From NCBI GenBank assembly GCA_020050435.1, contig JAGVKQ010000005.1:124001-188000 (forward strand): a DNA stretch of 64,000 bases, given 5' to 3'. Shown here piece after piece: positions 1 to 64,000 of the stretch; the first letter of the stretch is position 1, and each line of letters starts with the position of its first letter. The translations under genes were made by a program, and so were the position numbers. Below the pieces are notes generated by a model. The model saw only the letters and a list, made by a program, of their open reading frames with translations. It had not been told where the DNA came from and did no database searches. This stretch comes from Candidatus Caenarcanales bacterium. GTDB taxonomy: Bacteria > Cyanobacteriota > Vampirovibrionia > 2-02-FULL-35-15.

Positions 1-1887
1 GACTATGAAATATTTAATAGATGTAAAGAAAGTAGAGACGTCCCATCGGGGCGTCTAAATGAAAAGTACATTGAAATAATGTCACCTAATGGAAAGATCC
101 AGGATAAAGATAACTTAGGAATTCCAGAAGGCATTGTTGGGGAAGAAAGATTTAAAGCACGTGAAATCACAGTAGCTAAGTTAGAAGAACTTGGATTTTT
201 AAAAGAAGTAAAAGATTATGATCAGCCTAGTGCTAAACATGATCGTTGTGGCACAGTCATAGAGCCATATTTGTCAGAGCAATGGTATGTGAAGATGAAA
301 CCATTAGCTGGACCTGCCATAAAGGTAGTTGAAGATGGAAAAATAAAATTTACCCCAGAGCGTTATAAAGACCACTATTTAAATTGGTTGAATAATATTA
401 GAGACTGGTGCATTAGTAGACAACTTTGGTGGGGACATCAGATTCCAGTTTGGTATAAAAAAGATACGAATGAAATTTATGTGGGTGAAGAAGCACCTAA
501 AGATGCTGAAAATTATGTTCAGGATGAAGATGTTTTAGATACATGGTTTAGTTCTGCTCTTTGGCCTTTTGTAACTTTAGGTTGGCCTTCAGAAACTGAG
601 CATTTAAAAGCTTTTTACCCTACTTCTGTTTTAGCCACTGCCCGTGAGATTATAAATCTCTGGGTGTCACGAATGGTTTTTATGGGATTAGAGTTTACAG
701 GAAATATTCCATTTAAAGAAGTATTGATTCACCCTGTTATTCAAACACCAGATGGAAAGAGAATGTCTAAGTCTAAAGGAAACGCTATTGATCCATTAGA
801 AATGATAGATAAGTATGGGGCAGATGCAAATAGGTTTTGGTACTTTAGTGTAGGAATCACTGGAAATCAGGATGTTAGATTCCCAGGAAGTAAAGGAAAA
901 GATGGAGCATGGGAATCCAGTACTTTAGAGCAATATAGAAGATTTTCAAATAAGTTATGGAATGCAGTTGGTTTTGTAAAGCAAAATTTAGAACCAGGAA
1001 AAACTTATGAAAGTTTAAATTATGATGAACTTTTAAATAAAGTAAAAAAAGAAAATCTAACCATTGCTGACAAGTGGATTTTGTTTTATTTCAATAAGCT
1101 TGTTCAAGATGTAAGTAGCAATTTTGAAAAATCTAAATTTTCAAAACTTACTGATGAAATTTATGAATTAGCTTGGGATAAGTTCTGTGACTGGTATATA
1201 GAAATAGCAAAAAGACAATTACAAGATAAAAAATTGAAAACTCAAACACAGCAAATCTTATTTTTTGTAGTTGAAAATATTTTAAGATTGCTTCACCCCA
1301 TAATGCCATTTATAACTGAAGAAATATGGGAATCATTACCTATATCAAATAGAAAAAATAAATTCTTGCTTGATACTTCTTATCCTATTAGTGGCAATTC
1401 TTCTGGATTGCAGGAAGAAGCAGAAGCCTTTTCTTATGTGATTGAAATTACAAGAAATATTAGAAGTCAAAGGCAAATTGCTCAGATACAGTGGACAAAT
1501 GAAATAGAAGTAACTCTCACCAGTAAGGATGAAACAGCAAGAAAGATTTTGGAGAGTACCGTAAATTATATTGAAGCATTAACAAAATCAAAAGTTATAG
1601 TTCGCTCAGATTATATTCCTGTTAAACCTTCAATTGGGACCTTGGTTTCAGACACTAGAGTTCAAATTCCGATATCAGGTCTTGTTGATATTGAAAGTAT
1701 GCTTAATTCATTAAATAAAAAGAAAATACAGTATGAAAAAGATGCACAAGTCTGTAAGACTAAACTTGACAATCAAAATTTTATTAATAATGCAGCACCA
1801 GAAAAAATTGAAGAAGTTAGAAATCAATTAAGAGAACTTGAAAATCAAATAAAGTCAATAGATGAGCAAGTTGTATTATTAAGATGA
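1..1887 (+). CDS. valS: Valyl-tRNA synthetase, 5'-truncated by the window edge
   Basis: Charges tRNA-Val with valine in the cytoplasm. The frame is open from base 1, so the N-terminal half with the HIGH motif lies outside the window. Visible are VIEPYLSEQWYVKMKP and the WCISRQLWWGHQIPVWY block, the QDEDVLDTWFSSALWPF segment, the class I signature RMSKSKGNAIDP (about nt 760-790), the anticodon-binding helical domain, and a C-terminal coiled-coil arm (about nt 1700-1880) typical of ValS. Between DYEI and IEIMSPNGK there is an extra stretch of about 11 residues encoded by a palindromic repeat (33-57) that keeps the frame. An internal ATG at 79 is not the real start. The gene ends in TGA. Identification is certain; only the 5' end is missing. 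Confidence 0.97.
   Translation, partial: DYEIFNRCKESRDVPSGRLNEKYIEIMSPNGKIQDKDNLGIPEGIVGEERFKAREITVAKLEELGFLKEVKDYDQPSAKHDRCGTVIEPYLSEQWYVKMKPLAGPAIKVVEDGKIKFTPERYKDHYLNWLNNIRDWCISRQLWWGHQIPVWYKKDTNEIYVGEEAPKDAENYVQDEDVLDTWFSSALWPFVTLGWPSETEHLKAFYPTSVLATAREIINLWVSRMVFMGLEFTGNIPFKEVLIHPVIQTPDGKRMSKSKGNAIDPLEMIDKYGADANRFWYFSVGITGNQDVRFPGSKGKDGAWESSTLEQYRRFSNKLWNAVGFVKQNLEPGKTYESLNYDELLNKVKKENLTIADKWILFYFNKLVQDVSSNFEKSKFSKLTDEIYELAWDKFCDWYIEIAKRQLQDKKLKTQTQQILFFVVENILRLLHPIMPFITEEIWESLPISNRKNKFLLDTSYPISGNSSGLQEEAEAFSYVIEITRNIRSQRQIAQIQWTNEIEVTLTSKDETARKILESTVNYIEALTKSKVIVRSDYIPVKPSIGTLVSDTRVQIPISGLVDIESMLNSLNKKKIQYEKDAQVCKTKLDNQNFINNAAPEKIEEVRNQLRELENQIKSIDEQVVLLR
33..57. repeat. Short palindrome inserted in frame inside valS
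   Basis: AGACG and CGTCT arms (36-40 and 52-56) enclose CCC-ATC-GGG. The same core (CCCAxCGGG inside AGAGACG...CGTCTCT) recurs at 3884-3907 and 14297-14317. It sits between two conserved ValS segments and adds about 11 codons without a stop or frameshift, so it looks like an insertion tolerated by the protein. Confidence 0.7.
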
Positions 1888-1961
1888 TTAAATGTCGAGA
1901 CATCTTTTATATTAATTAGAGTAATACGTTACGTGAAAATTAAAATTGCATCATTGTATTA

Positions 1962-2040
1962 GGTTCTGTCCGATTTACTCGGCAGAACCGTTCAGACTTA
2001 TTAGATTGGTCATAGGAAGTTTCAGCTTGTCTGAAACCCC
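1962..2040 (+). repeat. Two-hairpin structured element, copy A (upstream of dxr)
   Basis: Hairpin 1 spans 1962-1989 (28 nt): outer stem GGTTCT/AGAACC, inner stem CCGA/TCGG, loop TTTAC. After a 29-nt spacer, hairpin 2 spans 2019-2037: stem GTTTCAG/CTGAAAC, loop CTTGT. Copies B (33516-33595) and C (7271-7363, minus) share the layout with compensating stem changes. It lies in the 246-bp gap between valS and dxr, on the dxr strand, ending about 95 nt before the dxr start. No T-run follows, so it is not a simple terminator. Confidence 0.75.
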
Positions 2041-2082
2041 ATAAAAGACTAACAAGTTGGGTTGTTGAAATAGATTCTTGTA

Positions 2083-2104
2083 GATACGTTGCATGCAACG
2101 TATC
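2083..2104. repeat. 22-bp perfect palindrome between valS and dxr
   Basis: GATACGTTGC followed by its exact reverse complement around a central AT, preceded by TGTA. It belongs to the GTAGAGACG/CGTCTCTAC-type palindromes scattered through the window. It lies just 5' of an AAGAGGT motif (about 2107-2113), 20 nt upstream of the dxr ATG. Confidence 0.7.
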
Positions 2105-2133
2105 CTAAGAGGTAAGATATTCTCAATTACGTT

Positions 2134-3297
2134 ATGAAGAAAAAACGCATTGCAATTTTAGGTTCAACAGGTTCAATAGGAAGACAAACCTTAGATGTTA
2201 TTAGTGCTTTTAAAGATGAGTTTGAAGTAATAGGTTTAGCAGCAGGATCAAATGCACAGTTATTAGCTGAACAGATAAAAGAACATAATCCAAGATTTGT
2301 TTCAGTGAAAGATTCTACCCTTGCCCAGGAATTAAAAGCCATCTTAAAGAATCCTTCTTTTGAAATTTTTTGGGGAGACATAGGACTAGAGTTTATATCG
2401 TCTTGTTCGTGTGACATTGTTGTCAATGGTTTAGTTGGAGCTCTTGGCTTAAAGCCTACTATTTCAGCACTTAGCCATGGAAAACGCGTTGCATTTGCAA
2501 ATAAAGAAACACTAGTTATTGCTGGAGATTTAATTAAAGATCTTTTAGTTAAAAACCGTGGTGAAATAATACCTCTTGATAGTGAGCATGTAGCTATTCA
2601 CCAGTGTTTATCTGGTCAAAAAATTGATACTGTAAAAAGAATGATTCTTACTGCTTCTGGTGGACCTTTTAGAACATGGGATATTGATCAGATAAAAGCA
2701 GCGACAAAAGAGCAAGCTTTAAAACATCCTACATGGGTAATGGGGCAAAAAATAACCATAGATTCAGCCACCCTTATGAATAAAGGGCTTGAAGTGATTG
2801 AAGCAATGAATCTTTTTAATATTGACAGTAAAAAAATTGATGTTTTAATTCATCCTCAGAGCATTATGCACTCTGCTGTAGAGTTTATTGATGGGAATAT
2901 AATTTCTCAGCTAGGTGCTACTGATATGAAACTTCCTATTCAGTATTCACTTTTCTATCCTGAAAGAAGAGAATTACCATTTAATTTATTTTGTGATTTG
3001 TTATCGATTGGAAAACTAGAATTTGAAAAGCCAGATATGGAAAAATTTCCATGTTTAAAATTGGCTTATGAAGTAGCTTCTAAAGGAAAGAGTTATCCTA
3101 TAGTTATAAATGCAGCAAATGAAATAGCTGTTGATAAGTTCTTAAAAGAAGAAATCACTTTTTTTGATATCCCTAAAATAATTTCAAGAGCATTGGAGTC
3201 TCACTCACCAGTTTCGACTTCCAGCCTTGAAGATATTCTAGAGGTTGACAAAGAGGTAAGAGTAAAAATATTGGAAACACAAAGCAGTGTCGTCTAA
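2134..3297 (+). CDS. dxr: 1-deoxy-D-xylulose 5-phosphate reductoisomerase
   Basis: Catalyses the NADPH- and metal-dependent rearrangement and reduction of DXP to MEP, the committed step of the MEP isoprenoid pathway in the cytoplasm. The N-terminus carries the Rossmann motif GSTGSIG (residues 9-15). FANKETLVIAG, the metal/substrate segment PLDSEHVAIHQCL, the loop TASGGPFR, KITIDSATLMNKGLE and DVLIHPQSIMHSAVEF follow in the usual order. The 387-residue length is normal. The best ribosome-site-like stretch lies about 20 nt upstream, further than usual. A structured repeat and a palindrome fill the upstream gap. The 3' end overlaps pth by 11 nt, suggesting co-transcription. The pathway partner ispF lies 3.5 kb away on the other strand. 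Confidence 0.97.
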   Translation: MKKKRIAILGSTGSIGRQTLDVISAFKDEFEVIGLAAGSNAQLLAEQIKEHNPRFVSVKDSTLAQELKAILKNPSFEIFWGDIGLEFISSCSCDIVVNGLVGALGLKPTISALSHGKRVAFANKETLVIAGDLIKDLLVKNRGEIIPLDSEHVAIHQCLSGQKIDTVKRMILTASGGPFRTWDIDQIKAATKEQALKHPTWVMGQKITIDSATLMNKGLEVIEAMNLFNIDSKKIDVLIHPQSIMHSAVEFIDGNIISQLGATDMKLPIQYSLFYPERRELPFNLFCDLLSIGKLEFEKPDMEKFPCLKLAYEVASKGKSYPIVINAANEIAVDKFLKEEITFFDIPKIISRALESHSPVSTSSLEDILEVDKEVRVKILETQSSVV

Positions 3298-3880
3298 ATT
3301 AATCGTAGGTCTTGGAAATCCCGGTGCTGAGTATGACAGTAGTCGGCATAATATAGGTTTTGCTGTTTTAGATGCATTTGGTGAAAAACATAAAATTCTT
3401 GGAAAACAAAAAAGAAGATTATCTTCGTGGATAGGAAAAGAAGAAGTAGAAATCAATGGAAATAAGCATGAGTTAATTCTTGCTTGGCCTACTACATTTA
3501 TGAATGCTTCTGGTGAAGCAGTATTAAAGCTTTTAAGTTTTTACAGAGTTAAACCAAAAGATGTCATAGTTATTCATGATGATGTGGCTTTAAACCTAGG
3601 GAAAATTAGAGTAGGTTTTAATTCTGGTGCAGGTGGTCAGCATGGTGTAGAGTCAATAATTTCTCACATTGGGAATCAGGAATTTGCAAGACTTAGAGTA
3701 GGTGTAGGACCAGATCCTGGCGGAGATAAAAGAGCAGATTATGTACTTTCTAAGTTTAATGAGGAAGAAAAAAATATAGTCAATAAAGTAATTTCTACTT
3801 CACTTGAAGCTATTGAAGCGATTATAGAAAAAGATGTGGGTGAAGCCATGAATAAATTTAATGGATTAGAGATAGTATAA
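3287..3880 (+). CDS. pth: Peptidyl-tRNA hydrolase
   Basis: Releases peptides from peptidyl-tRNA that drops off ribosomes. It starts at a GTG inside the end of dxr (11-nt overlap). Typical motifs are LIVGLGNPG with the conserved Asn (N12 here), SRHNIGF with the catalytic His, PTTFMNASGEAV, and HDD with the catalytic Asp. The loop normally read as GGHNGL is here GGQHGV, so the Asn equivalent to E. coli Asn114, which helps bind the peptidyl-tRNA, appears to be His. The length of 197 residues is normal. Family assignment is secure; the effect of that substitution is unknown. dnaX follows after 35 nt containing a palindrome. Confidence 0.95.
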   Translation: MSSKLIVGLGNPGAEYDSSRHNIGFAVLDAFGEKHKILGKQKRRLSSWIGKEEVEINGNKHELILAWPTTFMNASGEAVLKLLSFYRVKPKDVIVIHDDVALNLGKIRVGFNSGAGGQHGVESIISHIGNQEFARLRVGVGPDPGGDKRADYVLSKFNEEEKNIVNKVISTSLEAIEAIIEKDVGEAMNKFNGLEIV

Positions 3881-3883
3881 TGT

Positions 3884-3907
3884 AGAGATGCCCAATCGGG
3901 CGTTTCT
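3884..3907. repeat. Palindrome between pth and dnaX
   Basis: AGAGATGCCC and GGGCGTTTCT flank AATC. The arms pair fully only as RNA, through two G-U pairs. Same family as the valS insert (33-57). It occupies most of the 35-nt gap and leaves only ATTAACC before the dnaX ATG, so no purine-rich ribosome site is visible for dnaX. Confidence 0.65.
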
Positions 3908-3915
3908 TATTAACC

Positions 3916-5688
3916 ATGAAACAATACAAACCACTATATTTAAAATACCGTCCCCAAACTCTTTCTGAGCTTATTGGGCAGGAAGTAGTATCGAGAACTT
4001 TAACCAATGCTATTAAGAATAATAAAATCGTTCATGCTTATTTATTTTGTGGTCCAAGAGGAACTGGAAAAACATCATCAGCCAGAATCCTTGCTAAGTC
4101 ATTAAATTGTGAAATTGGAATTACTGCCCAGCCATGTGGAAAGTGTGTAAGCTGTGTTTCTGTAACTGAGGGAAACTCTTTAGATGTAATAGAAATCGAT
4201 GCTGCAAGTCATAGAAAAGTAGAAGATGCTGAAGATTTAATAAATAGGGTAAATCTGGGTACTTATGGCTCTCGTTTTAAAGTTTATATCATAGATGAAG
4301 TTCATATGCTTACTGATCATGCATTTAATGCTCTTTTAAAAACTTTGGAAGAACCACCTAAAAATGTAGTATTTATTTTAGCTACTACAGAAGAATATAA
4401 AGTAATTCCTACCATTATTAGCCGTTGTCAGAAATTGGATTTTAAAGCAGTTTCATTGAAAGATTTAGGATTAAGAGTAGAAGATATAGCAAAACAAGAA
4501 AAAATAAATATAGATAAGACCATTGTAGATTTTATTTCTAGAAGATCAAATGGATGTTTGAGGGATGCAGTTTCACTTTTAGATCAAATAGGTGTTCTTC
4601 AGGTAGATGAAAAGAAGATTGAACCTAAAGAGGTTTTTGAACTTTTTGGTACTGTAGATAGATCATCAATTTTAAGCTTGGTTGAAGCAGTTCTTACCTT
4701 TGATAAAAAGAATGCAATTGATATCTCTGAATCTCTTGTAAAAAGTGGAAAAGATGTAGAAGAACTTTTTAAATCTATTTTAGAAATGGTTATTGATTTA
4801 TCTAAAGCAAAAATTGATGAAGAATATAAAAAACTAATTTCAAAAGAACTTACTAGTGAATTGGTTTTTTTAAATAAGGTCCCATTTAGTCATCTTCTGA
4901 AAGTCGTAGATAGATTCCAGAATGCTCAGGGAAAATTACGTTTTGCACTTAGTCAAGAATTACAATTTATGGTGGAAATTATGGGACTTCTAGATGAGGA
5001 TTTTCTTATTTCAATGGGTGAACTTAAGGAGAGAATTGAAAAACTAGAAAAAGGGACGATGAAGGACTATAAGCCTCATGATTCATTAGTGCATCGTGAG
5101 ATTGCGGAGCCTGTCCCGAGCAAAGCGAGGGATCTCTCTCGCAATGACAAGGTTAACTCAAACCCTCAGCCCCCAATAATTGCCCCAACATCTTCTCCGT
5201 CCATTACTCTTACGCCTACACCAGCTCCACATGTAGCTATATCCCAAACCCCAATAAGTGACTTGGATACATTATGGCCTAAGATTGTGAATGAAATAGA
5301 AAGCAATCCCACAAAAACACTTTTAAATCAGTCTGATAGCTATTTACTTGGCTTAAATGAAGAATTGCTTGAAATAGGACTTTCTAAAGACATGTTTTTG
5401 TCAAAGTTGGAAAAAGATGAAAAGAAAAAAGAATCTATTTTAGAAGCTGTTAAACTTTGTACAAAAATAGAATCAAAAATAATAAAATTTAGATTTCTGC
5501 CTAGGGTAAAGCCAGTAGTAGAGCAAGCTATAAGTAGTGAACAGTTGATTGTGAATAGTGAATTGAACTTAGACACATCAGATATTGTTAAAAAGTCCGA
5601 TCCACGACCCACGATTCACAAATCACTAGCCACGGATGACTTTACCAAAGCAATAGAAGACTTACTTGGTGCTAAACAGATAGATTGA
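3916..5688 (+). CDS. dnaX: DNA polymerase III subunit gamma/tau
   Basis: ATPase of the clamp-loader complex that places the beta clamp on DNA. The N-terminal AAA+ module has the Walker A motif GPRGTGKTS (about residues 45-53), a zinc module with Cys residues spaced C-x8-C-x2-C-x2-C (about 64-79), Walker B VYIIDEVHML (about 125-134) and the arginine-finger segment TIISRCQ. Clamp-loader domains follow, to about residue 370. The C-terminal tau-like part is low in conservation and contains two stretches that look like repeat DNA read in frame: 5098-5150 (half of a TTGTCATTGCGAG-type repeat) and about 5535-5640 (degenerate GTGAACAG and CGATTCAC units). A strong bidirectional terminator follows at 5716. 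Convergent with the next gene. Confidence 0.96.
   Translation: MKQYKPLYLKYRPQTLSELIGQEVVSRTLTNAIKNNKIVHAYLFCGPRGTGKTSSARILAKSLNCEIGITAQPCGKCVSCVSVTEGNSLDVIEIDAASHRKVEDAEDLINRVNLGTYGSRFKVYIIDEVHMLTDHAFNALLKTLEEPPKNVVFILATTEEYKVIPTIISRCQKLDFKAVSLKDLGLRVEDIAKQEKINIDKTIVDFISRRSNGCLRDAVSLLDQIGVLQVDEKKIEPKEVFELFGTVDRSSILSLVEAVLTFDKKNAIDISESLVKSGKDVEELFKSILEMVIDLSKAKIDEEYKKLISKELTSELVFLNKVPFSHLLKVVDRFQNAQGKLRFALSQELQFMVEIMGLLDEDFLISMGELKERIEKLEKGTMKDYKPHDSLVHREIAEPVPSKARDLSRNDKVNSNPQPPIIAPTSSPSITLTPTPAPHVAISQTPISDLDTLWPKIVNEIESNPTKTLLNQSDSYLLGLNEELLEIGLSKDMFLSKLEKDEKKKESILEAVKLCTKIESKIIKFRFLPRVKPVVEQAISSEQLIVNSELNLDTSDIVKKSDPRPTIHKSLATDDFTKAIEDLLGAKQID
5098..5150. repeat. Half-copy of the TTGTCATTGCGAG repeat, in frame in dnaX
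   Basis: Begins GAGATTGC and ends TCGCAATGACAA. It matches the right half of the 105-bp repeat at 24143-24247, which reads GAGATTGC...CTCGCAATGACAA. It is translated as part of the proline/serine-rich linker of DnaX with no stop codon. Confidence 0.65.
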
Positions 5689-5715
5689 TCGTTACAGTCT
5701 TGATGTTGAAATAAA

Positions 5716-5743
5716 AAAGAGAGCAGGAATTCCTGCTCTCTTT
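5716..5743. terminator. Bidirectional rho-independent terminator
   Basis: A perfect 28-bp inverted repeat centred on GGAATTCC (AAAGAGAGCAGGAA and its complement), with A-rich sequence on the left and TTT on the right. It lies between the converging dnaX and the secreted-protein gene at 5770 and suits both. Confidence 0.85.
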
Positions 5744-5769
5744 AAGTCGTTGTAATTGTTGTTTGTATC

Positions 5770-6681
5770 TTATTCTACTATAGGCTCATCAACAGGTTCA
5801 ATTGACTCTGAATCTGTAGTAATTAAAATTTCAGCGGCTTCTGTAGCTCCGTTGTTACAGGTGACATCAATTACTAATGAATCTTCAAGACCGTTTTCTA
5901 GAAAGTCTTTTACTGTTTTTGGTGGTATTCTAACAAAAATAAATCTTGATTTTATAACTTTATTTAGAACAACCTTATTTGGTCTTGCTCTACCTAAAGA
6001 ATCATCAGATGTTGTTATTGTACATTTGCTTGAACCCGTAAAGTTAGCGCCAGTAATTTTAACTTTTATTGGGCTTACTCTCTTTGATTTAATTAAAACG
6101 CTGTCAACAGTTTTGATTGATACTGAAGGCTCGCTTGCTGTTTCACCTGAAGAAGTTCCTCCAGAAGAAGTGTTAGTACTTCCGCTGCTTGTTCCAGTGC
6201 TGCCTGAAGTCGTACCGCTTGTATTTCCACTGCTTGAAGTAGTAGGTTGAGTTGTGCCAGTAATTGTACTTGTAGCTTGAACTGAGCTAGTAATATTTGC
6301 TCCGCCTGATTTTTCTACTTTAGTTACAGTTATCGCTGAAGAGCTATTTACGTTGCCTGTAAGATTGCCAGTGATAGTAATGGTGCCATCTGTTACCGCC
6401 CCATTCCAAACTAAAGAAATAACTTTTTTACTAGTATCAACGTTAGAAAGAAGCAAAGAAGCTCCTGTTCCCATAAAGGTTATTGATGATGCTGGGCTAA
6501 AGTCATTAGCTGAAGTGCTATATGTAATGTTTAATGCAGAAGTTGAAGCTAAATCACTTCCATTTAAAGTTATTGTATATGTGGGTGATGTTGTTTGTGC
6601 CATTGATTTATTTAAACCAAATGTAAAAAAGGTTGATATTGCAAGTGTGCAAATCGCAAGTATTATTTTTGTAGATTTCAT
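5770..6681 (-). CDS. Secreted Ser/Thr-rich protein, unknown function
   Basis: 303 residues. A signal peptide is clear: MKST, then a hydrophobic run to about residue 26 ending at SMAQ, a likely signal peptidase I site. The N-terminal domain (about 30-135) is a beta-rich Ser/Thr sequence. A linker of Gly, Ser and Thr (about 140-185) resembles a flexible wall or surface spacer. The C-terminal domain (about 190-290) contains the phrase VKITGANF, reminiscent of IPT/TIG-type Ig-like domains, and a Cys pair (CTI...VTCNN) that could form a disulfide. No transmembrane anchor or sorting motif is visible at the end. Probably exported to the envelope or medium. The domain guesses are weak. Confidence 0.8.
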   Translation of the reverse strand: MKSTKIILAICTLAISTFFTFGLNKSMAQTTSPTYTITLNGSDLASTSALNITYSTSANDFSPASSITFMGTGASLLLSNVDTSKKVISLVWNGAVTDGTITITGNLTGNVNSSSAITVTKVEKSGGANITSSVQATSTITGTTQPTTSSSGNTSGTTSGSTGTSSGSTNTSSGGTSSGETASEPSVSIKTVDSVLIKSKRVSPIKVKITGANFTGSSKCTITTSDDSLGRARPNKVVLNKVIKSRFIFVRIPPKTVKDFLENGLEDSLVIDVTCNNGATEAAEILITTDSESIEPVDEPIVE

Positions 6682-6789
6682 TTTTCCTCCGAAAATTATT
6701 TGACTAGATATTTATATGCGATTTCTTTTCAATTTAAACCAATTGTTAACTTTTTGATTTACAATTAGGGCTGTCATTGTAAAGATAAT

Positions 6790-7257
6790 CTATGTAAGTA
6801 TTACTACTGCATGAGCACAAATAGAGCTTTTATTACCCATAGAATCTTGCTCTTCATTGGTTTTAGCTTTTACGTTAACTTGATTTATGTTTATTTCTAA
6901 AGCTTTTGCTATATTCTCTCTCATCTTATCTATATATGGTGAAAGTTTCGGTGCTTCAGCAATAATTGTGGAGTCAATATTATTTATTTTACGTCCTAAA
7001 TTTTTAATACTCTCTAAAGTAACTTTAAGTAAATCCATGCTATTTGCATCTTTCCACTTAGAATCTGTATCAGGAAAGTACTTACCAATATCACCAAGAC
7101 AAGATGCTCCTAAAATAGCATCGATTATGGCATGAATAAGCACATCTGCATCAGAGTGCCCAAGGAGTCCTTTTTCATGAGGAATTTCAACTCCACCAAT
7201 GATAAGTTTTCTTCCTTCTACAAGTTTATGAATGTCATATCCATGACCTATTTGCAT
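6790..7257 (-). CDS. ispF: 2-C-methyl-D-erythritol 2,4-cyclodiphosphate synthase
   Basis: Cyclises CDP-ME-2-phosphate to MEcPP with loss of CMP, in the MEP isoprenoid pathway. The start chosen is the ATG at 7257 because the protein then begins MQIGHGYDIHKL, exactly where the family begins; the zinc ligands D and H (GYDIH) are present. LLGHSDADVLIHAIIDAILGA, DIGKYFPDTDSKWK and VNVKAKTNEE complete the family pattern. Length 155 residues, normal. The frame extends upstream to a TTG at 7359, but those 34 codons are a structured repeat (copy C) and should not be counted as protein without evidence. No strong ribosome site is seen. Confidence 0.95.
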   Translation of the reverse strand: MQIGHGYDIHKLVEGRKLIIGGVEIPHEKGLLGHSDADVLIHAIIDAILGASCLGDIGKYFPDTDSKWKDANSMDLLKVTLESIKNLGRKINNIDSTIIAEAPKLSPYIDKMRENIAKALEININQVNVKAKTNEEQDSMGNKSSICAHAVVILT

Positions 7258-7270
7258 ATCTTTATTTTTT

Positions 7271-7363
7271 AGGTTCAGACAACCCTTAACAGGGTATAGC
7301 TGAACCTTCCCTTTGCTGATTCTACTCGTTTGATCGGATTTGCCAAGTAAATTGGACAAATCC
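7271..7363 (-). repeat. Two-hairpin structured element, copy C (upstream of ispF)
   Basis: Read on the minus strand: hairpin 1 (7363-7336, 28 nt) with stem GGATTTG/CAAATCC, inner CCAA/TTGG, loop TTTAC; spacer 28 nt; hairpin 2 (7307-7271) with stem AGGTTCAG/CTGAACCT and an extra inner stem ACCCT/AGGGT. Compared with copies A and B, both stems of hairpin 1 have changed on both sides while the TTTAC loop is kept. It ends 13 nt before the ispF ATG. Its sequence is open in the ispF frame. Confidence 0.75.
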
Positions 7364-7470
7364 TTTTTGTGCCAAATCGCTTAACTACTCCCCGCTACAT
7401 TATTTTAACCAATCCTTAGTAAAAAAGGCTAATACTTTGAGTATGATAGTAATAAAGGGTAAAAGATAGT

Positions 7471-7926
7471 ATGAGAACATCTGGTCACATAATAGTGTCA
7501 GCCGGTATCGGCTTGTTTACATATGCTGTATATGGAGAAGTTGGCCCCGCATTGACTAGTTTTTTAGTAGGTACACTTATAGATCTTGATCATATAGTGG
7601 ATTATTTATATGCCCATGGAAAAAAGTGGGACTGGAAAAAAGTTAATGGTGCACATCATGAACATCATAGCGGCAAGCTATATGTGCCGCTGCATTCTTA
7701 TGAACTTCTTCTTCTATTTTTCCTTTTAACTTTATCTCCAGATCTTACTCCTTGGAGAGTAGGGATTAGTTTGTCTGTTCTTGCTCATTTTTTATGTGAT
7801 CAATTCTTTAATCCAGGTAGAAAATTCTCTACGTATTTTTTAATTAGCAGAATTATTCATAAATTTGATGCAGAGAAAGTTTTAAAACACCCTAAAAAAG
7901 CAGTTGTTCAAATTCTTACAAAATAA
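7471..7926 (+). CDS. DUF457/YdjM-like membrane-bound predicted metal-dependent hydrolase
   Basis: 151 residues with two or three hydrophobic segments (about 5-40, 78-95, 98-110). The key stretch GTLIDLDHIVDYL has the D-x-D-H pattern typical of the DUF457 inner-membrane putative hydrolases. Further His residues (GAHHEHH at about 61-67, LAHFLCDQFFNP near 110-120) could complete a metal site. It lies divergent from ispF and converges on phoU with 1 nt between the stop codons. The biochemical role of this family is not established, so only the family resemblance is claimed. Confidence 0.75.
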   Translation: MRTSGHIIVSAGIGLFTYAVYGEVGPALTSFLVGTLIDLDHIVDYLYAHGKKWDWKKVNGAHHEHHSGKLYVPLHSYELLLLFFLLTLSPDLTPWRVGISLSVLAHFLCDQFFNPGRKFSTYFLISRIIHKFDAEKVLKHPKKAVVQILTK

Positions 7927-7927
7927 T

Positions 7928-8581
7928 CTATCTTCTTTTCCCTGTTACTGCAAAGTTGATGAGATCACCTACTTTGGCTGCATGATCTGCTGCTCTTTCA
8001 AAGCTTTGAGCTACAAATAAAAGCTTAGAGAAGCTCTCTATTTTTTCATCAGGTGCAGCTTTAATCAGAGAAATTAATTTTTTTACCGTTTGTTTGTAAA
8101 GCTTATCCACTTCATCATCCATTGATGAAATGTTATTTGTTTTATTCTGAAAAATATTTCTATAAGCTTCTATAGATTCAGATAGCATGTTTAATCCAAG
8201 ACTTGCCATGTCTATAATTTCTTTTGGAATCTCAATATCATTTACACTAGCCTTTTCAAGTATTTTAGAAGTTCTCTTGAAGTGATCTCCTATTCTTTCA
8301 TAGTTATCTGTTATTTGAGTAGATGTAACTATTTGCCTAAAATCTCTTGCCACAGGCTGCTGAAGGATAAGTAGTTGATCTCCAAAATCATGTACTTCCC
8401 ATCTGGCTTTATCAATTAATTTATCTCTATCTTTAATTTGTTTTGAAATCTTGTCTATGTCTTTATTTTGTAAAAATTCAAGTAAAAGTTCACCATTTGT
8501 TTTAACTTCATTGGCTAACTCTAAAACAAGTAACTGAAGCTTAAGAAGCTCATCTTCAAATGTAGATCTGGGTTGGAGCAT
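7928..8581 (-). CDS. phoU: PhoU family phosphate-signalling regulator
   Basis: 217 residues, all helical, with the two-fold repeat of PhoU. Each half holds an E-x-x-x-D metal-binding motif: NYERIGDHFKR (about 92-102) and SFERAADHAAK (about 192-202). PhoU links the Pst phosphate transporter to the PhoR sensor and represses the regulon when phosphate is plentiful. No pstSCAB or phoBR genes are present in the window, so it is either a stand-alone copy or separated from them. The gene directly upstream on the same strand is ugd, 19 nt away. Confidence 0.92.
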   Translation of the reverse strand: MLQPRSTFEDELLKLQLLVLELANEVKTNGELLLEFLQNKDIDKISKQIKDRDKLIDKARWEVHDFGDQLLILQQPVARDFRQIVTSTQITDNYERIGDHFKRTSKILEKASVNDIEIPKEIIDMASLGLNMLSESIEAYRNIFQNKTNNISSMDDEVDKLYKQTVKKLISLIKAAPDEKIESFSKLLFVAQSFERAADHAAKVGDLINFAVTGKRR

Positions 8582-8600
8582 GGAAATATTTTAGCATTAA

Positions 8601-9959
8601 TTAGCTGGCTGATTGCTGGTTAACTGATTGCTGATTAGTTTTTTCACTAGAAATTCCTATTCCAATGTGTTTAAGACCATAAAGTTTTAACTTTTCAGGA
8701 TCATAGAGATTCCTACCGTCAAAAATAACCTTATCTTTAAGGTTGGAAGCTAACTTCTCAAAATCAGGACTTCTAAACTGTAACCATTCTGTGCAAACAA
8801 CAAGCCCATCGGAATTAGTAATAGCTTCCATGTCACTATTTGCATATTCAAATTTTCCTTTTGCATCTTTTAAGTAAGTTTTTGTATTTTCAAGTGCAAT
8901 AGGATCATAGATTTTAAGAGTAGCTCCAGCTTCCAACAAACCACTTACAATTTTTAGAGCTGGGGATTCTCTAATATCATCAGTTCCAGCTTTAAAGGCT
9001 GTTCCCCAAATAGTCAGTGTTTTATTTTTAATTTTATCTTTTCCAAAGAAACTAACAACTTTATCTATAAACCATTTTGCTTGTCTTTCATTTATTTCTA
9101 GCGTAATGGCAGGAATTACACATGGTATACCTTTTGACTTGGTAAATTGTTCAAGTGCTAAAACATCTTTAGGAAAACATGATCCACCAAAACCAATTGA
9201 TGGATAAAAGAAGTGCTTGCCAATTCTAGTGTCGCTAATAATCCCTTCTCTTACTCTTCTAATATCAGCTCCTATAACGTCACATATTTGTGCCATTTCA
9301 TTTATGTACGATATTTTTAGTGCAAGCATTAAATTACAAGCATATTTTACGGTCTCAGCAGATATAGGATCCATAACGTATATAGGATGACCATTCCTGG
9401 TTAGCTGTGAATAAAGCTCTTTCATAATTTCACTAGCTTTAATATTTTCAGTACCAATTACTATTCTGTCTGGTTTCATGAAATCTTGAACAGCCGTACC
9501 TTCTTTTAAAAACTCTGGATTGGAAACCACATCAAAAGGAGTTTTTAATCTAGAAGCAATATATTTATTTATTTCTTGGTTTGTTCCTATAGGAACTGTG
9601 GACTTTAAGACAAATATAGTGTAACTTTTTACATTAGCAATTACTGAATCAATGGCTTTATATATATAAGTTAAATCAGCTGTACCGTCTTCTTTTGATG
9701 GAGTTCCTACTGCAAGAAAAATAATGTCAGCACCGTCCAGTTCATTTGTAAATTTGTCAGTGAAAGAGAGCCTTTTTTCTTTTAAGTTCTTTTTTACAAG
9801 TTCATTTAAACCAGGTTCATAAATTGGGATTTCGCCGCTTTTTAAAACTTCAATTTTTTTTGTATCAATATCAAGACCCAGCACTTCATGCCCTAGCTCT
9901 GCTAAGCATGCAGCTGTAACTAAACCTACATAACCTGTTCCAATTGTGACGATTTTCAT
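8601..9959 (-). CDS. ugd: UDP-glucose 6-dehydrogenase
   Basis: Oxidises UDP-glucose to UDP-glucuronate using two NAD+, supplying acidic sugars for surface glycans. The NAD-binding GTGYVGLV is at residues 7-14; STVPIGTN, NPEFLKEGTA, the catalytic Cys segment GFGGSCFPKDV (about 257-267) and the C-terminal WGTAFKAGTDDIRESPAL all fit. The 452-residue length is normal. The last residues (TNQQSVNQQSAS) are encoded by a duplicated CAGCAATCAG-type repeat (about 8603-8640) that seems to have extended the C-terminus. It opens the first sugar block of the window, and a palindrome lies just upstream of its start (9979-10000). Confidence 0.96.
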   Translation of the reverse strand: MKIVTIGTGYVGLVTAACLAELGHEVLGLDIDTKKIEVLKSGEIPIYEPGLNELVKKNLKEKRLSFTDKFTNELDGADIIFLAVGTPSKEDGTADLTYIYKAIDSVIANVKSYTIFVLKSTVPIGTNQEINKYIASRLKTPFDVVSNPEFLKEGTAVQDFMKPDRIVIGTENIKASEIMKELYSQLTRNGHPIYVMDPISAETVKYACNLMLALKISYINEMAQICDVIGADIRRVREGIISDTRIGKHFFYPSIGFGGSCFPKDVLALEQFTKSKGIPCVIPAITLEINERQAKWFIDKVVSFFGKDKIKNKTLTIWGTAFKAGTDDIRESPALKIVSGLLEAGATLKIYDPIALENTKTYLKDAKGKFEYANSDMEAITNSDGLVVCTEWLQFRSPDFEKLASNLKDKVIFDGRNLYDPEKLKLYGLKHIGIGISSEKTNQQSVNQQSAS

Positions 9960-9978
9960 GATATTTCCTTATAGATAT

Positions 9979-10000
9979 GAGACGCGATTAATCTCGTCTC
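9979..10000. repeat. Palindrome upstream of ugd
   Basis: GAGACG-c-GATTAATC-t-CGTCTC, one mismatch pair, followed by TAG. Same style as 10644-10663, which has the same GATTAATC centre with different flanks. Confidence 0.65.
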
Positions 10001-10048
10001 TAGAAATTATAATACAAGAAAACATGTACTTCGCAATTTGTTTTTATA

Positions 10049-10642
10049 TTAGTGATTTTTAATGATTTCCACTGCTTCATTCAGGTTATTTGCTTTAAAA
10101 TCTGGATTACTTTTCCCTGCATTTTTTTCATTTACTGAGTGCTCACTATAAATAAGAATAGTTTTTGCGCCTGCTGACTGTCCGCATTGTATATCTGTAT
10201 CTCTGTCACCCATCATCCATGAAGTTTTTAAATCTAAATTGTATTTTTCTTCAGCCTGCTTAAGAAATAAAATCCCGGGTTTTCTACACTCACATTTCAT
10301 AGTGTATTCAGGGACTATTCCATTTGGATGATGAAAACAAGCATAGTATTCAGATATAGAAATATTATTTTCTTTGAATATTGAAAGCATTTTTTCCTGA
10401 ACAGCTTTTAAGTATTCTAAAGTCGTTTTTCCCTTAGCAAAATCAGGTTGATTAGTTATGATAAAAATTTTATATTGAAGATTTTGTAATTCTTTAATGG
10501 ATTCAATTACAAGTGGAAAGAGCTTTAAATCTTCTGTTTTAAAAGGAGCTTCATAACTTCCAGTACTTGGATTTAGTACTGGGTAGTTTATTACACCATC
10601 ACGATCAAGAAATATTGCTTTATTTTTTTGCATCTTTTTCAT
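10049..10642 (-). CDS. gmhB: D-glycero-beta-D-manno-heptose 1,7-bisphosphate 7-phosphatase-like HAD enzyme
   Basis: Removes the 7-phosphate of heptose bisphosphate during ADP- or GDP-heptose synthesis. HAD motif I FLDRDGVIN (D11, D13), motif II ITNQPD, the zinc-loop residues CFHH...CEC typical of GmhB (about residues 107-124), the lysine in CRKPG and motif IV MMGDRDTD are present. Length 197, slightly above the usual 180-190. The ATG at 10642 directly follows a palindrome, so no ribosome site is visible there; the ATG at 10633, after GAAAAAG, is an alternative start. The partners (isomerase, kinase, nucleotidyltransferase) lie at 36.5-39 kb. Confidence 0.88.
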   Translation of the reverse strand: MKKMQKNKAIFLDRDGVINYPVLNPSTGSYEAPFKTEDLKLFPLVIESIKELQNLQYKIFIITNQPDFAKGKTTLEYLKAVQEKMLSIFKENNISISEYYACFHHPNGIVPEYTMKCECRKPGILFLKQAEEKYNLDLKTSWMMGDRDTDIQCGQSAGAKTILIYSEHSVNEKNAGKSNPDFKANNLNEAVEIIKNH

Positions 10643-10643
10643 T

Positions 10644-10663
10644 AGACTTGATTAATCAAGTCT
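10644..10663. repeat. 20-bp perfect palindrome abutting the gmhB start
   Basis: AGACTTGATT and its exact complement; CTAC follows on the plus strand. It shares the GATTAATC centre with 9979-10000. It lies immediately 5' of the gmhB ATG on the minus strand and so would fold in the ribosome-binding region of the mRNA. Confidence 0.7.
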
Positions 10664-10679
10664 CTACTGTTTTTTTGAC

Positions 10680-11396
10680 TCATGTTCTAATTATAATGTT
10701 TATTATTTGCCATAGATTTTCTACTGACCCAATAAAAGGATTAAACCTAGAGTCAGGATCATTCCCCCACTCTACAGGGAAGGGCACCACTTTGTATTTT
10801 TTCTTTACTGCAATTCTCAAGACTTCTATGTCCCACATAAATTTTTCTGTAATTAACCTGTTGAAAACATCATGTGCAATTTGTTTCTTAAAAAGTTTAA
10901 AACCACATTGAGTATCTTCTATGCCTGGGGGAATTAATTGAAATAGATGAATTAAAAGTTGAAACCCCTTAGACCCAAGCTTTCTATATAGAGGTTGCTC
11001 CCTAACTATTTTTACTTTATTTGGATCGCCTCTTCTTGATCCTATTGCTATATCATTACCTTGTTTAAGGAGCTCTATGCCTGAGAGTGCATACTTATAT
11101 GGAACACAAAGTCCAGCATCTGCTAAAAGAATAAAGCTTCCTTGAGCTTCAAGCATTCCTGTTTTAGTGGCATAACCTTTGCCTCTGTTTTTTTCATAGG
11201 TTAGGACTTTTAAGTTTGGATATTTTTCTTTAAATGCTGATGCTGTAATAAATGTATTATCTTTGCTCCCATCATTTACAATGATAAGTTCTCCTGATAT
11301 TTTAGACTCATTGAAAAATTCAAAAACTGCTTCAATATCCTTATGAATCTTTTTTTCTTCATTATAGGCTGGCATTACTATGGATAAATCTATCAT
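10680..11396 (-). CDS. Family 2 glycosyltransferase, dolichyl/undecaprenyl-phosphate sugar transferase type
   Basis: 238 residues. GT2 signature IVMPAYNEEKKI at the N-terminus, VNDGSKDNT (nucleotide-binding Asp), LLADAGLCVPY in place of the usual D-x-D block, and IAIGSRRGDPNKV with the downstream Gln/Trp region (CGFKLFK, EVLRIA). The order and the IAIGSRR motif match the ALG5/DPM-like group that moves a sugar from a nucleotide donor to a polyprenyl phosphate at the membrane face. No transmembrane segment is obvious. It overlaps the upstream oxidoreductase by 4 nt (ATGA), so the two are translationally coupled. The sugar is not predictable. Confidence 0.88.
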   Translation of the reverse strand: MIDLSIVMPAYNEEKKIHKDIEAVFEFFNESKISGELIIVNDGSKDNTFITASAFKEKYPNLKVLTYEKNRGKGYATKTGMLEAQGSFILLADAGLCVPYKYALSGIELLKQGNDIAIGSRRGDPNKVKIVREQPLYRKLGSKGFQLLIHLFQLIPPGIEDTQCGFKLFKKQIAHDVFNRLITEKFMWDIEVLRIAVKKKYKVVPFPVEWGNDPDSRFNPFIGSVENLWQIINIIIRT

Positions 11397-12400
11397 TTGT
11401 TTTTCCTGTATAAATCGCTAATTAATCTCATTACAGCAAGAGATTCATTTTCATTAGACATTGATTTCTTATTTCTTGTGATTGCTTTTAAAAAATCTTT
11501 CCACTCTGATTTCCAGGAGATATCCTCACCTTTAAATTCAATTTCTGTAATAGAGGGTGGAGCCCCAGGTTTTATTCTCTTATAAAGTTTTAGGGTTTCA
11601 ATACCGTAAGATTTTCCTAGCCCATTAATTTCAATGGCTCCCTTTGTACCATAAACTTCAAACCTAAATAAGTTTTTCCATTGTGTCCAGGTGGCATGAA
11701 TCTGTGCCACTTTGCCACTCTTTGTTTGAAACATGCAAAAAGCATTGTCATCAACTTCCATGGGGTAAAACATGGGATTAGCAAAGCATTCAGATCTTTT
11801 CACTTCTTCAAAATTAAAAAACCATAAAGAAAGATCTATTAAATGACATCCCTGATCAAGAAGCTCGCCACCACCACATAAGTCTTTAGATGCTCTCCAC
11901 TCTTTTTCGTAACCATTTCTCCCACCATGTCCGTATGCTCCTCTGATAAATAGTAATTCTCCTATTGTTTTTTTCTTGCATAGCTCATGAGCTTTTAAAA
12001 TAGCAGGGTGATATCTGTGATTAAATCCGCACTTAAATACTTTTTTATATTTTCTAGCTACTAGTGAGATATCTTTTGCTTCTGAAAAGTTTCTTCCCAT
12101 TGGCTTTTCAAGAAGAACATTTTTGCCAGCTTTAATGGCTTCTATAGCTAGTTTTTTACCGAACTTATTTACTACAGAAATAACAACATTTTTTATATCT
12201 TTATTCTCTAAACCAGCACTTAATTTTTTTAATGCAACTCCATTTACTTCTTTTGCAAGAATTTCAGCTTTTATAAAATCAGTATCAAAAATGTAGATTA
12301 TAGATCTTGGAGAAAGTTCTTTTGCTATTTTGGCACGAATGGTACCGATTTTCCCGGCACCAATTACCATGGTGTCTTTTGCTTTTATATTATTTTTCAT
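11393..12400 (-). CDS. Gfo/Idh/MocA-family NAD(P)-dependent sugar oxidoreductase
   Basis: 335 residues. N-terminal Rossmann motif GAGKIGTIRA (about 14-23), then the family's LLEKPMGRNFSEA block (Glu-Lys-Pro with the catalytic Lys), GFNHRYHPA and the C-terminal substrate domain containing GGGELLDQGCHLIDLSLW, where the conserved Asp and His sit. Such enzymes oxidise or reduce sugars or NDP-sugars (for example 3-keto sugar chemistry). Coupled with the GT2 downstream by a 4-nt overlap and divergent from the epimerase at 12482. The substrate cannot be read from the sequence. Confidence 0.92.
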   Translation of the reverse strand: MKNNIKAKDTMVIGAGKIGTIRAKIAKELSPRSIIYIFDTDFIKAEILAKEVNGVALKKLSAGLENKDIKNVVISVVNKFGKKLAIEAIKAGKNVLLEKPMGRNFSEAKDISLVARKYKKVFKCGFNHRYHPAILKAHELCKKKTIGELLFIRGAYGHGGRNGYEKEWRASKDLCGGGELLDQGCHLIDLSLWFFNFEEVKRSECFANPMFYPMEVDDNAFCMFQTKSGKVAQIHATWTQWKNLFRFEVYGTKGAIEINGLGKSYGIETLKLYKRIKPGAPPSITEIEFKGEDISWKSEWKDFLKAITRNKKSMSNENESLAVMRLISDLYRKNK

Positions 12401-12481
12401 TAAATTATCATATGTGATTATATCGTATTTATAAGCTCGGATCCTTAAATCTACTATAATAAATCATGAAGGATATAAAAA

Positions 12482-13612
12482 ATGAAAGTTTTAGTTAAAG
12501 GTGGTGCAGGCTTTATTGGTTCACATACAGTGGATCTTTTATTAAAAAAAGGATATGAGGTTAGAGTTTTAGACTTACTTCAAGAAAGAGTTCATCCTTT
12601 CGGTAAACCTAAATATTTACCTTCTGAAGTAGAATTTATGCAAGGCGATGTAGCTGATAAGGCTATTATGGAGAAAGCATTGTCTGGTGTAGAAGGCGTT
12701 TTTCATCTAGCGGCCTACCAAGACTATATGACTGACTTTAGTAACTTCATTAGGGCAAATACATTAAGCACTGCTCTTATTTTTGAAATTATTGTAGAAA
12801 AGAAATTAAATATTAAAAAAATTGTCTCAGCTTCTTCTCAGGCTACTTATGGTGAGGGAAAATATGAATGTAAAAATCATGGCATTCAGTATCCTGAAGG
12901 TAGAACAGTCCCTCAGCTAGATAAAGCAGATTGGGAAATGCATTGTCCTGTTAATGGATGTAATGAATACTTGAAACCTGTTTTAATTGATGAAGCTGTA
13001 ATGAATCCATTTACTGCTTATGGTATCTCAAAAGAAGCCCTGGAAAGGGTGGCTCATAAACTCGGGAGAAGATACACCATTCCTACTTCATGTATGAGAT
13101 ATTCTATCGTTCAAGGACCTAGAAACTCTTTCTTTAATGCTTATTCAGGGGTTTGCAGAATATTTACCCTTAGAATAATAAATGATAAAGCACCTGTTAT
13201 TTATGAAGATGGAAAACAATTAAGAGATTACTTGCATGTTTTAGATGTAGCCGCTGCTAATGTTCTTTGTTTTGAAGACAGCAGAGCTGATTATGAATCA
13301 TTCAATGTAGGTGGAATTGCTGAAACTAATCTCATCGATTACACAAATACTTTGATTAAAGTTGCTGGAAAAAATATAGAACCACTAATTCCTGGTTACT
13401 ACAGATATGGAGACACTAGACATACTGTTTCATCCAGTGAAAAATTGAAAAAACTTGGCTGGAAAAATCAATATACTTTGGAAGATATTTTTAGAGACTA
13501 TATAAAATGGGTAAATGAGCAACCTGACGTGAAAGATCGTTATGATGAAGTCGAAGAGATAATGAAAAAACAAAGTGTCTTAAGACAGTCAAAATCCTCA
13601 GTAAAACTATGA
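12482..13612 (+). CDS. NAD-dependent NDP-sugar epimerase (dTDP-L-rhamnose 4-epimerase-like)
   Basis: Extended short-chain dehydrogenase, 376 residues. GGAGFIGSH (7-15) binds [13 protein letters not shown] holds the catalytic Ser/Thr, and YGISKEAL is the YxxxK pair. Between them lies an insertion of about 55 residues with Cys and His (YECKNHG ... MHCPVNGC) that could bind zinc. The same kind of insert is known in the dTDP-L-rhamnose 4-epimerase-like subgroup, which is the basis of the suggested substrate. The residue after MKVLV is Lys rather than the usual Thr of TGGAGFIG. It overlaps the following flavoprotein by 4 nt. Confidence 0.88.
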
Positions 13613-15216
13613 CACAAAAAAAAGCAATTATTATAGGTGCTGGACCAGCAGGTCTAACTGCAGCTTATGAGTTTTTAGAAAAAACAGATATTCAACCCAT
13701 TGTCTATGAAATGAGTGAATATATGGGTGGCATAGCTAAGACAGTAAATTACAAGGGAAATAGAATTGATATAGGTGGACATAGATTTTTTTCAAAGTCT
13801 GATGTAGTTATGAATTGGTGGCAAAAAATCATGCCCATTCAAGGGGCTCTGTCAAAAGATGACTTAATTTTAAATATTAACTATCAAGGGAAAACTAGAG
13901 ATGTTCAGCTTTCAAAAAGTGGACCAGATCCTGAGAAGAATAATCTTGTAATGTTGATTAGAAAAAGACTTTCAAGAATATTTTTTCTTAGAAAGTTTTT
14001 CAACTATCCTGTTTCTTTATCAGCTGAAACCATTACAAACCTTGGTTTTGTAAGACTTATAAAAATAGGAATAAGTTATGTATTGATTCGACTTTTCCCT
14101 ATTAAAAAAGAAAAGTCACTTGAAGATTTTTTTATAAATAGATTTGGAAAAGAACTCTATGAAACATTTTTTAAAGACTATACTGAAAAAGTCTGGGGTG
14201 TTCCTTGTAATGAAATAAAACCAGAATGGGGGGCTCAGAGGATAAAAGGTTTATCCATTACTAAGACACTTCTTCATGCCATTAAAAAATTGGTAAAGGC
14301 GCCCCACCGGGACGCCTCTACTTCTATATCGCAGAAAGATACAGAAACTAGTCTCATAGAAAGATTTATGTATCCTAAGCTGGGTCCAGGACAATTATGG
14401 GAAGAAGTAGCCAGAATAATTAAAGAAAAGAATGGAGAAATCCACATTAATAAAAAAGTGATAGGAATTAACTATGATGGTGAAAAAATAAAAAGTATAA
14501 AAATTAAAGATATAAAAACAAATGAAGTAAGTGATATAGAAGGAGATTATTTCTTTTCTACCATGTCGATTAAAGACCTTATTAATTCTTTTAATGGTTC
14601 AGTGGATGATGATGTTAAGAGAGTTGCAAATGGCTTGCAATATAGAGACTTTATAACTGTAGGACTATTGCTGAAAAAGCTAAAAATTAAAAATCAAACT
14701 ACATTTAAAACTGTTAATAATGTAGTGCCTGACAATTGGATATATATTCAAGAAAGAGATGTAAAAATTGGAAGATTGCAGGTATTTAATAACTGGAGTC
14801 CATATTTAGTAAATGATTTAAATACTGTGTGGCTTGGGCTTGAATACTTCTGTAATATTGGTGATGAGCTTTGGAGTAAGGCTGATGATGAGTTTATAAA
14901 GTTTGCCATTGATGAGTTGGTGAAAATAGATATTATAGAAAAAGCTGATGTCTTAGACAGTACTATTCTTAGAGTTGAGAAAACTTATCCTGCTTATTTT
15001 GGAACATATGATGATCTTTATGTAGTGAAAGATTTTGTGAATAAAATAGATAACTTGTATTTAGTGGGTAGAAATGGGTTGCACCGATATAATAACCAGG
15101 ATCACTCCATGTTAACTGCTATTACTGCAGTAGAAAACATCATTAATGGAGTTAAATCCAAAGAAAATATTTGGTCAGTTAATACTGAAGAAGATTACCA
15201 CGAGGAGAAGAAGTGA
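13609..15216 (+). CDS. UDP-galactopyranose-mutase-like FAD-dependent oxidoreductase
   Basis: 535 residues. FAD-binding [15 protein letters not shown] (8-22), the E at the end of strand 2 (VYEMS), GGIAKTV and [12 protein letters not shown] are those of NAD(P)-binding amine-oxidase/UGM-like proteins common in glycan loci. [17 protein letters not shown] is typical of this subgroup. The C-terminal [18 protein letters not shown] closes the FAD fold. About seven codons near residue 230 derive from a palindromic repeat (14297-14317) without breaking the frame. Translationally coupled to the epimerase upstream by a 4-nt overlap, so probably part of one NDP-sugar modification step. A distant relative lies at 40603. 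Confidence 0.9.
14297..14317. repeat. Palindrome inserted in frame in the flavoprotein gene
   Basis: AGGCG-c-CCC-acc-GGG-a-CGCCT followed by CTAC; the core is the CCCAxCGGG seen in 33-57 and 3884-3907. It is translated as part of KAPHRDAST and lies in a variable stretch of the protein. Confidence 0.65.
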
Positions 15217-15219
15217 TTT

Positions 15220-15287
15220 TGTCATTCCCACGAAAGTGGGAATCCAGAACTTACTTAAATAGATTCCCGATCAAGTCGGGAATGACA
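15220..15287. repeat. REP-like repeat with TGTCATTCCC terminal inverted repeats
   Basis: 68 bp: TGTCATTCCC at the left end and its complement GGGAATGACA at the right. It contains two hairpins, ATTCCCAC-gaaa-GTGGGAAT and ATTCCCGA-tcaag-TCGGGAAT. It occupies the whole gap between two converging stop codons (15216 and 15291), so it may also end transcription. Sequences of this style are widespread in bacteria; only one copy is in the window. Confidence 0.75.
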
Positions 15288-15290
15288 GAG

Positions 15291-15611
15291 CTACGCTGAA
15301 CACTCAGACAATTCTAATTTAGCTAGTGAGTTAATAAAAATATCGCTTAATTCTCTTTCTTCTAATTTGTGAAATTGCTCCCAGATGTATTCTACTTTGT
15401 GTTTATCTGGAGCAAGACTAGGAAAAGCTTTAATGCATTCATCTACTGTTGGGAAATATCTGTAACATGAAATCGCTTGGATTAAATCAAAAGCTTCAAG
15501 TATTTCTGGCTTATAGTTAGCTCTTTCAACTGATTTGTTTGCAGCTTCAAAAAATCTAGCCATTAATTCTATAGTTTCTTTAGATGCTAATTGGTTTGTA
15601 AATGGATTCAT
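15291..15611 (-). CDS. Small hypothetical protein
   Basis: 106 residues, acidic and apparently all helical, with no signal peptide or membrane segment. A good ribosome site (AAGGGAAG) stands 6 nt before the ATG, which supports it being real. It has four Cys-free helical stretches and one Cys at ISCYRYF. I recognise no family. It is separated from the phosphodiesterase gene upstream by 254 bp in which I see only the terminator at 15838-15866 and AT-rich sequence likely to hold this gene's promoter. Confidence 0.7.
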   Translation of the reverse strand: MNPFTNQLASKETIELMARFFEAANKSVERANYKPEILEAFDLIQAISCYRYFPTVDECIKAFPSLAPDKHKVEYIWEQFHKLEERELSDIFINSLAKLELSECSA

Positions 15612-15837
15612 GATTACTTCCCTTGTTATTTATTGAAGACTTATTATTGGACGTTTATTTCTTCACTTGTTTCCTTAACCAGCTCTTAATATCTTATACT
15701 TCAAATATATTCTTTTAACGAAGTCTTTGTCAATGCTTAATCAAAATTTAAGATAAAAGTTTTATTAAATTTTTTGATTAACGTTTAAATCATTTAAAAC
15801 TATTGATTTTTGTAACTTTTCTTTAGGAGGTCAATTT

Positions 15838-15866
15838 AACAAAAAGTAGAATTTCCCAGGGAAATT
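15838..15866 (-). terminator. Likely terminator of the phosphodiesterase gene
   Basis: On the minus strand, AATTTCC-CTG-GGAAATT (15866-15850) directly follows the TAA stop and is followed by CTACTTTTTG. The stem is short and AT-rich, so efficiency is uncertain. Confidence 0.5.
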
Positions 15867-17386
15867 TATCCTATGGGAACCGTTTCTAGTAAATTACTAC
15901 CATCTACGTACCCGGGTTTCTTTAGTCCAAAAATCTCTAAAATGGTAGGTAAAACATCAACAATCTTTGCATTGTTAAGGTCAATTTTATTGCTTAAAGG
16001 CCCATCAATTGCAATAATTCCTTCTTTTACGTGATTGCCAGTAGATAAACTATGTGCTTCATGAAAAAGCTCTTTTTCATTGGTACCAGGAAAGAGGAAA
16101 AAAGCTTTATTAGGAATAAGAATTAAATCTGGGATTTTGTTTAATAAAGGTCCGTTAAACACTTCTTCTTTTCTTTTAACAGATTCTAAAAACGTCTCAC
16201 CAGACATTGGATCTTTTACATTAATAAGCTTTCCAATAATTTCATCTTTTAAGCTTTCGGCTTCGCTTTGAGGGACGATTCCTTCTGGTTCTCTTCCTAT
16301 CAGATTTAGCTGGATAGTTCCATATACAGTTCCTATTCCACCAAATGCTCTGGATTCTTTATAGTCAATAGCATCAAAGCCACGAGGGACTATTACTCTT
16401 TGCTCAGCATCTTCTTCTTTTCTAACTTTAATTCTATTTTTTAACCTGGCAAGAGCATCTACTTTATGAATCATCTTAATAGCAGTGCTTTTAACTTGTG
16501 TTTGAATCTGAGTATTTATGTCTTGTTTTAATTTTAAATAGCCGTTTTCAACTAGCCAGATATTTGTAGCCATTCTTCTTTTAACTGGACCAAATCCATG
16601 ATCACTAACTAGTAAGAATGTAGTTTCTTCTCCACCTTTTGATTTTATTTCACCAAGATGTTGATCTAAGTTACTGTAAAATTCCCAGATTTTTTTCATA
16701 ACAGGATCTTCACTGTTAAAGTCAAAAGTAGCTATTTGAGGCCAAAAACTATGTTGAATGATGTCAGTAGTCTGGAAATGAACCATGAAGAAATCAGTTT
16801 TTTCTTCATCCAGTAAATAGCATGCAGCAGAGCTAACCTTATTACTTATATCTATTAAGCTATTTAAAAAATCAATGTCTTTAGTACCTTGTCTATCAAA
16901 GGTTCTTAGACAAATAGGATAGTCTCCGAGTTTTTCAATTAATTTTGGACCAAGGTCAGCTGGATAAGTAAAAACTTTTTTATTGCTAGGTCTTTCCCAT
17001 CCTGAAACTATAAAGCCATTTACTTCTGGTGGTGGATAGTTTATAGGCACGTCTATAATTCCTACTCTAAGTCCACTATCTGAAAGTATTTTCCAGAGAG
17101 TGTCTACCTGGATAGATTTATTTGTAGTTAGACTAGGTTTGTAAGAACCTTCTTGATGTTCATAAAAATCAAAAACACCACTTTTAGCTGGATTGCAACC
17201 AGTCATAAATGCAGTCCATGCTGGGGGTGTAACTGGTGGAATCGTAGATTCTAAATCACCACTATTTCCTTCTTTTAAAAGCTTTTGAAGGTTTGGCATA
17301 ATGCCAGCTTCAGCAATGGGTTTTAAGTTTGCCCATACTCCGCCATCGAAACTAACTACTAATACCTTAGGTGGTTTTTTACTCAT
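15866..17386 (-). CDS. Alkaline-phosphatase-superfamily phosphodiesterase / nucleotide pyrophosphatase
   Basis: 506 residues. The N-terminal VVSFDGG supplies the first metal Asp, TPPAWTAFMTG holds the nucleophile Thr, LVSDHGFGP the second Asp-His metal pair, and GNHVKEG the last metal His. The segment HFQTTDIIQHSFWPQ fits the D-x-x-x-H metal motif of type I phosphodiesterases. No signal peptide, so cytoplasmic as read. Members of this subgroup hydrolyse nucleotides, phospho-sugars or glycerol-phosphate headgroups; the substrate is not defined here. It stands alone between short AT-rich gaps. The 173 bp upstream (17387-17559) shows no gene. Confidence 0.88.
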   Translation of the reverse strand: MSKKPPKVLVVSFDGGVWANLKPIAEAGIMPNLQKLLKEGNSGDLESTIPPVTPPAWTAFMTGCNPAKSGVFDFYEHQEGSYKPSLTTNKSIQVDTLWKILSDSGLRVGIIDVPINYPPPEVNGFIVSGWERPSNKKVFTYPADLGPKLIEKLGDYPICLRTFDRQGTKDIDFLNSLIDISNKVSSAACYLLDEEKTDFFMVHFQTTDIIQHSFWPQIATFDFNSEDPVMKKIWEFYSNLDQHLGEIKSKGGEETTFLLVSDHGFGPVKRRMATNIWLVENGYLKLKQDINTQIQTQVKSTAIKMIHKVDALARLKNRIKVRKEEDAEQRVIVPRGFDAIDYKESRAFGGIGTVYGTIQLNLIGREPEGIVPQSEAESLKDEIIGKLINVKDPMSGETFLESVKRKEEVFNGPLLNKIPDLILIPNKAFFLFPGTNEKELFHEAHSLSTGNHVKEGIIAIDGPLSNKIDLNNAKIVDVLPTILEIFGLKKPGYVDGSNLLETVPIG

Positions 17387-17559
17387 AATAATTATGATAG
17401 CAGAGAGAAGAAAGATATAGAAGAAATAGCTTGTAATAAGTATTTCGAAAGGTTTTTTTATGAATTTTATTTAAAATTGATTAAAGTATTAAATAGAATT
17501 TTCAAAGAATAATTAGCATGATTTTTTATGTAGTAGGAAAAATGAAGAAGATATTTCTT

Positions 17560-19614
17560 CTAACCCGGTACTATTGTTGATCGATTTATTCCTACCCCAG
17601 CAAGTATTTCTAGCGGTGTGAGACGACGAGAACGTCGTGCAACCTCTGCTGTTTTAACTTTGGGAAGTCGTTCTTTAGTACGTTGAACAGATTGTTTAGC
17701 AGATCTTTCTAAATCTGCTTCCATAGAAGAAAGAATAACTGTATATCTGGCTTGTTGAGTAACATCTAATTCTCTTTCACTTGTAGCAATTTTAAGCCCT
17801 TCAAGTGCATCCCTTTTCATCTGCACAGAGCAGGGCTTTTCAGTTTTTACAGAGCCAATTTGCAATAAACCTCTTGAAAGATTATGATCTAAATTTTCTA
17901 ATGCCCACAAATAGAGATCAATATCAAAAACACCTCGAGAGGTTTCTCTAATTTCATAGGTTCTTCCTAGTTGAAATGCTGCAGCATTTTCTGCCTCTGC
18001 AGCTTTTGCTAATTCTATAACACTAATTCTTTCATCGCTTGTAAATAAATTTAATCCTCCTGTACTGCTTATTCGTCTATCGCTAGTAAGGCAGACTTTT
18101 ACTTCACTTAAAAGACTTGCTCTTCTTTCACCTTCTGGAGAAGTTTCTCGTGTCTCAGGAGTTTCAGGTGAATCTTCAAGTAAAGCTGGAGATGAAACTT
18201 CAGATTCTTTTTGATCAGATGCTGCAGGAACACTAACTTTAGGAGCACTAACTTTAGGAACACTAACTTTAGGAACACTAACTTTAGGAACACTAACAGT
18301 ACTCAATAGTTCTATTAATCCTTTTCCAAATTCAGTTTCAGAATTTGTTTCTGCCCATTCCAGTAAGAGTCTTTTATCTAATCTATTAAGTAATTTACCA
18401 GTAATATCAGGATTTGAACCAAGTCCTTTGCTTAAAGTACAATTAGGAAATTCTTTAGCTTTTTTAAAGGCATCACGAACAGTTCCAGGCTTAAGGAGAT
18501 TTCTTTTTTTACCTAATTCATAAAACACGTCATTATTATGATTTTCTTCTTTAAACCCTTCTTCAAGAATCTCAATTCTAAGTCTTATATTTGCAGGGTC
18601 TATATTTAAAGCCCTAGCTTCTTCTATATCTAAGCTTTTTAATTTTGTTAACTCCTCACGTTGGAGTAAAAACTCTACGCTAAATGCTGAGGTTGGATTA
18701 CGCTCTACTGACTCTAAAACAATATCGACGTCGGGATGATTTAAAAATGCCTTATTTCTAGCTATAGAAACAGAGAAAGGAGAGTTAATTTGATAACCAC
18801 CATTTATAAGCTCACATCTTAGTCTGTTAAAAACATCATCATCTATTAAAGACTTATTTAAACCAAGATCTCGAGAAGTGTCTTCATCGGGATTATTCAT
18901 GCAATAAGTAATAATTTTATCTCTTATGCCTGGAGCATATTCTTCAGGGGGGATTTCTACACTCTGAAGGTAATCTTTTTCTCTAAGTAGGGTTTGGGGT
19001 GTTGGTGTTGCCTTACGAAGGTATGTTTTATCAACTTCTCTGACTCCTGTTTGTAGAGTTTCACGGGAATTTTGAGGGGCTGCTTCTTGACACATCCAGT
19101 CAAATGTTTCAAGAAATAGATTGTATTTCCCATGTATAATTTCAGCTGCTTTCATTGCTGCAAGATGTTCTTGTGTTCTTCCAGTACTAGTAAGTGGCAT
19201 GGGAGTGCCCTCAGCAAGAATAGCAATAATTTGTAGATCATCTAGATTTACTGAATCAGGGGTTTCAGTAAATGAATCAGCTACATTAAAATGCCCATCA
19301 TATTGATATTCAGTTATAACTAAGGAAGTAAGTTTTGAACCAGGTGCTATAGTTCCAAAAATTATAAATCTTGCATTAGGATTAACTTCATTAACTTTTG
19401 ATAGCTTAATGGTTTGTACCTGTGGACTAAAAACAAAACTATCACCATCTCTTTCAATATGTCCATTATCTCCAGCGGTTGAAAATTTTAAATCTGTTAG
19501 TGCATTTAGCTTTCCTAAACCATTAGCATCAATAGTGAACTTCTTTGCAGTTGCCCTGTCTGGCAATACTAAAGTTGCTTTTCCACCGTCTTGTTCAGTT
19601 AATGAGATTCTCAT
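17560..19614 (-). CDS. Large hypothetical protein with VPKVS tandem repeats
   Basis: 684 residues, no signal peptide or membrane helix. The N-terminal 120 residues look beta-rich; the middle is helical and charged. A linker made of five-residue repeats (VPKVS, with one APKVS) at about residues 440-465 is followed by a Ser/Glu/Pro-rich stretch, then a basic helical C-terminal part (RRSRRLTPLEILAGVG). The repeat is encoded by a near-perfect 15-bp tandem array (18226-18297), which may vary in copy number. I recognise no family. No ribosome site is obvious before the ATG. It lies in the part of the window richest in lineage-specific genes. Confidence 0.75.
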   Translation of the reverse strand: MRISLTEQDGGKATLVLPDRATAKKFTIDANGLGKLNALTDLKFSTAGDNGHIERDGDSFVFSPQVQTIKLSKVNEVNPNARFIIFGTIAPGSKLTSLVITEYQYDGHFNVADSFTETPDSVNLDDLQIIAILAEGTPMPLTSTGRTQEHLAAMKAAEIIHGKYNLFLETFDWMCQEAAPQNSRETLQTGVREVDKTYLRKATPTPQTLLREKDYLQSVEIPPEEYAPGIRDKIITYCMNNPDEDTSRDLGLNKSLIDDDVFNRLRCELINGGYQINSPFSVSIARNKAFLNHPDVDIVLESVERNPTSAFSVEFLLQREELTKLKSLDIEEARALNIDPANIRLRIEILEEGFKEENHNNDVFYELGKKRNLLKPGTVRDAFKKAKEFPNCTLSKGLGSNPDITGKLLNRLDKRLLLEWAETNSETEFGKGLIELLSTVSVPKVSVPKVSVPKVSAPKVSVPAASDQKESEVSSPALLEDSPETPETRETSPEGERRASLLSEVKVCLTSDRRISSTGGLNLFTSDERISVIELAKAAEAENAAAFQLGRTYEIRETSRGVFDIDLYLWALENLDHNLSRGLLQIGSVKTEKPCSVQMKRDALEGLKIATSERELDVTQQARYTVILSSMEADLERSAKQSVQRTKERLPKVKTAEVARRSRRLTPLEILAGVGINRSTIVPG
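18226..18297 (-). repeat. 15-bp tandem repeat inside the 684-residue protein gene
   Basis: Nearly five units of AGGAACACTAACTTT on the plus strand, one with a single A-to-G change. Fifteen bp is five codons, so gain or loss of a unit keeps the frame. Confidence 0.9.
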
Positions 19615-19678
19615 GAAATTACTAGAATTAAATCATAAAATAGACTTAAAATCAAATACTTCAGAAGAGCTGGCTAAT

Positions 19679-20998
19679 TTAGGCTTTTACAGCCTCTTTA
19701 ACCTTCCCAAGCACTCTTTCATAAATCACATCAACATTTTTTAAATGTCGTTTAGGGTCGAAGCATTCTTCTATTTCAGTTTTTGAAAGAGCTTTAGTCA
19801 CATCAGAGTCACTTAAAAGATTTTTCTTAAAGTCTCCATCTTTTTTATTCCAGGCAGCATGTGCATTTTTTTGGATGATTTTATATGCTTCTTCTCTGAC
19901 TAATCCTTTATCTATTAATTTTAAAAGAACCGTTTGAGAAAACACTACTCCACCAAACTTAAACATATTTTCAATCATGTTTTCTGGATAGACATTTAAG
20001 TCAGTCATAATTACATTTATTCTATCTAGCATGAAGTCTACTAATGATGTAGCATCTGGGAGCATCATTCTTTCAGTAGAGCTATGACTGATATCTCTTT
20101 CATGCCAGAGAGGAATATTTTCCATGGAAACCATTGCATATGATCTGATTAATCTAGCTAATCCACATAAATTTTCTGATCTCCACGGATTTCTTTTATG
20201 TGGCATAGCAGAAGATCCTTTTTGACCTTTGTAAAATGGCTCTTCTACCTCTAAAACTTCTGTTCTTTGTAGATGTCTAATTTCAAGAGCTATTCTTTCA
20301 ATAATAGTTGCAATAATAGCTAAGTCATTTAAATATTTAGCATGTCTATCTCTTCCTATGACTTGTGTAGAGATCGAAATAGGTTTTAAATCCAATTTTT
20401 TACATACAATCTCTTCTGCTTTTGGATTAAAGTTTGCATAAGTGCCTACTGCACCTGAAAACATACCTACACTTAATTCTTCTATACTTCCTTCAAATCT
20501 TTTTCTTGCTCTAACTAAATCATCATAATAACTAAGTACCTTTAAACCAAAAGTCGTAGGCTCACCATGTACTCCATGTGTTCTTCCTATACATATAGTA
20601 TCTTTGTGTTCAAGTGCTTTATTTTTTAAAGTAATTAAAAGTTTATCTGTTTCTTCAAGAATTTTCTCACCAGCTTGCTTTAAAAGAATTCCAAGGCTGG
20701 TATCAATTAAATCGGAACTCGTCATTCCAAGATGTAAAAATCTGCTTTCAGGTCCAATTGATTCATTTACAGAAGTAAGAAATGCAATTACATCGTGATG
20801 AACTTCTTTATCTATCTCTTCAATTCTTTTTACATCAAAAGTAGCTTTTTCTTTTATTATTTTTATAGCCTCTTTAGGCACCTGTCCAAGTTCGCTCAAT
20901 GCTTCAGTTGCAGCAATTTCTACATTTAACCAGACTTTGTATTTATTTTCTTCTGACCAGATTTGCTTTAATTCAGGCCTACTATATCTATCTATCAC
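19679..20998 (-). CDS. purB: Adenylosuccinate lyase
   Basis: Splits SAICAR and adenylosuccinate in de novo purine synthesis, releasing fumarate. 439 residues. TSSDLIDTS, GRTHGVHGEPTTFG (catalytic His), the superfamily signature GSSAMPHKRNPWRSE (about 260-274, with the flexible catalytic Ser loop) and RDISHSSTERMMLPDA are all present. The length is normal for the short bacterial form. It starts with MIDRYSRPELKQIWSEENKY, the typical N-terminus. Divergent from the ALDH gene. No other pur gene is in the window. Confidence 0.97.
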   Translation of the reverse strand: MIDRYSRPELKQIWSEENKYKVWLNVEIAATEALSELGQVPKEAIKIIKEKATFDVKRIEEIDKEVHHDVIAFLTSVNESIGPESRFLHLGMTSSDLIDTSLGILLKQAGEKILEETDKLLITLKNKALEHKDTICIGRTHGVHGEPTTFGLKVLSYYDDLVRARKRFEGSIEELSVGMFSGAVGTYANFNPKAEEIVCKKLDLKPISISTQVIGRDRHAKYLNDLAIIATIIERIALEIRHLQRTEVLEVEEPFYKGQKGSSAMPHKRNPWRSENLCGLARLIRSYAMVSMENIPLWHERDISHSSTERMMLPDATSLVDFMLDRINVIMTDLNVYPENMIENMFKFGGVVFSQTVLLKLIDKGLVREEAYKIIQKNAHAAWNKKDGDFKKNLLSDSDVTKALSKTEIEECFDPKRHLKNVDVIYERVLGKVKEAVKA

Positions 20999-21073
20999 TT
21001 TATAAATCTTCCTTTATGTATGTCTTATTAACGATTCTTACCCAAGACCAACGATATATTCTACAATACAATC

Positions 21074-22615
21074 ATGCCTACTACCACAGCACAAATTGAA
21101 GTCATAAATCCAGCCACTGGAGAAAATATTTTTAATATTTCTCTTTCATCACAGAACGATGTAAAAGAGAAAGTAAAAAAAGCCAGAGAAGCTTTTAGTG
21201 TTTGGAGCAGTATAGGTGTAGAAAAAAGAGCTCAGTACATAAAAAATATTTATGACATCATAATAAAAAAACGTGAACACATAGCAGAAGTAATAACTAA
21301 AAATAATGGAAAGCCCCTTGCTGAGTCGTATCTCACTGAAATAGCAGCAGCTCTACAGGTCATGGAACACTTTATTAATAAAAGCCCTAAAGTTTTTGCA
21401 GATAAAAACATTCCTCTTGGACCGTTTTATCCTACTATAAAAAGTTTCATGTCATATGAACCTCTTGGTGTTATGGCTATTATTGAACCTTGGAATTTTC
21501 CTTTTTATCTTCCTCTTTCAGCAATTACTAAAACTCTTATTGCTGGAAACACTTTTGTTTTTAAGCCTTCCAGTGTTGTTGCAATGGTAGGAAAAGAAAT
21601 AGAAGATATTTTAAAAGAAGCGAAATTGCCTGATGGGGTTGCAAATGTAATTTATGGCGGTGGTTCTATAGCAGAAACACTCATTGATAGTGATATTGAT
21701 AAGGTTATTTTTACAGGCTCAGTAGAAATAGGAAGAGGCATAGCAAAAAAATGTGCAGAGAAATTGCTTCCTTGTATGCTTGAACTTGGTGGGAAAGATC
21801 CTGCAATTGTTCTAAAAAACACAAACTTAGACTTTGCTGCAAAAGGTGTAATCTGGGGCGCCATTTCAAACTGTGGACAAGCTTGTGCATCAATAGAAAG
21901 AGTTTATGTAGAAAAAGATGTTTATGAGACATTTGCAGAAAAAATTACTAACGAAGTAAAAAAATTAAAAGTAGGAAATGGGCTTGATGAAGAAACAGAT
22001 GTAGGTCCTCTTATTAATGAAGAACAGGTAAGAAAAATTGAAGATCAAATTCAAGATGCTGTAAGTAAAGGAGCAAAAGTTCTTGCTGGTGGAAAAAGGT
22101 TAGAAGGTAAGGGTTTCTTTTTTCAACCTACTGTATTAGTTAATGTTAATCATTCTATGAAAGTAATGAATGAAGAAACCTTTGGACCTGTAATCCCTAT
22201 TATGAGTTTTGAGTCTATAGAAGAAGCCATTAAACTTTCTAATGATTGTAAGTATGGACTTGCAGGAAGTGTTTGGTCTTCAGATCTGCAAAAAGCCAGT
22301 AAGATAGCTAGAAGCTTAAATTGTGGCACAGTATGGGTAAACGATTCTTTATTTCAGCAGGCTCATCCAGATTGTCCTTGGCAAGGATATAAAGAAAGTG
22401 GATATGGTAGTTCTACTATATATGACTATACTCGTGCTAAACACATCAGCGTAGATCAAGGCTTTATCCCTTCTCTTAGACCTAAAAATGTATGGTGGTA
22501 TCCCTATAAAGGAAAAGCAAGAGCTTATTTTGATTTAATTGAAGTTATTTATAAACAAGGAATTAAAGACAAAGCAATAGCAGCTTTTCATACAATGATT
22601 GATTTTTTAAAATAG
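21074..22615 (+). CDS. NAD(P)-dependent aldehyde dehydrogenase
   Basis: 513 residues of the ALDH superfamily. EPWNFPFYLPL contains the catalytic Asn, VFKPSSVV the cofactor Lys, FTGSVEIGR the NAD-binding helix, LELGGKDPAIVL the general base Glu, and NCGQACASIERVYV the nucleophilic Cys. EETFGPVIPI follows as usual. The C-terminus runs about 40 residues beyond the common core and is rich in aromatic and basic residues (WWYPYKGKARAYF), possibly for membrane association. Substrate unknown; succinate-semialdehyde- and fatty-aldehyde-type enzymes are both possible. A single gene next to purB, divergent. Confidence 0.94.
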   Translation: MPTTTAQIEVINPATGENIFNISLSSQNDVKEKVKKAREAFSVWSSIGVEKRAQYIKNIYDIIIKKREHIAEVITKNNGKPLAESYLTEIAAALQVMEHFINKSPKVFADKNIPLGPFYPTIKSFMSYEPLGVMAIIEPWNFPFYLPLSAITKTLIAGNTFVFKPSSVVAMVGKEIEDILKEAKLPDGVANVIYGGGSIAETLIDSDIDKVIFTGSVEIGRGIAKKCAEKLLPCMLELGGKDPAIVLKNTNLDFAAKGVIWGAISNCGQACASIERVYVEKDVYETFAEKITNEVKKLKVGNGLDEETDVGPLINEEQVRKIEDQIQDAVSKGAKVLAGGKRLEGKGFFFQPTVLVNVNHSMKVMNEETFGPVIPIMSFESIEEAIKLSNDCKYGLAGSVWSSDLQKASKIARSLNCGTVWVNDSLFQQAHPDCPWQGYKESGYGSSTIYDYTRAKHISVDQGFIPSLRPKNVWWYPYKGKARAYFDLIEVIYKQGIKDKAIAAFHTMIDFLK

Positions 22616-22621
22616 TTAAAT

Positions 22622-23086
22622 TTATGAAGGTCCACTTGGGATATCACCACTAGAACTACTTGGATCATTTGCTTCAGCTTCTTGCAAAGCAGTTAAATTC
22701 GCTATATCACTATCTACATTATCAACCCTATTTTGTATGGCGGCTTGTTGCCCAATGTATTCTCTTACTTTTCCTACAAGAAATGCAACGCTTGTGGCTG
22801 TCTCTTCATCAGAATTGAGCTCATCCCAGGATTTTCCAATGATCTCTGAAGCTTTTTCCTGAAACTCTTCTTCTGAAACTCCTTCATCTGTATTTGGTGT
22901 TTCAAGATTGTCTACAGGTAATGTCTCAAGAGCATCACTATAAGATTTTTCATCCCAAGTAGCAAAAAAGCGTTTCAAAAGAATTACATCAGCTATTTTA
23001 TTTCCTATAGCATCTTTTTGTGCACTCAGTTCACTTTGCTGAGATCTTGCATTGTCTATTGCTACTCTTAAATAAGGATTACCCAT
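22622..23086 (-). CDS. Small acidic hypothetical protein
   Basis: 154 residues, very acidic, mainly helical with coiled-coil character at both ends (QQSELSAQKDAIGNKIADVI near the N-terminus; IQNRVDNVDSDIANLTALQE near the C-terminus), ending in a Ser/Gly/Pro tail. No signal peptide. A GGAG ribosome site lies 6 nt before the ATG. Its stop faces the ALDH stop 6 nt away. No family recognised. Confidence 0.7.
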   Translation of the reverse strand: MGNPYLRVAIDNARSQQSELSAQKDAIGNKIADVILLKRFFATWDEKSYSDALETLPVDNLETPNTDEGVSEEEFQEKASEIIGKSWDELNSDEETATSVAFLVGKVREYIGQQAAIQNRVDNVDSDIANLTALQEAEANDPSSSSGDIPSGPS

Positions 23087-23378
23087 TTTTTCTCCAGTAA
23101 ATAAACACTCTCTTTGAGTTAGAGTTAATCTATCTGATAGTAGTTAAAGGAAGGTTAAAACTACTAATTTTGAAGATATAGGACAGTTTTTATAGGTTTT
23201 ACCCTGACAATTGAAAACAATTAATAATCCTGCACAGCATAAAAATTTATTAGAAACCTTTAAGCCAGCTCTGTGTCTTAATTATCAAGATTCAATTTTT
23301 AAACTAGAAAAATATAAAAAAGTGATTTTTTTTATGTCATTTGGGTATATTCAATATCAAGTAAAAAAAAGGATAAAA

Positions 23379-23540
23379 ATGCTTCCAAGACTACTTTTCA
23401 CCATGATTACAGTGATATTCTTAACATATACTTGGCATCAGGCAGGTCAGGCACAATCACTTCATTCTCAATACGGCCCAGAGCCAGTAACTTTTGCACA
23501 ACTACACGAGACATATTTAGACATTTCAGCAGTATATTAA
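23379..23540 (+). CDS. Possible 53-residue exported peptide
   Basis: The start chosen is the ATG at 23379, preceded by AAAAAAAAGGATAAA (ribosome site GGA, 6 nt away). The product begins MLPRLLF, then a hydrophobic run to about residue 17 and a likely cleavage after AGQA, leaving a mature peptide of about 26 residues rich in Tyr and His. The frame is open back to a TTG at 23211, but that longer form looks less protein-like. It precedes the SWIB gene by 182 bp. Real only if expressed; confidence is moderate. Confidence 0.4.
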   Translation: MLPRLLFTMITVIFLTYTWHQAGQAQSLHSQYGPEPVTFAQLHETYLDISAVY

Positions 23541-23650
23541 ACTCATGCGCCCCCCCTATGCTATATCGTTTCTCTGAGATATAATCACAGGAGAGGTATA
23601 GATGTGCTGAGCTTCTATAGAGAGTAAGGTACATTGAAAACCCAGTTAAA

Positions 23651-23698
23651 TACGAAGTGATTATAGATAAATATTCTAATAAAAAAATCATTTCGTAA
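23651..23698 (+). promoter_or_regulatory. Inverted repeat in the SWIB-gene leader
   Basis: TACGAAGTGATT (23651-23662) and AATCATTTCGTA (23687-23698), one mismatch, 24-nt loop, just before the strong ribosome site AAGAAGGAG (about 23704-23712). A -10-like TATAAT lies near 23581. It could be an operator or a leader hairpin; no further evidence. Confidence 0.35.
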
Positions 23699-23722
23699 TA
23701 AGAAAAGAAGGAGATCGTTAAC

Positions 23723-24049
23723 ATGGCAGCAAAGAAACCAGCTAAGAAAACAGTAAAAGCAGCAGCTAAAGCGAAGCCAGCTAAGAAAACAACTACTAGA
23801 AAGCCAAATGCAGCATTCATGAAGCCACTTCAACCAGATGAAGCATTGTCAGAAGTAGTGGGTTCAAAGCCACTTCCAAGAACTGAAGTTACAAAAAAAC
23901 TCTGGGCTTATATCAAGAAGAATGATCTTCAAGATAAAAAGAACAGAAGAATGATCAATGCAGACGTTGCCCTCAAAAAAGTATTTGGTGGCAAAGCACA
24001 AGTAAACATGTTCGAAATGACAAAGCTCGTTAATAAGCGCCTTGCGTAG
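23723..24049 (+). CDS. SWIB/MDM2-domain protein with histone-H1-like basic tail
   Basis: 108 residues. The first 32 are Lys/Ala/Pro repeats (AAKKPAKK, AKAKPAKK) like the tails of histone H1 or bacterial HU-fusion proteins, suggesting DNA binding. Residues about 33-108 match the SWIB domain: PLQPDEALSEVVGSKPLPRT, then KLWAYIKKNDLQDKKNRRMI and the C-terminal helix VNMFEMTKLVNKRL. SWIB domains are best known from eukaryotic chromatin remodellers and chlamydiae and occur in several other bacteria. The very strong ribosome site and its own terminator suggest an abundant, monocistronic, perhaps nucleoid-associated product. The role is inferred. Confidence 0.9.
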   Translation: MAAKKPAKKTVKAAAKAKPAKKTTTRKPNAAFMKPLQPDEALSEVVGSKPLPRTEVTKKLWAYIKKNDLQDKKNRRMINADVALKKVFGGKAQVNMFEMTKLVNKRLA

Positions 24050-24072
24050 TTTCGATCGTCTATAAAAAATCT

Positions 24073-24116
24073 AAAACACGGGGAAGAGAAATCAACTCCG
24101 TGTTTTATTTTTATTT
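24073..24116 (+). terminator. Terminator of the SWIB gene
   Basis: AAAACACGG (24073-24081) pairs with CCGTGTTTT (24098-24106), then TATTTTTATTTATT. It begins 24 nt after the stop codon. Confidence 0.8.
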
Positions 24117-24142
24117 ATTCTCATGGGAATGGGAATCTACAA

Positions 24143-24247
24143 TTGTCATTGCGAGCCCTGAATGAAATGAAGGGCGTGGCAATCTCAGTCGACCAATATT
24201 GCATTATGAGATTGCTTCGTCAGGCTTTGCCCTCCTCGCAATGACAA
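24143..24247. repeat. 105-bp MITE/REP-like repeat with TTGTCATTGCGAG terminal inverted repeats
   Basis: Thirteen-base perfect terminal inverted repeats (24143-24155 and 24235-24247) enclose two imperfect hairpins and an internal GGCAATCTC...GAGATTGC pair. The right half is repeated inside dnaX at 5098-5150. It lies between the SWIB terminator and the stop codon of the first thioredoxin-like gene. No clear target-site duplication was found. Confidence 0.8.
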
Positions 24248-24249
24248 AG

Positions 24250-24654
24250 TCACTTCACGCAAACCTTAGCTGTATTTGTTAAAAGATCACTTACGGCTTC
24301 TTCATAAATTTCTTTATTAGTTTCACCTAAAAAACTTTTCTCTGGCTTTTCTGCACCAGTACAAAATAAACCAACTCTTGGAATGGACATTTTGTTTTTC
24401 TCATAAAAATTACTAATACCATATTGATTGGCTGTATCCTTTGCTGCTTCAATAGAATCTTTTGACGAAACATCAAGTTTTATAAAAGTAATTTTCCCAT
24501 CATATTTTGATTTTAATTCTTCTACTACAGGATCAAGTTCTTTGCATGTAGAGCAATATTTAGATGTAATGGTGACAAATAAAGGATTGTCAGATGCATA
24601 TGCATTTTGTGTGAAAGTAAACAATGTCGTTAATAAAAGAAGTTTAAATTTCAT
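24250..24654 (-). CDS. Secreted thioredoxin-like protein (CSTC active site)
   Basis: 134 residues. A signal peptide (MKFKLLLLTTLFTF..., probable cut after AYAS near residue 21) exports it. The thioredoxin fold follows: FVTITSKYCSTCKELDP carries the CxxC redox pair, IPRVGLF the cis-Pro loop (here I-P). Further Cys residues lie at LFCTG and near the C-terminus (VCVK). Likely a disulfide oxidoreductase in the periplasm or outside. Three nt downstream of a longer paralogue (24658), so the pair looks like a tandem duplication in one operon. Confidence 0.85.
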   Translation of the reverse strand: MKFKLLLLTTLFTFTQNAYASDNPLFVTITSKYCSTCKELDPVVEELKSKYDGKITFIKLDVSSKDSIEAAKDTANQYGISNFYEKNKMSIPRVGLFCTGAEKPEKSFLGETNKEIYEEAVSDLLTNTAKVCVK

Positions 24655-24657
24655 TTT

Positions 24658-25458
24658 TTATTTTTTCCCAACTGTGATGAATCCCTTTTCATTTCTTGTA
24701 GCATTTGGATTCCAGGGTTTAAATACTGGGGCAGATCCATTATTAGATGATGAAAGTTGTGTGTTTTGAATTGGTGCTATAGGTGTAGCTGGTATCGCGA
24801 CTGCATTACTACAGACTATATTATTTCCTGGACTACATTTGGGTAATATCAAAAATTTATAATATTCAGAAGCAGGAACCTCTTCTCCTTGTTTCCAAAA
24901 TTTCAATTCATCTGGTCTTCCTGAGTGAGTAGTTTCATCTGGTCTAGTTGTTAGTATTTGAGGAAAGTCTGTTTCTTTAGGTCTTTCTTGTTCTTCATTA
25001 TTACTATTATTTGTTACTTGAGAACTGTTATTTAAACTACAAAACCCAGAGCTAATTAAAGTCGTATTGAGTGCTAATCTGTAACTTTCAATTGGATTTG
25101 CTCCTACAATAAGTTTTTCAGGTGATACAGAGCTTGAACATAAAATCCCAACTGTCGGGAATGCATTTCTATTAGCATTAAAAAAATCAGATATTCCTAA
25201 ACCTTGAGCTAGAGCTTGTGATTTAATAAGATTCTCTTCACTACCGGGATCAAGGCTTACAAAATTTACTTTACCAACATATTCAGTTTTTAATTGTTCG
25301 ACTACGGGCTTTAGCATCTTACATGCAAAACACCATTCAGTAGAAATTTCTACAAAAACAGGTTTACCATCGCTAAAGTATTGTGCATTTGCTTTTGTGG
25401 AAAAAGTAATTGTACAAATAGCTACTAAAATAAAAATATTTAATTTTCTAAAATTCAT
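24658..25458 (-). CDS. Secreted thioredoxin-like protein (CFAC active site) with C-terminal extension
   Basis: 266 residues. Signal peptide (MNFRKLNIFILVAIC..., probable cut after ANAQ). The thioredoxin domain (about 30-145) has FVEISTEWCFACKMLKP with the CxxC pair, FVSLDPGSEENLIKSQA and the cis-Pro loop FPTVGILC. A low-complexity, Asn/Gln/Glu/Pro-rich tail of about 110 residues with two more Cys (PKCSPGNNIVCS) is absent from its neighbour. Paralogue of the gene at 24250. The pair could act in envelope protein folding or electron supply to a membrane partner; no DsbD/CcdA homologue is in view. Confidence 0.85.
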   Translation of the reverse strand: MNFRKLNIFILVAICTITFSTKANAQYFSDGKPVFVEISTEWCFACKMLKPVVEQLKTEYVGKVNFVSLDPGSEENLIKSQALAQGLGISDFFNANRNAFPTVGILCSSSVSPEKLIVGANPIESYRLALNTTLISSGFCSLNNSSQVTNNSNNEEQERPKETDFPQILTTRPDETTHSGRPDELKFWKQGEEVPASEYYKFLILPKCSPGNNIVCSNAVAIPATPIAPIQNTQLSSSNNGSAPVFKPWNPNATRNEKGFITVGKK

Positions 25459-25570
25459 GTATTTAATCTTATATGCTTAATACTATATTGTTGTTAAGTG
25501 TAGTTTAAAACTTGCAAAAAGACTGTTTTTCAATAAGAATATGATAATTATAAGGTTCTAATAAATAAAA

Positions 25571-25632
25571 AGAGAGATGGAGGCACACACCCGTGTCCCT
25601 CCCAATAAGATCTTGGCAGCTATTGTTCTCTC
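25571..25632 (-). terminator. Terminator or structured 3' end of lexA
   Basis: Seven nt after the lexA stop on the minus strand, an outer GAGAG/CTCTC pairing encloses GGAGGGACACGGGTGTGTGCCTCC, followed by ATCTCTCTTTTTATTTATT. This works as an intrinsic terminator. The outer helix is unusually wide. Confidence 0.6.
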
Positions 25633-25638
25633 AGTCTT

Positions 25639-26217
25639 TTAAAATTTCCTTATAGATCCTGTTACTACTCCAACTATTTTAAATTCATTTTCTGGGTAAA
25701 TATCTTTATAGTTAGGGTTTGCTGCTTTTAAGTAATTTGTACTCCCTTTCTTTCTTAAGTATTTTACTGTGTAGCCTCCATCGATAATGGCTACTACGAT
25801 TAATCCATGTGTAGCTGGAATCTTGGTATCTACTATTATTAAGTCTCCATCATAGATTCCAGCGTCAATCATCGAATCACCCGATACACGTAACATAAAA
25901 GATCTTTCTTCATTAGCGTGCATGTAATTCTCAAAATCAAATACTTCATAGCTATCCTCCGCAGTTGCTGGTAAGCCAGCTGGTATCCTACTATCAAAAA
26001 GTTTTAACCCAAACATCTTTTTATCTAAATATAAGAAACTGTCTATTTTTTTTACCATTCCTGAAAACATAAGTGCCTCCAAATAATTTTGTACAGAATT
26101 GTGATACTTGTACTCTAAGTCTTTTGCAATTTGCCTTATAGATGGCAAGGGACCGTCTCTGTACTGCTTTTTAAGAGTATTTAGAAAGTCTTTTTGGTTT
26201 GGAGTTAAAGCAAGCAT
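25639..26217 (-). CDS. lexA: LexA-type SOS repressor
   Basis: 192 residues. The N-terminal winged-helix domain begins LTPNQKDFLNTLKKQYRDG and carries PSIRQIAKDLEYKYHNSVQN as recognition helix region. The self-cleavage bond is Ala-Gly in SRIPAGLPA; the catalytic Ser is in RVSGDSMIDAG and the Lys in GYTVKYLRK, with GDLIIVD between. RecA-stimulated cleavage would lift repression of DNA-repair genes. It is somewhat shorter than E. coli LexA (202). A palindrome GTAC-N4-GTAC lies about 55 nt upstream, indicating autoregulation through a cyanobacterial-type box. The N-terminal domain diverges from the classical one, so a LexA-like phage-type repressor is a weaker alternative. Confidence 0.9.
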   Translation of the reverse strand: MLALTPNQKDFLNTLKKQYRDGPLPSIRQIAKDLEYKYHNSVQNYLEALMFSGMVKKIDSFLYLDKKMFGLKLFDSRIPAGLPATAEDSYEVFDFENYMHANEERSFMLRVSGDSMIDAGIYDGDLIIVDTKIPATHGLIVVAIIDGGYTVKYLRKKGSTNYLKAANPNYKDIYPENEFKIVGVVTGSIRKF

Positions 26218-26269
26218 ATTTTTATTTAGGGGTAAGGCATTTCCTTATCCCTTCATATTAACACAAGAC

Positions 26270-26285
26270 TTGTACAAATGTACAA
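26270..26285. promoter_or_regulatory. Candidate LexA operator
   Basis: TTGTACAAATGTACAA: arms TTGTAC/GTACAA with a 4-base spacer. The core GTAC-N4-GTAC matches the cyanobacterial LexA box core (RGTACNNNDGTWCB), with mismatches only at the outermost R and B. It lies 52 nt upstream of the lexA ATG in the 89-bp promoter gap. No second copy was seen in the window. Confidence 0.65.
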
Positions 26286-26306
26286 AAGTTCCAAAGTTTA
26301 TAAACA

Positions 26307-28289
26307 TTAACTTTGTGCAGCTTTAAATCTTGCAAGAATTTCAGGAGGTAAGTCATCTATTGGAATTACTTTAATTTCTGAGAAAGTTGCTGTTGAAGGT
26401 TTTTTATATATAAGAGGTTGAAAACCTTTAAATGAATGAAATTGAGCAGTTCTTTGTATTTCTATCAATTTCTTTTCTAAATCTTCTACTTCTTTTAATA
26501 TAGCCTCATCGTTAATACAAGCAGTTGGGTAAAAATCAGCTTCAGTTAATCCTTCTTGTGCTTTTTTTATTTCTCCAAATAGCTGCTTCTCTTTTTCTGT
26601 TGCCTCTGTTAATTCTTGGCAGGGATGACCATTTTTTCTTAAGCATTCTAAAATGCTATCTCTATGCTGTCTAAGTTCAGAATATTTCTCTTCATTGTAT
26701 TCAGAAATAATTATGCTGCCTTTAAATGATGAGCTATGTTCTATTGGATGTCTAAATCTTTTGTCATCTTGCTCAGCATTTTCTAATTCGTGCATAGTTG
26801 TAGATAGCGGATTAACTTCTTTTTCAATAAACAGTTCTATTTTTCTAAGCTCCTCACTATGTTCATGTCTTAGAGCTATAAGATGCATTCTATGTTTTGC
26901 TAGTTCTAAATTTTGTGGAAGGAGGCTAAGTGAACGAAGTTTTTCTACATATTCTTTCCCAGTATTAAAAAGATCGATTGTAGTGCTTAATCTCCCAATT
27001 TCTTCAGTGTTGTTATCTCCTGTAGCCAATTTACTCGCTGCTCCTGCTATATAGCTTTCAATTTCTTCATTACAAAATGCATACTGAATGTACAATACGG
27101 GACTATTTGTAATGTGAGGAATAAGGATTCCTGATTGCTGTACTTCTGAATATTTACGAGCAGAATTTTTTGCAAATTCTAAAGCAGGAGGATTTGCATA
27201 AATAGCTTTTTTCAATTCTTCTCTTTCATGACTAGGTAAACTACCTAGTAGTTCTTCTTTTAAAGTGATACTTGGTGCACCGCTAGTGATCTGACCATTT
27301 GCCATATTAAATTTAAATAAAAGATCTATAAACATTCTTGATAAGAGGCTTATTGCAGTGGTCTCATCGTTTGAACACAACTCCATGAAGGCAGGATGTC
27401 TTTTTGCTATATCAAGTACGAAAGCCTTTCCTTTATCACTTAATTTTGGAATATCTATTTTTACAGACCCATCTTTAAATTCATCAATAAACAACCTCTC
27501 ATCATCTTTGTTTTGAGCTAATTCTTCAAAAAGATTTCCTAGCTCACTTCTCATTCCTATGTCAGGAATAAAAGTGGGATAACCTCTACTGATTAGTCCT
27601 ATACCACCTAGTGAACCATTTACAATTTCATCTTTCAATCCTTCAATAACAGACTTTTCTAAATCTTTAGGAGAAAGCATACTTCTAAATAGTGAGTTTA
27701 GCCCATGATTCATTTCATGTGCGCCTAATTCAGGACCAGAGATTTCACCAGCTTGTATTATGTTCTTTTCATTAAAGCCTATTATATGAGTACTTGAATA
27801 ATATGCAGCAGCAATATGAGGATTATCAGCTGGTGAAAGTTTTATTTGTTCTATTTCACTATCAGTGAATGCCACTTTTAAAGTTTCTTCTGGTAAACAA
27901 GGTAAAAGATATTCAGGTAAGCTTTTTAATACTAGTTCCTGCTTTTCTGGCGATACTTTAACAAGATGAGTGTTTATATCATTTGCTTGTAGTCTGGTAA
28001 TTTCAGAGGAATCTACTAATTTTGGTAATAAGGGTTCTACAATGTTTATATCTAATCCTAATCTTTCGCATACAGTGCTTGCCCAAGCTTTCATGGATAT
28101 TTCCATAGCACTTATAATGACTTCTTTGTCTGCTGAACCCTTTAAACCTATTAATGCTTGTACGGCTTGTGACGCCACGGAAGTAGTATGGCTCGTACTT
28201 AGCTGTGGCGCTGGATGGCCAGAACTCTCTACTGGTTTAAACGAAGGTTTACCCAGAGGAATGGCAGGAGAATTAGGATTTACGTCCAT
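26307..28289 (-). CDS. Large hypothetical protein with HExxH metallopeptidase-like motif
   Basis: 660 residues, no signal peptide. A proline/serine-rich N-terminus (1-40) precedes helical sequence. At residues 191-195 HEMNH within ELGAHEMNHGLNSLF matches the HExxH zinc-protease motif; a downstream SELGNLFEELAQ (about 230-245) could supply the third, Glu ligand of a gluzincin. The C-terminal 250 residues are helical with coiled-coil character (about 430-620). The family is not recognised. Possible intracellular protease or secreted effector without a Sec signal; both are guesses. The start ATG at 28289 lacks a clear ribosome site. Confidence 0.75.
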   Translation of the reverse strand: MDVNPNSPAIPLGKPSFKPVESSGHPAPQLSTSHTTSVASQAVQALIGLKGSADKEVIISAMEISMKAWASTVCERLGLDINIVEPLLPKLVDSSEITRLQANDINTHLVKVSPEKQELVLKSLPEYLLPCLPEETLKVAFTDSEIEQIKLSPADNPHIAAAYYSSTHIIGFNEKNIIQAGEISGPELGAHEMNHGLNSLFRSMLSPKDLEKSVIEGLKDEIVNGSLGGIGLISRGYPTFIPDIGMRSELGNLFEELAQNKDDERLFIDEFKDGSVKIDIPKLSDKGKAFVLDIAKRHPAFMELCSNDETTAISLLSRMFIDLLFKFNMANGQITSGAPSITLKEELLGSLPSHEREELKKAIYANPPALEFAKNSARKYSEVQQSGILIPHITNSPVLYIQYAFCNEEIESYIAGAASKLATGDNNTEEIGRLSTTIDLFNTGKEYVEKLRSLSLLPQNLELAKHRMHLIALRHEHSEELRKIELFIEKEVNPLSTTMHELENAEQDDKRFRHPIEHSSSFKGSIIISEYNEEKYSELRQHRDSILECLRKNGHPCQELTEATEKEKQLFGEIKKAQEGLTEADFYPTACINDEAILKEVEDLEKKLIEIQRTAQFHSFKGFQPLIYKKPSTATFSEIKVIPIDDLPPEILARFKAAQS

Positions 28290-28347
28290 GCTTATAAAAG
28301 GGACTTTTATCCCAGGTTTTGATACTTTGATGGATTATTAAATATAT

Positions 28348-29034
28348 TTAATTAAAGACTGTAACTTTTGTAAAAACCTTTAAATTTCCATATTTTTCAT
28401 TTAAAACATAATTATCTTTTTCTATTTCTTTTCCACTAATAGTTATTGTATCTATTCCTATATTTCCAGTCCCTGAAATTAAATACATAAGCTGACCATT
28501 TCTACCTATGTCTTGCCCTGTAATTTCTATATTGTAATCATCTTTTCCTACTTTTCCTTTTGTCTTTTTTAAGTATGTAGTGTAATTTAAATCTTGATTT
28601 CCTATCTTATCTTTTATAGTTATTCTTTTTTGTATACCTACTAACTCCTGAAGAGCATTTATAGGATTCAAATCATCAAATGAAAACGAAGCTTTTTTTG
28701 ATTTTCGAGAACCATTGAAAATCCCTGTATTTATTTTTAATGGAACAATTAAATCTTTTGAAGTTAAACTTCCAGTTCCTTTGACTTTATTAGCTGAAGA
28801 ATGGATAAATATTGTTTCTTCTACATCTACCCCATCAATTTTTGCTTTTCTACTAATTTCTGCTTTTCTGTTTTTTTTAATTAAGTCACTGTGATTTAAA
28901 CATCTAAGTGTGGCTGGAGATGGGAAGTATGCGAAGATAGCTTCAGCAGGCGTATCGATTTTAAAATCCTTAGCAAAAGCAGCTCCATCTAATAGGACTA
29001 AAGTACTAAATAAAAGGAGAGCTAGCTTTTTCAT
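28348..29034 (-). CDS. Exported hypothetical protein
   Basis: 228 residues. The signal peptide MKKLALLLFSTLVLLDGAAFA is clear, with cleavage expected after AFA (residue 21). The mature part is basic and beta-rich (alternating ITIKDKIGNQDLNYTTYLKK-like strands) with one Cys, and may be a periplasmic or surface protein. No family recognised. Fifty-eight nt upstream of the HExxH protein gene on the same strand, possibly one transcript. The upstream gap of 164 bp contains a palindrome at 29110. Confidence 0.75.
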   Translation of the reverse strand: MKKLALLLFSTLVLLDGAAFAKDFKIDTPAEAIFAYFPSPATLRCLNHSDLIKKNRKAEISRKAKIDGVDVEETIFIHSSANKVKGTGSLTSKDLIVPLKINTGIFNGSRKSKKASFSFDDLNPINALQELVGIQKRITIKDKIGNQDLNYTTYLKKTKGKVGKDDYNIEITGQDIGRNGQLMYLISGTGNIGIDTITISGKEIEKDNYVLNEKYGNLKVFTKVTVFN

Positions 29035-29109
29035 GTATTTAATTTAACCAGGATTTATGCTTTTTTTTATTGCTTGGCATGTATTCTATGCTTCTTTTTC
29101 TGATAGAAA

Positions 29110-29129
29110 GCGAGGTTACGTAACCTCGC
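29110..29129. repeat. 20-bp perfect palindrome, copy 1
   Basis: GCGAGGTTAC and its exact complement. Together with TAGAAA on the left and CT on the right, 28 bases are identical to the copy at 46853-46872. It lies between divergent genes, so it is not acting as a terminator there. Confidence 0.8.
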
Positions 29130-29198
29130 CTTCAGGGGTGTATGGAGTCTCAATGGGTAATACTAAATCTTTTTTCATTTAATTCTTGACTTCTGTAC

Positions 29199-29600
29199 GT
29201 GTTTAATGCACAATATGTACCTATGTCAGGAAGTTTAGCAATAAGTAAAATTATTCCAGGTTTGTCACAAGCACAAACTGCTTTGCAATTACTTAGAGAA
29301 GAAAGAACTAGAGCAAGAGTTCAACCAGTTAGAGCAGTTCAAAGTCCAGCTCATAAAACACCTGTAGCATTAGAAAATGCTGTACTGGCGCAATCAGCAG
29401 AAGAGTTTGCTCATGCTCAATATTCGTTATCAGCTTCAAGATTTTATGCAACACAAGCTCAAAACCAACAAGTTATTATGCCAGCACGAGCAGACATTGC
29501 TGCACGAAGAATACAATCAAATCCTAATTTTGTAGCTCAAGTTGCTTCAGCAGCATCATCAAGAGTACTTGATGGAAATCCTTTTAGAGTATTAGCATAG
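29199..29600 (+). CDS. Ala/Gln-rich hypothetical protein
   Basis: 133 residues counted from a GTG at 29199; an ATG at 29223 (giving MSGSLAIS) is the alternative. A -35-like TTGACT at 29186 lies so close that the message could be nearly leaderless. The product is helical, basic in the first third (LLREERTRARVQPVRAVQ) and rich in Ala, Gln and Ser afterwards. No signal peptide, no recognised family. It is followed by a strong terminator, which supports it being a separate small gene. Confidence 0.6.
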   Translation: MFNAQYVPMSGSLAISKIIPGLSQAQTALQLLREERTRARVQPVRAVQSPAHKTPVALENAVLAQSAEEFAHAQYSLSASRFYATQAQNQQVIMPARADIAARRIQSNPNFVAQVASAASSRVLDGNPFRVLA

Positions 29601-29622
29601 TAGCTAGTTTATAGATTTATAG

Positions 29623-29651
29623 AGACGCCTATTTAGGCGTCTTTTTTTTTT
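29623..29651 (+). terminator. Rho-independent terminator built from an AGACG palindrome
   Basis: AGACGCCTA-TT-TAGGCGTCT (29623-29642) followed by nine further T. The stem has the AGAGACG...CGTCT form of the window's dispersed palindromes, here in a convincing terminator setting. Confidence 0.85.
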
Positions 29652-29656
29652 GCATG

Positions 29657-29757
29657 GACTTATGCATAAAGCGAACCATATGCCTGTAGCGGACGTGTGC
29701 CTTTAGGCGGGAAAGGGAGCGAAAGGCATATGGTGAGCAATAAAAAATGCATAAGTC
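29657..29757. repeat. 101-bp imperfect inverted repeat upstream of xth
   Basis: GACTTATGCAT (29657-29667) pairs perfectly with 29747-29757, and ACCATATGCCT (29675-29685) with AGGCATATGGT (29724-29734). GCGA and GAGC lie beside the inner arms, and the centre is GC-rich. It ends 24 nt before the xth ATG. A similarly built inverted repeat is at 62805-62894. Confidence 0.7.
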
Positions 29758-29781
29758 ATAATTTCTTTGTAAAATAAAACT

Positions 29782-30555
29782 ATGAAAAAATATAGACTTC
29801 TATCCTGGAATGTAAATGGCATTAGAGCACAGGAAAAAAAAGGGTTTCTAGAGTGGCTAGATAAAGAAAGCCCAGACATTTTATGTGTTCAGGAAACTAA
29901 AGCTCATATAGAACAATTAAGCGATAATCTTATAAATCCCAAAGGCTATAAAACATACTGGTGTAGTGGAGAAAAAAAAGGTTATAGTGGAGTTGCTACC
30001 TTTTCTAAGATAGACCCTAAAAAAACTGAAACTGTTTTTTGTTCAGACAAATATCATAATGAAGGAAGAATTCTTATTCATCACTTTGATGATTTTGTAC
30101 TTTTTAATATTTATTTTCCAAATGGGCAAAGAGATAATGAAAGATTGAAATACAAACTTGGTTTTTATGATGAGTTTTTAGATTTTGTAGATAAGTTAAA
30201 AGACAAAGGAAAAAAGATTATTATCTGTGGAGACGTAAATACTGCTCACAAAGAAATTGATCTGGCTCGTCCTAAAGAAAATGTAAACAGCAGTGGTTTC
30301 TTGCCCATTGAAAGAGAGTGGATGGATAAGTTAGTAGAACATGGCTATGTAGATACTTTCCGTGAGTTTACTAAAGAGAATGGACACTATACGTATTGGG
30401 ATACGATAACCCGTGCTCGTGAAAGAAATGTGGGTTGGAGAATAGATTACTTTTTTATTTCACCTAATCTTTTAAAGGGATTAAAAAAAGCATTTACCAT
30501 GCCAGACGTTATGGGTTCTGATCACTGCCCCATAGGAATTGAGATAGAGGTTTAG
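29782..30555 (+). CDS. xth: Exodeoxyribonuclease III / AP endonuclease
   Basis: Cuts DNA at abasic sites and degrades 3' ends in base-excision repair. 257 residues of the ExoIII/EEP family. SWNVNGIRA at the N-terminus, the metal ligand Glu in CVQETKA (about residue 38), GDVNTAH (catalytic Asp and Asn), YTYWD, GWRIDYFFIS and the terminal GSDHCPI with the catalytic His are all present. Length normal. No ribosome site is visible close to the ATG, which follows a long inverted repeat. A single gene with no SOS-type box upstream. Confidence 0.96.
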   Translation: MKKYRLLSWNVNGIRAQEKKGFLEWLDKESPDILCVQETKAHIEQLSDNLINPKGYKTYWCSGEKKGYSGVATFSKIDPKKTETVFCSDKYHNEGRILIHHFDDFVLFNIYFPNGQRDNERLKYKLGFYDEFLDFVDKLKDKGKKIIICGDVNTAHKEIDLARPKENVNSSGFLPIEREWMDKLVEHGYVDTFREFTKENGHYTYWDTITRARERNVGWRIDYFFISPNLLKGLKKAFTMPDVMGSDHCPIGIEIEV

Positions 30556-30678
30556 ATATACATTAAATAAAATTAATCCATCAAACATTAATTAAGCATT
30601 AATTCCCTTGAGAAAATCAAAAATTTCATTTAAGCTAGAAATGTAAGAAAATTATAATTAAAGAAAAGGTTTAAAACT

Positions 30679-31371
30679 ATGACAGTAATTGATTCAGGAG
30701 TAGGTGGTTTAAGTCCTTCTGGAAAGGTCCCAAGCTCACAACCTGTTCCAGATAGAGATCGCTTAGTAGAATTATTAAATACTAAAGGTGATGGCTCAAG
30801 AGTTCTTATACAGACTCTAACGGCTATTCGTAATGGGCATTATCCTAAAGCAGCTCATACACCAGAAGTAGCTGTAGCAATACAAAGTCATGCTAGGCAT
30901 GATAACAGCACTGTTCGTGCATTGGTTGTAGAAGCAAGAAAAAGAATTATATTAAATGGACCTCCTGGTGCAAATCTTTGGTTTAGTGATAGTGCAGTAG
31001 TTAGAGAGATGGCTAGTGCAGAATGGGGAGCTGATACAGTGGTAAGTCGCCCTAACCCTACTCTCCTAACAGTACCAAGAGTATTTTCTTTAAATCTAGC
31101 TGAAGGACCTCTGTTAGAAAGATTAAGGCTTGATAGACCTGATGCAATAACCCATGTTAGTGATATTTTAAGAGAAATAGCTCGTGATGGTTTACATACA
31201 AGAGGAGCTCATACTATACCTGGAGTTAGAAGACTTGCTGAGCTTGCAACTGATCACACTCATGCTACAGGCTTTAGTGTACTTGCTAAAAGGGCTCTTG
31301 TCAGAATTGATAGGGAAGGTCCTCCTAATTTACTTCGCAGAGCGGGTTTAGGCTTGATTGATCTTAGATAG
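30679..31371 (+). CDS. Hypothetical protein with internal helical duplication
   Basis: 230 residues, basic, Arg/His-rich, no signal peptide. Two segments resemble each other: about 57-100 and about 172-215, sharing the pattern A-H-T, a Pro, Val, a run of small hydrophobic residues, LV--A--RI, then GPP--L. This suggests a HEAT-like or other two-helix repeat. AAAGG (ribosome site) lies 10 nt before the ATG. No family recognised. It sits with the next gene in a small plus-strand group of unrecognised genes. Confidence 0.65.
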   Translation: MTVIDSGVGGLSPSGKVPSSQPVPDRDRLVELLNTKGDGSRVLIQTLTAIRNGHYPKAAHTPEVAVAIQSHARHDNSTVRALVVEARKRIILNGPPGANLWFSDSAVVREMASAEWGADTVVSRPNPTLLTVPRVFSLNLAEGPLLERLRLDRPDAITHVSDILREIARDGLHTRGAHTIPGVRRLAELATDHTHATGFSVLAKRALVRIDREGPPNLLRRAGLGLIDLR

Positions 31372-31395
31372 ATTATTAAATAAATTTTATCTAGG

Positions 31396-31416
31396 TTAAG
31401 AGTTTTTCACTCTTAA
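31396..31416. other. Small perfect inverted repeat between two hypothetical genes
   Basis: TTAAGAGT-ttttc-ACTCTTAA followed by AAAAAG, and flanked by CTAG on both sides. It lacks a T-run after the stem on the plus strand, so it is not a standard terminator for the gene before it; it could be an operator or leader hairpin for the gene at 31449. Confidence 0.35.
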
Positions 31417-31448
31417 AAAAGCTAGTATGGAATTAGGAGATTGGTTTT

Positions 31449-32069
31449 ATGGGAGATGTGAGAATAGGAAGTGGAGGCTCATCATTCCCTTCATTTAAAT
31501 CTACCTCAACAGTAGTTCCTAGTCCTGTGCAATCAACAGGTGCTCCAATTCCACCACCGACTCCACCGGAAAAAGTGGGACCCCTAGTTAATATTATTCC
31601 TGGAAAAACATTAGAATATGAGCTACCTCATATCCTCCACTCTGGAGATGAGTGGAATGTTAATTTAGTAGAAGGACAAGCTACTTTAGCAAGTGTACTT
31701 TTAAGAGTAAAAAATGTTACTGATCAAGGTTCAGAATTAGAATTAAGTGTAACTAGAACAAATGGATATGATACTCCTATTAGTTGTAGGCAAGATGCTT
31801 TTGATTCTATGAAAGCTCAAGATGCTGGAGCTGGAATAGATTGCCCAAAGCCTAATGTCCATCCTTTAAGAGAAATTACTTCTGATCCAATTACTTTTAA
31901 TATGAGTAGGAAGTGGGACATAGTGATTTTTGAAGGAAGTGTACCTAATTTTTGTTTTAGAGGACAAAATGAAAGTCAAACAGTAAACAGTATTCCTGAT
32001 GATCCTAACTCAAAATTAGTGAGTAAAAATGTAGTAAGTGTTAGTACAAGGTCTTTTATTGGGGGCTAA
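31449..32069 (+). CDS. Hypothetical protein with proline-rich N-terminus
   Basis: 206 residues. The first 45 are Gly/Ser then Pro-rich (GAPIPPPTPPEK), the rest is a beta-rich domain with two Cys (ISCRQ and IDCPKP, about 30 residues apart) and a third near the end (NFCFRG). No signal peptide. A ribosome site TTAGGAGA precedes the ATG by 9 nt. The layout, flexible proline linker then compact domain, recalls adaptor or structural proteins, but no family is recognised. Confidence 0.65.
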   Translation: MGDVRIGSGGSSFPSFKSTSTVVPSPVQSTGAPIPPPTPPEKVGPLVNIIPGKTLEYELPHILHSGDEWNVNLVEGQATLASVLLRVKNVTDQGSELELSVTRTNGYDTPISCRQDAFDSMKAQDAGAGIDCPKPNVHPLREITSDPITFNMSRKWDIVIFEGSVPNFCFRGQNESQTVNSIPDDPNSKLVSKNVVSVSTRSFIGG

Positions 32070-32077
32070 AATCCGAT

Positions 32078-33457
32078 TTATAAAATATAACTCATTGCTA
32101 TTAATGCTAAAACAGAATAAATCATTGCTTCTCTATAATAATATTTTATGTGATCTAAGATTGTGAAAAAGATTAAGTAAAGGGCAAAATATGCCGGGAA
32201 ATAGTATCTTTGCTCTTCAGCAAAAATGTAATTAGTAAGAATAATAAGAAGAGGAATGGAAGCTATTAATAAAACTTTTTTTATCTCTACTCTTTTGTCT
32301 TTTATTAGAAAAAATAAAAATCCTATTGATAAGGTCATAAATAAAATAATGAAGTTTGAAATCTTAATAAGGGGCTCAAACCACCGAGCACTTAACATGC
32401 TGGGAAATAAAGTTTTAGAGAATATTCCTTTTAAGCAAATGAAATCATCCAACCAGATGTTTGGATTTAATCTTATGCATTGAAGCCCACGCTCAAAAAA
32501 ATATTTCTGATCATGAAAAGGGTGTGTGGTTTCAAAGTTCATTCTTGCCCACTCTGGATGTCCAAGAAGCCCAGGGTCCCCTACTTCGAAATGGTAGCCT
32601 GGGGGGTTACAGTGTACTAGCTGGGCTTTGCATTGCCCAATGAAAAATTGTGATCCTGCATTTCCAGAAAGACTCTTTACCTCTCCACGAGAGTTCTTAG
32701 AGATTTCCATAACTACTAGCCCAGTTACTAAAACAAAACCTAATGAAAAAATAATAGCGTTTCTAAGTGACTTAGTTGAAAATCGCTCAGCAAAAGCTAT
32801 ATATAAAATGTAAGGAAAAAGAACAAGTCCAGTAGAAGGCCTTGCTGCTACGCCTGCTGCAAGAATTAAGCCAGCTAAGAACATAATATAACCGTCTTTA
32901 TAAAAAGTTAAAATTAAACCAAGTGAAATTATGGTCATTGGAATAGAAAGATTTTCAGCCATAATAAATGCATTTAAATAAATAATTGGATAGGCAAAAG
33001 CGTAAAAAAAAGTAACCAGTAAACAAAGCTTTTTGTTTTTTATAATGTGTGTTGAGGCAAGATATAAAAAAAATACTGAAACAGTTCCAAAAACTATTTG
33101 TAATAGTATTGCAATCTCCAACTTATTATTAAACAAATTTAAATAAGTCAAAATCTTAAAAAGTTCAGCTAAACAAAAAGAATAAAAACTTGCAAATAGA
33201 GTATAGAGTCCTATATTGTAGATATCTCCATTGAACCTGGTTAATCCATTATTCCAATATCCTGCCATGTCACTAAATATGTAATTTTTATAATCTGTAA
33301 AATAAAAAGCATAAATAAATTTAGCTGCAAATGAAGTTAATAAAATAAAAATGAGATATATCTGAGTTTGTGAGAGATTTTTTAGCATTTTACTTATAAT
33401 TGTATGAAAGAAATCCTTTTCTTGAGACCATTGCTTATTAATATGTAATAAGAGCAT
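32078..33457 (-). CDS. Polytopic membrane protein, GT-C (PMT/ArnT-like) glycosyltransferase
   Basis: 459 residues with about ten membrane helices. The first periplasmic loop carries YIFSDMAGYWNNGL, where an acidic residue after the first helix is the usual place of the GT-C catalytic D/E. SIPMTIISLG and GVAARPSTGLVLFP fit the RgtA/ArnT-like subgroup that moves sugars from polyprenyl-phosphate donors outside the membrane. An ATG at 33388, right before the first helix, is an alternative start that would remove 23 hydrophilic residues. Isolated from the main glycan locus. Acceptor unknown. Confidence 0.82.
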   Translation of the reverse strand: MLLLHINKQWSQEKDFFHTIISKMLKNLSQTQIYLIFILLTSFAAKFIYAFYFTDYKNYIFSDMAGYWNNGLTRFNGDIYNIGLYTLFASFYSFCLAELFKILTYLNLFNNKLEIAILLQIVFGTVSVFFLYLASTHIIKNKKLCLLVTFFYAFAYPIIYLNAFIMAENLSIPMTIISLGLILTFYKDGYIMFLAGLILAAGVAARPSTGLVLFPYILYIAFAERFSTKSLRNAIIFSLGFVLVTGLVVMEISKNSRGEVKSLSGNAGSQFFIGQCKAQLVHCNPPGYHFEVGDPGLLGHPEWARMNFETTHPFHDQKYFFERGLQCIRLNPNIWLDDFICLKGIFSKTLFPSMLSARWFEPLIKISNFIILFMTLSIGFLFFLIKDKRVEIKKVLLIASIPLLIILTNYIFAEEQRYYFPAYFALYLIFFTILDHIKYYYREAMIYSVLALIAMSYIL

Positions 33458-33515
33458 CTTCTAAATTAGACAAATACAATTAGAAATAGGATTTTAAACT
33501 TATTGACAATAAAAA

Positions 33516-33595
33516 GGATCCGTCCGATTTACTCGGCGGATCCGATCAATTGTTTAGACTTGACTAAAGGAGATTTCAGCTTGTCTGAAATCCCA
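33516..33595 (+). repeat. Two-hairpin structured element, copy B
   Basis: Hairpin 1 (33516-33543, 28 nt): stem GGATCC/GGATCC, inner CCGA/TCGG, loop TTTAC. Spacer 28 nt. Hairpin 2 (33572-33592): stem GATTTCAG/CTGAAATC, loop CTTGT. It lies between the start of the minus-strand GT-C gene and the 3' end of tRNA-Phe, on the opposite strand to both, with no plus-strand gene for 1.6 kb. So this copy cannot be a leader for a following gene. Confidence 0.75.
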
Positions 33596-33606
33596 TAAAT
33601 AAAAAT

Positions 33607-33679
<73 letters not shown>

Positions 33680-33721
33680 ACGGTAGAAATTAATGAGCTT
33701 GCATTATCAGTTTTCAAGATA

Positions 33722-33788
33722 GCGAGGCAGATTCGAAACCCGACACAAAGGATTTTGTTCCTCTGCTCTACCGAGCAGCTATCACGGC
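33722..33788 (-). pseudogene. Decayed copy of tRNA-Phe
   Basis: The minus strand begins GCCGTGATAGCT and ends GGCAGATT-like as in the intact gene 43 bp away, but the D-arm reads GCTGCTCGGTAGAGC with lost bases, the anticodon loop has lost a base and no longer reads GAA, and the T-arm no longer pairs. It lies directly upstream of the intact tRNA in the direction of transcription. A degenerating tandem duplicate. Confidence 0.75.
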
Positions 33789-33864
33789 TTGTGATTACGA
33801 TTAACGAACTATTTATAGCATTTTTTCTGAGAAATAAAAACTTATATATATTGCAAGACAGGTT

Positions 33865-35085
33865 TTATTCTGGTAATACTTCTTTATTTGTTTCTGGAGC
33901 AAAGAAACTAATTCCTGCTCCAATTAAAAAAACAAATGACATAATAGCAGCTGCTTTTCCTATATCCCCACTAAATTTTTGCACTAACATACCACTACAT
34001 AAGGCCCCAAAGGCCGTAAAAATTCTTCCAGTGCTATAACAAAACCCTTTTGCAGTAGAACGAACTCTTGTTGGAAATAATTCTGGGAAATAGATAGCAA
34101 AGCTAGCTGGTAAAACTCCAAATGCAGTTCCAAGGATAGCTGTAATTATTAGAACAGTATTATTGAATTCTGTTAAAAAGTTATACATGTAAAATGCAGA
34201 TATAAAAGTAATGAGATAAGAAATCATTAAAACGTTTTTTCTTTTAAAATTACTTAATAAATATCCTGCTAAATAGCAGCCAATTGTATGAAAAATCATA
34301 AGTGTAAATGTTGCAATTGTTTTTCCTCCTAACCCCGCATGTAAAGAGTTCTCAATCCATATAGGAAACCAAAGTAAAAGAACTGCCCATGAACCGATGC
34401 TGCATGAAGTACCAAGTAAAAAAGCAATTAAAAGATTGTATGAATACTTCTTCCCAAGTCTAAAAATTTCAAAAGGACTACCTGCTTTTACTTCTAACTT
34501 CTTCCATGCTTCTGGTTCCTCGACTTCACTTCTAATAAAGAAAACTAAAATTGCTGGAATTACACCAAAAAAGAAAACAGGCCTCCACCCAAAAGGACTA
34601 ATCAAATGATTTATAAGAACTGCAATAAAATACCCTATTGGAAATCCTGTAGCTAAAATTGCAGAGTAATTGATTCTTTTCTTTGGTTCTACAGTCTCAG
34701 CTAGAAGCGCTACTCCTAAAGCCCATTCTCCACCGATACCTATACCAGTTAAAAACCTGTAAAATCCCAGCTGTTCGTAGCTAAAAGCTAATCCTGATAA
34801 GCCTGAGCATATTGCATAAGTAAGTATTGAATATGAAAGGGCTTTAGCTCTGCCTATCTTATCGCCTAGAAAGCCAAATAAAAAACCACCTACTGACCAA
34901 CCCACTAAAAACAGTGCAACAATAACTGATGCTAAGAATCCAAAATTTGGATCATCCTTACCTAATAACTCATTAAAAGCTTGATTTGCTACAAGAGGAT
35001 AAAGAGAACTGTCCATTCCATCAAAAAGCCAGCCAAGCCAACAAGCTAGTAAAACTTTTTTAATATTTTCATTGTTTTTTTGCAT
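33865..35085 (-). CDS. Major facilitator superfamily transporter
   Basis: 406 residues, 12 membrane helices. The helix 1 motif GWLFDGMDSSLYP contains the Asp typical of the organic-acid and sialate/aromatic-acid H+ symporter groups; GDKIGRAKAL is the loop 2-3 MFS signature, and RFLTGIGIGGEWALG resembles the sugar-porter/ACS motif. It would import an organic acid or sugar acid with protons. It is monocistronic, downstream of the decayed tRNA. The substrate is not predictable; a sialate/sugar-acid carrier is possible but unsupported by neighbours. Confidence 0.9.
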   Translation of the reverse strand: MQKNNENIKKVLLACWLGWLFDGMDSSLYPLVANQAFNELLGKDDPNFGFLASVIVALFLVGWSVGGFLFGFLGDKIGRAKALSYSILTYAICSGLSGLAFSYEQLGFYRFLTGIGIGGEWALGVALLAETVEPKKRINYSAILATGFPIGYFIAVLINHLISPFGWRPVFFFGVIPAILVFFIRSEVEEPEAWKKLEVKAGSPFEIFRLGKKYSYNLLIAFLLGTSCSIGSWAVLLLWFPIWIENSLHAGLGGKTIATFTLMIFHTIGCYLAGYLLSNFKRKNVLMISYLITFISAFYMYNFLTEFNNTVLIITAILGTAFGVLPASFAIYFPELFPTRVRSTAKGFCYSTGRIFTAFGALCSGMLVQKFSGDIGKAAAIMSFVFLIGAGISFFAPETNKEVLPE

Positions 35086-35176
35086 TTTTACCTAAGTTTA
35101 CATTATATAACTACGTATCAATTATTTTGACCTAATTACTTTGTACTAATGCAAGGGTAAAAGTAAGGGGTGGCTT

Positions 35177-35749
35177 ATGAGGTCAAGAGTAGCTCGTAAG
35201 AAATTTAATATTGATTCGTGGCTTAAGGTTTGTATAAAGAGAACATTTGATTTTTATAGAGAATATTCTTATTCATATGTAAGCGATTTAATCCAGCAAG
35301 GGCAATTATTTAGCCTGACTTCAAGAAATAACCAAATAGTAGGCAAAATAGAAGTAATAGAAATTAATTCAGGTCCTGACTATTTTGCAGATTCTATTAT
35401 TGATGTAATTATTAAAACTTTTAATGAAAAACATGGATTGGAAAATAGAAGAGACTTAGATACTTTAATTTATGAATATGGTAAAAATGAGTTTTCTTGT
35501 AGATTAGTATGTAAATTTTTATTCTTAGATAAGGAAATTTCACATAGTGTTCATAAGATTGAACTTTTAATACCAATTTCTCCAAATATTCTCAGTCCTA
35601 GTATGACTGGATGTATTAGTGTATTTAAAGAATTTGAAAAGCTGGGTTGTATTTTGTCTCTTAATTCAGAGTTTAATACTTTAGCTGAAAAGCAGTTAAT
35701 TTCTTTGAAAAATATAAGTGAAGATTTATCTTTTTTATTGATGAAGTGA
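35177..35749 (+). CDS. Hypothetical cytoplasmic protein
   Basis: 190 residues, no signal peptide or membrane helix. The N-terminus is basic (MRSRVARKKF), followed by alternating helices and strands, with Cys at several positions (KVCIKR, FSCRLVCKF, TGCIS, LGCILS). The ribosome site AAGTAAGGGG lies about 8 nt before the ATG. Its stop abuts the transaldolase stop. No family recognised. Confidence 0.7.
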   Translation: MRSRVARKKFNIDSWLKVCIKRTFDFYREYSYSYVSDLIQQGQLFSLTSRNNQIVGKIEVIEINSGPDYFADSIIDVIIKTFNEKHGLENRRDLDTLIYEYGKNEFSCRLVCKFLFLDKEISHSVHKIELLIPISPNILSPSMTGCISVFKEFEKLGCILSLNSEFNTLAEKQLISLKNISEDLSFLLMK

Positions 35750-36490
35750 TTACACCTTATTTTCTATTTTAATTTTAAATCCTGCAGATGTAGCATCGTT
35801 ATAAAACATTTTTACAGTATCAAGAGAAAGCTCTGTCAAGTCTTTTCCTGTGCCTGAAAGCTTTTTAAGGATCTCTGGTGTAACTGTAATAATTTGACAG
35901 CCTGTTTCTTCAGCTTCAAAAATGTTATATAACTCACGAGAGCTAGCCCATAAAAGATCAGTATTTTTAAGACCTTTTAAAAGCTTTGCAGACTCTATCA
36001 TGTAAGGTTTTGGATCTCGCCCAGTATCTGCAATTCTTCCTGCAAAAACAGAAACAATGTTGTAAGTATTTGGATTTAGAACTTCAGCAACTTCTTTTAC
36101 CTGCTCAACAGTAAGAATTGCAGTTACGTTTAGTGAAAGACCTTCTGCTGATAATTTTTTAACTAGTGGAATAGATGATTGTCCTTTTGTATTAGAAATA
36201 GGAATTTTTACGTTTATATTTTTTCCCCAAGAAGCTATTTTTTTTGCCTGAGCTTCCATCTCATCAAACTCATCAGAAAACACTTCAAAAGAAATCGGTC
36301 TATCAGGAATGATATTAATAACTTCTTTAGCAAAGCCTTCGTAGTCAGTAATGCCGTTTTTTTTCATCAATGTAGGGTTTGTGGTGAAACCCTTAACTAA
36401 AGTACCTTTATAGGCCTCAATCATTGCCTTAATTTCTGCACCATCTGCAAATATTTTTATTTTTAAATCTTTAATGCTTGGGGATGACAT
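35750..36490 (-). CDS. tal: Transaldolase (TalC/FSA-like short form)
   Basis: Transfers dihydroxyacetone units between sugar phosphates and can yield sedoheptulose 7-phosphate. The start chosen is the ATG at 36490, because AAAGGAG stands 6 nt before it and the protein then begins MSSPSIKDLKIKIFADGA. 246 residues. The Schiff-base Lys is in INVKIPIS, the substrate motifs are GFTTNPTLM and SLNVTAIL, and VSVFAGRIADTG follows. With the adjacent sedoheptulose-7-P isomerase-like gene (53 nt upstream) and the heptose genes beyond, a role in supplying heptose precursor is likely, besides the pentose phosphate pathway. Confidence 0.92.
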   Translation of the reverse strand: MSSPSIKDLKIKIFADGAEIKAMIEAYKGTLVKGFTTNPTLMKKNGITDYEGFAKEVINIIPDRPISFEVFSDEFDEMEAQAKKIASWGKNINVKIPISNTKGQSSIPLVKKLSAEGLSLNVTAILTVEQVKEVAEVLNPNTYNIVSVFAGRIADTGRDPKPYMIESAKLLKGLKNTDLLWASSRELYNIFEAEETGCQIITVTPEILKKLSGTGKDLTELSLDTVKMFYNDATSAGFKIKIENKV

Positions 36491-36543
36491 GATGACTCCT
36501 TTAAGTAATAGGACCTTTAAAGCATAATAATTATACAACCGAT

Positions 36544-37161
36544 TTAAACTTTTGCCGTGGTTTTAACGCTTTCCCATTTCATTTCATTTAGCTGAATGTC
36601 AGGGTGTGAAACTATAAGATGCCATACGATTGCTTGAAACTCTTCAGCGTGTGGTGTGACAGTTTCAGGGGTTAAAACAGGGATTAAAACACAAGAATCT
36701 GCCACTTGTTTTGTAAAACCACCATCTCTGCTTACTATGCCAATAATTTTTGACCCTGCTTCTTTTGCTAATTTTAAAGCAGTAACAAGATTAACGCTTA
36801 TATTTTTTTCTACATTTCCGCCACCAACTGAAAAAACTAAAATAGTATCTTTTGAATTTAAATTACTTACTTTTAGCCAGTTAGAAAAAACGGAATCCCA
36901 GCCATCGTCATTTGTTCTGGCTGTTAACTCGGAGACATTATCTGTCGGTGCATAGGATTCAATTTTTGCTATTTTTCTGAAATCGTTAACAGCATGAGAA
37001 GAATTTCCTGCGCTTCCTCCTACTCCTAATATAAAAAGTCTACCTTTGTTGCTTCTTGTATTGATTAAAATATCTACAGCTTTTTTAATCTCATTTTGGT
37101 CTAACATTGATGCTATTTTTGATGTTTGTTCTAAATAAGTTTTAATATAATTTTCTGACAT
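36544..37161 (-). CDS. gmhA: SIS-domain sugar isomerase, probable sedoheptulose 7-phosphate isomerase
   Basis: 205 residues of the GmhA-like SIS family. GVGGSAGNSSHAVNDF (about 47-62) binds the sugar phosphate, and LVFSVGGGNVEKN is the second Ser/Gly loop. HAEEFQAIVWHLIVSHP near the C-terminus matches the GmhA region with the active-site Glu and His. It would turn sedoheptulose 7-P into D-glycero-D-manno-heptose 7-P. Divergent from the nucleotidyltransferase and kinase genes of the same proposed pathway, 121 bp apart, a shared regulatory gap. Identification as GmhA rather than another SIS isomerase rests partly on these neighbours. Confidence 0.82.
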   Translation of the reverse strand: MSENYIKTYLEQTSKIASMLDQNEIKKAVDILINTRSNKGRLFILGVGGSAGNSSHAVNDFRKIAKIESYAPTDNVSELTARTNDDGWDSVFSNWLKVSNLNSKDTILVFSVGGGNVEKNISVNLVTALKLAKEAGSKIIGIVSRDGGFTKQVADSCVLIPVLTPETVTPHAEEFQAIVWHLIVSHPDIQLNEMKWESVKTTAKV

Positions 37162-37282
37162 AAATAATCCTTTCAGTAAGCTTATACCCTTAGTATAGCG
37201 ATCTTATAAGAATATTTAATTATCTGTAACAAATCCCCTTTGCCCCTTTGCGTATTATAATCATTAAGGGTTTATACAGAAA

Positions 37283-37996
37283 ATGAAAGCATTAATACTT
37301 GCAGCAGGCTTAGGAAAAAGGCTTGGTTTAAAAGACCTTCCTAAACCAATGTATGAAATTAATGGAAAACCCATACTTGAACACAATATTTTACTTTTAA
37401 AAAAACATAATATAGAAGATATTTTTATTAACCTTCATTACATGCCTGACGTGATTAAAAACTACTTTGGAGATGGAAAAAAATGGGGAGTAAATATTCA
37501 GTACTCATATGAAAAAGAACTTCAGGGGACAAGCGGTGCTCTAAAAAAAATAGAAGATTTTTTTACCAGAGAGTCATTTTTTGTGATTTATGGAGATAAC
37601 TATACAGAAATTGACTTAACAGATATGATGGGTTTTCATAAAATCAATAATGCAATTGCAACTGTTGGAGTTTTTGACCCTGAAAAAAGTCTAAATTCTA
37701 GAATAGCTGGTGGTATTGTAACGATTGATCAAAATAATAATTTAAATTCCTTTATAGAAGGGAGTAGAACTAAAATAAAAGGGTATGTAAATGCTGGTGT
37801 ATATGTTTTAGAACATGGAATTTTGGATTTTATACCCACTGAAAGACCCTCTGATTTTGGGAATGATATTTTTCCTCAACTTTTAATAAAAGGATTTCCA
37901 GTGAAAGCATATTTAACAAAAAGTTTTGTAATAGCTATTGATACTCAGGATGCTCTTGATGTAGCTTCAAGAGTTGTTGAAGAAGGAGGAATTTAA
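37283..37996 (+). CDS. hddC: Sugar-1-phosphate nucleotidyltransferase, HddC-like
   Basis: 237 residues. ILAAGLGKRLGLKDLPKPM is the nucleotide-binding signature of sugar nucleotidyltransferases; YGDNYTEID holds the metal Asp, and GYVNAGVYVLE the substrate loop. The closest functional type by size and context is D-glycero-D-manno-heptose 1-phosphate guanylyltransferase. The kinase gene follows at once, with its ribosome site inside the last codons of this gene. The exact NTP and sugar are not proven by sequence. Confidence 0.85.
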   Translation: MKALILAAGLGKRLGLKDLPKPMYEINGKPILEHNILLLKKHNIEDIFINLHYMPDVIKNYFGDGKKWGVNIQYSYEKELQGTSGALKKIEDFFTRESFFVIYGDNYTEIDLTDMMGFHKINNAIATVGVFDPEKSLNSRIAGGIVTIDQNNNLNSFIEGSRTKIKGYVNAGVYVLEHGILDFIPTERPSDFGNDIFPQLLIKGFPVKAYLTKSFVIAIDTQDALDVASRVVEEGGI

Positions 37997-37997
37997 A

Positions 37998-39053
37998 ATG
38001 ATAATGACTAGAACACCTTTCAGGATTACTCTTGGTGGAGGTGGCACAGATCTTCCTTCTTACTATAGCCAGTTTGGTGGCTTTGTTTTTTCTGTAACTC
38101 TTGATAAGTACATGTACATTAATTTAAACACTCCAATAGTTGATGACATGATTAGAATTAAATATTCCAGATATGAAGAAATTTTTGATGTTGAAGAAGT
38201 TCAGCATGACCTTGCTAGAGAAGCTTTAAAATTGATGGGAGTTAAAAATGCAATAGAAATCCAATCAATGGCTGATATTCCTTCTGGAACAGGACTTGGC
38301 TCTTCTGCTTGTTATTTAGTGGGACTGTTAAATGCACTCCACTGTTATAAAAATACTTCCGTGTCTCAGCAAGAGCTTGCTGAAGAAGCGTGTAAGATAG
38401 AGATGAATATTTTAAGACATCCAGTTGGTAAGCAAGATCAATATTTGGCAGCTTTTGGTGGCTTTACCATTTTAAATATAGATAAAGAAGGCAAAGTCAA
38501 AGTAGATAGACCAAGTATTTCTGAGGAAGTAATTGATGAATTAGAAAGCTCTCTTCTTATTTATTACACTCATACGACTAGGTCTACAGCTGAAATTTTA
38601 AAAGAACAAAGCAATTCAGTTCAGGATAAAAAGTCTGTTTCACATCAGGCAGTTGTAGAAAGTTTGCATCAGATTAAAGAAATAGGTTATAAAACTTTAG
38701 ATGCAATCACCAAAGGAAACTTAGATGAATTTGGAAGATTGATGGATACTCACTGGAAAATGAAGAAAAGACTTTCTTCGAAGATTTCAAATTCACAAAT
38801 TGATGAAATGTATGAAGTAGGTATGAAGAACGGCGCTCTTGGCGGAAAAATCCTTGGTGCTGGCGGTGGTGGCTTTATACTTTTTTATTGCCCTAAAGAA
38901 AAACAAGCACAATTGACAAATGCAATGTCAGCTTGTGGTCTTAAAAGAATGAGATTTAGGTTTGATTTTGATGGTTCAAAAGTAATGATGAATGTATTTA
39001 ACAGAAGGCAATCCCTTCAGAGAGAACTTACCTTAGCTCAAGTAGGAAACTAA
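37998..39053 (+). CDS. hddA: GHMP-family sugar kinase, heptose-7-phosphate kinase-like
   Basis: 351 residues. The start chosen is ATG 37998, because AAGGAGG lies 8 nt before it and the upstream alternative (37974) would overlap the previous gene. Begins TRTPFRITLGGGGTDLPSYY, typical of HddA/LmbP kinases. The ATP loop is DIPSGTGLGSSACYLVGLLNA, and the C-terminal GHMP motif is LGAGGGGFILFYCP. It would phosphorylate D-glycero-D-manno-heptose 7-P at C1. Its length agrees with HddA. Coupled to the nucleotidyltransferase before it, and 9 nt before a membrane protein gene. Confidence 0.88.
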   Translation: MIMTRTPFRITLGGGGTDLPSYYSQFGGFVFSVTLDKYMYINLNTPIVDDMIRIKYSRYEEIFDVEEVQHDLAREALKLMGVKNAIEIQSMADIPSGTGLGSSACYLVGLLNALHCYKNTSVSQQELAEEACKIEMNILRHPVGKQDQYLAAFGGFTILNIDKEGKVKVDRPSISEEVIDELESSLLIYYTHTTRSTAEILKEQSNSVQDKKSVSHQAVVESLHQIKEIGYKTLDAITKGNLDEFGRLMDTHWKMKKRLSSKISNSQIDEMYEVGMKNGALGGKILGAGGGGFILFYCPKEKQAQLTNAMSACGLKRMRFRFDFDGSKVMMNVFNRRQSLQRELTLAQVGN

Positions 39054-39062
39054 AAGGTAAAA

Positions 39063-40541
39063 ATGCTAAAAACATTTCCTTTGTTAATTTTTATATTGTT
39101 ATTTTATGTTTGGACTGCAACTTTTGGCTATTTTGATTTCAATTTAAAAAATCCTAATAATAATTATTACAATGTACTTGCTGATGGATTTTTAAAAAGA
39201 CAATTAAATCTACCTGTAAAAGTTCCGGAAAAGTTAATAAAAGCAAGTCATCCTTTTAATCCAGAGTTTAATAAAGAGTTTAGACAAACATTCGATCAGT
39301 TAGAAAGAAGAATGGATGTAGATGATGGCTTTTTAGATCTTTCTTTTTATAAAAATAAGTTGTATGCGTATTTTGGACCATCTCCAGTCTTTGCTATTTA
39401 TTTGCCCTATAGATTTTTAACTGGGCTTAGGATTTCAGACAGCTTGGCTCTAACAATTTTGTCTTTTGGCATTTTAATTCTTTCTTTTCTGATTTTATTA
39501 TTTATGCAAAAAAACTATTTTTCAAATCTACCCCCATGGATAATCCCCTTAAACATTTTAGTAATAGGATTTTCTAATGTAACCTTATATTTTTTAAGAA
39601 GACCTGCTGTCTATGGCGTGGCTATTTGTGGCGGAACATTTTTTTTATTAAGTGCTATTTATTTTCTTTTTATGTCAATGAAATCAAAGTCTTATAATTT
39701 GCTTTTGTTGTTTCTATCTGGTGTTTCTATGGCATTTTCTGTTGGTGCCAGACCAAACCTTCTGATTTCTTGTGGCTTTATAATAAGTTTGTATTTTTTC
39801 CAAAACAAATCTTTTTTAAGTAAAAAAAATCTTCTTAATATTGTTGTTTTATCTTTTCCTCTTATTGCTTCTTTATTATTATTGATTTCATATAACCACC
39901 TTAGATTTGGCAGTATTACAGATTTTGGATATTTGCATCAGCTCTCAGCTCTTGATTTTGATTTGTTTAAGTCTAAATTTTTTGATTTAAAGTCCATGCC
40001 ATTTAATAGCTTTGTATATTTGTTTTTCCCTCCATTTTTTGATAGTCATTTCCCTTTTATCAGACATGGACATTTTTCATTTGAGTTTCAGCCAGAGTTC
40101 TATACAAAAACTACTGGAATTATATATGCAGTTCCATTTTTGCTAATGTTTGCAATTTGTTTGGTCTCTTTAAAAGCTGTAATGAGTACTGATGAGAAGT
40201 TATTAAAATCCTTTCCTAAATTTGAGTTTTATTGTTTATTTGGCTCAGGCATAGTTAATATGCTGACGGTTTCTTGTTATCTTGGGGTAAATATGAAGTA
40301 TGTCACTGACTTTATAAGTCTTTTATTACTATCGCTTTGTGTGCTTTTGCTTTTTTGTTTTAATTCTCTAAATGTAAAATCATCAGACTATAAAGTTTTG
40401 TCTGTTACTAGCTTTTTTCTTGGGTTTTTAAGTATTGTATTTGGTGCATTGTTTTCCATTGAAGGTCAATTTACTGGTTTAAAGATTCAGAATCCTGAAC
40501 AATATAAAATAATTGAATCAGTTTTCAATTCTACTTTATGA
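39063..40541 (+). CDS. Polytopic membrane protein, possible GT-C enzyme (paralogue of 59933)
   Basis: 492 residues, about 11 membrane helices. The loop after helix 1 carries NNYYNVLADGFLKRQL and later DLSFYKNKLYAYFGPSPVFAIYLPYR, both nearly repeated in the 489-residue protein at 59933 (LTDSLLQGKL, DISFYKGKYYLYFGVTPALCLYLPYR). These periplasmic-loop motifs and the helix layout fit a family of GT-C-like proteins without an assigned function. It follows the heptose kinase by 9 nt, so it may use the heptose product or its lipid-linked form. That link is inference. Confidence 0.8.
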   Translation: MLKTFPLLIFILLFYVWTATFGYFDFNLKNPNNNYYNVLADGFLKRQLNLPVKVPEKLIKASHPFNPEFNKEFRQTFDQLERRMDVDDGFLDLSFYKNKLYAYFGPSPVFAIYLPYRFLTGLRISDSLALTILSFGILILSFLILLFMQKNYFSNLPPWIIPLNILVIGFSNVTLYFLRRPAVYGVAICGGTFFLLSAIYFLFMSMKSKSYNLLLLFLSGVSMAFSVGARPNLLISCGFIISLYFFQNKSFLSKKNLLNIVVLSFPLIASLLLLISYNHLRFGSITDFGYLHQLSALDFDLFKSKFFDLKSMPFNSFVYLFFPPFFDSHFPFIRHGHFSFEFQPEFYTKTTGIIYAVPFLLMFAICLVSLKAVMSTDEKLLKSFPKFEFYCLFGSGIVNMLTVSCYLGVNMKYVTDFISLLLLSLCVLLLFCFNSLNVKSSDYKVLSVTSFFLGFLSIVFGALFSIEGQFTGLKIQNPEQYKIIESVFNSTL

Positions 40542-40602
40542 ATTCATAAAATATCAGGTATTATTGTAAAGTGAGCTTTAAGCAAGAAAATAAAGGATAA
40601 AA

Positions 40603-41913
40603 ATGACTATAGGTATTTTAGGAGGCGGTGTATCAGGTTTGTCTCTTGCATATTTCCTTGATCATGAGCATGGAATAAAACAATATGAAATTTTAGAAAA
40701 ACATAATGAAGCAGGTGGACTTTGTACAACATTTGATAAAAATGGATTTAAATATGATCTTGGCGGGCATATTATGTTTTCTTCCCATAAAGAGATACTC
40801 GATTTTGAAGTAAATTTAATGGGGGAGAATCTTCATAAAAAACGTAGAAGCAATAAAATTTGGTTCAAGAAGCGTTTTGTAAAATATCCTTTTGAAAATG
40901 GTTTGCATGCTTTAGACAAAGAAGACATTTTTGAATGTCTCAGAGATTACGTTGTAAACAGTCATCCTAAACCTACGAATGTAAAAGAATGGTTTTATTA
41001 TACTTTTGGAACTTCTATATCAGAAAAATATATGCTTCCCTACAATGAAAAAATTTGGAAGATAAAACCGGAAGAAATGGGAATGGGATGGGTAGAAAGA
41101 ATACCAAAACCTCCTATGGAAGATGTAATTAAATCTGCAGTAGGTATTGAAACAGAAGGTTATACTCACCAGCTATATTTCTATTATCCAATTCATGGAG
41201 GATTTCAGTCTGTTACTAGAACCTTTGAATCAAAATTAAAACCAGGAGCAGTTCTAACAAGTAAAGACGTACAAGCTGTATACAAAGAAAATAATAAATG
41301 GGTAATTGAAACTAAAGATTCAAAACATACTTATGAAACCTTAGTTTCTACCCTTTCAATATTTAAACTAATAAAAGTTTTAAAAGAAAATATTCCTAAT
41401 GAAGTTATAGAAGCGGTGAATAATCTTCGTTATAACTCTCTTGCAGTAGTGCTTGTAGGGTTGAATAAAGTAAAACATTCAGATTTGACTGCTGTATATG
41501 TTCCAGAAAAAGAAAGTTTGGCTCATAGATATTGTTTTAGTGCAGGATTCTCAGATAATCTTTCACCACCAGGGTGTTCTTCTATTTTTGCAGAAATTAC
41601 AGCAAATGGAAAAAAAGGATTTGAAGGAAAATCAGATCAAGAAATAATTGATAATACAACGGGGTGGCTTATTAAAGAAGGGTTTATTGAGAAGAATGAT
41701 ATTTGTGAAACTGATATAAAACATATTAAATATGCTTATCCTGTTTATGACTCTGGATATAATGAAAACACAAAGATAATTTATGATTACTTTGATAAAA
41801 TAGGCATATGTTTACTGGGAAGGTTTGCGCAGTTTATATATATGAATAGTGATGTATGTATTTTACACGCAAAGAAGTTAGCAACATCAATCCAATCAAA
41901 GGTTAATGCATAA
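40603..41913 (+). CDS. FAD-dependent UGM/protoporphyrinogen-oxidase-like protein
   Basis: 436 residues. GILGGGVSGLSLAYFL (3-18) binds FAD, ILEKHNEAGGLC holds the ribose Glu, and YDLGGHIMFSSHKEIL is shared with UDP-galactopyranose-mutase-like proteins. LPYNEKIWKIKPEEM and the C-terminal GRFAQFIYMNSD agree. Proteins of this group rearrange or dehydrogenate NDP-sugars in polysaccharide loci. It is distantly similar to the 13609 protein but about 100 residues shorter. A run of seven genes begins here; the next gene overlaps by 8 nt. Confidence 0.88.
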   Translation: MTIGILGGGVSGLSLAYFLDHEHGIKQYEILEKHNEAGGLCTTFDKNGFKYDLGGHIMFSSHKEILDFEVNLMGENLHKKRRSNKIWFKKRFVKYPFENGLHALDKEDIFECLRDYVVNSHPKPTNVKEWFYYTFGTSISEKYMLPYNEKIWKIKPEEMGMGWVERIPKPPMEDVIKSAVGIETEGYTHQLYFYYPIHGGFQSVTRTFESKLKPGAVLTSKDVQAVYKENNKWVIETKDSKHTYETLVSTLSIFKLIKVLKENIPNEVIEAVNNLRYNSLAVVLVGLNKVKHSDLTAVYVPEKESLAHRYCFSAGFSDNLSPPGCSSIFAEITANGKKGFEGKSDQEIIDNTTGWLIKEGFIEKNDICETDIKHIKYAYPVYDSGYNENTKIIYDYFDKIGICLLGRFAQFIYMNSDVCILHAKKLATSIQSKVNA

Positions 41914-42658
41914 ATTAAATAAAACCTATCAGTACTACGAGAATGTTAATTTGGCTCTTGCAAATCAACTTCCAGAAAGTGTGGAAATATTAGATGTTGG
42001 TTGCGGTTATGGGGCTATTTGGGAAAAATTCAAGCATACAAAAAATCACGTATTAGGATTAGATAGCAGCGAAGCACCACTAAAAGTTGCAAAAGATAGA
42101 ATGAATGAAGTTTGTTTGGCAAACATTACTGATGCAGGTGAAGTTGAAAAAGTTTTAAAAGATAGAAAGTTTGATCTTATTGTTCTTGCTGATATTCTGG
42201 AACATGTTTATGATCCATTTTCTACTTTATCTATATATAAACCTTACTTAAAACCAGGGGGTAAATTCTTGATTTCTATCCCAAATATAGGAGTGTGGTA
42301 TTTTAGGCTAAGTATTTTATTTGGTCAGTTTAATTATTCAGATTCGGGAATATTAGACAGGACTCATATAAGATTTTTTACTCTTGAAAGCTTTAGAAAG
42401 CTTTTACATGCTGCAAATCTAAAAATAATAAAAGAAGATTTTAACCCTGGGATTTTTACTGCATTTGTACCTATAATTCGTGCTATGAATGAAAAAAAAT
42501 CAAAAGATCAACCCGTTGATCCAAAGTCTATCTATGAAAGTAAATTAAATAAAATCTATTTAAAATATGTTTTCCCTATAGAAAGAGTAATTTGTAGTAT
42601 AAGGAAAAGCTTGTTTGCATTTCAATTAATCTTCGTGGCAGAAAACTTGGAGAAATAA
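41906..42658 (+). CDS. SAM-dependent methyltransferase (class I)
   Basis: 250 residues. VEILDVGCGYGAIWEKF is motif I, LGLDSSEAPLKVA motif II, FDLIVLADILEHVYDPF motif III and LKPGGKFLISIPN motif IV. The LEHVYDP and PNIGVWYFR phrases resemble methyltransferases of glycan loci that modify sugars or lipid-linked glycans. Overlaps the flavoprotein gene by 8 nt, 17 nt before the next GT2 gene. Acceptor unknown. Confidence 0.9.
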   Translation: MHKLNKTYQYYENVNLALANQLPESVEILDVGCGYGAIWEKFKHTKNHVLGLDSSEAPLKVAKDRMNEVCLANITDAGEVEKVLKDRKFDLIVLADILEHVYDPFSTLSIYKPYLKPGGKFLISIPNIGVWYFRLSILFGQFNYSDSGILDRTHIRFFTLESFRKLLHAANLKIIKEDFNPGIFTAFVPIIRAMNEKKSKDQPVDPKSIYESKLNKIYLKYVFPIERVICSIRKSLFAFQLIFVAENLEK

Positions 42659-42675
42659 GAGGATCTGGAAAACCC

Positions 42676-43353
42676 ATGGAAAATAAAAATAAAAAAACAC
42701 TTTCAGTAGTAATGATTTCAATGAATGAAGAAAAAGCTGTAGCTGCAGTGATAAAAGATATAAGAGCTGTAGCTACAGATGCAGAAATTCTTCTTGTTGA
42801 TAGTAGCACTGATAAAACAGCGGAAATAGCACAAGAAAATGGTGCAAAAGTTATAAAACAATATCCACCCAAAGGATATGGCAGAGCAATGGTATTGGCT
42901 TTAACGTCTGCTTCTGGTGATGTAGTTATTACTTTAGATTGTGATGGAACCTATCCTTGTGAAGATATCCCAAAATTATTTAATTTGATAAATGAAGGAT
43001 ATGACATAGTGAATACTACTAGGGTGGAAAAAAGACCAAAAGCAATGCCATATGAAAACTTTTTAGCTAATAGACTTTTTGCATTTTGTACGTGGTTAAG
43101 ACATGGAATAAAGACTACAGATGTTCATAGTGGGATGAGGGCATATACTAAAGAATTAATTCATTCTATAGATTGGAATGCCCCTGGTCTTGCTTTGCCT
43201 GTTGAATTATTTATTAGGAGTATAAAACATGGTTATAAATATACAGAAGTTCCTATAAAATATTTTGAACGAATAGGTAACACTACCTTAACTAGATTTG
43301 ACAGCACTATCTGGACATTTAAGAGAATATTTTGTAAGAAATATTATTTATAA
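42676..43353 (+). CDS. Family 2 glycosyltransferase (polyprenyl-phosphate type)
   Basis: 225 residues. LSVVMISMNEEKAVAAVIKD replaces the usual VxPxYNE start, followed by LLVDSSTDKTAEIA and the DxD-like TLDCDGTYPCEDIP. HSGMRAYTKEL and PVELFIRSIKHGYKYTEVPI complete the DPM1-like group. It probably loads a sugar on a polyprenyl phosphate for one of the GT-C enzymes nearby. Related to the N-terminal half of the 45066 protein. Lacks membrane helices. Confidence 0.88.
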   Translation: MENKNKKTLSVVMISMNEEKAVAAVIKDIRAVATDAEILLVDSSTDKTAEIAQENGAKVIKQYPPKGYGRAMVLALTSASGDVVITLDCDGTYPCEDIPKLFNLINEGYDIVNTTRVEKRPKAMPYENFLANRLFAFCTWLRHGIKTTDVHSGMRAYTKELIHSIDWNAPGLALPVELFIRSIKHGYKYTEVPIKYFERIGNTTLTRFDSTIWTFKRIFCKKYYL

Positions 43354-43399
43354 TGTCGCAGAATAATCCTTGCTAGGACTTACGTGGTAAATTAGATTT

Positions 43400-44110
43400 A
43401 TGTTACAGACAGTTATTATTGCTGGAGGACTTGCTACAAGGTTATGGCCTGAGACTAAAACCATACCTAAATCTTTAATTAGCATTTCAGGTAAGCCATT
43501 TATTGATTGGCAGTTATCTTTGCTGAAAGAAAATGGAATTTCAAGAGTTTTGCTTTGCATTGGTTATTTAGGTGAGCAAGTTGAAGACTATGTAGGTGAT
43601 GGAAAGAAATGGGGTTTATCAGTTTCATATAGCTATGAAGGGGAGAAGCTTCTTGGTACAGGCGGTGCAGTTAGAAAGGCATTTGATAAACTAGAAGACG
43701 TTTTTTTTATTACTTATGGAGACTCATATCTTCCTATTAATTATCAAAATGTGAAAGAATCTTTTGAACAGTCAAGACAACCTGCACTTATGACTATTTA
43801 TAAAAATCATAGTAGCTTTGATAAAAGTAATATTGCTATAGAAAATGGGAATATTAAAAAGTATATAAAGAATTCTGATGATCCAGATCTTATTTATATT
43901 GATTATGGACTCTTAGTCATGTCAAAATCTGTAATTTCAAAAATCTCACCTAGTGAAGTTATTGACTTATCTAAACCTCTTCAAAATCTTATTGCAAATG
44001 GGGAACTTGCTTCTTCTGAAGTGGATCAAAGGTTTTATGAGATTGGTTCTAGGAATGGCATAGAAATGTTAGAAGACTATTTAAAACAAGGAGTGAGGAA
44101 ACATACGTGA
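43400..44110 (+). CDS. Sugar-1-phosphate nucleotidyltransferase
   Basis: 236 residues. IIAGGLATRLWPETKTIPKS is the nucleotide-binding signature, GTGGAVRKAFDKL the loop, ITYGDSYLPI the metal Asp. It resembles the 37283 protein in size and layout, including the YVGDGKKWGLSVSYSYE segment, and may be a second HddC-like enzyme or a glucose-1-P type. Ends with a 4-nt overlap (GTGA) with the epimerase, so both are coupled and probably act in sequence on one NDP-sugar. Confidence 0.88.
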   Translation: MLQTVIIAGGLATRLWPETKTIPKSLISISGKPFIDWQLSLLKENGISRVLLCIGYLGEQVEDYVGDGKKWGLSVSYSYEGEKLLGTGGAVRKAFDKLEDVFFITYGDSYLPINYQNVKESFEQSRQPALMTIYKNHSSFDKSNIAIENGNIKKYIKNSDDPDLIYIDYGLLVMSKSVISKISPSEVIDLSKPLQNLIANGELASSEVDQRFYEIGSRNGIEMLEDYLKQGVRKHT

Positions 44111-45063
44111 AGGCTTTTATTACAGGTGGAGCAGGATTTATAGGATCTACAATGGCTGATAGGCTTATTAAAGATCCAAACAATGAAATTGTAATTTATG
44201 ACAATTTTTGTTCTGGGAAAATGGGATATATTGAAAAGCATATAAATAATCCTAGATTTAAACTTATAAAAGGTGATTTATTAGATTTACCTGCTGTGAA
44301 AGAAGCTATTAAGGGTTGTGATTTTGTTTTTCACTTTGCAGCTAATCCTGACATAGCTAAGGCTATGATTGAGACTGATTTAGATTTAAGACTTGGTGTA
44401 ATTGCTACTTATAATCTTGTAGAAGCCATGAGATTAAATAACGTAAAAAAAATTGCATACTCTTCTGGCAGTGGAGTTTATGGAGATGTAGGTTACACAG
44501 AAACGCCTGAACATTTTGGTCCGCTTTTACCCACATCTATGTATGGTGCCAGTAAATTAGGTGCAGAAGCTATTATTAGTGCTCTTTGCCATATGTTTGA
44601 TATGCAAGCCTGGATTTTTCGTTTTGCAAATGTAATTGGTGAGAATCAAACTCATGGAGTCGGGTACGATTTTATTAGAAAGCTTAAAGAAGATCCAAAA
44701 AAATTATTAATTTTAGGTGATGGCAATCAAAGCAAATCCTATATTCACGTAGAAGATGTTTTAGATGCAATATTACTTGTATCAGAAAAAACTAATGATA
44801 AAGTAAATGTCTATAATGTGGCTACAGGTGATTACATTACTGTTACTGAAATTGCAGATGTTGTAATAGAAGAAATGGGTTTAAAAGGTGTTCAGTATGA
44901 ATATACTGGAGGTTCTCGTGGCTGGAAGGGTGATGTTCCAGTAGTCAGATTTAACCTTGATAAAGTAAAAAAATTAGGCTGGAAATCTAAATACAGTTCA
45001 AAAGAAGCACTTACAAGATCAATTAAACAAATGTTGGGAAATAAAATAGTTTTAAATTCATAA
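44107..45063 (+). CDS. NAD-dependent NDP-sugar epimerase/dehydratase
   Basis: 318 residues starting at a GTG that overlaps the previous stop. [13 protein letters not shown] (NAD), AYSSGSGVYGDVG (catalytic Ser/Thr region) and YGASKLGAEA (YxxxK) define the extended SDR family; GDGNQSKSYIHVEDV is the usual sugar-binding stretch. Most like UDP-glucose 4-epimerase-type enzymes in length and motif. Acts presumably on the product of the nucleotidyltransferase before it. The exact reaction is open. Confidence 0.9.
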   Translation: MKAFITGGAGFIGSTMADRLIKDPNNEIVIYDNFCSGKMGYIEKHINNPRFKLIKGDLLDLPAVKEAIKGCDFVFHFAANPDIAKAMIETDLDLRLGVIATYNLVEAMRLNNVKKIAYSSGSGVYGDVGYTETPEHFGPLLPTSMYGASKLGAEAIISALCHMFDMQAWIFRFANVIGENQTHGVGYDFIRKLKEDPKKLLILGDGNQSKSYIHVEDVLDAILLVSEKTNDKVNVYNVATGDYITVTEIADVVIEEMGLKGVQYEYTGGSRGWKGDVPVVRFNLDKVKKLGWKSKYSSKEALTRSIKQMLGNKIVLNS

Positions 45064-45065
45064 AA

Positions 45066-46235
45066 ATGTCTGATGAAAATATAAAAGTAAGCGTTGTTAT
45101 TCCTTGTCTAAATGAAGAAAAGACTATAGCTGAGACCATTGAAAATATAAAAGAAGGTCTTTCCATAGCAAAAGTAAATGGTGAAATATTAATTGCAGAT
45201 AGTTCCACAGATAAATCTCCTGAAATAGCAAAAAATCTTGGAGCAAGAGTTTTAACTCTTCCTAAACGTGGACTTGGAAGAGCTTATATAGACTCTATCC
45301 CACACATAAAAGGCAAGTATGTAGTTATGGGTGATGCTGATTGTACTTATGATTTTAGAGAAATAAATAAGTTTGTAGAAAAACTCGATCAGGGAAATGA
45401 ATATGTAATGGGGACAAGAATAAAGGGTTTTATAGAAGAAGGTGCAATGCCTGCCTTACATAGATATTTTGGAAACCCCCTTACTACTTGGATTTTAAAT
45501 AGACTTCTTGGGACTAATTACTCAGATATTCATTCAGGTTTAAGGGCTATGACATTAAATGCTTTGAAAAAAATTGATTTACAGAGCCAATCTTGGGAAT
45601 ATGCTTCAGAAATGGTAGTGAAAGCTAGTCTTTTGAAATTAAAATCCACTGAAGTTCCAATACACTTTTATAAAGATAAAGAAGGAAGAGAAAGTCATCA
45701 TAAAAGAATGGGTTGGTTTTCACCCTGGTATGCAGGATGGATCAATTTAAAAGTAATGTTATTGCATGTACCAGAACAAATGATAATTAAACCTGGTCTT
45801 TTCTTTTTTCTTCTAGGACTTTTATTAATTCTTATGCAGGTAATGGGTCCTGTAAGTATTGGAGGGATTACTTTTAGTATTGGTACTATGATGCTTGGAC
45901 TTACATTATCAGTTCTTGGTTTTTCATCCATTCAAATGGGAATGTTAGTAAAACTATTCACTAATCTTAATAAATATGTTGATAATAAAAAAACAAACTC
46001 TTTTGCAGATAGTTTTACTTATACCAAAGGAATGATTATTGGATTTTCTATGTTTTTACTTGGGGCAGTACTAGCTTCAACACTCGTAATGCAATGGCTT
46101 TCACATGGTTATAAATTATTTTTTGTACCATGGCACGTTATTTTAGGACTACTAATAATTATCCTTGGAATACAAACCATCCTTTTTAATTTAGTATTTC
46201 AAGCATTTATACTTAGTAGAGAAAAGGAATCCTAA
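45066..46235 (+). CDS. Family 2 glycosyltransferase with C-terminal membrane domain
   Basis: 389 residues. The GT2 domain (1-225) has VVIPCLNEEKTIAETI, IADSSTDKSPEIA, VMGDADCTYDFREI (D-x-D) and VMGTRIKG. Four membrane helices follow (about 240-390). The HSGLRAMTLNAL and VPIHFYKDKEGRESHHKR segments are those of the polyprenyl-phosphate sugar transferases such as GtrB/DPM-like enzymes. It would make the lipid-linked sugar that GtrA (49046) helps cross the membrane and that a GT-C enzyme uses. One nt overlap with the next gene. Confidence 0.9.
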   Translation: MSDENIKVSVVIPCLNEEKTIAETIENIKEGLSIAKVNGEILIADSSTDKSPEIAKNLGARVLTLPKRGLGRAYIDSIPHIKGKYVVMGDADCTYDFREINKFVEKLDQGNEYVMGTRIKGFIEEGAMPALHRYFGNPLTTWILNRLLGTNYSDIHSGLRAMTLNALKKIDLQSQSWEYASEMVVKASLLKLKSTEVPIHFYKDKEGRESHHKRMGWFSPWYAGWINLKVMLLHVPEQMIIKPGLFFFLLGLLLILMQVMGPVSIGGITFSIGTMMLGLTLSVLGFSSIQMGMLVKLFTNLNKYVDNKKTNSFADSFTYTKGMIIGFSMFLLGAVLASTLVMQWLSHGYKLFFVPWHVILGLLIIILGIQTILFNLVFQAFILSREKES

Positions 46236-46849
46236 TGTCAAAAAGAGATTCGTCATTTGGTGAGGGTTATAAGCTGACTTTAGTGGACAGATTTGGGATT
46301 TTTCTTTCTATACATAGAGTGAAGAAAATTTTTCAAACATTCTCTAAACCCGTTAAATGTTTGGATATTGGTTGTGGGTATAATGCTACATTATTAAATT
46401 CTCTCTTAGAATATATAGAATTAGGAGTAGGGTTAGATGTGTCTATTAACCCAGTTTTAAAAAACATTCAAAAATTTCAATTTATTGAATCCCCTGTTGA
46501 AGAAGCTATATCAAAACTTAATAATAAATCTTTTAATGTTGTAGCTATTATGTCTGTTCTAGAACATTTAAATGATCCTTTATCTGCTTTGGAAATGTCA
46601 TTTAATCTGTTAGAAGAAAATGGAATTCTCTTAGTAAATGTACCGACCTGGCTTGGTAAGGAATTTCTTGAATTCTCAGCGTTTAAGCTTGGGTCTAGCC
46701 CAGCGTCAGAAATGAATGATCACAAAATGTACTATGATAAAAAAGACTTATGGCCACTTATGGTCAAAGCAGGATTTAAACCCAGTAATATAAAACTTAA
46801 TTATCACAAGTTTGGATTAAATCTGTTTTGCGAAGCTAAAAAGAGCTAG
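46235..46849 (+). CDS. SAM-dependent methyltransferase
   Basis: 204 residues. VKCLDIGCGYNATLLNSLLE (motif I), VVAIMSVLEHLNDPLSAL (motif III) and LLEENGILLVNVPTWLGKEF place it with the class I methyltransferases of glycan loci. It closes the seven-gene run that starts at 40603; a 20-bp palindrome follows its stop at once. Acceptor unknown. Confidence 0.88.
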   Translation: MSKRDSSFGEGYKLTLVDRFGIFLSIHRVKKIFQTFSKPVKCLDIGCGYNATLLNSLLEYIELGVGLDVSINPVLKNIQKFQFIESPVEEAISKLNNKSFNVVAIMSVLEHLNDPLSALEMSFNLLEENGILLVNVPTWLGKEFLEFSAFKLGSSPASEMNDHKMYYDKKDLWPLMVKAGFKPSNIKLNYHKFGLNLFCEAKKS

Positions 46850-46852
46850 AAA

Positions 46853-46872
46853 GCGAGGTTACGTAACCTCGC
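46853..46872. repeat. 20-bp perfect palindrome, copy 2, at converging gene ends
   Basis: GCGAGGTTAC plus its complement, the same 28-base block as at 29110-29129. It provides the last codons and the TAA stop of the minus-strand methyltransferase (ending GGEVT) and lies 3 nt after the stop of the plus-strand one, so it may work as a terminator here. Confidence 0.8.
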
Positions 46873-47641
46873 CTCCAGCCTTTTTTCTGGCTAAAAGAGA
46901 AAATCCACTAGATAGATGTGCTATTGGTGAGAAGCTTAGAACAGAATCTATAAATTGAAAAACAGGCATCATGAAAGTAAATTTATAAGGAAATAGATAA
47001 ATAGATGGAATTAAGAAAAAATCTAAATAGTGCAATTTCACTTCTGAAAAACCTATTTTTTTGCAGGTATCTGCCAATTCATTTGGTACTAATTCTCTTT
47101 CATCTGGTGAGTGCAACTCACCGTATTTTTCTTTAATTAAGACTCTTCCAACGCTTCTTAAAATGCCATTAATATTAGGGTCTTGTGAGAAAAATACTCC
47201 TCCTGGATTTAAGTGATCATATGCAGTTTTTATAAAACTTTCAAGCTCTTTTTCAGGCACATGATGAAGAAAAGCAATGCAGGTAATTAAATCATATTTT
47301 TCATTTAAGTTTAGATCAAAAAATGACTTAGCTTCAAAAGAGGCATTTGTTATTCCCTTTTCTTCAACTTTTTTATTAGCATTTTCTATAGCTTTTGGAG
47401 AAAGGTCTAAACCATGAATATGATTTGTGTGCTTTGAAAATAAAATCTCAAACTCACCATCTCCACAACCTATACTTAGTACATTATTAAAATTATTCTC
47501 TTTAGAAAGATGCTTTAGGGAAGTAATCATTCTCTCTAATCTAAGCTTGTCCCCTAATTTATTACAAGGAGTGCCATCATAGTATTTTTCAAAAAACTCT
47601 AACTCCTTCTCTTCTATTTTGCTTCTGGAGGTATCTGTCAT
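46859..47641 (-). CDS. SAM-dependent methyltransferase
   Basis: 260 residues. NVLSIGCGDGEFEILF (motif I), IHGLDLSPKAIENANKK (motif II), YDLITCIAFLHHVPEKE (motif III) and LNPGGVFFSQDPN (motif IV). The C-terminal part has two hydrophobic stretches (about 205-245) and could sit on the membrane, as in lipid- or quinone-modifying enzymes. The last five residues and the stop come from a palindromic repeat, so the original end may have been different. The only minus-strand gene within this part of the locus. Confidence 0.88.
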   Translation of the reverse strand: MTDTSRSKIEEKELEFFEKYYDGTPCNKLGDKLRLERMITSLKHLSKENNFNNVLSIGCGDGEFEILFSKHTNHIHGLDLSPKAIENANKKVEEKGITNASFEAKSFFDLNLNEKYDLITCIAFLHHVPEKELESFIKTAYDHLNPGGVFFSQDPNINGILRSVGRVLIKEKYGELHSPDERELVPNELADTCKKIGFSEVKLHYLDFFLIPSIYLFPYKFTFMMPVFQFIDSVLSFSPIAHLSSGFSLLARKKAGGEVT

Positions 47642-47709
47642 ATTCTTATGTTAGCTCAAATGTTATAGATTGGTTGTATGAATAATCATGAAATGTTAAA
47701 TTATATACA

Positions 47710-49041
47710 ATGTATAAACCAAGTCAAAAGCCGACTTCAAAAGTTCTTGAATTGATATTTTTATCCTTCCTAATAGTATTTAATATAAATAATTTTATTA
47801 AATACTCCCCTTATTGGGGGTTTGATGGTCCAGGTCACATATACCTAATTAGATATATATCAGAGTTTTGGTCTTTCCCTAAAGAGATGGTTTATGGAGT
47901 TTCCAACCCCCCTCTTTATTATTTTCTAGCTGCTGTATTGTTAAAAATCTTCAATAATATAAAAATTGTTCAATTATTTTCACTCATACTATATTTTATT
48001 GATCTCTACCTTCTAAGTAAGTGTATAAATGTTTTGTCAAAAAATACAATCTTAAACTATTCTGTATTATGTTTTTTTGCTTTACTCCCTTTGAATCTCC
48101 ATTATGCTTACATGATATTCAACTACCCTCTAGGGCATTTTTTTGCAATTTTAATAATTTATTTAATGATTGACTCTTTCTTGAAAGAGAGTCTTAGCAA
48201 AAAACAAATAGTTTTAATTAGTTTATTAACTATCCTTTCTATACTTACAAGTCTTACAAATTTAATATTTCTACCACTTCTTATCATTTATTTAGTCCTT
48301 TTTCCTTATTTAAATTTAAAACACAAATTAAGTGCAATTTTAATAGTTGCTTTTGTAAATGCTTTATTTTTATATCCTTATTATGTTTATAAGGTTAATT
48401 CGTATGGAAATTTTCTCCATATAACCCATAGAACGAAAAATAAAGTAAATATTTCAGAGCTTTATAAAACTTACCCTCTAAAGTTTTATTATAATTTTGA
48501 TTTAAATTCTTTTAATTTGCCATATGCACCAAATTATATGAAAGATGGAATGTGGATTTTATTACACCAGACTCTTTATAGTGATTACTTTAATTATCAA
48601 GTAGATTCCAAGCATAGTTCAGATACAATACCTACAAAGGGTTTAATTAATACGGGACAACATTATATTGATAAAGATAAAGCAATGAAATTTACGGGGC
48701 TTAATTATATGGGGATTCCAATTTCATTTTTCTTTTTAATAGTAATACTTAGCAGTCTTAAAAATAGCTTTTTATTTATTTTAGATCAAAAAAAAACAGA
48801 ATATTTTTTAGATCTAATTTCTTTAACCGCGATATTATTATTTTTTGTGCAGTTTTTAGTTTATATTCTTCAATACCCTTCCTACGTTAACATTAGCTCG
48901 GGCTATATCTTCCCTGCAATCTTTATTCTGTGCATAAACTTAGCTATAAAATTCAAGTCTAACTTAGTTCAAAATATTATCTCTTTGTGTTTATTTATGT
49001 TTTCTATAATGTCTTACTATACATTTTTTAGGAGTTACTAA
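47710..49041 (+). CDS. Polytopic membrane protein, GT-C glycosyltransferase-like
   Basis: 443 residues, about ten helices. The first outer loop carries GFDGPGHIYLIRYISE and then SNPPLYYFLAAV, the D-x-x-x-H plus H/NPPLYY pattern shared with the 61492 protein (NHDYGGHLEYSQI ... YHPPLYYLI), typical of PMT/ArnT-like GT-C enzymes. Opens a seven-gene operon ending at 55793. Followed by gtrA after 4 nt. Confidence 0.83.
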   Translation: MYKPSQKPTSKVLELIFLSFLIVFNINNFIKYSPYWGFDGPGHIYLIRYISEFWSFPKEMVYGVSNPPLYYFLAAVLLKIFNNIKIVQLFSLILYFIDLYLLSKCINVLSKNTILNYSVLCFFALLPLNLHYAYMIFNYPLGHFFAILIIYLMIDSFLKESLSKKQIVLISLLTILSILTSLTNLIFLPLLIIYLVLFPYLNLKHKLSAILIVAFVNALFLYPYYVYKVNSYGNFLHITHRTKNKVNISELYKTYPLKFYYNFDLNSFNLPYAPNYMKDGMWILLHQTLYSDYFNYQVDSKHSSDTIPTKGLINTGQHYIDKDKAMKFTGLNYMGIPISFFFLIVILSSLKNSFLFILDQKKTEYFLDLISLTAILLFFVQFLVYILQYPSYVNISSGYIFPAIFILCINLAIKFKSNLVQNIISLCLFMFSIMSYYTFFRSY

Positions 49042-49045
49042 TTCT

Positions 49046-49459
49046 ATGTTTTTAAAAAATCTTAAACCTCAAACAATGTTAAAATCTCAAATTATGTTAT
49101 TTTTCATTGTTGGCAGCACTGCTACTGTAATTAACTACTTGGTTTTTTATACTTTTTTGGAATTTTTTCATATAATGTACATAGTCTCTAGCGTTACAGG
49201 TTATATGGCTGGAGTTTTATTTAGTTATTATTTAAATTTTAAATATACTTTCTCTGCAGAGAAAGATGTTATCTTTAAAAAAATGCCTATATATATCAGT
49301 GTTTATTTACTCTCTTTACTGCTTAGCTCTTTACTTTTATATATTCTTGTTGATTATCTAAAGCTTGCCCCTAAATTGTCAAATATCTTTGCTATTTTAC
49401 AATCATCTGTAACAAACTATCTTGGATGTAGGTATATTGTTTTTAGGACGAACAAATAA
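49046..49459 (+). CDS. gtrA: GtrA family membrane protein
   Basis: 137 residues with four membrane helices. IMLFFIVGSTATVINYLVFY and the later VSSVTGYMAGVLFSYYLNFKYTF match the GtrA signature, including the N-F-x-Y/W-T-F ending of helix 3. GtrA proteins are thought to help move polyprenyl-phosphate sugars across the membrane. Located between two GT-C genes and downstream of the GtrB-like GT2 at 45066. One nt overlap with the next gene. Confidence 0.92.
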   Translation: MFLKNLKPQTMLKSQIMLFFIVGSTATVINYLVFYTFLEFFHIMYIVSSVTGYMAGVLFSYYLNFKYTFSAEKDVIFKKMPIYISVYLLSLLLSSLLLYILVDYLKLAPKLSNIFAILQSSVTNYLGCRYIVFRTNK

Positions 49460-51489
49460 TGCAGAGAACTAAAATTTTTACTTTTGTTTTATTACTAAAA
49501 ATTCTTTTTTCTTTTTTCTTTGCCTCGCTTTATTTAAGAGATTTATTTACACCTTTTGTTAATTGGTTTGTAATTTCTGGATTTAACAATCCTTGGGACT
49601 TTTTCTATTCTATTGGCGAATTAAAAATGTTTCCATATCCTAGTGTAATGCTTTGGATAATGGCAATTCCTAGAATTATATTTAATCCTTTTTTATCTGG
49701 AGACTGGCATGTAGTATCGAATTTTCATTTACTTATAATGAGACTTCCTCTTCTTTTCTTTGATATTTGTTTATATAATACTTTTCTTAAGCTTTTCCCT
49801 ACAAAAAAAGACTTGGTTCTATATTTTTACTGGTGTTCTCCAATTGTATTTTTTATTAACTATATACATGGACAACTTGATATTATACCTACAGCTATTT
49901 TTTTCTATGCACTTTTTCAATTAACAAGTAAAAAATATTTTCAATCTATTGTTTTCTTTGCACTAGCAACTGCTACTAAATCGCACATTTTGATCTTTAT
50001 GCCATTTGTATTTTTGTTTCTCTATAGACAAAGAATTAAAATTTCTATAATAATAAAGTTCATACTTTTTTACTTTCTTTTTTATTTTCTATTGATTTCC
50101 CCCTATATATTCTCAGAATCCTTTATTCAAATGGTTTTTAAAGCTGCAGAACAAAAAAGATTATATGAATTCACTATCCCAATTTCAGAATCTTTAAAAT
50201 TAGTTGTATGTCCAGTTGTTCTATTTCTTTTATTTATGAAATTTTCTTCTTACAAGAAATTAAATAATGAGATTCTATTGATGTTTGGCGGTATAGTCTT
50301 TGCATGTTTTGTAATTTTTGTTACACCTATGCCTGGGTGGTTTTTGTGGTCATTGCCATTTTTAATTTATTTCCATATAAATAATCGTGAATTTTCATTG
50401 GCTCCATTTGCAATTTATAATCTTATATATATTCTATACTTCACACTGTTTTTTGAAAAAGATTATTCTTTTTTAAAGAAAATAACTGATATAGATCTAG
50501 TTAACAATGTTGCTTTGTCTGTAATTCTTTCTTCTATAGGGTTTACGGCAATATGGATGTATCAATCTGGTATTAGAAGAAATGAAGAATTAAAAATTAA
50601 AGAAAAATCTTTACTTGTTGGTATAGGTGGAGATAGTTCTAGTGGAAAACACTCTTTGTATGATGCTCTGAAGGCTTTACTGGGAGAAACTTTTTGTGTT
50701 CCTGTGTATGGAGATAATTTCCATAAATGGGAAAGAGGAAATAGAAATTGGGAAAATTATACTCATTTAAATCCTTTTGGAAATAAGCTTCATAAAAATG
50801 TAGATATAGCCGTTTCATTAAAAGAAGGAAATATGGTCGAATTCTCTGAATATGATCACAAAACTGGTCAATTTACTAATCCTAAAACCGTTGAGTCTAA
50901 TAAATATGTTTTCTTTATAGGACTTCACCCATTCTATTTAAAGAAAATGAGAGACCTCATTGATATTAAAATTTTCATGAATGCAGATGAAAAGCTCAGG
51001 CAATTTTGGAAAATACAAAGAGATGTTTCTAAGAGAGGCTATGATAAATCAAAAGTTCTTGAACAAATAAGCTCTAGGGCAGAAGATAGAGACAAATTTA
51101 TTTTGCCACAAAAAAACTTTGCTGATCTTATGATAAATTATCATCCTCTTCAAGAAATTAATCTAAATGAAATAGAAAAAATAAAAGATTTGAAAATTAA
51201 AGTTCAATATGTTTTTGAAAATAGTGTTGATGTCGATAAATTAGTTCACTTACTTGAGGAAGTGAACACTTTGCTTGTGTATCATAATCATGTGGATGAT
51301 TTGACTCATCAGGAATTGCATATATCTGGTGAAATAAGCAAAGAAGAGATTTTTAATATATTTCAAAATCTAGGCTTAAACTCTGATGAATTGCTATTAC
51401 AAACACCAGTGTGGTTTGATAATTATAATGGAATTAATCAGTTAATTTTTATGATAATCTATAATCAAAAGATGAAGGCTAAGTCTTGA
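49459..51489 (+). CDS. Fusion of a GT-C-like membrane domain with a phosphoribulokinase/uridine-kinase-like P-loop domain
   Basis: 676 residues. The first 370 hold about ten membrane helices with GFNNPWDFFYSIGELKMFPYP in the first loop, as in mannosyltransferase-like GT-C proteins. From about residue 383 a soluble kinase-like domain begins: VGIGGDSSSGKHSLYDAL is a Walker A loop with His in place of the usual Ser/Thr after Lys; VYGDNFHKWERG, HLNPFGNKLHKNVD and EYDHKTGQF parallel the phosphoribulokinase order (D-D-Y-H, N-x-P, Y-N-H-x-T-G). SRAEDRDKFILPQ follows. The last 90 residues are a separate alpha/beta tail. Such a fusion is unfamiliar to me. The aldolase gene starts at a TTG overlapping this stop by 4 nt. 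Confidence 0.82.
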   Translation: MQRTKIFTFVLLLKILFSFFFASLYLRDLFTPFVNWFVISGFNNPWDFFYSIGELKMFPYPSVMLWIMAIPRIIFNPFLSGDWHVVSNFHLLIMRLPLLFFDICLYNTFLKLFPTKKDLVLYFYWCSPIVFFINYIHGQLDIIPTAIFFYALFQLTSKKYFQSIVFFALATATKSHILIFMPFVFLFLYRQRIKISIIIKFILFYFLFYFLLISPYIFSESFIQMVFKAAEQKRLYEFTIPISESLKLVVCPVVLFLLFMKFSSYKKLNNEILLMFGGIVFACFVIFVTPMPGWFLWSLPFLIYFHINNREFSLAPFAIYNLIYILYFTLFFEKDYSFLKKITDIDLVNNVALSVILSSIGFTAIWMYQSGIRRNEELKIKEKSLLVGIGGDSSSGKHSLYDALKALLGETFCVPVYGDNFHKWERGNRNWENYTHLNPFGNKLHKNVDIAVSLKEGNMVEFSEYDHKTGQFTNPKTVESNKYVFFIGLHPFYLKKMRDLIDIKIFMNADEKLRQFWKIQRDVSKRGYDKSKVLEQISSRAEDRDKFILPQKNFADLMINYHPLQEINLNEIEKIKDLKIKVQYVFENSVDVDKLVHLLEEVNTLLVYHNHVDDLTHQELHISGEISKEEIFNIFQNLGLNSDELLLQTPVWFDNYNGINQLIFMIIYNQKMKAKS

Positions 51490-52301
51490 GCAGTATTATA
51501 AAAGAATTAGTTGAATTATGCCAATATTCTGGAGAAGGTAAGCATCCTTTTTTTGTTCAAGGAGGAGGAGGCAATTGCTCTGTAAAGTTGGATGGAAAAA
51601 TGGCAATTAAAGCATCGGGCTATTTTTTGGAAGATGTCAATGAAAAAGATGGTTATGTTGTTGTAGATTTAAAGACAAAACAGATTTTAGAAAATACACA
51701 TCTTAGACCTTCTCTGGAAGTCAGTATCCATTACTTATTGGGATCACATGTAATTCACACTCATCCTTTATTATTAGGCCCTTTAATTTGCTCATATGAA
51801 GGACAGGAAGAGTTTAAAAAACTTTTTCCTGAAGAAAACTTTTTTTGGATTCCTTATGCCGCTCCAGGAAGTAATCTATTTATAAAGATTGAAGAAGTTT
51901 TAAAAGATAAATCTTTATCAGGTAGTGTAGTTCTATTCTTGGAAAATCATGGTTTATTTGTTTCAACTCAAAATCAGCAAGAATGTATAAAGTTGCATGA
52001 ATCCATAATTAATAAGATGAAGGACTTTTTCAACTGTTCAGGCAGCCCGTTAAAAAAAGACATTAAAGTTTGTGGCTTCTTAACACCAGACCATATAGTT
52101 TATTCATCCACAGATTTAACTAAACTTTCAGGAAAGTCAAAAATTGCTTTTGAGGAGTTGGAATCTTATTCAGCTTACGTTCTTTCGTTGATAGACACTA
52201 AGAAATGGAATGCTAAATATCTAACAAGTGAAGAAATTTCATTTGTTAAAAATATGGAAGAAGAAAAATACAGACAAAAACTTTTGGAAAAAAACGAATG
52301 A
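51486..52301 (+). CDS. Class II aldolase/adducin-family protein
   Basis: 271 residues from a TTG start coupled to the kinase fusion. GGGGNCSVKLDGKMAIKASGYFLEDV, LRPSLEVSIHYLLGSHVIHTHPLLLGPL (zinc His pair H-x-H) and VVLFLENHGLFVS (third zinc His) follow the fuculose/rhamnulose-phosphate aldolase and L-ribulose-5-P epimerase family. The catalytic Glu is present in the SLEVS segment. Probably acts on a phosphorylated keto-sugar or polyol precursor made or used by the neighbouring kinase and nucleotidyltransferases. Reaction not known. Confidence 0.88.
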   Translation: MSSIIKELVELCQYSGEGKHPFFVQGGGGNCSVKLDGKMAIKASGYFLEDVNEKDGYVVVDLKTKQILENTHLRPSLEVSIHYLLGSHVIHTHPLLLGPLICSYEGQEEFKKLFPEENFFWIPYAAPGSNLFIKIEEVLKDKSLSGSVVLFLENHGLFVSTQNQQECIKLHESIINKMKDFFNCSGSPLKKDIKVCGFLTPDHIVYSSTDLTKLSGKSKIAFEELESYSAYVLSLIDTKKWNAKYLTSEEISFVKNMEEEKYRQKLLEKNE

Positions 52302-54574
52302 AGATTTTAATTCCTATGGCTGGCAGAGGACAAAGATTCTTAGATGCTGGTTACGATACGCCTAAACCACTTATTGTTGTAGATGGAAAAACAATCATAG
52401 AACATGTAATTCTTAACTTTTCTCAGGATGATGATTTTGCTTTTGGGTGCAACGAACAACACTTAAAAACTACAAATATGGAAGATCTCTTAAGAAAGAA
52501 TACTTCAAAATTGCAAATTATTCCCATGCCTTATAAAAAAGAAGGTCCCATATATGGTTTGAGAAAAATGATCAATGAAATTAATGATGATGAAAAGACT
52601 GTAGTTAATTATTGTGATTTTTCCTGGAAATGGGATTACAATGACTTTAAAAATAAAATTAGAGAAACAGATTGTGATGGAGCAGTTATTTGCTATAAGG
52701 GATTTCACCCACATCTTCTAGGAGAGGGAAATTATGCCACTCTTGATTCTAATGGTTTATGGATGAAAGAGATTAAAGAAAAGCATAGCTGGCATAAGAC
52801 AAAATTTGAAGACTGGAGCAGTTCAGGTACTTATTACTTTAAAAAGGGAGCATATTTAAAAAAATATTTAGCAGAAATTGAGAAGAGGCCTGAGTGGAAG
52901 ATAAATGGTGAGTTCTACGTGAGTCAGCTTTTTCAGTTAATGAAAGAAGATGGGCTAAATATTTATATTTATGAAATTCCTTTTATGCTGCAATGGGGTA
53001 CTCCACAGGATCTAGAAGAATATAATTACTGGTCAGAATATTTTAATAGCACTAGATTTAAAGATGAATCTAAAAGGAATATGAATGTAGTTATTCCTAT
53101 GGCTGGAGCTGGTTCTAGGTTTTCAAAAGAAGGATATGATGCCCCAAAACCATTAATTAAAGTAGATGACACGCATATGGTAATTCGAGCTGTTGAAGAC
53201 CTCCCTAAAGGGGATAACTACTCTTTTATTTTAAGAAAAGAACATACTAAGGAAACTAATTTAGAGAGTATTCTAAGAAACAGATTTAAAAATACAAATG
53301 TTATCCCTATAGACTATTTAACAGAAGGTCAGGCTTGTACCGTTTTATTAGCAAAAGATCATATTCATAATAATTCTTCTCTTTTAATTGGAGCATGTGA
53401 CAATGGCATGACTTTTAATGCCAATAAATTTAATGAGTCTATTCGTTCAGCTGATGCACTGATTTTTACTTTTAGAAATAATCCGATCGTAAAAAGAAAT
53501 CCTCAAATGTATGGATGGGTAAAGGTGGATAAAAACAATAAAGCTATAAATGTTTCTGTTAAAGTACCCATAAGTGATAATCCTATTAAAGATCATGCAG
53601 TTGTTGGATCATTTTGGTTTAAAAGAGGTTCAGATTTTGTAAGTTGTACTGAAGAAATGATTAAGTCTAATGACAGAATTAATAATGAGTTTTATGTGGA
53701 CAATTCCATGAATTACTTAATTAAAAAAGGACTAAATGTTTATGTCTTTGAAATTGATAAGTATATTTGTTGGGGAACACCAAATGAGTTAAAAACATAT
53801 GAGTACTGGCAAAGATTTTTTGAAAGCAATTTAAAAACAAGTGTAAAATTGTCTATAGTTGTTCCTTGCTACAATGAAGAAAAAAACATTCCCTTTATAG
53901 TAGAAAGATTCTCAGCTATTTTAAATGATAGAAAAGATATTGAACTAGTTTTAGTTGATAATGGATCTTCAGACAAAACTGGAGAAATAATTGATATAGA
54001 AATAAAAAAGCATAACTTAAATGCAAAAAAGGTTATTGTTAAACAAAATCAAGGTTATGGATTTGGCATATTGTCAGGGCTGAATGAAGCTTCAGGAGAT
54101 GTTCTTTCTTGGACACATGCTGATCTTCAGACTGATCCAGAGGATGTACTTAAAGCATATGAGCTTTATAATGGTGAAGCTAAAATTCATAGTAAAGTCT
54201 TTGTAAAAGGACATAGAAAAAACAGAAAATTAACAGAAAAGTTCTTTTCCTTTGGAATGCAAATCTTATCTAGTCTGTGCATAGGTGTATATTTATCTGA
54301 GGTTAATGCTCAGCCAAAACTCTTTTCTCGTGAGTTTTATAAGCTCTTTAAGTCCCCTCCTTATGACTTTTCTTTGGATTTATATGTTTTATACTTAGCC
54401 AAGAAAAATAATTATAAAATCTTTACCTTGCCTGTTTACTTTAAGGATAGAATTTACGGTGAAGCTAAAGGCGGCGGCGGATCAGATTTAAAAACAAAAT
54501 GGAAATTAATTAAAAGAACATTTAAATATATTTTAGAATTAAAAGAGAAAATCCAAAAAGGTGAAATTGTATAA
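52298..54574 (+). CDS. Triple-domain protein: two nucleotidyltransferase domains fused to a GT2 domain
   Basis: 758 residues. Domain 1 (1 to about 255) starts KILIPMAGRGQRFLDAGYDT and domain 2 (about 262-510) NVVIPMAGAGSRFSKEGYDA; both are NTP-transferase folds with KPLI, a metal-site motif (VNYCDFSW and LIGACDNGM) and similar endings (WGTPQDLEEYNYW, WGTPNELKTYEYW). Domain 3 (about 515-758) is a GT2 with LSIVVPCYNEEKNIPFIVE, LVDNGSSDKTGE and HADLQTDPED. An activation step and a transfer step in one chain are thus likely, perhaps with two different NDP-substrates. Overlaps the aldolase gene by 4 nt and the next by 1 nt. Confidence 0.87.
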   Translation: MKILIPMAGRGQRFLDAGYDTPKPLIVVDGKTIIEHVILNFSQDDDFAFGCNEQHLKTTNMEDLLRKNTSKLQIIPMPYKKEGPIYGLRKMINEINDDEKTVVNYCDFSWKWDYNDFKNKIRETDCDGAVICYKGFHPHLLGEGNYATLDSNGLWMKEIKEKHSWHKTKFEDWSSSGTYYFKKGAYLKKYLAEIEKRPEWKINGEFYVSQLFQLMKEDGLNIYIYEIPFMLQWGTPQDLEEYNYWSEYFNSTRFKDESKRNMNVVIPMAGAGSRFSKEGYDAPKPLIKVDDTHMVIRAVEDLPKGDNYSFILRKEHTKETNLESILRNRFKNTNVIPIDYLTEGQACTVLLAKDHIHNNSSLLIGACDNGMTFNANKFNESIRSADALIFTFRNNPIVKRNPQMYGWVKVDKNNKAINVSVKVPISDNPIKDHAVVGSFWFKRGSDFVSCTEEMIKSNDRINNEFYVDNSMNYLIKKGLNVYVFEIDKYICWGTPNELKTYEYWQRFFESNLKTSVKLSIVVPCYNEEKNIPFIVERFSAILNDRKDIELVLVDNGSSDKTGEIIDIEIKKHNLNAKKVIVKQNQGYGFGILSGLNEASGDVLSWTHADLQTDPEDVLKAYELYNGEAKIHSKVFVKGHRKNRKLTEKFFSFGMQILSSLCIGVYLSEVNAQPKLFSREFYKLFKSPPYDFSLDLYVLYLAKKNNYKIFTLPVYFKDRIYGEAKGGGGSDLKTKWKLIKRTFKYILELKEKIQKGEIV

Positions 54575-55152
54575 TGCTTTATATTAGACATAGAATTAAT
54601 ACAGTAAAAGACTTAAAAACAGTACCTAGCGATATGGGAATTGAGCTTGATTTGCGGTATGAGGGAGATAAACTAATTCTTCATCATGATCCATTTGTAA
54701 CAGGAGAGCTTTTTGAAGATCTGCTAAAAGAATATAATCACAAAATGATAATTTTAAATGTAAAAACTGAGGGTATTGAAGAAGAAGTTTTAAGGTTATT
54801 GAAAAAATATAATGTAAAAGACTATTTTTTCTTAGATGTATCTTTTCCTGCTTTAATAAAGCTAGCAAGATCAGGTGAAAAAAACATTGCTATTAGATTT
54901 TCAGAATACGAACCGATAGAGCAATGTATATTTGTAAAGGATATGGTTAGCTGGGTTTGGGTGGATTGCTTTAATAAACTACCTTTAGACGATAAAATCT
55001 ATAAAGAATTAAAAGCAAATTTTAAAATTTGTCTAGTTTCCCCAGAACTACAAAAATACCCTATAGATAAAATAGAAGAGTTTAAAGAGATTATTAAAAA
55101 TTATGATATAGATGCCATCTGTACAAAGGTTCCAGATGTATGGAAAAAATAA
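54574..55152 (+). CDS. Glycerophosphodiester-phosphodiesterase-like protein
   Basis: 192 residues, shorter than typical GDPD (about 240). IRHRIN at the N-terminus, GIELDLRYEGDKLILHHDPF with the E-L-D metal motif and the H-H-D pair, and ILNVKTEG, which stands where GDPDs have N-I-E-x-K. It lacks the usual small insertion domain and the E-N-T after H-R, so it may hydrolyse an unusual phosphodiester or act on a carrier-bound glycan. Overlaps the next gene by 13 nt. Cytoplasmic, no signal. Confidence 0.72.
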   Translation: MLYIRHRINTVKDLKTVPSDMGIELDLRYEGDKLILHHDPFVTGELFEDLLKEYNHKMIILNVKTEGIEEEVLRLLKKYNVKDYFFLDVSFPALIKLARSGEKNIAIRFSEYEPIEQCIFVKDMVSWVWVDCFNKLPLDDKIYKELKANFKICLVSPELQKYPIDKIEEFKEIIKNYDIDAICTKVPDVWKK

Positions 55153-55793
55153 AACTCTCAAAAGAAATAAAGAATAAAAAAGTTATTTTACTTGATATGG
55201 ACGATACTATTTATGAGTACAAACCATGCCATGACTTTGCACTAGAAAAAGTCTATGAGATTTATAAAAAAAAGAGAAAATCAATATCTTACAACTCATT
55301 TCTTTTAAAGTATGAAAATGCTAAAAAAGAGGTAAAAAAACTTACTAAAAATCAAGGCGCCAGCCATTCAAGATTCTTATATTTTCAATATATGCTAGAA
55401 AATGAGAGTAAAAAAACAATATTTTCTGAGACGCATTTACTAAGTAAAATATACTGGGATTCATTTATAAAAAAAATGACTTTAAATAAATGGGTTATTC
55501 CATTTTTGAAGAACTGTAAGAAAAATCATAAGAAAGTGGTAATTGTTACTGATTTAACCAGTGAAGTCCAGTTTAGAAAAATAATTAAACTAGGAATAAA
55601 AAACTATATTGATTTTATAGTCACCTCTGAAGAGGCTGGTATAGAAAAACCATCAAATATTATATTTAAATTAGCACTGTCTAAAATAGGTGAAAAAGAA
55701 AAAGCAGCTATTATTATCGGAGATAGTTATAGTAAGGATAAATCCTCACATATAAGGTCAATAATTTTGAAAGATAAAATCGTTGTAGTTTAG
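55140..55793 (+). CDS. HAD-family phosphatase
   Basis: 217 residues. Motif I LLDMDDTIYEYKP (nucleophile D, second D at +2), motif II VIVTDLTS, Lys in EKPSNIIF and motif IV IIIGDSYSKDK. The cap is a helical insert at about 25-95. Lys-rich. It would remove a phosphate in the small-molecule pathway of this operon. Last gene of the operon; converges on the YfhO-like gene with 13 nt between the ends. Confidence 0.87.
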   Translation: MEKIKLSKEIKNKKVILLDMDDTIYEYKPCHDFALEKVYEIYKKKRKSISYNSFLLKYENAKKEVKKLTKNQGASHSRFLYFQYMLENESKKTIFSETHLLSKIYWDSFIKKMTLNKWVIPFLKNCKKNHKKVVIVTDLTSEVQFRKIIKLGIKNYIDFIVTSEEAGIEKPSNIIFKLALSKIGEKEKAAIIIGDSYSKDKSSHIRSIILKDKIVVV

Positions 55794-55806
55794 ATTTCTT
55801 ATCTTT

Positions 55807-58173
55807 TTAAAATTCATTTTTTTGATGCAATTTATTTCTACTTGTTATTATGTAATAAAAAATAAAAGAGAGAATAATTAATAGAAATCCAGCTTGTACA
55901 GAGCTCCAAAAAGATGGGGGTGCATAATCAATTGTTATTTCATTTTCCCCAGGAGGCAGATCAAACATACACCATGAATAATTAGGACTTTGAGTCAGTT
56001 CTGCTTTTTGATTATTTACTAATAAATAAAATCCTGGTCTGTATTGCCTGTGGTATTCCCAGGAAGTTTTTTCTGTAGAAACTATTTTTGCTTTAAATAT
56101 ACTGTTAGGGGATTTAAGGACAGTATATTCAATCCTTGTGTCAGAATTACTGCTATCATTTCTTACTTCTCTGATTTGCCATTTTGGAGCATCTGTTGCA
56201 TAAATAATTGCATCTTGATCTTCATAGATATTTTGAAGACCATTTAATTTGTAAGTAGCAGGTTCCCAACTAGTAGATCCATTGAGTTTTTGAACAATGA
56301 TTTTTGTTATGCCAATATCTTTGAAGTATGAAATAGGGTCTGCAATCTCATTAACTGATTTATATTTTGGTATCTCATAAATAGTTGCATAGTTATCATA
56401 TGTGTGAAGATCAAATAACGTTGAAACATCATGTGGTAGAAATTTAAAATAGGGTTCATCATCCTTTCTAAAAGGTGTAATACTATAGATTATGTCGTCT
56501 TTTTGAAGACTTGAGATGAATTGTGGATCTAATGGTGGATAAGGTTTTTCACCATAAGTGTAGTATGCAGTATTAGAACCAAAGATTGCAATTGCTATGC
56601 TAATAATTATATTTATGACCGTCAAACGATTTAGCAAATTATTTAATGAAAACAGTTTTAGAGATATAAGTAATTTTTTTAGGTGCGTTAAAATTAGTGC
56701 ACCATAAATTATTACTAAAAAACTTGCATATGGATATATTTTAAAGGCGAATCTAAGTTTATTAAATGATGGAATGTAATACTTTAAACAATAAATAAGA
56801 GAAACCGTTCCTCCCGTCATAAGTAGAGTAATTATAGTTAGAACTAAAAAAGGAATAAATTTGCCTTTGCCCGTTCTCATATAAATGATTAAGGCAATAA
56901 AAAAACTAAATACCCATAAAAAACCAATATGAAATAAATTTGTCATTAAAAATGGATTTGCTCCTACCCAACCCATTGGATGGGGTGATTGTGAGAATGG
57001 ATATGGCAAAAAAGAAGATATCAATGCATCAAATGGAGCTCCATCTCTTGCTATCATTGGTTCAATAGGTCTTGTGGGTAGATCTTTTGCCCACATGAAC
57101 TGTGGAATAACAGTAGGTAGAGCTATCCCAAGACTAAATAATATTGAGCATAAATAATTTAAAAAAATACTTTTTCCATTTTTAAGCTTGAATGCTGCAT
57201 ATACATAACAGATAGCTTCTAGGATCGCTCCATAAACAAAAAATTGAAGATGTCCACCATTCGCATATATTCCACGAAGAAAACCTAAACCTATAAACCA
57301 AACCCATGATGTTTTACCAGTGTATGCTGCTTTTAGAAAAAAGAATATAAGAACAGGTAAATAACATCCAAATCCTGAAGCAAAATACCATCCTCGACAT
57401 GTAATTAGAGTAAATCCTAGAAATGTATTTGATAACATTGCTGCTATTCCGATGAGCGGATGTACTCTTAAAATAGAAAGAGAGAACCCCATAAATATTG
57501 TTCCTATTAAGAGGCAAAGAATTATATAGAAATCAAATGTATAGTAAATATTTCCGAGTATTATTTTGCAAGCAAGAAAAGAGAAAATCATTAAAGGATT
57601 AAAAAATGAATAAACGCCTTCTTCGAGCAGCTGTACTCCAAATCTTCTGTAATTATCAAACAATGGAAGGCTTCCTTCCAGCATCATTCTAATTCCAAAT
57701 AATGTTCTAGGTAGGAACTGAATCATGTTGTCATCTTGTACAAAATAAAAAGGGATTAAGCATTCGATAATTAAGAAAATAATTAGAGCAAGTAAAGTCG
57801 TAAACCAAATATGAGCTGGTTGTAAAACCAAACTACTTTTTTCTAAATCTTGATTTTCTTTCTGTTTAAAAAACGATAAAATCTTAGGACTGTATAAATA
57901 TAAAACTATTAAAGATAAAGAAAAGTAAACGGGAAGCATTTTGTAGTATGGGTTGCCAGGGACATATAGAGTGTTATAAAAGTCTACGGGTATATTTGTA
58001 TCTATGTGATTAGAGGCTAGGAAATTTGTAAACTCATTGAATGTGAAAATCCTTGGTAAGGACCAAAGAAATAATACTATTGCAACGTAAATTCCTAAAA
58101 TGTTATGAAAGTGTTTTTTTTGAAAGCTGTAAATAGCTGCCCATATCAATAATATTACGATAAGAGTTCCCAT
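55807..58173 (-). CDS. YfhO-like polytopic membrane protein
   Basis: 788 residues. About 12-14 membrane helices (to about residue 530) followed by a soluble periplasmic domain and a last helix near the C-terminus. FVQDDNMIQFLPRTLFGI in the first large loop supplies the acidic pair typical of GT-C folds, and NGGHLQFFVYGAILEA and the C-terminal FDLPPGENEITIDYAPP resemble YfhO, a GT-C-type protein that helps glycosylate lipoteichoic acid in Gram-positives. Isolated minus-strand gene between two plus-strand operons. Substrate unknown. Confidence 0.82.
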   Translation of the reverse strand: MGTLIVILLIWAAIYSFQKKHFHNILGIYVAIVLFLWSLPRIFTFNEFTNFLASNHIDTNIPVDFYNTLYVPGNPYYKMLPVYFSLSLIVLYLYSPKILSFFKQKENQDLEKSSLVLQPAHIWFTTLLALIIFLIIECLIPFYFVQDDNMIQFLPRTLFGIRMMLEGSLPLFDNYRRFGVQLLEEGVYSFFNPLMIFSFLACKIILGNIYYTFDFYIILCLLIGTIFMGFSLSILRVHPLIGIAAMLSNTFLGFTLITCRGWYFASGFGCYLPVLIFFFLKAAYTGKTSWVWFIGLGFLRGIYANGGHLQFFVYGAILEAICYVYAAFKLKNGKSIFLNYLCSILFSLGIALPTVIPQFMWAKDLPTRPIEPMIARDGAPFDALISSFLPYPFSQSPHPMGWVGANPFLMTNLFHIGFLWVFSFFIALIIYMRTGKGKFIPFLVLTIITLLMTGGTVSLIYCLKYYIPSFNKLRFAFKIYPYASFLVIIYGALILTHLKKLLISLKLFSLNNLLNRLTVINIIISIAIAIFGSNTAYYTYGEKPYPPLDPQFISSLQKDDIIYSITPFRKDDEPYFKFLPHDVSTLFDLHTYDNYATIYEIPKYKSVNEIADPISYFKDIGITKIIVQKLNGSTSWEPATYKLNGLQNIYEDQDAIIYATDAPKWQIREVRNDSSNSDTRIEYTVLKSPNSIFKAKIVSTEKTSWEYHRQYRPGFYLLVNNQKAELTQSPNYSWCMFDLPPGENEITIDYAPPSFWSSVQAGFLLIILSFIFYYIITSRNKLHQKNEF

Positions 58174-58218
58174 ATTCTATTTTCTGTGCTTATTTATTGA
58201 CTTATCTTTCATTTGTAA

Positions 58219-59904
58219 ATGATATGGAATTATATCATTATTTGCAAATCAAGTCCTCATTTCCTGTTCCTCGCGGTATTCATGAAATCGAAATGGGATA
58301 TTTACCCCCAGCATTTATTAAAAGTTTATTTATCAGTATATTTTTTGTACTTTTTTCTGCTGTTTGTTATATTACTCTTAAAAGGTATTATTCAAGTGGT
58401 TTTTAAAAAATTAAAAAATTACTTAATGGAATATATTATAGACATTAGTTTCAGTCTATTTGTAATTAGTTTATTTTTTATTAGTTTCTATTCAAAATTA
58501 GAAATATGGGAAGATCAATCAATTTATCACTATATGGCATGGGCTGTTCAAAATGGTATGAAACCCTATGTAGATGTAATTAACATGAACTTTCCTGGTC
58601 CCATAATTATCCACTTGATTGCAAGATTGATAAGTGGATCGTCTGAATTTGGATTAAGGCTTTTAGATTCAGTTTTTGTTTTTATACTTTGTTTTTCTTC
58701 TTCTATTCTTATGAAATGTTTTAAAATATCTTGGGTTTGTCGGATCTTAGCATTAATTGTCTACTTGGTGAATTATTACTCCACGCCATTTGCACAAACT
58801 GCTCAGAGAGAAAGTTTTGTAGTTCCATTAATAGTGGTGGGATTATTACCATTTATAATTGATTTATTTGATAAAGAAATTTCATTAAAAAGCAAACACT
58901 GGTTTGTCTTTGGAGTAATTACTTCATTGGGCTTATGGATAAAGCCAACTCTTTTACTGTTGAATATATTTATAGTTATTTACTATTGCTTAAATGTAAA
59001 TGATAAAAAGAAAATAGTGGAAAACATCAGAGCATATATAATGGGCTTTATTACCATTTCTCTAATATATTTAGTCTGGTTATACCTTGCAGGTAGTTTA
59101 ATTGGGTTTTTCCAATGGTCTATTAAGTATGCAATTTTATCGGGAGAGTATACTTTTTGTAATCAACCATGGTCAATAAGATTTAAACAAAGTAGTGAAT
59201 GGTTGAATGGATTTCCACTACCTACTTTTTTGCTTTTATTTGGAACTATTTTAGTTATCATATCTAATAAATTTACTAAGCTTTTAAACCCACAGAACAA
59301 ACAATTTTATTTATTGATTGGTAGTGGGATTGTAATTTGGATTAGTATTTTAATTCAAGGCAAAACTCATTGTTTATTCCATTTTATACCCCTACAATGG
59401 TTAATCTCAATTCTATCTGCTTATATTATAAATTACTCTGGATTTTCAACCTTTCTTCTAAAAAAACAAAAGATTATATTATTTATTTGTTTACTGTTTA
59501 TATGTCAAAAAAATGGTGAATTTACTTCTCATTTTCTACCACCAGAAACTACTCAAGGAAAAACACTTGCAAAAAGATTACAAGCTAATCTCAGCAACAG
59601 TGATAAAGTTGTAACATTTGGATTTTTCCCTACTTTTTTATCTAACCTAGAAAGAAAAACAAGTTTCCCTTTCATTGATAGTAGAATTGTGTATGATTGT
59701 TCTTCTCCAGGTTCTTCTGTAAAAGTTGAAATGGCGAATAAACTATATGAAGGACTAATAGACCCTCAAGTTAAATACTTTATTTCTGAACAAGGAAAAA
59801 TTGAACAATTAGAAGAGAAAAACAATAATATTAAAGAAATACTAAGTTCTACTTATCACTATTCTTATTCAGATGGAGGCTTATTAATATATGAACACAA
59901 TTAA
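58219..59904 (+). CDS. Polytopic membrane protein, GT-C-like; start uncertain
   Basis: Up to 561 residues. The recognisable part begins at the ATG 58426 (MEYIID), the first helix leading into KLEIWEDQSIYHYMAWAVQNG, the acidic E/D loop usual for GT-C enzymes, and MKPYVDVINMNFPGPI. About nine further helices follow; a soluble C-terminal part (about 430-561) is periplasmic. Before 58426 the frame is open to 58219 but another frame (58197-58406) is also open and looks protein-like, so an old frameshift or a second small gene is possible. No ribosome site resolves it. Confidence 0.78.
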   Translation: MIWNYIIICKSSPHFLFLAVFMKSKWDIYPQHLLKVYLSVYFLYFFLLFVILLLKGIIQVVFKKLKNYLMEYIIDISFSLFVISLFFISFYSKLEIWEDQSIYHYMAWAVQNGMKPYVDVINMNFPGPIIIHLIARLISGSSEFGLRLLDSVFVFILCFSSSILMKCFKISWVCRILALIVYLVNYYSTPFAQTAQRESFVVPLIVVGLLPFIIDLFDKEISLKSKHWFVFGVITSLGLWIKPTLLLLNIFIVIYYCLNVNDKKKIVENIRAYIMGFITISLIYLVWLYLAGSLIGFFQWSIKYAILSGEYTFCNQPWSIRFKQSSEWLNGFPLPTFLLLFGTILVIISNKFTKLLNPQNKQFYLLIGSGIVIWISILIQGKTHCLFHFIPLQWLISILSAYIINYSGFSTFLLKKQKIILFICLLFICQKNGEFTSHFLPPETTQGKTLAKRLQANLSNSDKVVTFGFFPTFLSNLERKTSFPFIDSRIVYDCSSPGSSVKVEMANKLYEGLIDPQVKYFISEQGKIEQLEEKNNNIKEILSSTYHYSYSDGGLLIYEHN

Positions 59905-59932
59905 TTCACTTCTTAATTTTTGTAGGTAAAAT

Positions 59933-61402
59933 ATGAAAAGAATAATAATTTTAATTTTTTTACTGGTTTATATTTTCTACTCTTGGGTTGTAAATTACAG
60001 TACGGAACCATATTGGCAACCTTATGATGTTGGTTGGTATAACATTCTTACAGACTCCTTACTTCAAGGCAAATTACACTTTTTAATTGAGCCAAGACCA
60101 GAGTTATTAGCTTTGAAAGATACTTATGACCCTATTGCAAATGGACCTTATCGATTGCATGACATTTCCTTTTATAAAGGGAAGTATTATTTGTATTTTG
60201 GCGTAACTCCTGCATTATGTCTCTATCTGCCATATAGATTGATTTTTGGAATTCCTATTTCAGAGAAGCTGTCAATCTTAATTTTTTCTTATGGTGCATT
60301 TATTTGGACAGCCTTGATTTTAATGCTTATACGAAAAAAATATTTTCCAAATTTACAAACATGGATTTTTATTTCTTCACTTCTTGTACTCGGCTTTTCA
60401 AATTTAGTACCTGCTTATTTAAGAAGACCAATGATGTATGAGGTCGCTATTTCAAGTGGCTTTTTCTTTTTATCTGGTGCTATGTTTTGGTTTTGTAAAG
60501 CCTTTAAAAAAGAAGCTTTAAATTTCAATGACTTATTTCTTGGAAGTTTATTTTTAGGTTTATCAATTGGATGTAGGCAACAGTTTGCACTATCAACAAT
60601 ACTTCCGGTATTTCTAGCAGTATACACACTGAAAAACGGTTTAATAAAAAAAGAACACATGAATAAATTGTTTTTCAATTTATTTTTCCCACTAGCTATT
60701 TGTTTATTGTTTTTAGGTGCCTACAACTACTTAAGATTTGAAAATCCTTTGCATGGTGGGCATCAATGGCAACTTACAGGATTTCATCCCAAAAAGACAA
60801 TCTTTTTTAGTAGGGAGTTCTTAATTCCTGGAATATATTTAAATTTGTTTCAGCCTCCTACATTTGATTCGACTATTCCATATATTCATATGCGTGCAAA
60901 TCTTCCCCCATCTTTACTTCCTACAAAACTTTATGTTGTTGAAATTATTTCTGGATTATTTCCTACCGTACCAATTACTTTACTAATTTTAATTTCTCCT
61001 CTGCTCATGCTACTCTTCTCAAGAAGCAAATTAAACTTTAATACAAAATTTCCTGTTGTTGAATCATTTATAATCCTGATTCCAGCATTTCTGAATCTTA
61101 GTGTTTTAACTGTTCATATAATGGTTACATTAAGATACACTGTAGATTTTGCACCATATTTAATATTGTTTTCTTGCATACTGTGGTTTTATTGGAATTC
61201 ACTTTTTGCAAACAATCTAAAATTGAGGAAAGTCATAAATACTATTTCCCTTGTTTTAGCTACTTATAGTATTGTTTTTGGACTAGCCTTTGGAGCAGAG
61301 CAGTTTTTTGAAAAAATGAAAACTCAAGACCCCATTGAATACTCAAAGATTGATTCTTATATAAAACCAATTGCTAAAGTTTTATTTAGATTAAAAAGTT
61401 AG
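59933..61402 (+). CDS. Polytopic membrane protein, paralogue of the 39063 gene
   Basis: 489 residues, about 11 helices. Shares with the 39063 product the order of motifs: WYNILTDSLLQGKL, a LxDxYDP segment in the first loop, DISFYKGKYYLYFGVTPALCLYLPYR, YLRRPMMYEVAISSGFFFL and SIGCRQQFALS. The two are clearly duplicates that have diverged. Function unassigned; the fold suggests a lipid-linked-sugar transferase. Middle gene of a group of three GT-C-like genes. Confidence 0.8.
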   Translation: MKRIIILIFLLVYIFYSWVVNYSTEPYWQPYDVGWYNILTDSLLQGKLHFLIEPRPELLALKDTYDPIANGPYRLHDISFYKGKYYLYFGVTPALCLYLPYRLIFGIPISEKLSILIFSYGAFIWTALILMLIRKKYFPNLQTWIFISSLLVLGFSNLVPAYLRRPMMYEVAISSGFFFLSGAMFWFCKAFKKEALNFNDLFLGSLFLGLSIGCRQQFALSTILPVFLAVYTLKNGLIKKEHMNKLFFNLFFPLAICLLFLGAYNYLRFENPLHGGHQWQLTGFHPKKTIFFSREFLIPGIYLNLFQPPTFDSTIPYIHMRANLPPSLLPTKLYVVEIISGLFPTVPITLLILISPLLMLLFSRSKLNFNTKFPVVESFIILIPAFLNLSVLTVHIMVTLRYTVDFAPYLILFSCILWFYWNSLFANNLKLRKVINTISLVLATYSIVFGLAFGAEQFFEKMKTQDPIEYSKIDSYIKPIAKVLFRLKS

Positions 61403-61491
61403 AAACCTTCTTTAAAGCCCTTTATTTCCCCATTTATACGAAAGAAGTAAATCAAGAAACAAAACAGGGTTATTATACTTCTTCATAGAGG

Positions 61492-62787
61492 ATGGCTTTT
61501 CAAGATATAAAAAATTTATTTTTTAAATTGGGCTCTAAAGAAGTTGTTTTATTAATATGGACAATATTAGCCATAATTTACTTTTCTCATACGCTTCCAG
61601 GTGAGCATAATCATGATTATGGTGGACATTTAGAGTACTCTCAGATTATCGCTTCAAAAAAAACCTTACCAAAACCACATGATGGTTGGCAGACGTATCA
61701 CCCACCTCTTTATTATTTGATTAATAATTTTCTTGCCCCTTCAATCCTTACGAACAAAGCGCAACACATAGATTTCGTAAGAATTTTCTCTCTTATTTAT
61801 GGATTTATAACTATATGGATTATGGGGTGGTTTCTTGAGAAATTAAATATTTCCTCTTTTCAGAGATTGTTACCACTTTTATATATATGCACGCTGCCAA
61901 AATTTATGATGATTTTTTCTACATATAATAATGATTCTCTTGTAACCATGCTTCTAGTGGCAAGTATAGTTCTTTCATACAAACTATATTTAGAATGGAA
62001 TAAAAATCTGGCAATTCTACTTCTTTTAGTAAGTACGGCTGCTTTATACACGAAATACTCAGCTGTAATTTGTTTAGGTGTTCTTATTCTGATTTGTGGA
62101 AAAGACTTAATTAAATTACGTTTGCCAGGACATGCTGAAAGAAAAGTTCTTGCTGTTTTATTTTCAAGCTTTATGTTATTTGCACCGTGGGTATATTTCC
62201 ATAATTATAAAGAGACACATAAACTTTTTCCGAATAATACTGAACATGGCTTAGGATCAGACTTAGCAATTGATGATGATAGACCGGTAATTGATACCAT
62301 AATTAGACTTCCTTTTAGTTTAAGTAGTGGTTCACATGAATGGGATGATCCATGGGCTCATGGTTATTCAAAACCTGAAAGTAAAAAACATAATTATTGG
62401 GCTTTTTGTTTCATAACCTCGCTATTTAGCGAAAATGTATATGAGAAACCAGGAATAGATTTAGTTTGGTTGATGTTTTGGTTAAATTTAGTAATTGTTC
62501 TTTTAGGCTTAAGTAGGATTAAAAAAACATCATTAACAAAGCTTGCTGCTTTATTTATAGGACTTGCTCACTTTGCCCATATTATACTTTTGCTGACTAT
62601 GGAGCATCCAGCTGCATGTACAATGGATTTTCGCTATCTTTCATGGAGTTGGATAGCCTGGGCTTTATTATATTCTGATCTATTAAGTGAAAAATCGGAA
62701 TTGTCCAGAGTATTTTCGAAGTTACTTATTGTTGCAGTAATACTTCATTCTTATACTTTAATTGTTCTTTTTGGAAATGGTACCTGA
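61492..62787 (+). CDS. Polytopic membrane protein, PMT/ArnT-like GT-C glycosyltransferase
   Basis: 431 residues, about ten helices. NHDYGGHLEYSQII in the first loop (acidic residue and His), WQTYHPPLYYLINN, and TYNNDSLVTMLLV after helix 3 (NDxL, a PMT family hallmark) point to GT39/RgtA-like enzymes. A large periplasmic loop (about 245-320) is Asp/His-rich. GAGG directly touches the ATG, which is closer than usual for a ribosome site. Followed by a long inverted repeat and then the converging FG-GAP gene. Confidence 0.85.
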   Translation: MAFQDIKNLFFKLGSKEVVLLIWTILAIIYFSHTLPGEHNHDYGGHLEYSQIIASKKTLPKPHDGWQTYHPPLYYLINNFLAPSILTNKAQHIDFVRIFSLIYGFITIWIMGWFLEKLNISSFQRLLPLLYICTLPKFMMIFSTYNNDSLVTMLLVASIVLSYKLYLEWNKNLAILLLLVSTAALYTKYSAVICLGVLILICGKDLIKLRLPGHAERKVLAVLFSSFMLFAPWVYFHNYKETHKLFPNNTEHGLGSDLAIDDDRPVIDTIIRLPFSLSSGSHEWDDPWAHGYSKPESKKHNYWAFCFITSLFSENVYEKPGIDLVWLMFWLNLVIVLLGLSRIKKTSLTKLAALFIGLAHFAHIILLLTMEHPAACTMDFRYLSWSWIAWALLYSDLLSEKSELSRVFSKLLIVAVILHSYTLIVLFGNGT

Positions 62788-62804
62788 ACTCTAGAATTAT
62801 CCCC

Positions 62805-62894
62805 CCATTTTAATTAGCTCGCAGACCGAAATTTTTTGCTTGTTGCGTTACTCACGGCGCAAAAAATTGGTCTGCTCACTTTTAATTAAAATGG
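62805..62894. repeat. 90-bp imperfect inverted repeat at converging gene ends
   Basis: CCATTTTAATTA pairs with TAATTAAAATGG at the ends, GCAGACC with GGTCTGC, and AATTTTTTGC with GCAAAAAATT; the unpaired centre is about 20 nt. Laid out like the 29657-29757 repeat. Lying between two stop codons it may also act as a terminator, though the outer part is AT-rich. Confidence 0.7.
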
Positions 62895-62928
62895 TTAAGT
62901 TTATTTGAAGGTTATTATATGTTCTAAA

Positions 62929-64000
62929 TTACAACCCAATAAAATTTGCAAATGTATAATCTTTGTATTTAGAGAGGTTAATGGTCTTTAAGGTACCATC
63001 ACTATTCATAATTTCAAGACTTAAAGTTTTTGCATTATAAATAGCTATTTCTGCTTTGCCATCTCCATTATAGTCAGCAGGTAAAGGAATATCACCTGAC
63101 ATTCCTAAAATGGCTGTAAATGGAGTTTTTGCTGCTCCTGCAGAAAGAAAGTCTTTAGCATAAGATATTTCCCATTTTCCTGATTCAGGTGTCCATGTAG
63201 CAAGATCATATTTTTTATCCCCGTCAAAATCTTCTATGACAGCTCTAGAACTTGGATTACCATTTATAACCTTTGTAGCTACTGGACCGCTACTTCCTGC
63301 AATAGGGATGCCGCATCCCACTGCTTGTGGTGCAGAAGGAGTAGCACTACAAGTTGCATTATAAATATAAAACTGAGATTCACTAGGTCTATAAATAACA
63401 TAATCTGATTTTTTATCACCATCTACATCTGCATACATGGGGATATCAAAAGGAGTGCTTGGGAATTCTTTTCTATAAATAACGCCTGGCTTAGTACTTA
63501 ATACAGTAGGCCAATTTCCTGAATTTCTATTTGGTACATATGTGGCAATTTCAAATTTCCCATCCCCATCAATATCACCAGGCAAAGGTGTTTCTCCTCT
63601 AAGTCCCCCCCAAAAAATAGGACCTTCAGGTCTTAAATCAGAAGAGTGGATTATATGCCATGTAGCTTTTGTCCTGTTAAATAATGCAATATCTGTTTTT
63701 CCATCTCCATCATAATCAGATGGCATTGGAGAAAAAGTGTCATTTGCATCAGCTTCAGAAATAATATTATCTAAGCTAACAATTTTTTCTTTTAAATCAC
63801 TGGAATTAACAATATAAAACTTCTTATTCTCAGCATCAAAAAATGCAAAATCAATAATCTTGTCACCATCGTAGTCATTAGAGAAGCTATTGTAAATTCC
63901 CCAATATGGGCATTCAGCAATAGATTTTAAATATTGAGATAGGTTTTTCTTATCCGTTTTATTAAAATTAGATAAAATCTCAGCATATTTAATGTTATTT
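62929..64000 (-). CDS. FG-GAP/VCBS-repeat protein, 5' end beyond the window
   Basis: The frame stays open from the stop at 62929 to the window end (357 codons seen). At least six blades carry the calcium-binding pattern D-x-D-G-D-x-x-x-D/E followed by a hydrophobic strand: DYDGDKIIDF, DYDGDGKTDIALF, DIDGDGKFEIATY, DVDGDKKSDYVIY, DFDGDKKYDLATW and DYNGDGKAEIAIY. This is the beta-propeller FG-GAP/VCBS family of extracellular adhesion or carbohydrate-binding proteins. The internal ATG at 63726 is not the start. Two Cys (TCSA, VGCGI) in one blade. A signal peptide would lie outside the window. Confidence 0.9.
   Translation of the reverse strand, partial: NNIKYAEILSNFNKTDKKNLSQYLKSIAECPYWGIYNSFSNDYDGDKIIDFAFFDAENKKFYIVNSSDLKEKIVSLDNIISEADANDTFSPMPSDYDGDGKTDIALFNRTKATWHIIHSSDLRPEGPIFWGGLRGETPLPGDIDGDGKFEIATYVPNRNSGNWPTVLSTKPGVIYRKEFPSTPFDIPMYADVDGDKKSDYVIYRPSESQFYIYNATCSATPSAPQAVGCGIPIAGSSGPVATKVINGNPSSRAVIEDFDGDKKYDLATWTPESGKWEISYAKDFLSAGAAKTPFTAILGMSGDIPLPADYNGDGKAEIAIYNAKTLSLEIMNSDGTLKTINLSKYKDYTFANFIGL

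Follow-up and report, generated by a model that had tools for sequence, protein, structure and literature searches.

A horizontally spread gene cassette of Candidatus Caenarcanales that probably couples sugar-donor synthesis from a pentulose phosphate to polyprenyl-phosphate-linked glycosyl transfer

A compact run of overlapping genes in Candidatus Caenarcanales bacterium is probably a copy of a self-contained, two-module glycosylation cassette that has spread horizontally, a reading to which we give a probability of about 0.6. One module would build an activated sugar donor from a pentulose phosphate, and the other would transfer the residue via polyprenyl phosphate. Positions given here are those of the window, the whole 64,000-nucleotide stretch of DNA analyzed, and all features lie on its forward (+) strand. 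The ORF listing places five genes at 49459–51489 (gene 1, 676 aa), 51486–52301 (gene 2, 271 aa, with a TTG start codon), 52298–54574 (gene 3, 758 aa), 54574–55152 (gene 4, 192 aa), and 55140–55793 (gene 5, 217 aa). Consecutive genes overlap by 4, 4, 1, and 13 nt, so the original prediction of five genes with 1–13 nt overlaps across 49459–55793 is correct. A GtrA gene at 49046–49459, upstream of gene 1, is absent from the operon list of that prediction, although it overlaps gene 1 by 1 nt. A promoter scan found sites that were not more numerous than in shuffled sequences.

The set is co-conserved far beyond chance. All six families, namely the fusion of a GT-C-like membrane half with a phosphoribulokinase (PRK)-like domain, the HAD protein, the aldolase, the nucleotidyltransferases, the GT2, and the GDPD-fold protein, are present in 69 of 107 relative loci, and most of the remaining loci are cut by contig ends. 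A genome-neighborhood check of the original prediction therefore finds its families co-conserved. An independent search with the PRK domain returned 24 loci (L021 and L047–L069), with 19 complete, 4 cut by contig ends, and 1 where the domain stands alone. GtrA was seen in 51 of the 107 relative loci at the detection threshold used, while no further family recurred in more than 18 loci of this survey. Distances of seven families or domains are correlated, with r values of 0.45–0.74. The cassette ranges over about 20 phyla, bacterial and some archaeal, and also occurs on an IncR plasmid of E. coli and, in part, on a small number of viral contigs. Similarity extending across phyla indicates that the cassette has spread horizontally. 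The GDPD gene has more than 500 relatives in one genome collection, on which grounds a cassette limited to this genome or its class was rejected.

The C-terminal half of gene 1 (residues 386–676; 50614–51489) is phosphoribulokinase-like over its full length. PF00485 matches residues 387–567 (E = 7e-32), and the domain scores 179 bits against PRK07429, short of the curated cut-off of 236 bits, versus 78 bits against udk. PDB matches to PRKs reach 112–114 bits versus 55 bits for Udk, and the structure model fits a whole PRK including its C-terminal domain (TMt 0.77, about 310 residues). Uridine kinase identity was rejected, as PRKs score more than twofold higher by sequence and the protein carries the C-terminal domain of PRKs. 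The kinase-like domain originally predicted is refined to the phosphoribulokinase type.

The kinase domain of the window keeps D419, H422, R426, H467, K518, R521, and R526. The equivalents of D42, H45, R49, R168, and R173, which we take to be Ru5P-site positions from family numbering, are retained in about 74 of 76 relatives. At the Mg site, H398 replaces the Walker A Ser/Thr and I487 replaces the Walker B Glu, the latter being retained in only 18 of 76 relatives. Because these two residues are replaced, the activity of the window kinase is uncertain, and the domain could be impaired, altered, or inactive. The kinase site is intact in some relatives, such as the L066 family. Along its whole length the cassette kinase has the fold of Calvin-cycle PRK and the “cyanobacteria-specific PRK” (PDB 9qkn, 9qko, and 9qkp), and it shares their putative Ru5P-site residues; unlike these, it is fused to a membrane transferase, and its metal-site residues are often replaced. 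A Calvin cycle role was rejected, as the genome encodes only a RuBisCO-like protein (MtnW-like) with methionine-salvage neighbors and no true Rubisco.

Gene 5 (55140–55793) encodes a HAD phosphatase (HAD Pfam match, E = 3e-15) with D19, D21, T137, K170, and D195 conserved. Its best family is NF053830, ribulose-1,5-bisphosphate (RuBP) 5-phosphatase, at 162 bits (E = 1.5e-47; runner-up family, 92 bits), below the curated cut-off of 330 bits. Gene 2 (51486–52301) matches Aldolase_II (PF00596, E = 1.4e-15) and, by profile, 3m4r (E = 7e-24) and FucA 4c25 (E = 5e-9). Conserved residues E78, H91, H93, H155, N30, and S76 account for the Zn ligands (HxH...H), the catalytic Glu, and the phosphate-binding GN/S residues. 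These features assign gene 2 to the class II aldolases of RhaD/FucA type, a class in which its substrate specificity is not readable from sequence. The phosphatase and aldolase named in the original prediction hold up as families, narrowed here to these two types.

In haloarchaea, an equivalent HAD and FucA pair converts RuBP to DHAP and glycolaldehyde (PMC9700705). The cassette likewise sets a RuBP-5-phosphatase-like HAD beside a FucA-superfamily aldolase, and we assign its PRK, HAD, and aldolase as putative consecutive steps of this non-carboxylating pentose bisphosphate pathway. However, the cassette has a PRK-like kinase in place of the R1P kinase and R15P isomerase, its enzymes are linked to nucleotidyltransferases and glycan transfer, and their scores lie under the archaeal cut-offs. 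In variant 2 (L023 and L130), the PRK, HAD, and aldolase are swapped for a fused kinase + FBA-type aldolase + ribulose-phosphate 3-epimerase, whose chemistry would again be that of pentulose phosphates.

Gene 3 begins with two sugar nucleotidyltransferase domains. NT1 (residues 1–258; 52298–53071; NTP_transf_3, E = 3e-14) has a conserved GxGxRF/KPL motif and D107, and is a stand-alone gene in many relatives. NT2 (residues about 259–515; 53072–53842) falls below Pfam listing, but aligns to sugar nucleotidyltransferases (rmlA_long, AglF, and Arch_glmU, 53–55 bits) and to intact single-domain homologues, with D368 and K284 conserved. Gene 4 (54574–55152) has no Pfam match at all, but its AlphaFold model (pLDDT 96.5) finds true GDPDs as its best PDB matches (2pz0, TM 0.75). 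H6, R7, E24, D26, H38, and K64 are invariant, as is N62 among aligned relatives, at what we presume from family knowledge to be the third-metal-ligand position. Gene 4 resembles glycerophosphodiester phosphodiesterases (PF03009, TIM-barrel fold) in its fold and HR/ExD/H/K active-site pattern. It differs in its length of 192 aa, the missing usual insertion, the change of the presumed third metal ligand from Glu to Asn, and a context without glycerophosphodiesters.

The GT2 domain of gene 3 (residues 516–758; 53843–54574; PF00535, E = 6.5e-20) is a proposed polyprenyl-phosphate-sugar synthase (GtrB/DPM1-like). Its best curated match is the ArnC family (57 bits), and in most relatives it is a separate gene, in some fused to GtrA. 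The GtrA-family small membrane protein (49046–49459; PF04138, E = 1e-23) is the proposed flippase. The N-terminal half of gene 1 (residues 1–385; 49459–50613) has about 10 hydrophobic segments, is helical in the structure model, and has F58, P59, Y60, D102, and D141 conserved among relatives. A homologue gave a weak GT87 match (E = 0.004), and no GT-C structure was among the 50 best Foldseek matches of gene 1. We propose that this half may be a GT-C glycosyltransferase, and that it probably forms a GtrB/GtrA/GT-C-like three-component system with the GT2 and GtrA, the latter being part of the unit.

Such systems include gtrABC of Shigella and Salmonella and the Citrobacter pentofuranose system, founder of GT136 (PMC11127046). 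The cassette resembles them in that a single operon encodes a GT2-type polyprenyl-phosphate-sugar synthase, a GtrA flippase, and a large membrane transferase, and also in its side-chain modification logic and its mobility. Unlike them, it carries its own donor-synthesis module, fuses the membrane transferase to a PRK-like domain, and has neither a PRPP-type synthase nor a MATE flippase. A PRPP-type pentofuranose system was rejected, as the synthase differs. Xylulose side chains (Yersinia/E. coli O97) were likewise rejected as the product, as the described Y. enterocolitica O:10 cluster has none of the cassette genes (PMC11380512).

The donor and transfer modules are separable. Viral contigs split the cassette into a donor module (PRK, HAD, aldolase, NT1, NT2, and GDPD) and a transfer module (GT2, GtrA, and GT-C). 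In a T4-like phage (L160), the order GDPD-ALD-NT1-NT2-PRK-HAD adjoins a DNA-base glycosyltransferase, TAGT, a likeness to T4-type phage DNA glycosylation (TAGT/beta-glucosyl-HMC-alpha-glucosyltransferase). To our knowledge, no donor pathway so far described for the sugars of phage DNA resembles this one. Other viral contigs (L166–L173) carry a direct PRK-aldolase fusion beside NT1, or a HAD-NT2 fusion. The window GDPD used as a query against phage records gave no match.

We propose the following substrates, order of NT1, NT2, and GDPD action, and transfer chemistry. The PRK-like domain would phosphorylate a pentulose phosphate, most likely ribulose-5-phosphate to RuBP, and the HAD protein would remove the 5-phosphate to leave ribulose-1-phosphate. 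The aldolase would then cleave or re-form the C3-C4 bond, giving DHAP and glycolaldehyde or a C4-epimer such as L-xylulose-1-phosphate. NT1 and NT2 would turn the resulting compound or compounds into nucleotide derivatives, and the GDPD-fold protein may work on a phosphodiester or nucleotide intermediate. Finally, the GT2 would put the residue onto polyprenyl phosphate and GtrA would flip it, after which the N-terminal half of gene 1 would move the residue to a surface acceptor outside the membrane. We know of no mechanism that accounts for the need of two nucleotidyltransferases and a GDPD, and we counted this against our explanation. Also weighing against it are the PRK and HAD scores under their curated cut-offs, the replaced Mg-site residues of the window kinase, an aldolase specificity not readable from sequence, and the lack of GT-C structures among the Foldseek matches.

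The Mg-site replacements in the window and many relatives, the resemblance of NT2 to hexose-1-phosphate nucleotidyltransferases (RmlA/AglF), and an aldolase nearer RhaD than Ru1P aldolase would also suit a three-component system with an ordinary or slightly modified aldose donor. The PRK-like domain would then be a kinase of another sugar or a degenerate regulatory domain, with the HAD and aldolase acting on other sugar phosphates. We consider this unlikely, given the near-universal retention of the putative Ru5P site, the clear preference of the HAD for RuBP phosphatase, and the recurring phosphopentulose theme in variant 2. It is improbable that PRK, HAD, and aldolase instead dispose of or salvage a pentulose phosphate that the glycan chemistry sets free, turning it into DHAP and glycolaldehyde without building the transferred residue. 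The homologous haloarchaeal pathway is indeed catabolic, but this branch is inherited with the donor-activating nucleotidyltransferases even in phages lacking the membrane module, and the kinase-aldolase fusion adjoins NT1.

The co-conserved set supports the original prediction of a compact pathway in which an uncommon sugar is made, activated, and attached. Its further idea that the attached unit is phosphorylated or a polyol is not supported, and a teichoic-acid-like pathway, in which a phosphorylated polyol or alditol would be activated as its NDP derivative and then attached, is more improbable still. Such a pathway accords with nucleotidyltransferase domains of the broad MobA/IspD/LicC-like superfamily and with a GDPD-fold protein, but no reductase, dehydrogenase, or polyol enzyme recurs in cassette loci, and GT2/GtrA/GT-C systems are established to use glycosyl-phospho-lipids, not CDP-alditols (PMC11127046). 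Its statement that no characterized pathway has this exact set agrees with the literature searched, where we found no published description of the cassette gene set.

Beyond the two-module cassette, we tentatively raise the possibility of an undescribed class of nucleotide sugars made from RuBP outside carbon fixation, as a pentulose or an aldol-made fragment. Its mobile donor module would serve bacterial and archaeal surface glycans as well as T4-like phage DNA glycosylation. If true, Calvin-cycle-type chemistry (phosphoribulokinase and RuBP) would serve sugar synthesis instead of carbon fixation, and hundreds of genes annotated singly as “uridine kinase,” “HAD hydrolase,” “class II aldolase,” or “GDPD family” would be explained. 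It would also predict a new surface sugar, from Prochlorococcus to the host of an E. coli plasmid. Because the donor module also occurs next to a glycosyltransferase that acts on phage DNA, mass spectrometry of such DNA would give direct access to the nature of the sugar.

ORF calling reproduced the five genes at 49459-55793, with successive overlaps of 4, 4, 1, and 13 nt, and the gene set of the original prediction stands. The unit is larger, however: a GtrA-family gene (49046-49459) overlaps gene 1 by 1 nt and, by evidence from relatives, is part of the cassette. In a Pfam search, gene 1 carries phosphoribulokinase (PRK, PF00485) at its C-terminal end, behind a membrane half (proposed GT-C); gene 2 matches Aldolase_II, gene 3 matches both NTP_transf_3 and GT2, and gene 5 matches HAD. 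The search gave no match for gene 4; the best matches of its AlphaFold model (pLDDT 96.5) are glycerophosphodiester phosphodiesterases (GDPD). The genome (2.49 Mb) falls within the cyanobacterial group, on its Melainabacteria side. Large membrane proteins, YfhO-like/GT-C-like and unknown, are encoded on both sides of the cassette at 55807-58173 (-) and 47710-49041 (+); YfhO-like genes flank it also in loci L021, L047, and L060. SIS isomerase, nucleotidyltransferase, and GHMP kinase genes at 36544-39053 resemble a heptose-activation set, and genes of this type adjoin the cassette in L107 and L137. The same genome (G000, contig C27, ~127-134 kb; L002, L157) carries a set of methionine-salvage genes, among them those for a RuBisCO-like protein (MtnW-like), an MtnB-like aldolase, an MtnX-like HAD, and a dioxygenase.

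Using the PRK domain alone as query against 382 genomes of the class, we obtained strong matches in ~25 genomes, in open frames of ~600-840 aa. All six families lie nearby in 19 of the 24 PRK-fusion loci fetched (L021, L047-L069); four are cut by contig ends, and one (L069) stands alone. A GDPD-family scan with one genome per species gave 513 confirmed relatives, of which the best 80 were read. Across these and the PRK-found loci, GT-C-PRK, HAD, aldolase, nucleotidyltransferase (NT), GT2, and GDPD are all present in 69 of 107 loci. Clustering of all neighbors found no additional family in more than 18 loci, so the cassette consists of six families plus GtrA. It is far more widespread than supposed, reaching plasmids, viral contigs, and ~20 phyla, among them Bacteroidota, Bacillota (Paenibacillus, Virgibacillus, Lachnoanaerobaculum), Pseudomonadota, Prochlorococcus, and archaea. 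Correlation between the family distance matrices is r 0.45-0.74. The closest relatives can belong to different phyla, as with Paenibacillus, which is nearest to Poseidonibacter and Flavobacterium (~60% identity). The NT-NT-GT2 fusion of the window was seen elsewhere only in the same taxonomic family (L047/L070).

A complete eight-gene cassette is found on a small E. coli IncR plasmid from human stool (NZ_CP145712.1; L150:6022-14984), encoding NTNT, GtrA, GT2, GDPD, a “uridine kinase,” HAD, aldolase, and one unknown membrane protein. It is present in 2 of 5426 E. coli genomes; the second isolate, with a near-identical cassette, has frog (Aquarana catesbeiana) as its recorded source. Hirschia and Azospirillum plasmids also carry the cassette.

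The chemistry is more specific than the uncommon phosphorylated sugar or polyol originally proposed, with a PRK-like domain, a HAD resembling ribulose-1,5-bisphosphate (RuBP) 5-phosphatase, and a RhaD/FucA-like aldolase. The kinase domain scores 112-114 bits against solved phosphoribulokinases versus 55 against uridine kinase; with curated families the two scores are 179 and 78 bits. The alignment of its model with PRK extends across ~310 residues and takes in the C-terminal domain. Equivalents of the PRK catalytic Asp and substrate-site His/Arg, assigned by their numbering and presumed roles in PRK, are invariant in 73-75 of 76 homologues. Mg-site residues vary in this set: at the Walker A Ser/Thr position 16 have Asp and 4, the window copy among them, have His, while the Walker B Glu is retained in only 18, with Ser in 41 and Ile in the window. 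Because of these replacements, the window domain is a putative kinase only. The HAD protein matches RuBP 5-phosphatase best, at 162 bits versus 92 for the next family and below the cut-off of 330; every cassette relative tested likewise has it as the best HAD family, at 110-201 bits. The aldolase has the full set of metal and catalytic residues. Exactly such a HAD and FucA pair in haloarchaea turns RuBP via ribulose-1-phosphate (Ru1P) into DHAP and glycolaldehyde (PMC9700705). Given this pair and the family assignments, the three activities (kinase, phosphatase, aldolase) fit a run of consecutive steps on pentulose phosphates.

Pentulose-phosphate chemistry is carried by different enzymes in an independent second variant, seen in L023 (Prochlorococcus-like genome) and L130 (Pacearchaeon), where a single fused protein of kinase, FBA-type aldolase, and ribulose-phosphate 3-epimerase adjoins NT-NT and GDPD. 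The L130 cassette (3711-14473) adjoins phosphonate genes: PEP mutase, phosphonopyruvate decarboxylase, Fe-alcohol dehydrogenase, and CDP-alcohol transferase. A reduced variant in LPS/capsule regions has the GDPD-like protein, a beta-PGM-like HAD, and nucleotidyltransferases without kinase or aldolase (L024:5857-8823, L025:7459-10239, L026:7106-9991; plasmid loci L153-L155).

The directly supported part of our model comprises the families, their conservation, the fusions, and the modularity. Ribulose-5-phosphate would be converted to RuBP and then Ru1P, followed by aldol cleavage or C4 epimerization. NT1 and NT2 would provide activation, with the GDPD-fold protein probably acting on a phosphodiester intermediate; GT2 would then load polyprenyl phosphate, GtrA would flip it, and the membrane half of gene 1 would perform the transfer. 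One chemically consistent idea, which we do not claim, is that two NTs and a GDPD turn a ketose-1-phosphate into an anomeric (C2) donor, which would call for an initial nucleotidyl transfer, then a phosphodiester step and a further activation. On a par with it is a donor that is a two-carbon or three-carbon fragment.

The 112-kb viral contig L160 (IMGVR_UViG_3300001485_000223), which encodes a T4-type baseplate protein and a terminase-like protein, has a compact GDPD-ALD-NT1-NT2-PRK-HAD run (3600-9005; ALD, aldolase) with a stand-alone PRK and without GT2, GtrA, or GT-C. Directly downstream is a TET-associated DNA glycosyltransferase (TAGT; PF20691 above cut-off; PHROG beta-glucosyl-HMC-alpha-glucosyltransferase). 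Together with this six-enzyme module, it suggests an unknown DNA sugar in a T4-like phage. L161 has a similar enzyme set near thymidylate-synthase-like and dUTPase genes. On viral contigs L166-L173, PRK is fused directly to the class II aldolase, adjoining NT1 or a HAD-NT2 fusion; domains were scanned in L166 (fusion at 8992-10353), L168 (8965-10404), and L172 (8810-10123) and assigned by homology in the rest. Since viral contigs separate the parts, the six enzymes form a donor module able to serve a cytosolic transferase. We know of no described counterpart to this module, and a search of openly accessible papers found none on the gene set. Bacteria couple the donor module to GT2-GtrA-GT-C, a part with the same architecture as three-component periplasmic glycosylation (PMC11127046). 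Architecturally, the cassette adds a new variant to the three-component glycosylation systems.
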